The position numbers and the translations under genes are program-made. A stretch of 36,564 bases of DNA from Burkholderiales bacterium (lineage in GTDB: Bacteria > Pseudomonadota > Gammaproteobacteria > Burkholderiales > Burkholderiaceae_C). Shown piece by piece: positions 1-36,564 of the stretch. Position 1 is the first letter of the stretch. Every line of letters begins with the position of its first letter. The stretch is from positions 1 through 36,564 of the forward strand of contig JAGWTJ010000007.1 of NCBI GenBank assembly GCA_028869005.1. Reading direction: 5' to 3'. The notes below the pieces were generated by a model. The model was not told the origin of the DNA and searched no databases. It was given only the letters and a program-made list of their open reading frames with translations.

Positions 1-12
1 GGAGCTTCGAGA

Positions 13-2148
13 ATGACCGAACCCGTGTCCCATGCCCTGAACGGCACGATTGCCGTCGTCACCGTCGACAGTCCGCCGGTGAACACCCTGGCGCGCGAGG
101 TGCGTGCCGGCCTGAAGAAGAGCTTCGAGGCACTGCGCGGCGACCCTGCGGTGCAGGCCATCGTGCTGGCCTGCGCCGGTCGCACCTTCCTGTCCGGCGG
201 CGACATGCGCGAGTTCGAAACCGGCGTCCTCGAGCCCGGCTATCACGAGGTGCTGCGCCTGATCGAGGACAGCGCCGTGCCGGTGGTGGCCGCGCTGTAC
301 GGTTCGGTGATGGGCGGCGGGCTCGAAACCGCGATCGCCTGCCACTACCGCATCGCGCAGGGCAGCACCCGGCTCGGCCTGCCCGAGATCACGCTGGGCA
401 TCATTCCCGGCGCCGGTGGCACGCAGCGCATGCCGCGCCTGATCGGTCTCGAGCGCACGCTCGACATGGCGCTGTCGGGCAAGCCGCTCACCGCGGCCGA
501 CGCGCGCGCGATCGGGCTGGTCGACAGGACGGTCGATGCCGACGTGACCGCCGCCGCCGTGACCTGGGCGCGTGAACTGGTCGCCGCCGGCAAGGGGCCG
601 CGGCGCACGCGCGAGATGACGGTGGCCGGTGTGGCCGATGCCGGCGATGCGGCACGCATCGTCGCCGAGCGCCGCGCCGCCGCGGCCAGGTCGTTCAAGA
701 ACCGCGACGCCTACAACGTGCTGCTCGACGCCGTGCAGGCCGCCGCCGAGCTGCCGTTCGATCAGGGCATCGCACGCGAGCGCGAACTGTCCAATCGCGT
801 CGAGCGCGCGGTCGAGGGGCGCGCCTACCGGCACCTGTTCTTCGCCGAGCGCGAGCTGCGCAGGATCCCCGGGCTGCCGGCCGGCGTCGCGTCGCGCCGG
901 GTCGCGCGTGTGGGCATCGTCGGTGCCGGCACCATGGGCGGCGGCATCGCGATGTGTTTTGCCAACGCCGGCATCCCGGTGACGCTGGTCGATGCGAAGC
1001 CGGAAGCGCTGGAGCGCGGGCGCGCGACGATGCGCAAGAACTACGAGCGCTCGGTGGCGCGCGGCAGCCTCGACGCGCCGACCATGGAGCGGCGCCTGGC
1101 GCTGATCGCGACGACGCTGGACTACGCCGCTTTGGGCGATGCCGACCTGATCGTCGAAGCGGCTTTCGAGAGCATGGCGCTGAAGAAGGACATCTTCGCG
1201 CGCCTCGATGCGGTGGCGCGTCCCGGCGCGATCCTCGCCACCAACACCTCGACGCTGGACATCGACGAGATCGCCGCCGTGACGCAACGGCCGCAGGACG
1301 TGATCGGGCTGCACTTCTTCAGCCCGGCCAACGTCATGCGGCTGCTCGAGATCGTGCAGTGCGCCAAGACCGCGCCCGAGGTCGTGATGACCGCGCTCGA
1401 CGTCGCCAGGACGATCAAGAAGGTCGGCGTCGTCGCCAAAGTCTGCTACGGCTTCATCGGCAACCGCATGATGGATCCGTACGGCCGCGAGGCCGAGCGC
1501 TGCGTGCTCGAAGGTGCCACGCCGGCCGAGGTCGACGGCGCGCTCGAGGACTTCGGCATGGCGATGGGCATCCTGGCCGTGTACGACATGGCCGGCATCG
1601 ACATCGGCCACCTGACCCGCGTCGAACGGGCCCACCTGCTGCCGGCCGATCCGACCTTCTACCGCGCCACCGCGCTGCTCGTCGAGCGCGGCTGGCTCGG
1701 CCAGAAGAGCGGACGCGGCTACTACCGCTACGACGGCCCCGAGCGCCGGCGCACGCCCGACCCCGAGGCGATCGCGATGTTCGCCGCCGAGGCCGCGCGT
1801 CTCGGCGTGCCGCAGCGCAGGCCCGCGGCGCAGGAGATCCGCGAGCGCTGCCTGGTCGCGCTGATCAACGAGGGCGCGCGCATCCTGGAGGAGGGCGTCG
1901 CGATCCGCGCCTCCGACATCGACATCGTCTATACCGCCGGCTACGGTTTTCCGAGCTACCGCGGCGGCCCGATGTTCTATGCCGACACGGTCGGGCTGCA
2001 GGTCATCCTGGACAAGATCCTCGAGTTCCAGAAGGTGCTCGACCCGCAGTACTGGCAACCCGCGCCGCTGCTCGAGAAGCTGGCCCGCGAAGGTTCGAGC
2101 TTCGCGCGCTGGCAAGCCGAGTCATCCGCAACTTCCGATAGGGCATGA
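13..2148 (+). CDS. Bifunctional enoyl-CoA hydratase / 3-hydroxyacyl-CoA dehydrogenase (FadB/FadJ-like)
   Basis: 711 residues. It would hydrate trans-2-enoyl-CoA and then oxidise the 3-hydroxyacyl-CoA with NAD, two consecutive beta-oxidation steps in the cytoplasm. The N-terminal crotonase domain (about 1-190) keeps both catalytic glutamates, E105 in [10 protein letters not shown] and E125 in LGLPEITLG. The dehydrogenase domain starts near residue 295 with the dinucleotide motif GAGTMG (304-309); the expected catalytic His is H434 in GLHFFSPAN, and two C-terminal helical domains follow. Length matches the FadB/FadJ/peroxisomal multifunctional family. The ATG has GGAG 8 nt upstream, at the very edge of the window, so any upstream operon partner is unseen. 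The thiolase gene follows after 4 bp, which fits a beta-oxidation operon. The exact chain-length or ring substrate cannot be read from sequence; it could supply the hydratase step missing from the alicyclic cluster at 10-24 kb (inference). Confidence 0.93.
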
Positions 2149-2152
2149 GCTC

Positions 2153-3358
2153 ATGAGCAACGCATTCATTCCCTACGGCGCGTACTGGAGCACGCCGTTC
2201 GCCAAGTGGCAGGGCGCCCTGGCCAACCTGAACAGCATCCGCCTGGCGGCCGAAGTCGGTCGTCGTTTCCTGGATGCCAGGCCGATGGCGCGCGAGCGCA
2301 TCGACCTGGGCATCCTGGGCATCACCAACCCGCAGCCGGGCAGCTTCTACGGCCTGCCGTGGCTCACGGGCATGCTGGGGCTGGCGAGCGTCCCCGGTCC
2401 GACCGTGCAGCAGGCCTGCGCCACCAGCGCGCGCGCGCTGCAGATGGCGGCGGCCGAGATCGCGCTCGGCAGCGCCGCCTGCGCGCTCGTGGTCTGCGCC
2501 GACCGCATGTCCAACGGCCCGATCGTCTACTACCCCGACGCGACGGCGCCGGGCGGACGCGGCATCACCGAGGCGTGGACGCTGGACAACTTCGCCCACG
2601 ATCCCTTCGCCCGCAACGCGATGATCGACACCGCGGAGAACGCCTCGGCGCGCCTGGGCATCAGCAGCGCCGAACTCGACGCGGTGACGCTGGCCCGCTA
2701 CGCCCAGTACCAGGCGGCGCTGGCCGACGAGCGTGCCTTCCAGCGTCGCTACATGGTCGAGGCGCCGCTATCCGACTCGGGGTTCCGCAAGTCGAGCGGC
2801 GCGCTCGCGGCCGACGAGGGCATCTTCCCGACCACGGCCGAGGGCCTGGCCAAGCTCAAGCCGGTCAAGCCCGGCGGCACGCACAGCTTCGGCACGCAGA
2901 CCCATCCGGCCGACGGCAACGCCGGCATGATCGTGACCACGCGCGAGCAGGCGCGAGCGCTGTCGGCCGACACGGCGATCGAGATCGAACTGCTCGGCTT
3001 CGGCCAGGCGCGGGTCGAAAAGGGCTACATGCCGCTGGCGCCGGTGCCGGCCGCGCAGGCGGCGCTGCAGCAGGCCGGCCTGTCGATCGGCCAGGTCGAT
3101 GCCGTCAAGACGCACAACCCGTTCGCCGCCAACGACATCGCGTTCGCGCGCCAGACGGGCTTTGCGCTGGCGCGGATGAACAACTACGGCTGCTCGTTGA
3201 TCTGGGGCCACCCGCAGGGGCCCACGGGGCTGCGCTCGACGATCGAGCTGATCGAGGAACTGGTGCTGCGCGGCGGCGGCGTCGGCCTGTTCACGGGCTG
3301 CGCCGCGGGCGACTCGGGGATGGCGCTGGTGCTGCGTGTGTCCGGCGCTCGCGGCTGA
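2153..3358 (+). CDS. Thiolase-family acetyl-CoA acyltransferase, atypical clade
   Basis: 401 residues, ATG four bases after the upstream stop, so probably co-translated with the hydratase/dehydrogenase. Thiolases cleave 3-ketoacyl-CoA with CoA to acetyl-CoA and a shortened acyl-CoA. The nucleophilic Cys is C89 in QQACATSAR; the C-terminal GHPQGPTG block (about 352-359) and the acid/base Cys near residue 383 (CAAGDSG) are present. Two signature blocks deviate from classical thiolases: the usual NEAFA block reads HNPFAAND, and the usual GG before the GHP block reads NNYGCSLIWGHP. This places it in a divergent thiolase group and leaves open whether it cleaves, condenses or acts on an unusual acyl group. 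The frame is open upstream to 1979, but that part lies inside the preceding gene and encodes unconserved sequence, so the ATG at 2153 is preferred. Confidence 0.88.
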   Translation: MSNAFIPYGAYWSTPFAKWQGALANLNSIRLAAEVGRRFLDARPMARERIDLGILGITNPQPGSFYGLPWLTGMLGLASVPGPTVQQACATSARALQMAAAEIALGSAACALVVCADRMSNGPIVYYPDATAPGGRGITEAWTLDNFAHDPFARNAMIDTAENASARLGISSAELDAVTLARYAQYQAALADERAFQRRYMVEAPLSDSGFRKSSGALAADEGIFPTTAEGLAKLKPVKPGGTHSFGTQTHPADGNAGMIVTTREQARALSADTAIEIELLGFGQARVEKGYMPLAPVPAAQAALQQAGLSIGQVDAVKTHNPFAANDIAFARQTGFALARMNNYGCSLIWGHPQGPTGLRSTIELIEELVLRGGGVGLFTGCAAGDSGMALVLRVSGARG

Positions 3359-3380
3359 TGGGCTGATCGACGCGCTGCGA

Positions 3381-3761
3381 CTACGCCTCGCTGGCAAAGG
3401 CCAGCACATGGCCGTCGGGGTCCAGGGCGTAGGCCGCGGTGTGACCCCAACTGCGCGGGGCTAGCGGCGACAGTTCGCGGCCACCGGCGTCGAGCGCGCG
3501 CTGATGATGCACGTCGGGCCGCTCGACGATCAGGTACAGCTCGGCACGCGCGATGCCGCGCGCCAGCGCCGGGTCCGGCAGCGCGCTGCCCAGCAGCGAC
3601 TTGATCGCGCTCTCGGGCATGAGCCCGAGGACGGCGCCGCCCGGCAGCGCGAACTCGGTCATGCCCGGCACGTGCATACGCGCTTCGATGCCGAGCACGG
3701 CTTCGTAGAACTCCCGGCTGCGCTCCTGGTCCTCGACGTAGAGGATGAAGTGGCTCGCCAT
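3381..3761 (-). CDS. VOC-superfamily (glyoxalase/bleomycin-resistance-like) protein
   Basis: 126 residues. The two short VOC modules are visible: the opening strand-helix MASHFILYVEDQERSREFYE and the closing motif YALDPDGHVLAFA. Members of this superfamily are small metal-dependent lyases, isomerases or dioxygenases, or metal-free binding proteins; the substrate cannot be told here. It starts 5 bp after the stop of the SnoaL-like gene on the same strand, so the two form a reverse-strand pair. The frame is open upstream through that gene, but the ATG at 3761 gives the exact VOC N-terminus. It converges on the thiolase gene with a 22 bp gap. Confidence 0.8.
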   Translation of the reverse strand: MASHFILYVEDQERSREFYEAVLGIEARMHVPGMTEFALPGGAVLGLMPESAIKSLLGSALPDPALARGIARAELYLIVERPDVHHQRALDAGGRELSPLAPRSWGHTAAYALDPDGHVLAFASEA

Positions 3762-3766
3762 GCCGC

Positions 3767-4192
3767 TCAGGCCGGCTGCGGCAGGCTGTGCCACCAGATG
3801 CGAGCCACCGCGCAGCGGCTGGCGCCGAAGGTCGCTTGCAGGACGCCATCGAGCACCATGCGCGGCAGAGGATCGCCCGGTTGGCGCGCCACCAGGCTGG
3901 TGCCGGTGGATCGTGCCCAGATCCGGAACAGTTCCTCCGAGGCGACCTGATAGGTGGTGCGCCAGTGCGCGACGCCCGATGCCGGCGCCGTCGCCAGGAT
4001 CTCGAAGGCGACCTCGATGTCCTGCTGGAGTTGCACGCGCTTCCAGTACTCGACGAGCTGCTCGGCTCCGCGCTGAACCTGGAACGGCGTGTTGTGGTAC
4101 TCGCCGCTGGATTCGAACAGCGCCGCGAACAGGGCCGGCTCGCGTTGCTCCCATGCGGCCTTGTAGCCGCGCATGAAATCTTCGATGTTCAC
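3767..4192 (-). CDS. SnoaL-like / NTF2-like small protein
   Basis: 141 residues from a GTG start (complement of 4190-4192) preceded by AGG 5 nt upstream. The opening pattern (FMRGYKAAWEQREPALFAALFESSGEYHNTPF) is typical of the SnoaL/NTF2 cone fold: a helix carrying an xxWxxxD/E-type pattern followed by a strand with the YHNTPF block. HWRTTYQV and RIWARSTGTSLV fit later strands. Family members are small cyclases, dehydratases, isomerases or ligand-binding proteins; no function can be assigned. It is the first gene of a two-gene unit with the VOC protein, and an 8-bp inverted repeat lies 33 bp upstream of its start. A start further upstream would extend to 4333 but reads unconserved sequence. 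Confidence 0.72.
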   Translation of the reverse strand: MNIEDFMRGYKAAWEQREPALFAALFESSGEYHNTPFQVQRGAEQLVEYWKRVQLQQDIEVAFEILATAPASGVAHWRTTYQVASEELFRIWARSTGTSLVARQPGDPLPRMVLDGVLQATFGASRCAVARIWWHSLPQPA

Positions 4193-4224
4193 TGTGACCT
4201 CGCACGTTCGATGCGTGGGAATGG

Positions 4225-4248
4225 CCGATCGCTTGCGTCGGCGATCGG
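4225..4248. promoter_or_regulatory. Inverted repeat upstream of the SnoaL/VOC pair
   Basis: Perfect 8-bp arms, CCGATCGC and GCGATCGG, separated by 8 nt and located 33 bp upstream of the GTG at 4192 on the reverse strand. Arm spacing of about 16 bp centre to centre suits a dimeric DNA-binding protein; a transcribed hairpin is the alternative. No regulator gene adjoins it. Confidence 0.35.
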
Positions 4249-4437
4249 GCGCCGCCACGCTATGGATGTTCCGGAAGTGGTGCAAGTGATTCGTCGCGGC
4301 GGGGCGATGCTTCCCGGGTGAATCTAGCACCACGTGCGCCGGTGCGGCGGCGCCCCTTCGAAGCGCGCGCTACATTGACGCGGACACGCCGGCCCGGCCC
4401 GCTGCCGCGGCCGGCCTCCGGACCGACCACACGAGCG

Positions 4438-4903
4438 ATGGCCCAGGTGCAAGCCGAGAGCGTCTTCATCTCCTACCGCCGCGACTGCCGCCGAATCGGG
4501 CCAGAGGCTGCTCGGCAGCTGGCAGGCCGAGGTGCGCTACGACTGGGGCGATCGACACGCCGAGCGCATCGTGCTCGGGCGCCATGCCGGGGAGTTCACC
4601 GGCACGGTCACGTTCCTCGGCTTCGCACGACCGATGGAGAAGCTGCGCCTCGACGGCGGCAACCTTCACTTCGAGGCGCGCAGCCAGGAGTCGATGAACG
4701 GCGAGACGCGCGAAGCGGTGCGCGCCTACGCCGCCGAACTGCGCGGCCAGGCGCCCGGCAAAGTGCTCGCCTTTCGCATGCAGACGCGTGGCGGCTTCGG
4801 CAGCCATGCTCCGATCGAGTTCGCCGCGCGCCGCGTCGACGCCTCCGTGGCGGCGGGTGCGGCCAGTGAGGCCAGTGCGGCCGGCGCGACGGCCGGCGAC
4901 TAA
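4438..4903 (+). pseudogene. Remnant of a TIR-domain protein gene (internal deletion plus frameshift)
   Basis: The ATG at 4438 opens a frame reading MAQVQAESVFISYRRD, a textbook start of a TIR domain (first strand plus the FISYRRD box). After about position 4486 this frame turns into unconserved Arg-rich sequence. From about 4508 the +1 frame reads LLGSWQAEVRYDWGDRHAER and continues to the stop at 4903 as a plausible beta-rich domain (TVTFLGFAR, ETREAVRAYAAEL, FRMQTRGGFGSHAPIEFAARR). From memory, such a domain follows TIR domains in some proteobacterial proteins. The body of the TIR domain is therefore missing and the two ends are in different frames. A GTG at 4532 could start a separate 123-residue protein, but it would cut through the conserved GSWQAEV block. 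I infer a deleted, inactive gene; an independent small protein is the alternative. Confidence 0.55.
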
Positions 4904-4993
4904 GGAACTCCCGGCCGCGGCGCCGACTCAGTCCCGGATGGCGACGGAATTCGGTTGCGACGGCGCTGCGTTGCCGACGCGCGAGGACTGGCA

Positions 4994-6085
4994 TTGAACT
5001 CATGGACTGACCTGACCTGGTCGGCCGCTGTCGTGGTCGGCGCGGTGCTCGTCGCACTGATCGCGCATCGCGTCTCGTTCGGGCTTCTTGATCGCATCAC
5101 CCGGCGCACGAGCGCGAGCTGGGACGGATCGGCGGTGCGGCATACGCGCGGGCCGGCGGCACTCGCGCTGGCGCTGTTCGCCGTGCTGTTCGTCATGCCC
5201 GGTGCTCCGATGGACGAGGCGGTGCGCGATGCGCTGTCGCATGCGATCGCGGTCGGTCTCGTCGCCTGCGTCGCCTGGGCGGTGATCGCGCTGGTCGACG
5301 TCATCGAAGACGTGATGCGGGCGAAGTACCGCACCGACGTTGCGGACAATCTCCAGGCGCGGCGCGTGGCGACGCAGACGCAGGTGCTCAGGCGCGTGGT
5401 GGTCGTGGTGGTGAGCATCGTTGCGGTGGCCGTCGCGCTGATGACATTCCCGACCATTCGGCAGATCGGCACCAGCCTGCTCGCGTCGGCCGGACTGGCC
5501 GGCCTCGTGATCGGCATGGCGATGCGCCCGACGCTGTCCAACCTGCTGGCCGGCGTGCAGATTGCGCTGACGCAGCCGATCCGCCTGCAGGACGCCGTGA
5601 TCGTCGAAGGCGAGTGGGGCTGGATCGAGGAGATCACCACGACCTACGTCGTGGTCAAGATCTGGGACTGGCGGCGCCTGGTGCTGCCGCTGACCTACTT
5701 CGTCGACAAACCGTTCCAGAACTGGACGCGCAACACCGCGATGTTGCTCGGCTCGGTCTACCTGTACCTGGACTATCGCGTGCCGGTCGACGATCTGCGC
5801 GCCGAGTTGCGGCGCATCCTCGAGAGCACCGAGCTGTGGCGGGGCGAGGTCTGCGTGCTGCAGGTCAGCGACGCGCGCGAGCAGTGCGTCGAGCTGCGTG
5901 CACTGGCCGACGCCAAGGACTCGGGCACGGCGTGGGACCTGCGTTGCCTGATCCGCGAGAAGCTCATCGCCTACCTACAGCGGCAGCACCCCGACGCGCT
6001 GCCGCACCGGCGCGTGGAACTCGAGCGCGACGCGCCGGCGGCCGCGCCGATCACGCGCGTGCCGCGGCCGCAGTCCGGCGTCTGA
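4994..6085 (+). CDS. MscS-family mechanosensitive ion channel
   Basis: 363 residues from TTG at 4994, chosen because GAGG lies 8 nt upstream; a GTG at 4955 is the longer alternative. Membrane segments are at about 6-25, 53-70, 83-104 and 132-152. The pore helix follows at about 157-192 (IGTSLLASAGLAGLVIGMAMRPTLSNLLAGVQIALTQ), running straight into the MscS beta domain (RLQDAVIVEGEWGWIEEITTTYVVVKIWD...LPLTYFVDKPFQNWTR). The protein would sit in the inner membrane and release solutes on hypo-osmotic shock, with the C-terminal part cytoplasmic. It has one more pair of N-terminal helices than E. coli MscS, as in many YbdG-like relatives. It stands alone between the TIR relic and the permease. Confidence 0.9.
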   Translation: MNSWTDLTWSAAVVVGAVLVALIAHRVSFGLLDRITRRTSASWDGSAVRHTRGPAALALALFAVLFVMPGAPMDEAVRDALSHAIAVGLVACVAWAVIALVDVIEDVMRAKYRTDVADNLQARRVATQTQVLRRVVVVVVSIVAVAVALMTFPTIRQIGTSLLASAGLAGLVIGMAMRPTLSNLLAGVQIALTQPIRLQDAVIVEGEWGWIEEITTTYVVVKIWDWRRLVLPLTYFVDKPFQNWTRNTAMLLGSVYLYLDYRVPVDDLRAELRRILESTELWRGEVCVLQVSDAREQCVELRALADAKDSGTAWDLRCLIREKLIAYLQRQHPDALPHRRVELERDAPAAAPITRVPRPQSGV

Positions 6086-6251
6086 TGCCGATCAGGCCGA
6101 CCGGCACCGCTGTCGCCATGGCGAGCGGGGCGGGATCGGCAACTTCGATGAGCGAGACGCACAACGGCGGGCCGCGGCTGGTCAGGAGCGCGCATCGCCC
6201 TTGTGTGCCCTGCATCAAACGCGGCGCTCCTCCTGCCGAGCAAAATCGCGC

Positions 6252-6284
6252 GCCGCATTTCGATGCGGCCCCCGGGGAAACCCC
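6252..6284 (+). promoter_or_regulatory. Two adjacent hairpins in the leader of the APC permease
   Basis: GCCGCAT-TTCG-ATGCGGC (6252-6269) is a perfect 7-bp stem closed by a UUCG-type tetraloop, unusually stable as RNA. It is followed within a few bases by GGGG-AAA-CCCC (6274-6284). Both end about 25 nt before the permease ATG. They could be a leader element, an mRNA 5' stabiliser, or a terminator of the upstream unit; no U-tract follows. Confidence 0.4.
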
Positions 6285-6308
6285 AAGCATGCGAAAGGAA
6301 GCGCGCTC

Positions 6309-7790
6309 ATGTCCGAGACCTCCCACCACACGGCGCTGCGGCGCGATGCGCTCGGCGTCGCCGGCATCGTCTTCCTGGTGCTGGCGGCGGTGGCGCCGCT
6401 CACCGGCATCGTCGTCGTCGCCGGGCTGGCCATCGCTTTGGGCAACGGCGGCGGCACGCCGATGTCGTTCTTCATCGTCGCCGTCATCCTGCTGCTGTTC
6501 GCGCTCGGCTACGCGCAGATGTCCAAGCAGCTCGTCAGCGCCGGCGGCTTCTACGCCTTCGTCGTCAAGGGCCTCGGGCGGCGTGGCGGCCTGGTGGCGG
6601 GGCTGATCGCGACGCTCGGCTACAACTTCTTCGTCGTCGGCACGATCGGCACCAGCGGCTTCTTCATGCAGACCATCATCGCCCAGCTGACGGGGTTCGA
6701 CCTGCACTGGTACGCATGGGGCCTGCTGTCGATCGTCGTGTGCTACTGGATGGCACGCACCGGCATCGACTTCAGCTCCAAGGTGCTGGGCGTGTCGCTC
6801 GTGCTCGAGGTGGCGATCCTCGTCGTCTTCGACGTCGCGGTGTTCATGCAACACGGCTTCGACTCGGCGGCGCTCGCACCGAGCGCGGTCTTCTCGGGCT
6901 CGTTGCCGATCGGCCTGCTGCTGGCGGCCACGGGCTTCCTCGGCTTCGAGGCGACGGCGCTGTTCGGCGAGGAGGCGCGCGATCCGCTGAAGACGATCCC
7001 GCGTGCCACCTACACCGCCATCGTCGCGATCGGGCTGATCCTGGGCGTCACGACCTGGGCCGTCGTCACCGCGACCGGCGTGGAGCAGGCGCAGAAAGTC
7101 GCGCTCGCGCACCAGGCCGATGGCGACCTCGTGTTCGTCCTCGCCGCCAAGTACCTCGGCCCGGCGCTGACGACGCTGATGCAGATCCTGCTGCTGGTGA
7201 GCCTGTTCGCCGCCATGCTCGCGTTCCACAACGCGGCCACGCGCTACCTGTACGCGCTCGGTCGCGCGCGCGTGCTGCCGGCTGCGCTCGCGCGCACGCG
7301 CCCCAACGGCGCCCCGGCGCTGGCCGGAGCAGTGCAGGCGCTGTTCGCGGCGCTCGTGGCGGCCGCCTTTGCCGCCGCCGGGCTGGTGCCCATCCTGACC
7401 CTGGTGCCGGCCATGCTGGGCTTCGGCACGCTGTCCATCCTCATCCTGCAGGGCCTGGCCGCGCTGTCGATCGTGGTCTGGTTCCGGCGCCAGAACGACG
7501 CGCGCTGGTGGAGCACCTTCATCGCGCCCGGCATCGGCTTTCTCGGCATCCTGTCGATGGTCGTCCTGGCCATCGCCAACTTCAACGTCGTCGCCGGCTC
7601 CGACGAGCCCGCGATCCTGAGGCTGCCGCTGCTGCTGGTGGCGGCGCTGGTCGGCGGCCTCGTCTATGGCGCGTACCTGAAGTCGCGCCGGCCCGCGGTC
7701 TACGACGCGCTGGCGACCGACCTCGAGCGCTTCAACGTCCACGTCGCGCGCAGCGGGGAGGCGCCGCACATTCCCGAGCCGAACGTGTGA
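6309..7790 (+). CDS. APC-superfamily amino acid permease
   Basis: 493 residues with about twelve hydrophobic segments. ATG at 6309 has AAGGA nine bases upstream. The first helix (14-40) carries an unwound-helix-like stretch (AAVAPLTGIVVV) and the central consensus GFEATALFGEEARDP lies at 212-226, both typical of the APC family (cytoplasmic-membrane H+- or antiport-driven uptake of amino acids or related amines). The C-terminal tail after about 455 is short and cytoplasmic. Substrate cannot be assigned. No partner enzyme adjoins it on the same strand; the convergent genes are an acyl-CoA synthetase-like ligase and a Dabb protein. Confidence 0.9.
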   Translation: MSETSHHTALRRDALGVAGIVFLVLAAVAPLTGIVVVAGLAIALGNGGGTPMSFFIVAVILLLFALGYAQMSKQLVSAGGFYAFVVKGLGRRGGLVAGLIATLGYNFFVVGTIGTSGFFMQTIIAQLTGFDLHWYAWGLLSIVVCYWMARTGIDFSSKVLGVSLVLEVAILVVFDVAVFMQHGFDSAALAPSAVFSGSLPIGLLLAATGFLGFEATALFGEEARDPLKTIPRATYTAIVAIGLILGVTTWAVVTATGVEQAQKVALAHQADGDLVFVLAAKYLGPALTTLMQILLLVSLFAAMLAFHNAATRYLYALGRARVLPAALARTRPNGAPALAGAVQALFAALVAAAFAAAGLVPILTLVPAMLGFGTLSILILQGLAALSIVVWFRRQNDARWWSTFIAPGIGFLGILSMVVLAIANFNVVAGSDEPAILRLPLLLVAALVGGLVYGAYLKSRRPAVYDALATDLERFNVHVARSGEAPHIPEPNV

Positions 7791-7836
7791 GGCGGACCGG
7801 GAGGGCCGCCGGCGAGTCCCTGCATGGCGTCGCGGC

Positions 7837-9861
7837 TCACGCGTCGCCCGCGCGCTTCGCGGCCGCCTCGCGCAGGGCGGCGACCGCCTCGGGGTTGACC
7901 AGCGTCGACAGATCGCCGGCGTCCTCGCCGAGCAGCGCGGCGCGCACCACGCGGCGCATCGTCTTCATGTTGCGGGTGCGCGGCAGGTCTGGCGCGAACA
8001 CGATGCGCGCCGGGCGAAACGAGCTGCCCAGACCGGCCACCACGGCGTCGCGCAGCTCGACGGTGAGGCGCGTGCGGTCGGCCGCGGCGTCGGCAGCGAT
8101 CACCACGCACACCAGCGCCGCGCCCTTGATCGCGTCCGGCACCGCCACCGCGGCGGCGTCGACGACCTGGTGCGTGGCCAGCAGCAGGGCCTCGATCTCG
8201 GCCGGGCCGGTGCGCTTGCCGGCGATCTTGATCGTGTCGTCGGAGCGGCCGTGGATGTACCAGCAGCCGTCGGCGTCGCGCACGGCCCAGTCGCCGTGCA
8301 CCCACAGGCCCGGGATGCGGCGCCAGTAGGTGTCGAGGTAGCGCTCGGGGTCGCGCCACAGCCCGCGCGTCGTGCCGATGCTCGCCTGGCGCATGACCAG
8401 CTCGCCGACCTCGCCGGGGCCCAGGCTGCGACCCTGCTCGTCGACGATGTCGGCACCGGTGCCCGGGATCGGACCGGAGAAGCTGGCGGGCTTGATCGGA
8501 ACCAGCACGTTGGTGGCGAGCAGCCCGCCGAGTTCGGTGCCGCCGGAGTAGTTCATCAGCGGGCCGCGGCCGGCCAGCACCTTGTCGAACACCCACAGCC
8601 AGGAGTCGGCGTCCCACGGCTCGCCGGTCGACGCGGCGACGCGCAGCGACGACAGGTCGTGATTCGACGCCGGTGCGCCGGCGTGGCGCATCATCATCCG
8701 CGCCAGCGTCGGCCCGATGCCGAGAAAACTGACGCGCTGGCGCGCGGCGACGCGCCACAGGCGGTCGTCGTGCGGATAGTCGGGCGTTCCTTCCACCAGC
8801 ACCGCCGTGGCACCGGCCAGCAGCGCTGCGGTCAGCTGCAGCGGGCCGACCAACCAGCCGAAGTCGGTCATCCACAGCAGTCGGTCGTCGGCCTTCAGAT
8901 CGAAGCACAGGCCGAAGTCCTCGCCGGTCTTGGCGACGAAGCCGACGTGCGTATGCACCGTGCCCTTCGGACGACCGGTGGTTCCGGAGGTGTAGACGAT
9001 CATCAGCGGGTGCTCGGCCGGCACGATGCGCGCTGGGTGCTGCGCAGCGCCGAGCGCGAGCAGTTGCGACCACTCGATTTCGTACGGCGCCGCCGCGCCG
9101 GCGGCCGGCGCAGGCGCCGGTGCTGACGCTGGCGGCGCTGCGGCACGCGGCGGCGCGTCGCGCCGCACCACGATCAGGTGACGCAGCGCGGGCAGGCCGC
9201 GCACCGCCTCGTCGGAGATCGACTTCATATCGATCTCATGGCCGCGGCGCATCGAGCGGTCGGCGCTGATCAGGGCCACCGCTTCGGCGTCGGCCAGTCT
9301 GGCCCTGATCGCCGCCGCGCCGAAGCCGGAGAACATCGGCAGCGCGACGCAGCCCAACCGCGCCAGCGCGAGGAAGGCGATGGCGACTTCGGGCGTCATC
9401 GGCAGGTAGATGCCGACCGCGGCGCCGCTCACCAGGCCGATCGACTCGAACCCCGAGGCGAGGCGGTTCACCTGTTCGGCGAGCTCGGCGTACGTCAGTC
9501 TGCGCACGGTGCCGTCCTCGCCTTCCCAGACGATGGCTTCGTGCTGGCCGCGCCCGGCTTCGAGATGCCGCTCGAGCAGGCTCTCGGTCATGTTCATGGT
9601 GGCGCCGACGCACCACTTCGGCCAGGCGAGGCCGTCGGACAGATCGAGCACCCGCGTGTAAGGGCTTCGGAAGCGGATCTCCAGGTAACGCAGCAACGCG
9701 TCCCAGAACCACTCGGGCTCTTCGCGAGCGCGGCGTTCGAGCTCGGGGTAGTCGGCGATCCCCGCGGCGCGCATGAAGCTCTGCCAGTTGGCCGCGCTTC
9801 GAAAGGCCTCGCTCGGCTGCCACACCCAGCCGTGCGCTGCGCCGCGCCCGGACCCGCTCAT
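7837..9861 (-). CDS. Acetyl-CoA synthetase-like AMP-forming acyl-CoA ligase
   Basis: 674 residues. It would activate a carboxylic acid with ATP and CoA through an acyl-AMP. The N-terminal ACAS-type cap is at about 20-75; the P-loop-like YTSGTTGRPKG is at 290-300, the YSGGTELGG block follows, and the hinge/A8 block reads GRSDDTIKIAGKRTGP. The C-terminal catalytic Lys is K633 in NMKTMRR, where most relatives read SGKIMRR. The size and the cap place it with acetyl-, propionyl- and acetoacetyl-CoA synthetases rather than with medium-chain or aryl ligases. An Ala/Pro-rich insert (about 239-258) interrupts the first half of the large domain. The ATG overlaps the stop of the upstream Dabb gene (ATGA), so translation is coupled. 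Substrate is undetermined. Confidence 0.85.
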   Translation of the reverse strand: MSGSGRGAAHGWVWQPSEAFRSAANWQSFMRAAGIADYPELERRAREEPEWFWDALLRYLEIRFRSPYTRVLDLSDGLAWPKWCVGATMNMTESLLERHLEAGRGQHEAIVWEGEDGTVRRLTYAELAEQVNRLASGFESIGLVSGAAVGIYLPMTPEVAIAFLALARLGCVALPMFSGFGAAAIRARLADAEAVALISADRSMRRGHEIDMKSISDEAVRGLPALRHLIVVRRDAPPRAAAPPASAPAPAPAAGAAAPYEIEWSQLLALGAAQHPARIVPAEHPLMIVYTSGTTGRPKGTVHTHVGFVAKTGEDFGLCFDLKADDRLLWMTDFGWLVGPLQLTAALLAGATAVLVEGTPDYPHDDRLWRVAARQRVSFLGIGPTLARMMMRHAGAPASNHDLSSLRVAASTGEPWDADSWLWVFDKVLAGRGPLMNYSGGTELGGLLATNVLVPIKPASFSGPIPGTGADIVDEQGRSLGPGEVGELVMRQASIGTTRGLWRDPERYLDTYWRRIPGLWVHGDWAVRDADGCWYIHGRSDDTIKIAGKRTGPAEIEALLLATHQVVDAAAVAVPDAIKGAALVCVVIAADAAADRTRLTVELRDAVVAGLGSSFRPARIVFAPDLPRTRNMKTMRRVVRAALLGEDAGDLSTLVNPEAVAALREAAAKRAGDA

Positions 9862-10166
9862 CGCGGCGACCCGCGCGCGGGCAGCTCGACGTCGCAGGCG
9901 ACGACCTCGGCGATGTGCGGCGCCATGAAGGCCTTCATCTGCTGGTGTACCGGCGAGACCTGGTAGCGCTCGTGGTCGCGCGCATCGTCGAAGGTGGCGA
10001 TCACGACCCAGCCGAACTGGGCCGCGCGCGACGCCACGTTGCGGCCGAAGTGGTAGTCGCGCACGTAAGGCAGTTCGGCGCGCACGCGAGCGGCGAAGGC
10101 CTCGGTGCCGGCCACGAACGGCGCGTCGGCGTCGCGCAGGTTCATCAGCACGGTGTGGTGGAACAT
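9858..10166 (-). CDS. Dabb (stress-responsive A/B barrel) domain protein
   Basis: 102 residues from ATG at 10166. The pattern MFHHTVLMNLR, the central YHFGRNVASR, FGWVVIATFDD, and YQVSPVHQQMKAFMAPHI matches the dimeric alpha/beta-barrel Dabb family, a ferredoxin-like fold found as small cofactorless enzymes or stress proteins. It is the first gene of a two-gene unit; its stop overlaps the start of the acyl-CoA ligase by 4 bp. The function is not known. An apparent extension upstream to 10385 is low-complexity Arg/Pro-rich sequence and overlaps the livK-type promoter, so it is rejected. Confidence 0.8.
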   Translation of the reverse strand: MFHHTVLMNLRDADAPFVAGTEAFAARVRAELPYVRDYHFGRNVASRAAQFGWVVIATFDDARDHERYQVSPVHQQMKAFMAPHIAEVVACDVELPARGSPR

Positions 10167-10292
10167 GGGGCTGGTCGGCGTCGCGCTCGCCACTCTCGCG
10201 GCGCTGCAGCCTAGTCGAACGCTGCCCGCGTGGCAAGGCGCAGGCGCGCTGCGCCCGGGGTGCTGCGCGAGGCCGCGAACGCGCGCCACGGC

Positions 10293-10340
10293 CAATCGCC
10301 CCAATCGCCCCAATCGCCCGCGCCGGGCGGGGCGGGGCGG
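10293..10340 (+). repeat. Three 9-bp tandem repeats followed by a G-run block
   Basis: CAATCGCCC occurs three times head to tail at 10293-10319. From 10325 to 10340 the plus strand reads GGG, GGGG, GGGG, GG separated by single C bases, a candidate G-quadruplex. The block ends six bases before the -35 box of the ABC transporter promoter. The repeat may vary in copy number by slippage; a regulatory role is a guess. Confidence 0.5.
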
Positions 10341-10346
10341 CACCGC

Positions 10347-10387
10347 TTGACAGCGGCCGGGCGGGATGATCGAATGAACAGTCATTC
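10347..10387 (+). promoter_or_regulatory. Promoter and operator site 1 (ABC importer operon)
   Basis: -35 TTGACA (10347-10352), 17-bp spacer, -10 TCGAAT (10370-10375). Overlapping the -10 is a perfect inverted repeat GAATGA-N4-TCATTC (10372-10387), whose core TGAACAGTCA (10375-10384) recurs with small changes at three other promoters in the cluster. Its position would block RNA polymerase, so repression by the cluster's TetR protein is inferred. Confidence 0.65.
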
Positions 10388-10406
10388 ATAAAAGCTGGAG
10401 ACCTCC

Positions 10407-11603
10407 ATGACCGGATCGAGAAGGACCGCCGTGCTCGGCCTGTCGGCGATCGCCCTGTGCGCCGCGCTGGGCCCCAACGCCTGGGCGCAGAAGGAGCCGC
10501 TCAAGATCGGCGTGCCGACGGCGCTCAGCGGCACCTACGCGCAGCTCGGCGACGAGGTCAAGCGGGCGGTGGAGTTCGCGGTCAACGAGGCCAACGCCGG
10601 CGGCGGCGTCGACGGCCGCAAGGTCGAGGTGCGCTTCCTCGACACCGAGGCCAAGCCCGAGCTGGCGCGCCAGCAGGCCGAAAAGCTCGCGCTGGAGGGC
10701 TTCAACATCATGACCGCCACCATCTCCTCGGGCGAGGTGCTGGCGATCGGCCCCAACCTGGCACGCTGGAACGCGGTCTACGTGTCGACCGTCGCCAAGG
10801 CCAACGACATCACCGGCAAGCAGTGCCAGCGGCGGCTGTTCCGCGTGAATCGCCCCGACTACTCGGATGCGGCCGTGGTGCAGCCCTGGCTGGCGACGCG
10901 GCCCGAGACCAAGTGGGCGATCGTCGCCGCCGACATCGCCTGGGGCCGCAACTCCGGCGAGAGCTTCGGCAAGGCCGCCGCGGCCACCGGCAAGACCATC
11001 GTCTCGGACAATTACCCGCCGTTCGGCAGCAACGACTACGCCGCGCACATCCAGAAGGTGGTCGATTCGGGAGCGCAAGGCATGTGGGTGGCGCTCGCCG
11101 GCCGCGACGCCATGACCTTCGCGCGCCAGGCCAAGCAGTTCGGGCTGTTCGACAAGGTCACCACCGGCGGCGTCAGCTTCACGACCGACGGCACCGTGAA
11201 GGTGCTCGGCGACGTCGTCAAGGGCATCCACACCATCATCAACTACAGCTCGACGCTGGACACGCCGGCCAACCGCAAGTTCGTGGCCGACTGGGCCAAG
11301 GCCTACCCGGGCGACTCGCCGACCAACTTCGGCGGCGAGACCTATGTCGGCATGCAGGTCATCTTCCAGGCCGTGAAGAAGGCAGGCAGCATCAAGCCGG
11401 CCGACGTCGCCAAGGCGATTTCGGGCGGCACCTTCGAGACCATCCTCGGCACGCAGCTGATGCGCAAGGACGACAACCAGCTCATCGGCCCGAACTACTT
11501 CGGCATCGTCGAGGCGGTCGACGGCAAGCTGCGCCCGGTCATCAAGATGACGATTGCGGCCCAGGCAGCCACGCCCGGTCCTGACGCCGGTTGCAAGTTC
11601 TGA
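10407..11603 (+). CDS. Periplasmic substrate-binding protein of a branched-chain-amino-acid-type ABC importer
   Basis: 398 residues, ATG with GGAG six bases upstream. A signal peptide is clear: MTGSRR, a hydrophobic stretch, then AWA-Q with cleavage after residue 27. The mature part starts with KIGVPTALSGTYAQLGDEVKRAVEFAVNEANAGGGVDGRKVEVRF, the hallmark of the LivK/type I periplasmic binding fold (Peripla_BP_6). Relatives outside amino acid transport bind aromatic or alicyclic acids, urea or amides. Sitting in front of two permeases, two ATPases and a CoA-transferase-SDR fusion, and under the same operator as badI and the CoA ligases, it probably captures the acid degraded by this cluster (inference). 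A 118-bp gap separates it from the permease gene, common where the binding protein is made in excess. Confidence 0.9.
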   Translation: MTGSRRTAVLGLSAIALCAALGPNAWAQKEPLKIGVPTALSGTYAQLGDEVKRAVEFAVNEANAGGGVDGRKVEVRFLDTEAKPELARQQAEKLALEGFNIMTATISSGEVLAIGPNLARWNAVYVSTVAKANDITGKQCQRRLFRVNRPDYSDAAVVQPWLATRPETKWAIVAADIAWGRNSGESFGKAAAATGKTIVSDNYPPFGSNDYAAHIQKVVDSGAQGMWVALAGRDAMTFARQAKQFGLFDKVTTGGVSFTTDGTVKVLGDVVKGIHTIINYSSTLDTPANRKFVADWAKAYPGDSPTNFGGETYVGMQVIFQAVKKAGSIKPADVAKAISGGTFETILGTQLMRKDDNQLIGPNYFGIVEAVDGKLRPVIKMTIAAQAATPGPDAGCKF

Positions 11604-11721
11604 ACGGCCTCTGCACGGGCGATCTCACTGCACGTCGGCGGGGCGCTCGTGATGGTGGCGCACGCCGTGCCGGTCGGCTGCGCCGCTGCCGCGCGACAGC
11701 CGCGGCGCAGGATTCGCTGAG

Positions 11722-12567
11722 ATGATCCAGATCCTCAACGGCGTCGTCTACGGCAGCTTCCTGTACGTGCTCGCCGTCGGGCTGGTGCTGATCTTCGGCC
11801 TGCGCCGCATCACGAATTTCGCGCACGGCGGCTTCTTCATGCTCGGCGCCTATGTCTCGCACGCGGTGGCCGTCCACCTGGGCTTCTGGACCGGCATGGT
11901 GGCCTCGGTCGCGGTGCTGGCAGTGCTGGGCGTGCTGCTCGATCGTTTCGTGTTCCGGCCGCTGGCGAGCGAGGAGCCGATCGTCACGCTGCTGGTGACC
12001 TTCGGCATGCTGTTCGTGCTCGAAGACGCCGTGCGCACGATCTGGGGCAAGAATTTCATTTCGGTGGCGACGCCGCCGGCGCTGGCCGGCTCGGTCACGA
12101 TCTTCGGCTCGCAGTTTCCTGTCTACCGCCTCTTCGTCATCGCCGTCGCCGTCGCGGTGGCGGCCGGGCTGGCGCTGTGGCTGCGCTCGAGCCGCGTCGG
12201 CCTGTACGTCAGGGCGTCGAGCGTCGATCCGGTGACGACCGGCATGCAGGGCGTCGACACCGATCGGCTGAGCGCGCTCGTGGTGGCGATCGGCACCGGC
12301 CTGGCCGGCTTGTCCGGCACCATCGCCGGACCGCTGATGGCGCTGTCGCCGTCGATGGGCGGCTACATCATCATCGACTGCTTCATCGTCATCGTCACCG
12401 GCGGGTTGACCAGCTTCACGGGCGCCTTCGTCGCGGCGCTGGTGATCGGGCAGTTCCACAACCTGGGCCTGGTCTACGTGCCCGAGGTGGCGTCGATGAT
12501 TCCGCTCTTGATCATGGGGCTGGTGCTGGGGCTGCGGCCGCAGGGCCTGGCGGGGTCCGGCAAGTGA
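11722..12567 (+). CDS. livH: LivH-type ABC permease
   Basis: 281 residues, about eight hydrophobic segments, beginning MIQILNGVVYGSFLYVLAVGLVLIFGLRRITNFAHGGFFMLGAY, the standard LivH opening with the NFAHG motif. It forms the inner-membrane channel together with the LivM-type subunit. AGGA lies nine bases upstream of the ATG. The stop overlaps the GTG start of the next gene (GTGA), indicating translational coupling. The symbol denotes family; the substrate is probably a carboxylic acid rather than leucine, judged only from neighbours. Confidence 0.88.
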   Translation: MIQILNGVVYGSFLYVLAVGLVLIFGLRRITNFAHGGFFMLGAYVSHAVAVHLGFWTGMVASVAVLAVLGVLLDRFVFRPLASEEPIVTLLVTFGMLFVLEDAVRTIWGKNFISVATPPALAGSVTIFGSQFPVYRLFVIAVAVAVAAGLALWLRSSRVGLYVRASSVDPVTTGMQGVDTDRLSALVVAIGTGLAGLSGTIAGPLMALSPSMGGYIIIDCFIVIVTGGLTSFTGAFVAALVIGQFHNLGLVYVPEVASMIPLLIMGLVLGLRPQGLAGSGK

Positions 12568-13586
12568 GCGCAGGCGCGGCACAGCGCGAGGCCGCCCGCG
12601 GCGCCGGCCCCGGCCGCCCAGCGGGGCTGCGGCTGCCGCGGCTCGTCGCCGTCGCGCTGCTGGTGATGGCGGCCGGGGCCGCGGTGCCGTGGGCGGTGCG
12701 CTCGCAGCTCGTGCTCACGCTGATGACGCAGGCGCTGATCTACGCCATCCTCGCCGTGGCGATCGGCTTCCTGATCCGGCAGAACGGGCTCACCAGCTTC
12801 GGCCACGCGGCCTTCTTCGGCATCGCCATCTACCTGCTGGCGCTGAACGCCAAGTTCGGATGGATGCCGGCCGAGCTGGCGGTGTTGGCGGCGATCGCGC
12901 TGCCGGCGTTGTTCGCCTTTGTGGTCGGACTGATCATCGTGCGCCTGCCGGCGCTGTCGTTCTCGATGCTCACCCTGGCGGTCGCGCAGTCGCTGTACGA
13001 GCTGATGCTGCGTTGGCGCCAGCTCGCCAACGGCGACGACGGCATGCCGGTCAAGCTGCCTTCGTCGCTGTTCGGCATCGACATCGAGTTCTTCCAGTCG
13101 CCCGACAAGATGTTCGTCGTCTGCTGGGTGGCGCTGGTGGCGGTGGTGGCGCTGCTCAGCGTCGTCGCGCGCAGCCACTTCGGCGTGCTCACCGTTGCCA
13201 TCCGCGAGAACGAGGAGCGCGCGCGCTACATCGGCTATCGCACGCTGCTGCCGCGCGCGCTGGTGTTCGCGCTGTCGGCCGCGGTGGGCGGGCTGGCCGG
13301 GGCGCTGTTCGCCCTCTACAACGCCTTCGTCACGCCGGGCGTGCTGAACTGGAGCCTGTCGGGCGAGGCGCTGATCATGGCGGTGATCGGCGGCGCGCAT
13401 GCGATCTGGGGGCCGGCGCTCGGTGCCGTCGTCTTCTTCCTCGTCAAGGATGCCGCCGGTGACCTCACCGAGCACTGGCCGGCGATCATCGGCGCGCTGC
13501 TGATCGTCGTCGTCGTGCTGCGTCCCGACGGACTCGCCGGCGCCCTGGCGCGGCTGCGCGAGCGCATGGCGGGGCGTGCGCGATGA
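12564..13586 (+). CDS. livM: LivM-type ABC permease
   Basis: 340 residues from a GTG that overlaps the livH stop by four bases. After a 28-residue Ala/Arg-rich N-terminus come about nine membrane segments. NGLTSFGHAAFFGIAIYLLAL and the cytoplasmic loop AIRENEERARYIGYRTLLPRALVFALSAAVGGLAGALFA, the coupling-helix region that contacts the ATPases, are typical of LivM. The reading frame is open far upstream inside livH, but that part is not conserved. The stop overlaps the livG ATG. Confidence 0.88.
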   Translation: MSAGAAQREAARGAGPGRPAGLRLPRLVAVALLVMAAGAAVPWAVRSQLVLTLMTQALIYAILAVAIGFLIRQNGLTSFGHAAFFGIAIYLLALNAKFGWMPAELAVLAAIALPALFAFVVGLIIVRLPALSFSMLTLAVAQSLYELMLRWRQLANGDDGMPVKLPSSLFGIDIEFFQSPDKMFVVCWVALVAVVALLSVVARSHFGVLTVAIRENEERARYIGYRTLLPRALVFALSAAVGGLAGALFALYNAFVTPGVLNWSLSGEALIMAVIGGAHAIWGPALGAVVFFLVKDAAGDLTEHWPAIIGALLIVVVVLRPDGLAGALARLRERMAGRAR

Positions 13587-14293
13587 CCTCGCTCGCGCTC
13601 GAGGGCATCGGCTTGACGCGCCGCTACGGCGGCTTCGCGGCGCTCGACGACGTCACGCTGCAGCTCGAGCCGGGCGAGATCCGCGGCCTGATCGGACCCA
13701 ACGGTGCCGGCAAGTCGACGCTGATGGACGTGCTGTGCGGGCGCGGCGGCAGCCCCGTCGGGCGCGTGCTGCTGGGCGGACGCGACATCAGCCGGCTGTC
13801 GGCGCAGGCGCGGCGTCGCGCCGGCCTCGCGCGTTCGTTCCAGAAGACCAATATCTTCGCCGCGCTCGCGGTGCGCGAACAGGTGGCGCTGGCGGCGCGC
13901 ATGGCCGAGGTCGACAACACCGACGAAGTGCTGGACGCGCTCGGGCTGGCCGAGCTCGCCGAGCGTCGCGCCGGCGACATCGCCTACGGCGACCAACGCC
14001 GGCTCGATCTGGCGCTGGCGCTGGTCGGCCGGCCCTCGGTGCTGCTGCTCGACGAGCCGGCGGCGGGGCTGTCGATCCAGGAGTCGATCACGCTGGCGCG
14101 CCTGCTCAAGGAACTGGCCGACAGCTGGAAGGTGACGGTCCTGCTGGTCGAGCACGACATGGAGGTGATCTTCTCGGTGTCCGACCGCATCACCGTGCTC
14201 AACCTCGGTCGCGTGCTCGCGCAAGGTTCGGTCGACGAGATCCGCGCCAATGCCGAGGTCGTGCGCGCCTACCTCGGGTCGAGCGTCGCATGA
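13583..14293 (+). CDS. livG: LivG-type ABC transporter ATP-binding protein
   Basis: 236 residues. Walker A GPNGAGKST at 38-46, a signature region reading IAYGDQRRLDLA near 133-144 (the LivG form of LSGGQ), Walker B VLLLDEP at 153-159, and the switch His in VEHDMEVIF. It pairs with the LivF-type ATPase on the cytoplasmic face to drive uptake. It is slightly shorter than the usual 250-260 residues. The ATG overlaps the livM stop, and its own stop overlaps the start of livF. Confidence 0.88.
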   Translation: MTSLALEGIGLTRRYGGFAALDDVTLQLEPGEIRGLIGPNGAGKSTLMDVLCGRGGSPVGRVLLGGRDISRLSAQARRRAGLARSFQKTNIFAALAVREQVALAARMAEVDNTDEVLDALGLAELAERRAGDIAYGDQRRLDLALALVGRPSVLLLDEPAAGLSIQESITLARLLKELADSWKVTVLLVEHDMEVIFSVSDRITVLNLGRVLAQGSVDEIRANAEVVRAYLGSSVA

Positions 14294-15009
14294 GCGCGCA
14301 TGAGGGCGCCGTGACGTCGCTGCTCAGCCTGCGCGCGGTCGAGGGCGGCTACGGCCAGGCGCGCATCCTCAACGGCGTCTCGCTCGACGTGCGACGCGGC
14401 GAACGGGTGGCCATCCTCGGGCGCAACGGGGTGGGCAAGACGACGCTGGTCAATGCCTGTCTGGGCATCGCGCGGCTGCACGGCGGCGAGATCGCGTTCG
14501 ACGGCCGGCCGCAAGGCGCGATCAAGCACTTCACGGCCGCGCGCTCGGGCATCGCCGTCGTGCCGCAGGGGCGGCGCATCGTGCCCGGGCTCACGGTGCG
14601 CGAGAACCTCGCTTTAGGCGCCGCGGTGCGGCGGCCGGGACGCTGGAACTTCGACACCGTCTGCGAACTGTTCCCCATCCTGCGCCAGCGCGCCGACACG
14701 CCCGGCACGGCGATGAGCGGCGGCCAGCAGCAGATGCTGGCGATCGGCCGCGCGCTGATGGCCAACCCCGAGCTGCTGATCCTCGACGAGCCCAGCGAGG
14801 GCCTGGCGCCGGTCATCGTCGACGAGCTGGCGGCGACCTTCGTGCGCCTGGCTTCGGAGAACACCGCCATCCTGCTGATCGAGCAGAACTTCAGCCTCGT
14901 GTACCGCGTGGCGCAGCGCTACTACGTGCTGTCCAAGGGGGCGGTGGTCGAGCAGGGCGGTGTCGAGGGCATGTCGATCGAAGACCTGAAGAAGCACGTG
15001 GCGGTGTGA
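14290..15009 (+). CDS. livF: LivF-type ABC transporter ATP-binding protein
   Basis: 239 residues, with an ATG overlapping the livG stop. Walker A GRNGVGKTT at 44-52, signature MSGGQQQMLAIGRAL, Walker B LLILDEPSEGLAP, and the C-terminal LIEQNFSLVYRVAQRYYVLSKG are all standard for LivF. It is the second ATPase of the importer. Its stop overlaps a GTG that opens the CoA-transferase-SDR fusion gene, so all six genes of this operon except the first are joined by 4-bp overlaps. Confidence 0.9.
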   Translation: MSAHEGAVTSLLSLRAVEGGYGQARILNGVSLDVRRGERVAILGRNGVGKTTLVNACLGIARLHGGEIAFDGRPQGAIKHFTAARSGIAVVPQGRRIVPGLTVRENLALGAAVRRPGRWNFDTVCELFPILRQRADTPGTAMSGGQQQMLAIGRALMANPELLILDEPSEGLAPVIVDELAATFVRLASENTAILLIEQNFSLVYRVAQRYYVLSKGAVVEQGGVEGMSIEDLKKHVAV

Positions 15010-16907
15010 CAGCTTCGATGCCATCCTCTCCCGCCTTGCCGCTCGCCGAAGTCCGGGTGCTGGACTTCTCCAACCTGCTGCCGGGGCCGCTGGCGAGCCT
15101 CGTCCTGGCCGAGGCGGGCGCCGACGTCATCAAGCTCGAGCGAGCGGGCAGCGGCGACGAGATGCGCGGCTACGCGCCGGCGTGGGGCGGCATGAGCGGC
15201 AACTTCGCGCTGCTCAATCGCGGCAAGACGAGCTTCGCCGTCGACCTGAAGAACCCGTCGCAGCGCGCGCAGGTGCTCGAGCTCGCGCGCTCGGCCGATG
15301 TCCTGATCGAGCAGTTCCGCCCGGGCGTGATGGCCCGGCTCGGGCTCGATTACGACACCTTGCGCGCCGCCAACCCGGGGTTGATTTACTGCTCGATCAC
15401 CGGCTACGGCCAGACCGGGCCGCGCGCGGCGAAGGCCGGCCACGACCTCAACTACATGGCCGAAAGCGGACTGCTCGGTCTGACGCGCGACGCCGACGGC
15501 GCACCGACGCTGCCGCCGGTGTTGGCCGCCGACATCGGCGGCGGCGCCTACCCGGCGCTCGTCAACATCCTGCTCGCGCTGCAGGCGCGCTCGGCGGGCG
15601 GGCGCGGCTGCCATCTCGACGTCGCGATGTGCGACAACCTCTTCACCTTCGCCTACTGGGGCCTGGCGGCGGGCCTCGCGGGCGGACGCTGGCCGCGGCC
15701 GGGGGCCGAACTGACCACCGGCGGCTCGCCGCGCTATGGCCTCTATCGCACGGCCGACGGATTGCATCTGGCCGCTGCGCCGATCGAGGAGCGGTTCTGG
15801 CAGACGTTCTGCGATCGCATCGGCCTGCCTGCGGCCGAGCGCGACGACCGCGGCGACCCGGCCGCGACGCGCCGCCGCGTCGCCGAGCGCGTGGCCGCAC
15901 GCACAGCCGACGAATGGCGCAGCTGCTTCGGCGACGCCGATGTCTGCGTCTCGATCGTCGAGCCGCTCGAGCAGGCCGTCGCCGACCCCGCGCTCGCGCA
16001 GCGCCGCCTGTTCGCACGCCGCGTGGCCGCGGGTGCGGCCAGCATGCCGGCGCTACCGGTGCCTATCGTCGACGCGCTGCGTGATCCGGCGGTGCTGCGC
16101 AGCGCCCCGCCGCTGGTCGAGGCCGGCGCTCGCAGCGCGGCGTGGCGCCAGCCGCGGCCCGCGGCGCAGCGCCCCTACGACCTGAGCGGCATGCGGATCC
16201 TGCTGAGCGGTGCCGCCGGCGGCATCGGCCGGGCGACCGCCCGGCTGTGCGCCGACCTCGGCGCCGAACTCGTGCTGACCGATCGTGCGCCGGTGAGCGA
16301 TCTGCTCGCTGCGCTGCCGGCGCACGGCCGCGGCCATCGCTTCATCGCCTGCGACGTCGCTTCGCGCAGCGAGATCGACCGGCTGTTCGATGCCGTCGAC
16401 GCCATCGGCGACATCGACGCGGCGATCCTCAACGCCGGCGTCTATCCGAGCGCGAACTGGAACGACGAGGCCTGGGACGAGGAGTTCGACCTCGCGATGC
16501 GCGTCAACGCGCGTGCCCCGGCGCATTTCGCGCGCCGGCTGTTGCCGAAGATGAAGGCGCGCGGCCGCGGGCGGCTGGTGCTGGTGGGCTCGATCGCCGC
16601 CTACACGGGCGGCAGCTACGAGCATTCACCGCTGCACTACGCCGCTTCCAAGGGTGCGCTGCACACCACCATCCGCTGGCTGGCGCGACGGGGCGCGCCG
16701 CAGGTGCTGGTCAACGGCGTGGCGCCCGGTTCGACGGCCACGCCGATGCTCGCCGGCGCCGACCCGGCGGCGCTGCAGGCGATGCCGCTGCCGCGCTTCG
16801 CACGGCCCGAGGAGATCGCCTGGCCGATCGCCTTCCTGTGCTCGCCGGGCGCGAGCTTCATCTGCGGCACCGTGCTGGACGTGAACGGCGGCGCCTGCAT
16901 GCGCTGA
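15006..16907 (+). CDS. Fusion of an AMACR/CaiB-type class III CoA-transferase domain and a short-chain dehydrogenase
   Basis: 633 residues in one uninterrupted frame. Residues about 12-385 form a CaiB/BaiF-fold domain: DFSNLLPGPLASLVLAEAGADVIKLE at the start, GHDLNY at 145-150 with the catalytic Asp D147, then GGSPRYGLYRTADG and IEERFWQTFC. The GHDxNY form resembles alpha-methylacyl-CoA racemases more than formyl-CoA transferases. Residues about 393-633 are a complete SDR: cofactor motif SGAAGGIG (401-408), NAG (476-478), catalytic S529, Y545 and K549, and the C-terminal VLDVNGGACMR. The start is GTG at 15006, overlapping the livF stop; ATG at 15018 is an alternative. In this setting the SDR could take the BadH role, oxidising 2-hydroxycyclohexanecarboxyl-CoA, while the first domain moves CoA or inverts the alpha carbon (inference). 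It is the last gene of the importer operon. Confidence 0.9.
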   Translation: MTASMPSSPALPLAEVRVLDFSNLLPGPLASLVLAEAGADVIKLERAGSGDEMRGYAPAWGGMSGNFALLNRGKTSFAVDLKNPSQRAQVLELARSADVLIEQFRPGVMARLGLDYDTLRAANPGLIYCSITGYGQTGPRAAKAGHDLNYMAESGLLGLTRDADGAPTLPPVLAADIGGGAYPALVNILLALQARSAGGRGCHLDVAMCDNLFTFAYWGLAAGLAGGRWPRPGAELTTGGSPRYGLYRTADGLHLAAAPIEERFWQTFCDRIGLPAAERDDRGDPAATRRRVAERVAARTADEWRSCFGDADVCVSIVEPLEQAVADPALAQRRLFARRVAAGAASMPALPVPIVDALRDPAVLRSAPPLVEAGARSAAWRQPRPAAQRPYDLSGMRILLSGAAGGIGRATARLCADLGAELVLTDRAPVSDLLAALPAHGRGHRFIACDVASRSEIDRLFDAVDAIGDIDAAILNAGVYPSANWNDEAWDEEFDLAMRVNARAPAHFARRLLPKMKARGRGRLVLVGSIAAYTGGSYEHSPLHYAASKGALHTTIRWLARRGAPQVLVNGVAPGSTATPMLAGADPAALQAMPLPRFARPEEIAWPIAFLCSPGASFICGTVLDVNGGACMR

Positions 16908-16935
16908 GCGCCGCCGCCGCTGACCGCTTCGGCGC
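16908..16935. terminator. Possible weak bidirectional terminator
   Basis: GCGCCG (16908-16913) pairs with CGGCGC (16930-16935) across a 16-nt loop. It fills the 29-bp gap between the convergent stops of the fusion gene and the aliA-like gene. No T-tract on either side, so this is tentative. Confidence 0.25.
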
Positions 16936-16936
16936 G

Positions 16937-18580
16937 TCAGGCTGTGCGCTCGCGGACCATCTCGCGCAGCTTGAACTTCTGCACCTTGCCCGAGGGCGTC
17001 GCCGGCAGCGCGTCGCGCAGCTCGAGGCGCTCGGGCAGGTACTGCGTGGCGATCTTGTGCGACGCGAGGAACGCGATCATCGAGTCGAAATCCAGGCTCT
17101 GGCCGGGCTTGGTGACGACAAAGGCGCAGGCGCGCTCGCCCAGGCGTGCATCCGGATAGCCGACGATGGCGACCTGCGCGACCGCAGGGTGCCGGTACAG
17201 CAGAGCCTCGACCTCGATGACCGGAATGTTCTCGCCGCCGCGAATGATCACGTCCTTGCTGCGGCCACTGATGCGGAGGTAGCCGCGCGCGTCGACCAGC
17301 GCCATGTCGCCGGTGTCGAACCAGCCGTCCGCGTCGGTGCCGTTGAGGTGCGGGCGCTTCAGATAGCCGCCGAAGTTCGAGCAGCCGCGCACCCACAGTC
17401 GGCCGACCGTGTCCGGCGCCAGCGTGCGGCCCTCGTCGTCGACGACGCGCACCTCCATGCCGGGCAGCGGGCAGCCGTCGGTGTGGATCGAGCGCTCGTC
17501 GTCGTCGTCGGGCAGCGTCGTCGTCACGGCGCCGTTTTCGGTCATGCCCCAGGCCGAGACGATCTTGGCGCCGAGCGCGGCGCGCGCCTGCTCGACCAGC
17601 GGGCCGGGAATCGGCGCGCCGGCACAGAGGAAGGTGCGCAGCGTCGGGATCGGCCGGCCCGACTGCGCGACCTCGCGCGCCAGGTCGGACAGGAAGGGCG
17701 TCGACGCCATGGTGAAGGTCACGCCCTCGGTGCGGCTCAGTTCTGCCGCGCGCGCCGGGTCCCAGATGTCGAGCAGCACGGCGCGCGAGCTCAACATGAC
17801 GGGCATCATCAAGCCATAGAGGAAACCGGTCTGGTGCGCCATCGGCGAGGCCATCAGCACCACGTCGTCGGCGCCCAGCCCGAGGCGCTCGGCATAGGGC
17901 ACGATGTTCGACATCGCCGTGTTCGCCGAGTGCATCACGCCCTTGGGCTCGCCGGTGGTGCCCGAGGTGTAGATGAGCTGCATCACGTCGTCGGCGCTCG
18001 GGCGGCTGCGTGTCAGGATGTGGTGCGCGTCAACCTCGCGCTCCCAGGCCGGTTCGGTCAGGCGCGCCTCGAAGCTGTCGGCTCCCTCGCCGCCGACGGC
18101 CAGCACGTGCCGCAAGTCGGGCAGGCTGCCCTGCAGTCCGCGCAGCATCTGCTCGAAGTCGAAGCCGCGAAAGCGCCTGGGCACGATCGCCAGCTTGCTG
18201 CGTCCGTGCGCCAGCATGAACGACAGCTCGCGCTCGCGGAAGATGTGCATCAGCGGATTCATCACCGCGCCGATGCGGGCACAGGCCAGATAGACGAGCG
18301 TGAACTCCCAGCCGTTGGGCAACTGGCACGAGACGACGTCGTTGCGCCCGACTCCGAGACGTGCCAGTCCGACGGCGATGCGATCGGCGAGCGCGCCCAT
18401 CTCGCGCCAGATCAAGCGCCGCGTCGTGCCGCGCTCGAGCGAGACCGCGGTGAGCGCGACCTTGTCGGGGCAGCGCAGCACTGCGGCGTCGAGCGCATCG
18501 TTGATGGTGCGATCGCGCCAATGGCCTTGCGTGCGCATCGCGTCGCGCCGCGGCGCGATCAGGACCGCGTCGAAATCCAT
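16937..18580 (-). CDS. aliA: Cyclohexanecarboxylate-CoA ligase-like AMP-forming ligase (AliA family)
   Basis: 547 residues. It activates a carboxylic acid to its CoA thioester via an acyl-adenylate. YTSGTTGEPKG at 204-214, GMTENGAV, GWFDTGD, SGRSKDVIIRGGENI, and the catalytic Lys K532 in PSGKVQKFKLRE are all present. The N-terminal GHWRDRTINDAL block and the NPLMHIFRERELSFML block match, from memory, the AliA-type ligases of Rhodopseudomonas alicyclic acid degradation. It lies 67 bp downstream of badI on the same strand and is probably co-transcribed, as in known badI/aliA clusters. A second ligase of the same family is encoded at 22287-23927. Exact substrate (cyclohexane-, cyclohexene- or related carboxylate) is not settled by sequence. 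A short run of GTC repeats encodes DDDDE. Confidence 0.8.
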   Translation of the reverse strand: MDFDAVLIAPRRDAMRTQGHWRDRTINDALDAAVLRCPDKVALTAVSLERGTTRRLIWREMGALADRIAVGLARLGVGRNDVVSCQLPNGWEFTLVYLACARIGAVMNPLMHIFRERELSFMLAHGRSKLAIVPRRFRGFDFEQMLRGLQGSLPDLRHVLAVGGEGADSFEARLTEPAWEREVDAHHILTRSRPSADDVMQLIYTSGTTGEPKGVMHSANTAMSNIVPYAERLGLGADDVVLMASPMAHQTGFLYGLMMPVMLSSRAVLLDIWDPARAAELSRTEGVTFTMASTPFLSDLAREVAQSGRPIPTLRTFLCAGAPIPGPLVEQARAALGAKIVSAWGMTENGAVTTTLPDDDDERSIHTDGCPLPGMEVRVVDDEGRTLAPDTVGRLWVRGCSNFGGYLKRPHLNGTDADGWFDTGDMALVDARGYLRISGRSKDVIIRGGENIPVIEVEALLYRHPAVAQVAIVGYPDARLGERACAFVVTKPGQSLDFDSMIAFLASHKIATQYLPERLELRDALPATPSGKVQKFKLREMVRERTA

Positions 18581-18647
18581 GTTGTCTCCTCGATGTGCCG
18601 CCCGGCTCGCGCGCGGCGCGTGCGGGGCCAGCGGCGCCGCGGGCGAT

Positions 18648-19430
18648 TCATTTGGCGAACTTACGGAACTGAGGCTTGCGCTTTTCCTGAAACGCCTTGA
18701 CGCCTTCGCGCGACTCCTCGCTGTCGTAGTACAGCTTGAGCGCGTACATGCCCATGCCGGCGATGCCGGCCTGGTGCGCGGTGTCCATGTTGAACGAGCG
18801 CTTGGCGATGGCGATCGCGGTCGGACTGCGCTCCATGATCTCGTCGCACCACTTGCGGACTTCGGCGTCGAGCTGATCGTGCGGCACCACCGTGTTCACC
18901 AGCCCCATCGCCAGCGCCTCGGCCGCCGTGTAGCGACGGCACAGGTACCAGATCTCGCGCGCCTTCTTCTCGCCGACCACGCGCGCCAGGAACGCCGTGC
19001 CGTAGCCGGGGTCGACCGAGCCGACCTTGGGGCCGACCTGGCCGAACACCGCCTTGTCGGAGGCGATCGTGAAGTCGCAGATCGTGCACAGCACGTTGCC
19101 GCCGCCGATGGCGTAGCCCTGCACGCGCGCGATCACCGGCTTGGGCACGTCGCGGATGGCCGCATGCAGCTCCTCCATCGGCAGGCCGATCGTGCCGCGG
19201 CCGTCGTACTGGCCTTCGTGCGCCGACTGGTCGCCGCCGGTGCAGAAGGCGCGCTCGCCGGCGCCGGCGAGCACGACGACGCCGATCTGGCGGTCGTAGC
19301 CGGCGCGGTTGATGGCCTCGATCAGCTCGTCGCAGGTGCGGCCGCGGAACGCGTTCATGCGCTCGGGCCGGTTGATCGTGATCCAGGCCGCGCCGTCGCG
19401 CACGTCGTAGAGGATGTCCTGGTAGTCCAT
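18648..19430 (-). CDS. badI: 2-Ketocyclohexanecarboxyl-CoA hydrolase (BadI)
   Basis: 260 residues from ATG at 19430, with AGGGGAG nine bases upstream. The crotonase-fold protein carries the whole BadI/MenB-type signature: NRPERMNAFRG, FCTGGDQSAHEG, GRGTIGLPMEELHAAIRDVPKPVIARVQGYAIGGGN, GQVGPKVGSVDPGYG with D140, and RSFNMDTAHQAGIAGMGMYALKLYYDSEESREG. From memory this tracks the Rhodopseudomonas palustris BadI nearly throughout, including total length. BadI hydrolytically opens the ring of 2-ketocyclohexane-1-carboxyl-CoA to pimeloyl-CoA, a reverse-Dieckmann reaction. MenB is the close relative but lacks this surrounding context. It leads a reverse-strand unit with the aliA-like gene and is divergent from the oxidoreductase operon; operator site 2 sits in its promoter. 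Confidence 0.9.
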   Translation of the reverse strand: MDYQDILYDVRDGAAWITINRPERMNAFRGRTCDELIEAINRAGYDRQIGVVVLAGAGERAFCTGGDQSAHEGQYDGRGTIGLPMEELHAAIRDVPKPVIARVQGYAIGGGNVLCTICDFTIASDKAVFGQVGPKVGSVDPGYGTAFLARVVGEKKAREIWYLCRRYTAAEALAMGLVNTVVPHDQLDAEVRKWCDEIMERSPTAIAIAKRSFNMDTAHQAGIAGMGMYALKLYYDSEESREGVKAFQEKRKPQFRKFAK

Positions 19431-19473
19431 CTGCGCTCCCCTGGCTGGCCGGCAGTGCCGACACATGGTCGAT

Positions 19474-19512
19474 TGACGATTCAGTATATGCAGCGCCTGC
19501 GCTGCGCGGCAA
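19474..19512 (-). promoter_or_regulatory. Promoter and operator site 2 (badI-aliA unit)
   Basis: On the reverse strand: -35 TTGCCG (19512-19507), 18-bp spacer, -10 TATACT (19488-19483), directly followed by TGAATCGTCA (19483-19474), an imperfect copy of the cluster's TGA-N4-TCA element. The start codon is 44 bp further on. Repression by the cluster's TetR protein is inferred from the shared element and its placement. Confidence 0.55.
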
Positions 19513-19562
19513 GCGTGTCGCGGCCGCGGCGTGACTGCGACGTGACCGCGGCGATGCGCCAT

Positions 19563-19605
19563 TTGACAGTCGCGAGCCGGGCCCTAGAATGAATGAACGT
19601 TCAGT
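19563..19605 (+). promoter_or_regulatory. Promoter and operator site 3 (oxidoreductase-thioesterase-dehydrogenase operon)
   Basis: -35 TTGACA (19563-19568), 16-bp spacer, -10 TAGAAT (19585-19590): a near-consensus sigma-70 promoter. Just downstream is the perfect palindrome TGAACGTTCA (19594-19603), extended on its left as AATGAATGAACG, a 12-mer also present on the reverse strand at the tetR operator. It would cover the transcription start. Confidence 0.7.
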
Positions 19606-19640
19606 AAGAACCCGCTGCCGCGGGAACGCCGGTCCCCCCG

Positions 19641-20666
19641 ATGAAAGCGGTCGTCGCGCACGCCTTCGGCGCCATCGAGCAGTTGCGCCTCGAGGACTGG
19701 CCCGATCCGCTGCCGGGACCGGGCGAGGTGGTCATCGACGTCGTCGCCGCCGGCGTGAACTATCCCGATCTGCTGGTCACCGGCGGGCGCTACCAGATCC
19801 TGCCGACGCCGCCGTTCATTCCCGGCAAGGAGGCCGCCGGCGTCGTCTCGGCGGTGGGCGCGGGCGTGCACACCTGCGCGATCGGCGACCGCGTGCTGGC
19901 GATGGTCGAAAGCGGCGCGTATTGCGAGCGGCTGCGCGCGCCGCAGGCGAACTGCTTCGTGCTGCCGCCGCGCATGGGCTGGCTCGAGGCCGCCGGCTTT
20001 GCGCTCGCCTTCCAGACCGCGCATTTCGCGCTGGTCGAGCGCGCGCAGCTGCAGCCCGGCGAAACGGTGTTGGTGACCGGCGCCGCGGGCGGCGTCGGGC
20101 TGGCCTGCGTGCAGCTGGCCAAGGCGCTGGGTGCGCGCGTGCTGGCCGGCGTCGGCACGCCCGACAAGGGCCGCGTCGCGCAGGCGGCGGGTGCCGATGC
20201 GATGGTCGACCTGGCGCGCGCCGATCTGCGCGATGCGCTGCGCGCCGACGTGCGTGCGCTGAGCGGCGGCCGCGGTGCCGACGTCATCCTCGACGTCGTC
20301 GGCGGTGACGTGTTCGATGCGGCGCTGCGCGCGCTCGCCTGGCGTGGCCGGCTGATCGTGCTCGGCTTCGCCGGCGGCCGCATACCGACGCTCTCCGCGA
20401 ACTACGTGCTGCTCAAGAACATCGCCGTCAGCGGCCTGCACTGGAGCGACTATCGCGACGCGCATCCGGACTGGATGCGCCGCGCGCAAGCCGAGCTGTT
20501 CGCGCTCTACGAGCAGGGCCGGCTGCACACCGAGCTGGCGGCGGCCTATCCGCTCGCCGGCGCCGCGCGCGCGATGGCCGAGCTGCGCGATCGCCGCGTC
20601 AAGGGCAAGGTGGTGCTGACCACCGAGCGCTGGCGCGCGCTCGACAGTGGGCACGTGGCGACATGA
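19641..20666 (+). CDS. Zinc-free MDR-family NADPH:quinone oxidoreductase
   Basis: 341 residues. The medium-chain dehydrogenase fold begins MKAVVAHAFGAIEQLRLEDWPDP. The VNYPDLLVTGGRYQ and PFIPGKEAAGVV blocks typify quinone-oxidoreductase-like members, and AAGGVG (148-153) binds NADP. No structural zinc cysteine cluster is seen. Such enzymes reduce quinones or the double bond of enones and enoyl-CoA analogues. In this operon it may recycle reduced cofactor or reduce an unsaturated intermediate (inference). The ATG lacks a strong ribosome site. Its stop overlaps the start of the thioesterase gene (ATGA). Confidence 0.88.
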   Translation: MKAVVAHAFGAIEQLRLEDWPDPLPGPGEVVIDVVAAGVNYPDLLVTGGRYQILPTPPFIPGKEAAGVVSAVGAGVHTCAIGDRVLAMVESGAYCERLRAPQANCFVLPPRMGWLEAAGFALAFQTAHFALVERAQLQPGETVLVTGAAGGVGLACVQLAKALGARVLAGVGTPDKGRVAQAAGADAMVDLARADLRDALRADVRALSGGRGADVILDVVGGDVFDAALRALAWRGRLIVLGFAGGRIPTLSANYVLLKNIAVSGLHWSDYRDAHPDWMRRAQAELFALYEQGRLHTELAAAYPLAGAARAMAELRDRRVKGKVVLTTERWRALDSGHVAT

Positions 20667-21130
20667 GCGCGTCTGCGTTCATGCCGCCCCCGGGCTTCGC
20701 GGTCTGCCGCATCGCCGACGGGCGCTTCGCCGAGGCGGTCGGTCCGCTGTACCTGCACGCCGCCGCGCCGGTGCGCTTCGGCCTGCTGGCCGAGGCCCGC
20801 CACGGCAATGTCCACGGCGCCGTGCACGGCGGCCTGCTGATGACGCTGGCCGACCAGGTGCTTGGCCTGACCGTGATGCTGAGCGTGGGCCTCGAGACGC
20901 CGGTCGTCACCGTCAGCCTGCACTGCGACTTCGTGTCCGCCGTGCGTCCGGGTGACTGGATCGAAGGCGAGGCCACGATCACGCGCGCGACGCGCTCGCT
21001 GGTCTTCGTGCACGGCAGCCTCAGCCATGGCGACGGCGTGGTGCTGTCCGCCGCCGGGGTCTGGAAGAAGGTGCGCGGCAGCGCGGGTGCAGGCGCAGCA
21101 GATGGGCGGGAGCGGGAGCGGCGAAGATGA
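20663..21130 (+). CDS. PaaI-like hotdog-fold acyl-CoA thioesterase
   Basis: 155 residues. The hotdog core shows the HGGLLMTLADQVLG motif (H55-G-G, D64) that places the catalytic acidic residue at the start of the long helix, and the later strands TVSLHCDFVSAVRPGDWIEGEATITR. It would hydrolyse CoA esters and so release CoA from dead-end intermediates. Its start overlaps the oxidoreductase stop and its stop overlaps the acyl-CoA dehydrogenase start, so all three genes are translationally coupled. The last 20 residues are Gly/Arg-rich and probably disordered. Confidence 0.85.
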   Translation: MSASAFMPPPGFAVCRIADGRFAEAVGPLYLHAAAPVRFGLLAEARHGNVHGAVHGGLLMTLADQVLGLTVMLSVGLETPVVTVSLHCDFVSAVRPGDWIEGEATITRATRSLVFVHGSLSHGDGVVLSAAGVWKKVRGSAGAGAADGRERERRR

Positions 21131-22278
21131 TCCTCAACGAATCGCAATCGATGATCCAGAGCACCGCGCGCGCCTTCGCGCGCGAGCAGCTCGCGCCGCA
21201 CGGCGCCGAGTGGGACCGCACGGCGGCCTTTCCGCGCGACGCGCTGCGGCGCATGGGCGAGCTCGGACTGCTCGGCATGACGGTGCCCGAGCGCTGGGGC
21301 GGCGTCGGCGCCGACAGCGTTTCGCTGGCGGTGGCGCTGGAGGAGATCGCCGCCGGCGACGCCGCCTGCGCCACCGTGATGAGCGGCCACAACTCGGTCG
21401 GCTGCATGCCGATCGCCACCTTCGGCAGCGACGAACAGAAGGAGCGCTTTCTGGCGCCGATGGCGCGCGGCGAGATGCTCTCGGCGTTCTGCCTGACCGA
21501 GCCGCAGGGCGGCTCCGACGCGGGCGCGCTGACGACGCGCGCGCGCCGCGACGGCGACCACTACGTGCTGTCGGGCACCAAGCAGTTCATCACCACCGGC
21601 AAGAACGCCGAGGTGGCGCTGGTGTTCGCCGTCACCGCGCCCGAGCAGGGCCGCCGCGGCATCAGCGCCTTCATCGTGCCGACGGCGACGCCCGGCTACG
21701 TCGTCGCTCGCGTCGAATCGAAGATGGGGCAGCGCGCGTCCGACACCTGCCAGATCCGCTTCGACGACCTGCGCATTCCCTCCGCGCTGCGGCTGGGCGA
21801 GGAGGGGGCGGGCTACCGCATCGCGCTGGCCAACCTCGAGGGCGGTCGCATCGGCATCGCGGCGCAGGCGGTGGGCATCGCGCGCGCCGCGCTCGCCGCC
21901 GCGCAGAGCTACGCGCGCGAGCGCGTGACCTTCGGCCGCCCGATCATCGAGCATCAGGCGGTGGGCTTTCGCATCGCCGCGATGGCGACGCGCGTCGAGG
22001 CCGCGCGCCAGCTCGTGCTGCACGCGGCGCAGTTGCGCGACGCACAGCGGCCCTGCCTGATGGAGGCCTGCATGGCCAAGCTGGTGGCCTCGGAGGCCGC
22101 CGAGTGGGTGTGCTCCGAGGGCATCCAGGTGCTCGGCGGCTACGGCTACTTGAACGACTTCCCGCTCGAACGGCTGTACCGCGACGCCCGCGTCACGCGC
22201 ATCTACGAAGGCACCAACGACATCCAGCACCTCGTGATCCTGCGCGAGCTCGAGCAGCGCGGCGCGCGCGGCGCCTGA
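21127..22278 (+). CDS. Acyl-CoA dehydrogenase (AliB-like)
   Basis: 383 residues, the standard size. FAD-dependent oxidation of a saturated acyl-CoA to the 2,3-enoyl-CoA, passing electrons to ETF. The FAD/substrate blocks FCLTEPQGGSDAG and FITTGKNAEVALVFAV are present, and the catalytic Glu is at 361 in RIYEGTNDIQ, the position used by short- and medium-chain enzymes. The context (badI, two AliA-like ligases) suggests the role of AliB, cyclohexanecarboxyl-CoA to cyclohex-1-enecarboxyl-CoA, but sequence alone does not exclude a linear or branched substrate. Third gene of an operon, with an ATGA overlap. It converges on the second ligase gene with only 8 bp between stops. Confidence 0.88.
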   Translation: MILNESQSMIQSTARAFAREQLAPHGAEWDRTAAFPRDALRRMGELGLLGMTVPERWGGVGADSVSLAVALEEIAAGDAACATVMSGHNSVGCMPIATFGSDEQKERFLAPMARGEMLSAFCLTEPQGGSDAGALTTRARRDGDHYVLSGTKQFITTGKNAEVALVFAVTAPEQGRRGISAFIVPTATPGYVVARVESKMGQRASDTCQIRFDDLRIPSALRLGEEGAGYRIALANLEGGRIGIAAQAVGIARAALAAAQSYARERVTFGRPIIEHQAVGFRIAAMATRVEAARQLVLHAAQLRDAQRPCLMEACMAKLVASEAAEWVCSEGIQVLGGYGYLNDFPLERLYRDARVTRIYEGTNDIQHLVILRELEQRGARGA

Positions 22279-22286
22279 GCGCGGGC

Positions 22287-23927
22287 TCAGCCGAGCGGCG
22301 GGAGAGCGCGCGCGAGCTCGCGCAACTGGTACTTCTGGATCTTGCCGCTGGCCGTGCGCGGCATCTGCTCGAGCAGTTCGAGGCGCTCGGGGAAATACTG
22401 CCGCGCCATGTGCTGCGCTTCGAGGAAGGCGACCAGCGTCGCGAAGTCCAGCGCGTGACCGGGCTGCAGCGTCACGAAGGCGCAGGCGCGCTCGCCCAGT
22501 CTGGCGTCGGGCATGCCGACGATGGCTACCTCGCGCACCGCGGGATGGCGGTACAGCGCGTTCTCGACCTCCACCACCGGCACGTTCTCGCCGCCGCGGA
22601 TCAGGATGTCCTTGGCGCGACCGGTGATGCGGATGTAGCCGCCTTCGAGCATCAGCGCCAGGTCGCCGGTGTCGAACCAGCCGTCGGCGGTCGGCTGCGA
22701 CAGCTCGGGGCGCATGAAGTAGCCGAGGAAGTTGCCGATGCCGCGGCACTGCAGCCGGCCCTCCTGACCGTGCGGCAGCGGCCGGTCGTGGCCATCGACG
22801 ACGCGCACTTCCATGCCGGGCAGGGCGACGCCGTCGGTGCCGAACACGCGGTCGTCCGCGTCACCCGGGACGGTGGTCGTCACCGACCCGGTCTCGGTCA
22901 TGCCCCAGGCCGAGACGATGCGGGCGCCGAGGCGATGCGTGGCGCGCGCGACCAGCACGCGCGGGATCGGCGCGCCCGAGGACACAAAGGTGCGCAGCGT
23001 GCCGATGTCGTGGCGCTCGAGGGCCGGCGTGTCGGCGAGGTCGGCCAGGAACGGCGTCGAGCCCTTGGTGTAGGTGACGCCCTCGTCCTCGATCAGCCGC
23101 GCCGCCTCGGACGGCTCCCAGATGTCCTGCAGCACCAGCTTGGCACCGAGCATCGGCGCCATCATCAGCCCGTACATGAAGCCGGCCTGGTGCCCCATCG
23201 GCGAGGCCATCAGGATGACGTCGTCGCCGCCGAGCCCGAGCCGCCTGGCGTACTGCTGCAGGATGCTAAGCAGCGTGTTCGAGCTGTGCAGCGCGCCCTT
23301 GGGCTCGCCGGTCGTGCCCGAGGTGTAGAGCAACTGCACCGCGGCGTTCGGGCTCGGGCGCCGCTGCGCGAACAGCTGCGCGGTGTCGCACTCGTCCTCC
23401 CAGCGTCGTTCGAGCAGCACCTTGTCGAACGCGTCGCTTCCGCTGCCGCCGACGACCAGGAGGTGGTGCAGTTCGGGCAGTTCGGGACGCAGCGCGTCGA
23501 CCATCGCCGGGTAGTCGAAGCCGCGAAACGACCGCGGCACGACCAGCACGCGCGCCTTGGCGAAGGCCAGCATGTAGCGCAGTTCGCGCTGGCGGAAGAT
23601 CGGCATCAGCGGATTGGTGAGCGCGCCGATGCGCACGCACGCCAGGTGTAGCGCGACGAACTCCCACCAGTTCGGCAACTGGCAGGCGACGACCGCGCCC
23701 GGCTCGACGCCTAGCGCCGCCAGCCCCGCTGCGATGCGATCGACGCGGCGGCGCAGCTGGCGCCACGACAGCGTGGTCGTCGCCCCGCTCATGCTGTTGC
23801 GTCCGGTGACGGCGACCTTGTCCGGGTGTCGTGCCGCGGCCTCGTCCAGGTGGTCGGTCAGCAGCCGGTCAGGCCAGTAGGCCTCGGCCCATGGCTGCGG
23901 TGTCCAGGCGGCGGGCGGCGTGTTCAT
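22287..23927 (-). CDS. Second AliA-like AMP-forming CoA ligase
   Basis: 546 residues from ATG at 23927; a TTG 27 bases earlier would add nine residues but has no ribosome site, and the ATG gives the same length as the paralogue at 16937-18580. YTSGTTGEPKGALHSS, GMTETGSVTTT, GWFDTGDLAL, GRAKDILIRGGENVP and the Lys K529 in ASGKIQKYQLREL are intact. It is clearly a paralogue of the first ligase (shared MASPMxHQxGFxYGLMM and NPLMxIFRxREL blocks) but diverged across its length, so probably an old duplication with a different acid preference. Divergent from tetR with a 198-bp shared control region holding operator site 4. Confidence 0.85.
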   Translation of the reverse strand: MNTPPAAWTPQPWAEAYWPDRLLTDHLDEAAARHPDKVAVTGRNSMSGATTTLSWRQLRRRVDRIAAGLAALGVEPGAVVACQLPNWWEFVALHLACVRIGALTNPLMPIFRQRELRYMLAFAKARVLVVPRSFRGFDYPAMVDALRPELPELHHLLVVGGSGSDAFDKVLLERRWEDECDTAQLFAQRRPSPNAAVQLLYTSGTTGEPKGALHSSNTLLSILQQYARRLGLGGDDVILMASPMGHQAGFMYGLMMAPMLGAKLVLQDIWEPSEAARLIEDEGVTYTKGSTPFLADLADTPALERHDIGTLRTFVSSGAPIPRVLVARATHRLGARIVSAWGMTETGSVTTTVPGDADDRVFGTDGVALPGMEVRVVDGHDRPLPHGQEGRLQCRGIGNFLGYFMRPELSQPTADGWFDTGDLALMLEGGYIRITGRAKDILIRGGENVPVVEVENALYRHPAVREVAIVGMPDARLGERACAFVTLQPGHALDFATLVAFLEAQHMARQYFPERLELLEQMPRTASGKIQKYQLRELARALPPLG

Positions 23928-24024
23928 GCGATGGCTGCGCGGGCTCGGATGCAATGGGTCGGATTAGACACGCCCAGCGCGTCGCGTCCTGCCGCGCCAC
24001 GGCAACGATTCTTGCGCAGGACGT

Positions 24025-24068
24025 TTGACACGGCACGCCTGCTGGTGTGAGATTCGAGTGACCGTTCA
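24025..24068 (+). promoter_or_regulatory. Promoter and operator site 4 (tetR / second ligase divergent region)
   Basis: -35 TTGACA (24025-24030), 17-bp spacer, -10 TGAGAT (24048-24053; weak, but keeps the T at position 1 and the AT at positions 5-6), then TGACCGTTCA (24059-24068). On the reverse strand this reads AATGAATGAACGGTCA, sharing the 12-mer AATGAATGAACG with site 3. Spacing from the -10 matches site 3, consistent with autorepression of tetR. How the divergent ligase gene is read is less clear; TCTAAT at 23968-23963 is a possible reverse -10. Confidence 0.55.
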
Positions 24069-24125
24069 TTCATTGCGCCTCGGCGGCCGGTGCAGGCCGG
24101 TCGCCGCGCAGGGGTAAAGGCAGCC

Positions 24126-24914
24126 GTGACCATCGTCATCCAGAGCCGGGTCGAGGATCCCGATCGCATCGAGTGGCGGCGCGAGCAGATCGTGCGCGCC
24201 GCGGTGCGCTGCTTCGCGAGCGACGGCTACCACCGAACGACGATCAAGGACATCGCCGATACGGCCGGCTTCAGCTCGGGTCTCATCTACTCCTACGTCA
24301 AGGACAAGGAGGACGTGCTGTTCCTCGTCTTCCGGCTGATCTTCGAGACCTACCAGCGCGAGATTCCGCGCCGCCTCGAAGGCATCACCGATCCGCTGCA
24401 GCGCTTTTGCACCGCGGTGCGCGCCTACTGCGAGGCCGTCGACAGCAACCTCGGCGCCACGGTGGTCGGCTATCACGAAAGCGGCTCGCTGCGCCCGGCG
24501 CTGCTCGAGGCGGTGCAGAAGATGGAGCTCGAGACCAACCGGCTGATCTCCGAGCCGGTCGAAGCGTGCATCGCGGCCGGCCACTTCCGTGCGGTGAACG
24601 TCGACCTGCTGACCTTTCGCGTCGTCTTCCTCGCCCATGGCTGGGCGCTCAAGCATTGGCACTTCGCGCGGATCGTCTCGCTCGAGGGCTACATCGAGGA
24701 GGGCCTCAACCTGTTCCTGAATGCGCTGCTGACTCCCGCGGGCCGCCGGCACTGGCAGCGCCGGGCCAAGGACTGGGCGGCCGCCGCCGCGCAGGCGACA
24801 GCCGCACGCCGGCCGGCTCGCGCGCGCAGGCCGTCATCGCCCAAGTCATCGCGCCGGGCGCCCCGGTCGGCACGGGCGACGCGCAAGACCGCATCGACGA
24901 AGCCGCCGCGCTGA
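24126..24914 (+). CDS. TetR/AcrR-family transcriptional regulator with a basic C-terminal tail
   Basis: 262 residues from GTG at 24126, chosen because AAAGG lies five bases upstream. The N-terminal helix-turn-helix (about 17-62) reads RREQIVRAAVRCFASDGYHRTTIKDIADTAGFSSGLIYSYVKDKEDVLF, fully canonical. The central helical domain to about 215 would bind a small ligand, likely an acyl-CoA of the pathway. The last 45 residues are made almost only of Ala, Arg, Ser, Pro and Lys, an unusual histone-H1-like tail that may add non-specific DNA binding. It is the only regulator within the catabolic cluster, and the TGA-N4-TCA element at all four promoters, including its own, makes it the likely repressor (inference). 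Confidence 0.88.
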   Translation: MTIVIQSRVEDPDRIEWRREQIVRAAVRCFASDGYHRTTIKDIADTAGFSSGLIYSYVKDKEDVLFLVFRLIFETYQREIPRRLEGITDPLQRFCTAVRAYCEAVDSNLGATVVGYHESGSLRPALLEAVQKMELETNRLISEPVEACIAAGHFRAVNVDLLTFRVVFLAHGWALKHWHFARIVSLEGYIEEGLNLFLNALLTPAGRRHWQRRAKDWAAAAAQATAARRPARARRPSSPKSSRRAPRSARATRKTASTKPPR

Positions 24915-24980
24915 TGCGGCCGTGCCGACGACGGGCGGCCAGACGCGCCGTTCGTCGCCGAGCGTGGCGTCGACTCGCGC

Positions 24981-24996
24981 GGCCGGCCGTCCGGCC
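24981..24996. terminator. Possible bidirectional terminator
   Basis: GGCCGG-CCGT-CCGGCC, a perfect 6-bp stem, sits between the convergent tetR and PEP-CTERM-like genes; flanking GCGC repeats (24977-24980 and 25000-25003) could lengthen it with a bulge. No T-tract. Confidence 0.35.
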
Positions 24997-25007
24997 CGAG
25001 CGCCTGC

Positions 25008-25934
25008 TCAGCGACGCCGCACCCGCCGCGGCAGGGCCGCCACCAAGCCCAGCGCCGCCAGCGCAAGGGTGCCTGGCAGCGATACGTCGCCGTGGTTACC
25101 GCCGTTCGGGTCGAGATAGCCGTAGCCGCTGGTGCTGGTCAGCGCGAAGCCGTTCGGCAGCACGAGATAGAGCAGCCCGGTGTGACTCGCGTCGATGGAC
25201 ACGCTGCTGCCGTTGACGTTGCCCGCGCCGATCGCCGACTGAGTCAGGATTTCCATCCCCAGGGTCAGGTCGAAGTCCTGACCCGAGACGGCGTTGAAGC
25301 TGCCGAGGGCGGTCATCGCGTCGCTGCCGGCGCACAGGTTGCGCGTCAGTGATCCGACACGCGTCGAGCCGACGTCGGCCCACAGCGAGACGCTGCCGTA
25401 GCCGCACAGCGCCTGGTTGGAGGTGGGTACGTTGAGGGCGCTGAGCAGCGAGTCGAGCATCAGCCCGAAGTCCACGCTGACCGTGTTGCCCTGCGTCCCG
25501 CCGCTGACCTGCAAGGTATCGCGGATGCCGAGGATCTGATCGGCGCTGGTGCTCAGGCCCGTGCCGATCGGCCCCCCGTAGGAGCCGCTCGTCGAGGAGG
25601 TCGACTTCGCGCGCAGCTTTCCGGGGTCGATGTTGGCCTCGTAGGTCGTCGTCGCCCCGCTGCTGCCGGGCAGTTGGCTCTCCGTTGCCGAGACGGTCTC
25701 GCTGGCCTGGGTGTAGCTCGTCTGGTTCAGGCCGGCTGCCGGTGTCGAGAACAGGATGTCGGGCGAGGCGCTGCCCTGCGGCGAGGTGCTGCTGGCCTGC
25801 GCGTCCTTGAAGTAGGTGATGTTCACCGGAGCGGCCAACGCCCAGGAGGCCAAGCCGAGCGACGCGGCGGCGACCGCCGTGGCGCGCGCCGCGCGAAGGC
25901 GGCTGCGACGCAATGAAGCGAGGTGGGTGGACAT
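25008..25934 (-). CDS. Secreted protein with a PEP-CTERM-like C-terminal sorting signal
   Basis: 308 residues from ATG at 25934, with GGGAG five bases upstream. The signal peptide (basic MSTHLASLRRSRLRAARA, then a hydrophobic run) is probably cut after ALA at residue 34. The mature body is rich in Ser, Thr, Gly and Asn (TSTSGSYGGPIGTG, SVSIDASHTGLLYLVLPNG) with alternating strands and resembles a beta-sandwich; no enzyme motif is seen. The last 25 residues, VSLPGTLALAALGLVAALPRRVRRR, have the Pro, hydrophobic helix and Arg cluster of PEP-CTERM anchors, but PGT replaces the usual PEP. It would be processed by an exosortase outside the window. Divergent from the large BTAD/AAA regulator. Start sites at 25970 and 26006 are weaker. 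Confidence 0.75.
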   Translation of the reverse strand: MSTHLASLRRSRLRAARATAVAAASLGLASWALAAPVNITYFKDAQASSTSPQGSASPDILFSTPAAGLNQTSYTQASETVSATESQLPGSSGATTTYEANIDPGKLRAKSTSSTSGSYGGPIGTGLSTSADQILGIRDTLQVSGGTQGNTVSVDFGLMLDSLLSALNVPTSNQALCGYGSVSLWADVGSTRVGSLTRNLCAGSDAMTALGSFNAVSGQDFDLTLGMEILTQSAIGAGNVNGSSVSIDASHTGLLYLVLPNGFALTSTSGYGYLDPNGGNHGDVSLPGTLALAALGLVAALPRRVRRR

Positions 25935-26047
25935 GTCGGCTCCCGCGATCGAGTTGAAGGACGGACGCATGGTCGAGCCTGCGCCGACGCTGCGCACGCG
26001 GCGCAACTAGGGGGGCGGGCCGTTCGTCACGGGGTGCAAGCGCGCCT

Positions 26048-26068
26048 AACGGCGTCATAACCGCCGTT
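26048..26068. promoter_or_regulatory. Inverted repeat in the divergent region before the BTAD/AAA regulator
   Basis: Perfect 7-bp arms AACGGCG and CGCCGTT separated by 7 nt (TCATAAC). It lies 113 bp from the secreted-protein start and 122 bp from the regulator start, so it could be an operator for both. ACAACGGGG a few bases on may be a partial third half-site. Confidence 0.4.
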
Positions 26069-26190
26069 GCCCTACAACGGGGCATCGGGCCAAGAGTGCA
26101 AGGCTGGATTTCTGCCGCCCACGCTCTTAGGCTCGCAGCCTCGCACCCACGCACCCTCGCGCCACCGCATTCGAGTCGCAGCCGACGCCC

Positions 26191-29100
26191 GTGCTTCCCG
26201 CCGCCAGCCTTCCCTTGTCCGACGACGCGCCCGCGCTCTGGTTGCGCCTGCGACGTGATGCCGAAGCCGAGCTGCAAGGCCGGCCTGCATTCGCGCTGGG
26301 CGCGCGCGATGCGCTGCTGCTCGCCTGGTTGGCGGTCGAAGGGCCGACGCCGCGCGAGCGGCTCGGTGCGCTGCTGTGGCCGCAGAGCTCGCAGAGCCAG
26401 GCTCGCACCGCGCTGCGTCAGCGCCTGTTCCAGCTTCGGCGCGTGCTCGGGCGCGAGGTCGCCAGCGGTGGTCCCGTCCTGGCGCTGGCGGCGGGCGTCG
26501 AACACGACCTCGGGGCCGCCGACGAGCTGCTCGGTCATCTGCGCCTGAGCGATGCCGCCGAGCTGGACGCATGGCTCGTTGCGCAGCGCGAGCAGCGTCG
26601 CGCCAGGCACTTCGAGCGCCTGCGCGCGCAGGCCCAGGCACTGGAGCAGGCGAGCGACGCGCAGGCCGCGCTGCCGCTGGCCGAGGAGATGGTGCGGCTC
26701 GAGCCGCTGTCCGAGGCCGCACATCAACGCGTGATGCGCCTGCACTATCTGGGCGGCGACAACGCGCAGGCGCTCGCCGCGTTCGACCGCTGCGAGCGCC
26801 TTCTCAAGGATGAGCTCGGCACGCGCCCCTCGACGGCGACATTGGAACTGCTGGCCACGATCGAGCACTCGATCACCGCCCCGCGGCCCGCCGGCACCTT
26901 GCCGGTGGCGGTGCTGCGTCCGCCCAGGCTGGTGGGGCGTGAGGGCGAGCGAGCGGCCTTCGAGGCGGCGTGGCGCGAGCGCGCCCCGGTCCTGGTGACG
27001 GGCGAGGCCGGCATCGGCAAGACGCGCTTCGTCGCCGAATGCACGGCCGGCAGCGCGGGCGTCCTGCGCGTCGCTGCGCACGAAGGCGATGCGACGGTGC
27101 CGTATGCGCTGCTCACGCGCCTGCTGCGCGCGGTGCTGGCGCGCCCCGGCGCTTGTGCGCCACCGGCGCTGGCGCGCGAACTGGCGCACCTGTTGCCGGA
27201 ACTCGGCGCGGCTCGGCCGTGGCGCAGCGAACTCGATCGCGCGCGCTTTCTCGGCGCAGTCGAGACGCTGCTCGGCGATGCCGCCGTTGCGGGCGTGCCG
27301 GCGATCGTCGTCGACGATCTGCATTGGGCCGACGCCGCGAGCCTCGAAGGCCTGCGGCACGCCGTCCTCGCGACGCCCGGCCTGGCCTGGGTGCTGGTCA
27401 GTCGACCCGATGCCGTCGATGCGCCCGCTCGGCCGGTCGCCGCGCTGACGGGCGGCGCACTTGGCGCGCTCGAGACGCGCGGCGCCCTTCGCCTGGGGCG
27501 CCTGGAGCTCGCGCCGCTGTCCGACGCCGAGCTCCTGCAACTGGTCGACACGCTCGGGCTGCCGCAGGCGCTGCGCAGCCAGGCCGCCGGCGCGCTGGTG
27601 CAGATCGCGCGCGGCAACCCGCTCTGGCTGCTCGAGACCCTGAAGGCCCTGTGGCCCGCGGCAGGCGAGGCCGATAGCAGCCAGAGTGCGGGGCCGACGC
27701 TGGCCGCCTTGACGGTCTGCGCGGGCGCGCTGCCGCAACGGCTGGCGCCGTTGATCGCGCAGCGCCTGCGCGCACTCAGTGCGCGGGCGCTGGACCTGGC
27801 GCGCTGCGCGGCGGTCAGCGGTCAGGAGTTCGACGCCGAACTCGCCGCCGTGGTGCTGCAGGTGCGTGCCATCGAGCTGGCCGATGCCTGGGGCGAGCTG
27901 GAACGGGCGCAGGTGCTGCGCGGCACCGCCTTCGCGCACGATCTCCTTGCCGAAGCCGTGCGGGCCTCGATGCCGGCGCCGGTGCTTCACGCGGTGCACG
28001 CGCAGGTGGCGGCGTGGCTCGAGGCGCATGGCGCCAGCCCCGGGCGCATCGCTTGGCATCACGAATGCGCCCGCCAGTCGGCCCGGGCGGCGCCGCACTG
28101 GCTCGCGGCGGGACATGCGGCTGTCGCGTCGCTGCGTCATGGCGAGGCGGCCACCGCTTTCGAGCGTGCGGCGTACGGCTTCGCTGCCGCCGGCGAGCGT
28201 GCGTCGGCCTTCGTCGCGGCCTGCGAGATGCGCCAGTCGTCGTTTCATGTCGATCTGGGCGGCATCTCGACCACGGCGCTCGAACTGCTCGAACGCTACG
28301 CCGCCACGCCCGCCGAACATGCGAGGAGCTGCAACGAGCGCGCGGTCGTCGCGCTGCATCGAGGCGATCTGGACCGTACCGAGAGCGATGCGCTCGCGGG
28401 CCTGGCCGCGCTCGGCGCCGCCGACGAGCCGCTGCTGCGCGCCGAACTGCGACGCAACATCGCCGCCGTGCGCCTGTGGCGCGGCGACACACAAGGCGCG
28501 CTGGCCGAACTGCGCAGCGTCGAGCACGACATCGAGCGCCTGGCGCCACCGCCGATGAAGGCGCTGTTCGGCCAATCGCTGGCCATCGTGCTCGAGCACG
28601 CCGACCAGAGCGAGGCCGGGCACGCCGCAGCGGCACAGGCGACGGCGCGCTTCCTCGCGGATGGCGACGTGCCCAGCGCCGTGCAGACGCTGCTCAACGA
28701 CGCGCTGGCGTACCACGACGGCGGCGACCTGGCGCAGGCGCTGGCCACGCTGGAGCGCGCGCGGTCGCTGCAGGACACGCTGCCCGAGCGCTTTCACTCC
28801 TACTCGAGCATGGAGCTGAATTTCGGCTTCGTCCTCACGGGCCTGGGCGACTACGCGCGCGCGCTGCACCATCTGGAGCGCGCTGCCGAATCGGCGCGCG
28901 CACAAACTCCCGGCTGGATGCCGCTGGTGGCCGGGCACCGGGCGCAACTGTGGCTGCACCTTGGGCAGGTGGCGCGTGCGCGCCAGGAGCTGCGCGCGGC
29001 TGAACCCGATGGCGCCACGCCGCCGATGGCGCGCAACCGCTGGCTGTTGGCGCTGGCACAGATCGGTGCCGAGCGTGTCGGCGAACAGCCGGTCGGGACG

Positions 29101-29583
29101 GCGCTGGCCGAGCTCTCGGCCAGCGTCGCGCCGCAGGGACGGCGGCTGTCGCGCTGGCGTGCACAAGTGGCGCAACTGCTGCACATGCAGCCGGGTGCGG
29201 CCCTGTCGCTGGCCGAGAGCCTGTGGGACGAGATCGAGCGCACCCCGCGCCACGGCCTGGCCATCGTGCTCGCGGCGCGCCTGGCATCGCTGCTGGCGCG
29301 CGCCCAGGGCGCCGAGGCGGCGCGGCCCTACGCCGACCGTGCGCTCGCCGCGATGCCGACCAGCCTTCCCGACCAGGCCTATCGCGGCGAGATCTGGCTG
29401 CGCTGCCTGCCGGTGCTGCGGGTGGTGGACCGGGCGCGCCACGACACGCTGCTGAAGCAGGCCTGCGCGTGGATCGAGCTCACCGCACACACGCGCGTGC
29501 CGCCGCAGATGCGCGACGCGTTCGTCGAAGGCCATGCCGAGAACCGGGCGCTGCGCGCGATGCGGGCGCTCGGTTCGGGCTGA
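26191..29583 (+). CDS. Large BTAD/AAA-ATPase/TPR transcriptional regulator
   Basis: 1130 residues. An N-terminal winged-helix-like segment (about 33-88: ALLLAWLAVEGPTPRERLGALLWP...ARTALRQRLFQLRRVLG) is followed by a bacterial transcriptional activation domain of helical repeats (about 105-225). Next comes a STAND/AAA ATPase: PRLVGREGER, Walker A GEAGIGKT (271-278) and Walker B AIVVDDLHWAD (371-381). The rest, about 600-1130, is helical and TPR-like. Architecture matches SARP/AfsR- and MalT-like signal-responsive activators, in which ligand binding and nucleotide control oligomerisation. The GTG at 26191 is the first in-frame start and has only a weak ribosome site, so the N-terminus is uncertain. 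It faces the PEP-CTERM-like gene across 256 bp; that gene is an obvious target candidate (inference). Confidence 0.82.
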   Translation: MLPAASLPLSDDAPALWLRLRRDAEAELQGRPAFALGARDALLLAWLAVEGPTPRERLGALLWPQSSQSQARTALRQRLFQLRRVLGREVASGGPVLALAAGVEHDLGAADELLGHLRLSDAAELDAWLVAQREQRRARHFERLRAQAQALEQASDAQAALPLAEEMVRLEPLSEAAHQRVMRLHYLGGDNAQALAAFDRCERLLKDELGTRPSTATLELLATIEHSITAPRPAGTLPVAVLRPPRLVGREGERAAFEAAWRERAPVLVTGEAGIGKTRFVAECTAGSAGVLRVAAHEGDATVPYALLTRLLRAVLARPGACAPPALARELAHLLPELGAARPWRSELDRARFLGAVETLLGDAAVAGVPAIVVDDLHWADAASLEGLRHAVLATPGLAWVLVSRPDAVDAPARPVAALTGGALGALETRGALRLGRLELAPLSDAELLQLVDTLGLPQALRSQAAGALVQIARGNPLWLLETLKALWPAAGEADSSQSAGPTLAALTVCAGALPQRLAPLIAQRLRALSARALDLARCAAVSGQEFDAELAAVVLQVRAIELADAWGELERAQVLRGTAFAHDLLAEAVRASMPAPVLHAVHAQVAAWLEAHGASPGRIAWHHECARQSARAAPHWLAAGHAAVASLRHGEAATAFERAAYGFAAAGERASAFVAACEMRQSSFHVDLGGISTTALELLERYAATPAEHARSCNERAVVALHRGDLDRTESDALAGLAALGAADEPLLRAELRRNIAAVRLWRGDTQGALAELRSVEHDIERLAPPPMKALFGQSLAIVLEHADQSEAGHAAAAQATARFLADGDVPSAVQTLLNDALAYHDGGDLAQALATLERARSLQDTLPERFHSYSSMELNFGFVLTGLGDYARALHHLERAAESARAQTPGWMPLVAGHRAQLWLHLGQVARARQELRAAEPDGATPPMARNRWLLALAQIGAERVGEQPVGTALAELSASVAPQGRRLSRWRAQVAQLLHMQPGAALSLAESLWDEIERTPRHGLAIVLAARLASLLARAQGAEAARPYADRALAAMPTSLPDQAYRGEIWLRCLPVLRVVDRARHDTLLKQACAWIELTAHTRVPPQMRDAFVEGHAENRALRAMRALGSG

Positions 29584-29593
29584 GGCGCCACAC

Positions 29594-29614
29594 CGCGCCG
29601 TCATCGCAGGCGCG
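29594..29614. terminator. Possible bidirectional terminator
   Basis: CGCGCC (29594-29599) and GGCGCG (29609-29614) with a 9-nt loop, in the 66-bp gap between the convergent stops of the BTAD/AAA regulator and the PLP enzyme. No T-tract. Confidence 0.3.
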
Positions 29615-29649
29615 AGATCGGCCCGCGCAGCAGGTTCTCTCACACCTTG

Positions 29650-30933
29650 TCAGCACGAGCGCAGCGCGTGCTCCAGGTCGGCGATCAGGTCGTCCTCGTG
29701 CTCCAGGCCGATCGACATGCGCACCAGGCCGTCCGAGACGCCGACCTGCGCGCGGACCTCGGCCGGCACGCCCGAGTGCGTGGTCGACGCAGGATGGCAC
29801 ACCAGCGACTCGGTGCCGCCCAGGCTGACCGCGGACTTGAACAGCGCGAGCGCGTTGATGAAGCCAAACGCGGCGTCGCGCCCGCCTTCGAGCACGATCG
29901 AGAAGGTCGAGCCCGCGCCGCTGCACTGGCGCCGGTACACCGCCTGGTACGCAGGGTCGGCATTCAACTGCGGGTGCAGCACCTGCACCTTGCGCACCGT
30001 GTTCTCGGCCAGCCAGTGCGCGACGCGGCTGGCGGTGGCGGCGGCACGGCGCATGCGCAGTACCAGCGTCTCCATCGAACGCGCGATCATCCACGACGAG
30101 TGCGGATCGAGTTGCGAGCCGAACGCGCCGCGCGTGGCCTTGAGCCGGCGGATCAGTTCGGCCGGACCGCTGACGCCGCCGGCGACGAGGTCGCTGTGGC
30201 CGCCGACGTACTTGGTGAGCGAGTAGATCGCCAGATCGATGCCCTCGCGAATCGGGTGCTGGAAGATCGGCCCCAGCATCGTGTTGTCGCAGGCCGCGAC
30301 GGGCCGGTAGCCGTGCCGGCGCTCGAACGCGGCAAGCGCCTGGCTGACGGCCTGGAAGTCGACCAGCGAATTGGTCGGATTGGCCGGTGTCTCCAGGTAC
30401 AGCAGCGCGACCTTGCCGCGCGCCGCGGCCGCATCGAGCGCGGCGTCGATCTGCGCGCGTGACAGGCCGTCGGCGAACGGTTCGCCGCCGATGCCCCACT
30501 CGGGCAGGATCTTGCGGATCAGCGACTCGGTGCCGCCGTATAGCGGCGTCGAGTAGACGATCTGCTCGCCCGGGCGCAGCAGCGTGAGGAAGACCATCGC
30601 GATCGCCGACATGCCGCTCGAGGTGACGGCCGCGGCCTCGGCGCCGTCCAGCAGCGCCAGTCGGTCCTCGACGATCTCGAGGTTCGGATGGTTGAAGCGG
30701 CTGTAGACGAGCCCGGCACCCGCGTCCTGCGGCTGCGGCTTACGGCCGCTGACGACGTCGAAGAACTCGGCGCCGTCCTCGGCGCTGCGAAAGGCGAAGG
30801 TCGAGGTCAGGAACACCGGCGGCTTGACCGCGCCTTCGGACAGGAACGGGTCGTAGCCGTACGACATCATCTGCGTCTCGGGATGCAGCTCGCGCTCGAG
30901 AATCGACTTCTTGTGATAGGCCGAGTAGGACAT
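29650..30933 (-). CDS. Cys/Met-metabolism PLP enzyme (cystathionine gamma-synthase / methionine gamma-lyase family)
   Basis: 427 residues from ATG at 30933, with GGAG six bases upstream. The fold-type I PLP motifs are in order: YSRFNHPNLEIVEDRLALLDGAEAAAVTSSGMSAI (Y77 and R79 bind phosphate from the neighbouring subunit), the LETPANPT block, D216 in ACDNTMLGP that pairs with the ring nitrogen, and the Schiff-base lysine K241 in SLTKYVGGHSD. It would act on a gamma-substituted amino acid, either cleaving methionine or cystathionine or making cystathionine. A 30-residue N-terminal extension (MSYSAYHKKSILERELHPET...) precedes the usual start. Which reaction it catalyses cannot be settled here. 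The membrane protein gene lies 114 bp upstream on the same strand. Confidence 0.87.
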   Translation of the reverse strand: MSYSAYHKKSILERELHPETQMMSYGYDPFLSEGAVKPPVFLTSTFAFRSAEDGAEFFDVVSGRKPQPQDAGAGLVYSRFNHPNLEIVEDRLALLDGAEAAAVTSSGMSAIAMVFLTLLRPGEQIVYSTPLYGGTESLIRKILPEWGIGGEPFADGLSRAQIDAALDAAAARGKVALLYLETPANPTNSLVDFQAVSQALAAFERRHGYRPVAACDNTMLGPIFQHPIREGIDLAIYSLTKYVGGHSDLVAGGVSGPAELIRRLKATRGAFGSQLDPHSSWMIARSMETLVLRMRRAAATASRVAHWLAENTVRKVQVLHPQLNADPAYQAVYRRQCSGAGSTFSIVLEGGRDAAFGFINALALFKSAVSLGGTESLVCHPASTTHSGVPAEVRAQVGVSDGLVRMSIGLEHEDDLIADLEHALRSC

Positions 30934-31023
30934 GGGGGTCTCCGAAGCGAGGGGCGCGGCCGCGGGCCGGCGGCGGTGGCCCGATGATGCTCCGATTCGG
31001 GGGCGCGCCGGACGACGGCGCCG

Positions 31024-31045
31024 CGTGCCGCAGGAGTGCGGCGCG
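31024..31045 (-). terminator. Stem-loop just after the membrane-protein gene
   Basis: Up to nine base pairs including one wobble (CGTGCCGCA at 31024-31032 with TGCGGCGCG at 31037-31045, 4-nt loop), starting 2 nt after the reverse-strand stop at 31048. GC-rich, without a T-tract; a terminator or mRNA 3' end protector. Confidence 0.35.
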
Positions 31046-31047
31046 CG

Positions 31048-32196
31048 TCAGAGCTGGCTCGGCGGCGCTTCCTCGCGCGGGTCGCGGCTCGGATCGCGCA
31101 GCCGGCTGAGCAGATGCTGCGTCGGCTGGCGGCTTTCGCCGCCGTCGCGCTCGCTGCCTTGCGCGGGCTCGCCCGAGTCGCGGCGTCCGCGTGCTCGCGC
31201 GCCGAGCTGTAGCCAGATCGACGCCATCAGCGCGCATTGCGCGAGTGCAAGCAGCGCGAACAGCCCGAGCCACCACGCGCGCTCGCGTGCCAGGGCGTCG
31301 CGGCCTTGCGCGAGCGTGGCGTCGGCGGCGGCCAAGGCCTGCGCCGGCCAGAGCGTGAGCGCGCCGGCCAGGCCCGCCGCGGCAGCGTCGGTGCGCGTGG
31401 CCTCGCCCGCGTCGAGTGCGGCGAGGTAGGTCTGCAACGCGTCGCGCGCGACGGTGCGGGTGCGTACGAGTTCGGCGCCTTGCGTGATGGCGTCCGGCAC
31501 GGCGACGGCGGCGGCGGCCGCGCGCACCGCGGACTGCAGCCGCCGGCGCGCGTTGGCGGCGTCGGAGGCGACGCTGCCGTGTCGCGCCGCCTCCATCCCG
31601 ACGAAGGCCAGTACCACGCGCGCCGCCAGCCGCGCTTCGCGCAGCTCTGCTGCCGCCAGGGTGCCCGACACCACGCCGCCGACATCGCCGACGAGGTCCA
31701 TCACCTGCAGCACCTGCTCGATCAGCAGGCGGTGCGCGGCATCGCTGTCGGCCGCACCGATGCGGCGCGCGGCGATGCGCTCGACGAGCGCCGCCCAGTC
31801 CTCGCGCAGTGCGGCCTCTTCGTCGAGCGCCGGTGCGAAGCGACCGCGCACCAGGGTATCGGTGAGTGTCGCCAGGCGACCGTCGACCTCGTGCTGGCGT
31901 GCCAGCCGTTCGGGTTCGAGCTCGCCGCGACCGGCCAGCACCAGCGCAGCCGAGCCGCGGTGCGCGAGCAGCGCGCGCTGCACGTCGACGGCGCGCGCCA
32001 CCGGTTCGAGCCCGTTGCGCGCGCCGAGCAGCCCTTGCAGATCCTGGCTCTGCCGGCGCACGACGTCGACCACCGGCGTGGCCACCATCAGCATGCCGAG
32101 CACGCCGAGCAGCGCGAACTTGTGGCGCGCATGCAGCGGCCGCAGGCGCAGCCAGCGGCGCCAGACAGCGACGAAGGGACGGGCGGGCGGAAGCAT
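31048..32196 (-). CDS. Membrane protein with a helical periplasmic sensor-like domain
   Basis: 382 residues from ATG at 32196. One membrane helix lies near 26-46 (FALLGVLGMLMVATPVVDVVRR) and another near 315-340 (WWLGLFALLALAQCALMASIWLQL). Between them is a roughly 270-residue, almost all-helical, Ala/Arg/Leu-rich region, which would face the periplasm. A 40-residue charged tail (GARARGRRDSGEPAQGSERDGG...) is cytoplasmic. This is the layout of the sensor half of chemoreceptors or histidine kinases with nitrate-sensor (NIT)-like helical bundles, but there is no HAMP, kinase, cyclase or methyl-accepting module. I do not recognise a family. It is divergent from the Ser/Thr kinase across 213 bp containing a perfect palindrome, so a joint signalling role is plausible (inference). 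Confidence 0.65.
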   Translation of the reverse strand: MLPPARPFVAVWRRWLRLRPLHARHKFALLGVLGMLMVATPVVDVVRRQSQDLQGLLGARNGLEPVARAVDVQRALLAHRGSAALVLAGRGELEPERLARQHEVDGRLATLTDTLVRGRFAPALDEEAALREDWAALVERIAARRIGAADSDAAHRLLIEQVLQVMDLVGDVGGVVSGTLAAAELREARLAARVVLAFVGMEAARHGSVASDAANARRRLQSAVRAAAAAVAVPDAITQGAELVRTRTVARDALQTYLAALDAGEATRTDAAAAGLAGALTLWPAQALAAADATLAQGRDALARERAWWLGLFALLALAQCALMASIWLQLGARARGRRDSGEPAQGSERDGGESRQPTQHLLSRLRDPSRDPREEAPPSQL

Positions 32197-32331
32197 GGAC
32201 TCGAGGCGGGCGGCGGCGACCGAGGCGCGCGGCGCCCGGTGTCTGCTGTATCGGCAACGGCTCGTGCCGCTTGAGGGCACGGCCCGATGCGCGCCGCTGC
32301 GGCGTCGAAGTTGTCGTTTTCCGCGCCGAAG

Positions 32332-32353
32332 GCACCGGCATGCATGCCGGTGC
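32332..32353. promoter_or_regulatory. Perfect 22-bp palindrome between the membrane-protein and kinase genes
   Basis: The half-site GCACCGGCATG is followed at once by its exact complement, with no spacer, 57 bp before the kinase ATG. GACAAT at 32377-32382 is a possible -10 for the kinase gene, which would put the palindrome over its -35 region. Likely a dimer-binding operator serving one or both divergent genes. Confidence 0.55.
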
Positions 32354-32395
32354 GGCCGTGGACGGCGCGCTGCGCAGACAATAGCGGCCGCTCCG

Positions 32396-32413
32396 ATGCC
32401 TCCGCCGCCATGA
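32396..32413 (+). CDS. Possible five-codon leader ORF, Met plus four Pro, overlapping the kinase start
   Basis: ATG CCT CCG CCG CCA TGA. Its stop overlaps the kinase ATG at 32410 in the ATGA arrangement. Consecutive prolines stall ribosomes unless EF-P is present, so translation of this leader could tune kinase expression. No ribosome-binding site is visible before it and it may be chance in GC-rich DNA. Confidence 0.2.
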   Translation: MPPPP

Positions 32414-34413
32414 CTGCCGACGCCTCCGACGACGACCGTACCGTGGTCCATGCCACGGCCGCGAGCATGGCCGCGAGCGCTACCCAGGCTGCGTCGAGCG
32501 CCATGCAGCCCACGCAGGCGGCCGACGCGCCGCCGCCGCAAGCCGCCGACGCGGCAGAGCCGGGCAACGGCCTGCCGGTCGGCACGCGCCTGGGCGAGTT
32601 CGAGATCACCGCATTCATCGGCGAGGGCGGCTTCGGCATCGTCTACGAGGCCACCGACCATTCGCTCGGCAGGCGCGTCGCGCTCAAGGAATACATGCCC
32701 TCGGCGCTGGCTTCGCGCAACGCGACGCGCCAGGTGCAAGTCAGGAGCGAGCGCTACCGCGAGACCTTCGAGGCCGGACGCAAGAGCTTCGTCAACGAGG
32801 CGCGGCTGCTGGCCAGCTTCGACCATCCGGCGCTGGTCAAGGTCTACCGCTTCTGGGAGGGCAACGGCACGGCCTACATGGCGATGCAGTTCCTCGAGGG
32901 GCGCACGCTGCAGGAGATGCTGCGCGAGAACCGCCGCGCCGGCACGGCACCCCCCGACGAGGCGTGGCTGCGCTCGGTGCTGGGTCCTCTCACCGAGGCG
33001 CTGCTCGTGATCCATGCGCAGCAGTGCTACCACCGCGACATCGCGCCCGACAACGTGATGCAGCTGACCAGCGGCCGCTGGCTGCTGCTCGACTTCGGCG
33101 CCGCGCGTCGCGTGATCGGCGACATGACGCAGGCGCTGACGGTGATCCTCAAGCCGGGCTACGCGCCGATCGAGCAGTACGCCGAGATCCCGGGCATGAA
33201 GCAGGGCGCCTGGACCGATGTCTACGCGCTGTCGGCGGTCGTGTACTTCGCCATCATGGGCAAGACGCCGCCGCCGTCGGTGAGCCGCATGCTCGACGAC
33301 ACCTACGTGCCGCTGGCGCAGGCGATGGCCGGGCACTACAGCGACGCGTTCCTGGCCGCCATCGACCGCGGGCTGGCCGTGCGGCCCGAGCAACGCACGC
33401 AGAGCATCGGCGAGCTGCGCCAGCAACTCGGCCTCGGCGAGGCGGCCATCGATCCCTTCACCGCGCAGCCGCTCACGCAGGGCGTCGCGCCGGGCGCGCC
33501 GGTGCGTGCGGCGGCGCCTGCCGCAGCGCAACCATCGACGCCGGCCGCCACGACGGCGCCGGCGTGGCACGAGGACGCCGCGGTCGAGTCGTCGCAGGCG
33601 ACGGCCGTGCCGCAGCGCAAGGGCAGGGGTATGGCGGTGGGCATCGGCGTCGGCGCGCTGGTCGTGCTGGGGGCGCTCGGCGCGGGTCTGTACGGCGTGA
33701 TGGTGCCGTCGGGCAAGCCGCCCGCGGCTGCAACGCCAGAGGTCGCCGGGCCGACGTCGACCCCGACTGCGCCGGCCGTCGCGGTCGCAAAGGCGCCGAC
33801 CACGATGCCGCCGCCGGCCGCCACCGCGCCTGTGGTCGCGCCGGCGCCGGCGGCCACGGCCAACCCGGTCCCGCCAGCGCAGCCGCCGCTCGCCTTCGAG
33901 GAACTGCGCGAACTCGAGCGTGTGGTGGCGGACCAGACCCCGGGCTTCCGCGTGCGCGCCGAAACGCCGCAGAGCGTGCTGCACATCGGCAAGGACGAGT
34001 TCCGCTTCGCCGTCACGCCCGCGCGCGACGGCTATCTCACCGTGCTCGGCCTCGGTCCCGACGGAACGCTCGCGCAGCTCGTGCCCAACCAGCGTTCGGG
34101 CGTCGTCAGGTTGAAACAGGGCCAGACCTGGCGCTTCCCGACGCGCGACGGTTTCGTGCTCGAGACGCAGGATCCGCCCGGGCCGACGCAGCTCCTGCTC
34201 ATCGTGTCGGCCCACCCGCGCAGCTACGACGCGCTGCGGCCCGTCGCGTCGGGGCCGGTCAAGGTCTTTCCGTCGCGCAAGGAGCTGGCCGCGCTGGCCG
34301 CGGGCGACGCCGGAGCCGGCCCGCTGCTCGCAGGACGCGCGCAGTGCGCCGCCGGCGCCGAGTGCTCGGGCGACTACGGCGCGGCACTGCTGCGCTACGA
34401 CACGGTGCGCTGA
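32410..34413 (+). CDS. Membrane-anchored serine/threonine protein kinase with a DUF4384-like extracytoplasmic domain
   Basis: 667 residues from ATG at 32410. After a 55-residue Ala/Thr-rich lead comes a Hanks-type kinase domain: GEGGFGIVYEA (71-81), the ATP-binding K93 in ALKEYMP, E130, the catalytic loop HRDIAPDN (208-215, D210) and DFG at 228-230. The loop has Ala where most kinases read HRDLKPxN, a variant also seen in other bacterial kinases. A Pro/Ala-rich stretch leads to a single membrane helix (408-431), a second Pro/Ala linker, and from about residue 515 a beta-rich domain with FRFAVTPARDGYLTVLGLGPDGTLAQLVPN, the DUF4384 pattern. So the kinase faces the cytoplasm and the C-terminus the periplasm. 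greB follows after 8 bp, and a sensor-like membrane protein is divergent from it. Substrates are unknown. Confidence 0.9.
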   Translation: MTADASDDDRTVVHATAASMAASATQAASSAMQPTQAADAPPPQAADAAEPGNGLPVGTRLGEFEITAFIGEGGFGIVYEATDHSLGRRVALKEYMPSALASRNATRQVQVRSERYRETFEAGRKSFVNEARLLASFDHPALVKVYRFWEGNGTAYMAMQFLEGRTLQEMLRENRRAGTAPPDEAWLRSVLGPLTEALLVIHAQQCYHRDIAPDNVMQLTSGRWLLLDFGAARRVIGDMTQALTVILKPGYAPIEQYAEIPGMKQGAWTDVYALSAVVYFAIMGKTPPPSVSRMLDDTYVPLAQAMAGHYSDAFLAAIDRGLAVRPEQRTQSIGELRQQLGLGEAAIDPFTAQPLTQGVAPGAPVRAAAPAAAQPSTPAATTAPAWHEDAAVESSQATAVPQRKGRGMAVGIGVGALVVLGALGAGLYGVMVPSGKPPAAATPEVAGPTSTPTAPAVAVAKAPTTMPPPAATAPVVAPAPAATANPVPPAQPPLAFEELRELERVVADQTPGFRVRAETPQSVLHIGKDEFRFAVTPARDGYLTVLGLGPDGTLAQLVPNQRSGVVRLKQGQTWRFPTRDGFVLETQDPPGPTQLLLIVSAHPRSYDALRPVASGPVKVFPSRKELAALAAGDAGAGPLLAGRAQCAAGAECSGDYGAALLRYDTVR

Positions 34414-34421
34414 AGCTCGCG

Positions 34422-34988
34422 ATGAACAAGGCGTTCGTGCGCGAATCCGACGCGAGCGACGACGACGAGTCGGCCGGCAGCGGCGGCGGGCCGCTGCCGG
34501 CCGGTGCGCGCAACTACATCACGCCGCAGGGCTACCGGCGGCTGCGCGCGGAGCTCATGACGCTGCTCGACGTCGAGCGGCCCGAGGTCGTGCAGATCGT
34601 GTCGTGGGCGGCGTCCAACGGCGACCGCTCGGAGAACGGCGACTATCTGTACGGCAAGAAGCGGCTGCGCGAGATCGACCGCCGCATCCGCTTCCTGACC
34701 CAGCGGCTGGACATCGCCGAAGTGGCCGACCCCTCGGTGCACCACGGCAGCGACCAGATCTTCTTCGGCGCCACCGTCACCTTCGCCGACGCGCGCGGCG
34801 AGCAGCGCTGCATCACGATCAAGGGCGTCGACGAGGCCGACGCGCTGGCCGGCGAAGTGAGCTGGGTGGCGCCGATCGCCCGTGCGCTGCTCAAGGCGCG
34901 CGAAGGCGACGAGGTGAGCCTGGCGACGCCGGGCGGCATCGAGCAGATCGAGGTGGTGCGCGTGGAGTATCCGGCGCCCGGGCGCTGA
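34422..34988 (+). CDS. greB: Transcription elongation factor GreB
   Basis: 188 residues. GreB binds the secondary channel of RNA polymerase and stimulates cleavage of backtracked transcripts. The coiled-coil contains NYITPQGYRRLRAELMTLL and the diagnostic GDRSENGDYLYGKKRLREIDRRIRFLTQRL, with the acidic tip residues D and E intact. The C-terminal FKBP-like domain follows (FFGATVTFADARGEQ...WVAPIARALLKAREGDEV). The first 30 residues are an acidic, Gly/Ser-rich extension absent from E. coli GreB (158 residues) and common in Burkholderiales. The ATG begins 8 bp after the kinase stop; no strong ribosome site, so coupling to the kinase is likely. Convergent with spoT. Confidence 0.93.
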   Translation: MNKAFVRESDASDDDESAGSGGGPLPAGARNYITPQGYRRLRAELMTLLDVERPEVVQIVSWAASNGDRSENGDYLYGKKRLREIDRRIRFLTQRLDIAEVADPSVHHGSDQIFFGATVTFADARGEQRCITIKGVDEADALAGEVSWVAPIARALLKAREGDEVSLATPGGIEQIEVVRVEYPAPGR

Positions 34989-35028
34989 AGCCGTCCCCGT
35001 GCGCCGACGCGCGGTTTCACGGCGGCCC

Positions 35029-36564
35029 TTACCCTCCTCGGTAGCGCGACACGCGCTGCACCACCGGCACGCGCCGCAGCGTGCGCAGCACCTCGGCCAG
35101 GTGCACGCGGTCGCGCACGCTCACCAGCACCTGCAGCTCGACGTCGTCGGAGGCCGGCGCCGGGTCCATCGTGATGTGCGTGATGTCGGCCTCGGCCGAG
35201 CTGATGGCAGCCGCCACCTGCGCGAGCACGCCCTTGCCGTTGCGCACGAGCACGTGCACCGAGGTTTCGAACGGGCGCACCAGCTCGTCGGCCCATTCGA
35301 CGCGCATCCAGCGCTCGCTGTCGCGCTCGAACAGGCGCTTGCCGGTGGGGCATTCGGCGGTGTGCACGACCAGGCCCTCGCCGCGACCGAGGTAACCGGT
35401 GATCTGGTCTCCGGGAATCGGCCGGCAGCAGGCGGCGAACTGCACCGAGGCGCCTTCGCTGCCGTCGACGAACACCAGGCCTTGTGCCGGCGACTGCTCG
35501 TCGTTGCCGTAGCGGCCGAGCGTGAGCGTCAGCGGATCGGGGCGGATGCCGCGTTCGCCCATCATCTGCGCCAGTCGCTTGGCGACGATGGTGGCGATCT
35601 TGCGCCCGAGGCCGATGTCGGTGAGCAGTTCGCCGCGGTTGCGGTTGCCGCTCCAGCGCGTGAGTTGCTGCCACAGCGCCGCCGCGGTCGCGTCCGACGG
35701 GTCGGAGGCCGGCGGCGTGAGGCCCTCGGCGCGCAACGCCTGCGTCAGCATCTTCTCGCCGAGCGCGCGCGACTCCTCGGCCTCCATGTTCTTGAGGAAG
35801 TGGCGGATCTTGGAGCGCGCGCGGCCGGTGCGCACCACCGACAGCCAGGCCGGATTGGGTCGCGCGCCGGGCGCCGTGACGATCTCGACCACGTCGCCGC
35901 TCTTGAGCTCGGTGCGCGGCGACACCGGCTCGCCGTTGATCTTGGCGCCCACCATGTGCTGGCCGACGTCGGAGTGGATGGCATAGGCGAAGTCCACCGG
36001 CGTGGCGCCGCGCGGCAGCGCGAGGATCTTGTTCATCGGCGTGAAGACGTACACCGCGTCGGGGTGCAGGTCGATCTTCACGTGATCGAGGAACTCGGCC
36101 GAGTCGCGCGTCTCGTCCTGGATGTCGAGCAGGCTTTGCAGCCAGATCGCCGACAGGCGCTGCGCGTCGGCGGCGGCCGCGCTCTTGTCGCCGTTGGTCT
36201 TGTACAGCCAGTGCGCGGCGATGCCCTTTTCGGCCACCGCATGCATGGCCCCGGTGCGGATCTGGAACTCGACGGCGGTCCCGAGCGGGCTCACCAGCGT
36301 CGTGTGCAGGCTCTGGTAGCCGTTGACCTTGGGGATGGCGATGTAGTCCTTGAAGCGCCCGGGGACGGGCTTGTAGAGCTGGTGCAGCACGCCGAGCGCG
36401 ACGTAGCAGTCGCCGACCGTCGGCACCACGATGCGAAAGCCGAACACGTCGCTGACATTGGCAAAGCCGCTGTGCTTGTCGCGCATCTTCTGGTAGATCG
36501 AGAACACCGTCTTCTCGCGGCCGCTGACCTGCACCTTCATCTTCTGGCGTGCGAAGGCGCGCTC
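35029..36564 (-). CDS. spoT: Bifunctional (p)ppGpp synthetase/hydrolase SpoT/Rel (N-terminus outside the window)
   Basis: 511 C-terminal residues are visible; the frame runs open off the window edge (ERAFARQK precedes MKVQVSGREK), so the HD hydrolase domain is outside. Present are most of the synthetase domain (GREKTVFSIYQKMRDK, FGFRIVVP, DYIAIPKVNGYQSLHTT, VEFQIRT), the TGS domain (VYVFTPMNKILALPRGATPVDFAYAIHSDVG), a helical region, the conserved-cysteine block (FAACCRPIPGDQITGYLGRGEGLVVHTAECPT) and the C-terminal ACT/RRM domain. The intact synthetase motifs suggest a SpoT/Rel enzyme able to make as well as degrade (p)ppGpp, the sole long Rel protein or one of two, as in other betaproteobacteria. 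In many Burkholderiales the gene lies after rpoZ; that region is beyond the window. Confidence 0.93.
   Translation of the reverse strand, partial: ERAFARQKMKVQVSGREKTVFSIYQKMRDKHSGFANVSDVFGFRIVVPTVGDCYVALGVLHQLYKPVPGRFKDYIAIPKVNGYQSLHTTLVSPLGTAVEFQIRTGAMHAVAEKGIAAHWLYKTNGDKSAAAADAQRLSAIWLQSLLDIQDETRDSAEFLDHVKIDLHPDAVYVFTPMNKILALPRGATPVDFAYAIHSDVGQHMVGAKINGEPVSPRTELKSGDVVEIVTAPGARPNPAWLSVVRTGRARSKIRHFLKNMEAEESRALGEKMLTQALRAEGLTPPASDPSDATAAALWQQLTRWSGNRNRGELLTDIGLGRKIATIVAKRLAQMMGERGIRPDPLTLTLGRYGNDEQSPAQGLVFVDGSEGASVQFAACCRPIPGDQITGYLGRGEGLVVHTAECPTGKRLFERDSERWMRVEWADELVRPFETSVHVLVRNGKGVLAQVAAAISSAEADITHITMDPAPASDDVELQVLVSVRDRVHLAEVLRTLRRVPVVQRVSRYRGG

Follow-up and report, generated by a model that had tools for sequence, protein, structure and literature searches.

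An in-frame fusion of an AMACR/CaiB-type domain with an SDR beside aliA and badI in a Burkholderiales bacterium, a candidate epimerase/dehydrogenase of alicyclic acid breakdown

The window, i.e., the whole stretch of 36,564 nucleotides analysed here (Burkholderiales bacterium, contig JAGWTJ010000007.1), carries at 15006..16907 on the forward strand a single open frame of 633 aa with a GTG start, in which an AMACR/CaiB-type putative epimerase is joined to an SDR. Pfam places CoA_transf_3 (PF02515, 3.1e-92) at residues 13-368 and adh_short_C2 (3.5e-43) at residues 402-629, and together with alignment, fold search and structure modelling this gives an N-domain of the class III CoA-transferase/AMACR fold (residues 13-368, 15042..16109), a linker (residues 375-392, 16128..16181) and a C-domain which is a classical SDR (residues 393-633, 16182..16904), all on the forward strand. 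The original prediction had claimed two complete domains in one 633-residue frame, which the open frame and Pfam confirm, and a junction free of a frameshift, where we likewise saw neither a stop nor a frameshift. By eye, no ribosome-binding site was evident in the stretch surrounding the internal start M396, from which a separate SDR could be made. The full-length structure model gives little confidence in the SDR half (residues 530-548 and 570-633 below 50), so the mutual placing of the two domains was left unused.

As had been predicted, an ABC importer stands directly upstream, and AliA and BadI are in the cluster, both above their NCBIfam cut-offs. On the forward strand, the importer consists of a Liv/Urt-type substrate-binding protein (10407..11603) and a LivH/UrtB-type permease (11722..12567), both assigned by family models, a LivM-type permease (12564..13586) and a LivG-type ATPase (13583..14293), which are named from their operon place and have orthologues 56-80% identical (in loci L027, L029, L030, L031 and L065) and 67-85% identical, respectively, and a LivF/UrtE-type ATPase (14290..15009), whose stop overlaps the start of the fusion (GTGA). 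The reverse strand then encodes AliA, cyclohexanecarboxylate-CoA ligase (16937..18580; TIGR03208, 938 bits, cut-off 792.3), and BadI, 2-ketocyclohexanecarboxyl-CoA hydrolase (18648..19418, start approximate; TIGR03210, 538.5 bits, cut-off 467.6). They are followed on the forward strand by a PIG3-type quinone/enoyl reductase (19641..20666; TIGR02824, 243 bits, below cut-off), a hotdog thioesterase (4HBT, 20663..21130) and an acyl-CoA dehydrogenase (21127..22278), which does not reach the AliB model (TIGR03207, cyclohexanecarboxyl-CoA dehydrogenase; 236.5 against a cut-off of 575.35), and on the reverse strand by a second AliA-like CoA ligase (22287..23954; TIGR03208, 734.9 bits, below cut-off). 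AliA, BadI and an acyl-CoA dehydrogenase are shared with the bad-ali cyclohexanecarboxylate pathway of Rhodopseudomonas and Aromatoleum CIB, as presented in PMC9795900, where badK is also described as absent from the clusters of most Burkholderiales strains; unlike that pathway, the window's genome is without a BadH above the cut-off, and it has in addition the Liv-type importer and the fusion.

In the N-domain, H146 (15441..15443), D176 (15531..15533) and E261 (15786..15788), all on the forward strand, align with H126, D156 and E241 of MCR, the triad whose residue roles are given in PMC12246613, and of which E241 is supplied by the partner subunit (PMC10967716 and PMC12246613). D147 of the GHDxNY motif, previously taken for the catalytic Asp, aligns instead with MCR D127, and that role falls to D176. 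The triad is complete in 81 of the 82 aligned CaiB rows, window included (His 81, Glu 81, Asp 82). In the fold search, MCR chains occupy ranks 1-28 with a target-normalised TM of 0.86-0.90 (0.88 for PDB 1x74, of Mycobacterium tuberculosis), while the CoA-transferases among the best 50 rows have 0.75-0.87; the query-normalised TM does not separate them (MCR 0.50-0.52, transferases 0.50-0.54), which counts against the epimerase reading. The solved AMACR/MCR chains thus resemble the fusion in fold and in the full His/Asp/Glu triad, at 31-33% identity, but have no SDR domain. Class III CoA-transferases (formyl-CoA transferase, SUGCT, BbsEF) have the fold, the Pfam family and the Asp in common with the N-domain, and judging by the alignment D176 fits the racemase Asp as well as the CoA-transferase Asp. 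The best phmmer match is indeed a formyl-CoA transferase (190.7 bits, racemases 184.7 and 180.0-174.8), but in this protein, the one transferase aligned residue by residue, Tyr takes the place of the His and Asn that of the Glu, and among the best 25 of 215 NCBIfam families no CoA-transferase equivalog cut-off was reached (best three NF052585, 169.4 of 750; NF008511, 164.1 of 522; NF041294, 145.9 of 700). From these comparisons, an epimerase is likelier than a CoA-transferase. Of the earlier proposal that this domain loads CoA or inverts the alpha carbon, inversion fits the MCR-type triad, whereas CoA loading is weakened by the complete racemase triad, the MCR chains at ranks 1-28 and the two CoA-ligase genes in the cluster. 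A point against the epimerase reading is that C1 of cyclohexanecarboxylate is not a stereocentre, so that the substrates of a racemase would have to be substituted rings or else hydroxy/keto intermediates.

The C-domain has all the features of a classical SDR, with the GxxxGxG cofactor motif (G402, G406 and G408; 16209..16229), S529 (16590..16592), Y545 (16638..16640) and K549 (16650..16652), again on the forward strand; modelled alone, it reaches a pLDDT of 91.7 and gives FabG-type matches. Judged by sequence, both active sites are intact, as had been claimed, and otherwise invariant SDR columns are broken at 3 of 55 in the window (T401S, V474I, V556I) and 1 of 53 in L026. The residue that closes strand 2, D426, suggests a preference for NAD. 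BadH, 2-hydroxycyclohexanecarboxyl-CoA dehydrogenase, is an SDR too, and its role beside AliA and BadI is vacant in the window's genome, where nothing exceeds the cut-off of 431.2 (best 280.8; genome 92.5% complete). The fused SDR itself is ruled out as BadH by its score (TIGR03206, 90.3 bits); 20 other SDR places in the same genome outscore it on this model, and in the SDR tree it sits outside the BadH-holding branch. A single origin of the fusion is not shown by that tree alone.

Of 182 relatives, 80 were kept from a scan of genome contigs with six exact peptide patterns, a procedure that may pass over more distant fusions. Both domains lie in one frame at four of the 80 loci (L026, L027, L028 and L031), in about three lineages. 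L027 and L031 are 99.2% identical; in L028 the contig ends inside the SDR, and only its first part is visible. The possibility that orthologues are always two separate genes, which would have spoken against the original prediction, is thereby removed. At L072, L078 and L081 there are two frames, SDR then CaiB, i.e., adjacent genes, and at L039 the match to query residues 12-628 spans 2771 bases with no SDR match there, and these loci were rejected as fusions. In searches of three genome sets, each including the window's own genome, 11 of 61 relatives matched at E <= 1e-60, the 10 besides the own genome in the CaiB part only and none past residue 398; at E <= 1e-138, 4 of 399 genomes of the order matched (the own and three CaiB-only, within residues 10-374), and among 369 genomes of the class the own genome was the sole match. 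Among the 82 plasmid records matched at 1e-50, no single place covered 80% of the query. The pairing of CoA_transf_3/racemase with SDR was not found in the open-access literature searched, and a racemase-SDR fusion did not appear there as a described enzyme.

The SDR half has a varied fate among the relatives. L027 and L031 have Asp instead of the catalytic Tyr (Y545 of the window) and lack one cofactor-site Gly. The SDR half is absent from the orthologues of L029, L030 and L032; L029 and L030 have the same importer-AliA-BadI cluster with no SDR domain on the CaiB gene, and L030 keeps a scar of it. Relocation of the fused SDR elsewhere in the L029 and L030 genomes was considered and rejected (best matches 35%). 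A separate cluster SDR, here SDR', is found in L029, L030 and L031, three lineages of one clade, and has no orthologue in the genomes of L026 and L028 nor in that of the window, whose best match is 36% and whose fused SDR is intact. The comparison indicates that the SDR half is being lost: it is gone or damaged in three related lineages, which keep the racemase half. The loss is accompanied by SDR' in the three lineages, which points to a reaction belonging to one and the same pathway; as the SDR half can be lost, its coupling to the racemase is not essential. Pairwise dN/dS of the SDR half is 0.33 for both window-L026 and window-L031, with no sign of relaxation, and the rates of the window and L026 SDR halves do not clearly differ (24:16, chi-square 1.6); L027 and L031 differ by one synonymous and two nonsynonymous changes per half, too few for dN/dS.

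It had also been proposed that the fusion may give BadI its 2-keto substrate and do so with no release of the intermediate. BadI is present in the genomes of the window, L029, L030 and L031, and BadH over the cut-off of 431.2 is found in none of these (L029 260.5, L030 254.6, L031 349.5). In the genomes of L026 and L028, BadH over the cut-off stands directly before badI, of which L028's genome shows a fragment where the contig ends, and the fusion lies on a different contig; in these two genomes the fused SDR would thus act on something else or be redundant. In the genomes of L027 and L032 no BadI orthologue was found (best 36% and 36%). Feeding of BadI by the fused SDR is thus plausible in the window, whose genome is without BadH over the cut-off, and does not hold as a general rule.

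The fusion probably serves the breakdown of ring-shaped acids. To hypothesize further, we tentatively favour, as something close to an even call, a bifunctional acyl-CoA epimerase/dehydrogenase that takes part in the breakdown of alicyclic acids. The N-domain would dimerise as in AMACR/MCR and, with H146 and E261 acting from one side and D176 from the opposite side, would remove and return the alpha-carbon proton of a ring acyl-CoA, thereby interconverting its two alpha configurations, while the C-domain, as an NAD-preferring classical SDR, would oxidise a hydroxyl of the same acyl-CoA series to a ketone. For the window, the route would have the acid imported by the Liv-type transporter, loaded with CoA by AliA, desaturated by the acyl-CoA dehydrogenase, hydrated by a hydratase presumably encoded elsewhere, oxidised by the fused SDR and ring-opened by BadI, and the epimerase would make both alpha-epimers usable for the stereospecific steps. 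A bolder version, which we regard as rather unlikely, is a single-chain epimerase-dehydrogenase replacing BadH: the racemase would equilibrate the two alpha configurations of 2-hydroxy/2-keto ring acyl-CoAs and the SDR would draw off one epimer, so that a racemic pool of substituted cycloalkane acids is fully turned into BadI substrate. Evolution would then have produced a dynamic kinetic resolution, and sister lineages which acquired a separate SDR would have given it up again. If the two activities were coupled, nature would have solved within one protein the problem posed by the stereospecific breakdown of ring and branched acids, with relevance to naphthenic acids.

A possible, though doubtful, explanation is that nothing beyond stoichiometry or co-expression keeps the two enzymes in one gene, with the epimerase acting early on branched or substituted acyl-CoAs, the SDR carrying out an unrelated oxidation (e.g., of an imported hydroxy acid), and neither a common intermediate nor a link to BadI. 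The dispensable SDR half would agree with this, as would several solo CaiB relatives which adjoin acyl-CoA dehydrogenase and PIG3 genes (e.g., L012, L024, L025, L036, L041), and the solo SDRs at 64-65% identity, which are Xanthobacter genes (L065, L066) and of which that of L065 stands after a homologous Liv importer with no CaiB match in the locus; the contexts of solo SDR relatives vary (e.g., a meta-cleavage-type cluster in Azospirillum), which counts against the bifunctional epimerase/dehydrogenase. However, the window and L026 have kept an intact SDR, and loss of the SDR half tracks SDR' in the three lineages. That the N-domain is instead a true class III CoA-transferase, loading the imported acid whose product the SDR oxidises, we consider improbable: the common Pfam family, the leading phmmer match and the equally high query-normalised TM speak for it, but the complete triad, the top of the fold search and the two ligase genes speak against it. 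A precedent for such a change of assignment is IsoG of isoprene degradation, first called AMACR-like and now predicted to be a CoA-transferase, according to PMC10057887; there, IsoG and the SDR IsoH bring the same two folds into one pathway, but as two separate genes, and the SDR substrate is a glutathione conjugate.

An assembly or binning artefact is barely credible, even though all four fused relatives come from MAG records, the window's genome is in 453 contigs, the 80 kept loci include no fusion from an isolate, and a search of 38 genomes with another gene of the contig gave only one close match besides the own (91%, same genus); the junction recurs in four other records, of which two have it on contigs of 203 and 612 kb, and this excludes an assembly error. 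The decay in L027/L031 and the loss in L029 and L030 could also mean that the fused SDR is becoming a vestige everywhere and the epimerase alone matters, which is very unlikely given the intact catalytic residues in the window and L026, the lack of a clear rate difference between their SDR halves and the dN/dS of 0.33. The related clusters form a natural series that runs from the intact fusion through decay by point mutation and deletion with a scar to clean absence, with a separate SDR gene at hand, and by this series the usefulness of a fusion can be tested.

The gene at 15006-16907 (+) has a GTG start and reads as a single frame of 633 amino acids, in which Pfam places CoA_transf_3 at residues 13-368 (3.1e-92; the CaiB half) and adh_short_C2 at residues 402-629 (3.5e-43; the SDR half), as the original prediction had it. 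We scanned genome_contigs (one genome per species, 84,980 species) with six peptide patterns, and ORF analysis of the best 80 of the 182 relatives showed both domains in one frame at four further loci, L026 (Comamonas SCN 67-35), L031 (Burkholderiaceae ACE_NR_PROT22), L027 (JAKOVA010000020.1, 99.2% identical to L031) and L028 (Lautropia SCN 70-15, where the contig end falls inside the SDR), about three lineages, all in records titled MAG; the orthologues are thus not always two separate genes. Identity to the window is 71-74% in the CaiB half and 63-69% in the SDR half (for L028 over 85 SDR residues). The pairing is genuine and is rare within the genomes searched, with no further fusion at the thresholds used in 61, 399 and 369 related genomes (each set including the window's own). 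The L027 record is titled Actinomycetes bacterium, yet its fusion protein is nearly that of the Burkholderiaceae record, which may point to a mislabelled or mixed bin. At L072, L078 and L081 the same two families are paired unfused in neighbouring frames, in the reverse order (SDR, then CaiB).

Both domains are of known kinds; their fusion did not turn up in searches of the open-access literature. The nearest described pair that we met is IsoG/IsoH of isoprene breakdown, where the same two families serve one pathway as separate genes (PMC10057887), unlike the one fused gene of the window. ThnP of naphthalene breakdown, an intramolecular CoA-transferase, was rejected as a relative because it is described as belonging to family I (PMC11659651).

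Among solved structures, the best phmmer matches of the N-domain are formyl-CoA transferase (190.7 bits), FAR racemase (184.7) and MCR, the alpha-methylacyl-CoA racemase of Mycobacterium tuberculosis (180.0-174.8). Counted along the 1x74 alignment, H126, D156 and E241 of MCR are H146, D176 and E261 of the fusion, and in 82 aligned CaiB-type rows (window included) the His and the Glu are each present in 81 and the Asp in all, the exception to the triad being L003, a paralogue within the window's own genome. The Asp is common to racemases and transferases and so is not decisive alone; the formyl-CoA transferase matched above has Tyr at the His place and Asn at the Glu place. In Foldseek with the full-length model, MCR chains occupy ranks 1-28 with a target-normalised TM of 0.86-0.90, against 0.75-0.87 for CoA-transferases among the best 50 matches listed; query-normalised TM gives no separation (0.50-0.52 vs 0.50-0.54). 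The His and Glu make us lean towards a predicted racemase rather than a CoA-transferase, and of the two roles proposed earlier, the same residues favour inversion of the alpha carbon and disfavour CoA loading. D147, which had been taken as catalytic, aligns with MCR D127, and the catalytic Asp is D176; D127 lies in the active site and is not the acid-base residue (PMC12246613). Since Glu241 of MCR comes from the partner subunit (PMC10967716; PMC12246613), the fusion must dimerise via its N-domain, if its mechanism is as in MCR.

The C-domain is a complete classical SDR, with all the predicted motifs confirmed (GxxxGxG as G402/G406/G408, S529, Y545, K549). An acidic residue at the end of SDR strand 2 favours NAD; D426 sits there and favours a predicted NAD preference. 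Modelled alone, the domain reaches pLDDT 91.7 with FabG-type structural matches. Against the model of BadH (2-hydroxycyclohexanecarboxyl-CoA dehydrogenase) it scores 90.3 bits (cut-off 431.2), and 20 other SDR places in the same genome score higher. In an SDR tree of 18 rows, the fused SDRs cluster with the solo SDRs of Xanthobacter (99/98) and fall outside a branch shared by BadH and SDR' (93/92), the separate cluster SDR of L029, L030 and L031. On a Xanthobacter chromosome (L065:230-6729), a solo SDR sharing 64% identity with the fused one comes after a Liv importer homologous to that of the window (56-67% identity), with no CaiB match in the locus; this is perhaps the source arrangement of the fused SDR.

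The CaiB-half tree (55 rows, the 27 lower-scoring of 82 being left out) unites eight sequences in one clade (100/100), with the unfused L032 at its base, followed by the window (fused), L026+L028 (fused), L029 (unfused), L030 (unfused) and L027+L031 (fused); the three changes of state could reflect a single gain and two losses. L029 and L030 keep the window's order of importer, CaiB, AliA and BadI, but their CaiB ends at the linker. L030:7190-7278, which lies past the CaiB stop, resembles the 3' end of the window's SDR: the alignment scores 60, against at most 34 in 100 shuffles and 33 at the runner-up place in the locus. Translated in one frame it gives NAIARPISFLCSPSASVSRADLPPVTGNTCLR and then a stop; the old C-terminus is still readable, in a frame other than that of CaiB. 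Judged by this alignment, the segment is a remnant of the deleted SDR domain, and the loss is directly visible; L029 and L032 have no such remnant, their scores being at shuffle level. The L031 and L027 frames remain open, but their SDR carries Arg in place of G406 and Asp in place of Y545, and L027 also lacks G402. L031 breaks 10 and L027 breaks 11 of 52 otherwise invariant SDR columns, compared with 3 of 55 for the window and 1 of 53 for L026; as solo SDRs also break 6-11 (L082 6/58, L102 7/59, L105 11/63), such counts alone are weak evidence, and the lost Tyr is the stronger sign of probable decay. Relative-rate counts for the SDR half are 36:15 for L031 vs the window (chi-square 8.65), 42:14 for L031 vs L026 (14.0) and 24:16 for the window vs L026 (1.6), and 28:27, 25:19 and 31:26 for the CaiB half, so fast evolution in L031 is confined to the SDR half. 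Pairwise dN/dS (window-L026, window-L031, L026-L031) has no sign of this acceleration, at 0.33, 0.33 and 0.30 for the SDR half and 0.27, 0.19 and 0.15 for the CaiB half.

SDR' follows an acyl-CoA dehydrogenase gene in all three of its loci and precedes a second ligase in L029 and L031, the L030 locus ending at SDR'. The SDR' proteins are 75-81% identical among themselves, and those of L029 and L031 about 30% to the fused SDR. Searched with L031 SDR', the L029 and L030 genomes yield matches of 81% and 80%, and that of L026 one of 33% at best; at 1e-28 those of L027, L028 and L032 give no match, although the L027 contig ends ahead of the SDR' place and absence is not readable there. The window's genome has no SDR' orthologue (best match 36%). 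The fused SDR is intact and SDR' absent in the window, L026 and L028 (as far as its SDR is visible), the fused SDR is lost or damaged and SDR' present in L029, L030 and L031, and L032 has neither. This inverse pattern, from a small sample of three lineages of one clade, suggests that both SDRs do the same job.

It had been proposed that the fusion feeds BadI (2-ketocyclohexanecarboxyl-CoA hydrolase). BadI is encoded in the genomes of the window, L029, L030 and L031 (in L031's on a contig of its own, apart from the fusion), none of which has a BadH above the cut-off; the fused SDR in the window, and SDR' in the other three, could fill the vacant 2-hydroxyacyl-CoA dehydrogenase step. The proposal is plausible for this type of cluster and fails as a general rule, as the genomes of L026 and L028 have BadH over the cut-off (437.0, 476.2) directly before badI on contigs other than the fusion's (with only a 79-residue piece of badI in L028's, where the contig ends), and the genomes of L027 and L032 have no BadI orthologue; BadI feeding is therefore likely only in clusters of the window's type. 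In L026 the fusion is accompanied by a further SDR, a member of the enoyl-CoA hydratase family, a ligase and two acyl-CoA dehydrogenases. Our best reading is a putative bifunctional epimerase/dehydrogenase of ring acyl-CoAs, whose epimerase half would let stereospecific steps take both alpha-epimers of substituted rings. Any coupling or channelling between the halves is hypothetical and, given the repeated loss of the SDR half, not essential.

In the window, a five-gene Liv/Urt-type ABC importer (10407-15009) ends in a LivF-type ATPase whose stop overlaps the fusion's start (GTGA). Facing the fusion on the opposite strand are AliA (cyclohexanecarboxylate-CoA ligase; TIGR03208, 938 bits, cut-off 792.3) and BadI (TIGR03210, 538.5 bits against a cut-off of 467.6). 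Beyond these come genes for a PIG3-type reductase, a hotdog thioesterase and an acyl-CoA dehydrogenase, and then one for a second AliA-like ligase (22287-23954), which at 734.9 bits falls below the TIGR03208 cut-off and may act on another ring acid. The genome comprises 453 contigs (stated completeness 92.5%); of 38 genomes searched at 1e-100 with the contig gene 29650-30933, three gave a match, namely the window's own, a member of the same genus (91%) and a further one (49%), so the contig's tie to the genus rests on that one same-genus genome. The acyl/acetyl-CoA synthetase-like ORF at 7837-10389 (-; 850 aa) has Pfam matches only from residue 214, its start being probably overcalled, or else it has an N-terminal extension. 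A TetR-type gene lies at 24090-24914, the large ORF at 26191-29583 (+), which carries BTAD and AAA domains, is likely a regulator, and 32287-34413 (+) encodes a Ser/Thr protein kinase domain with DUF4384 at the C-terminus.
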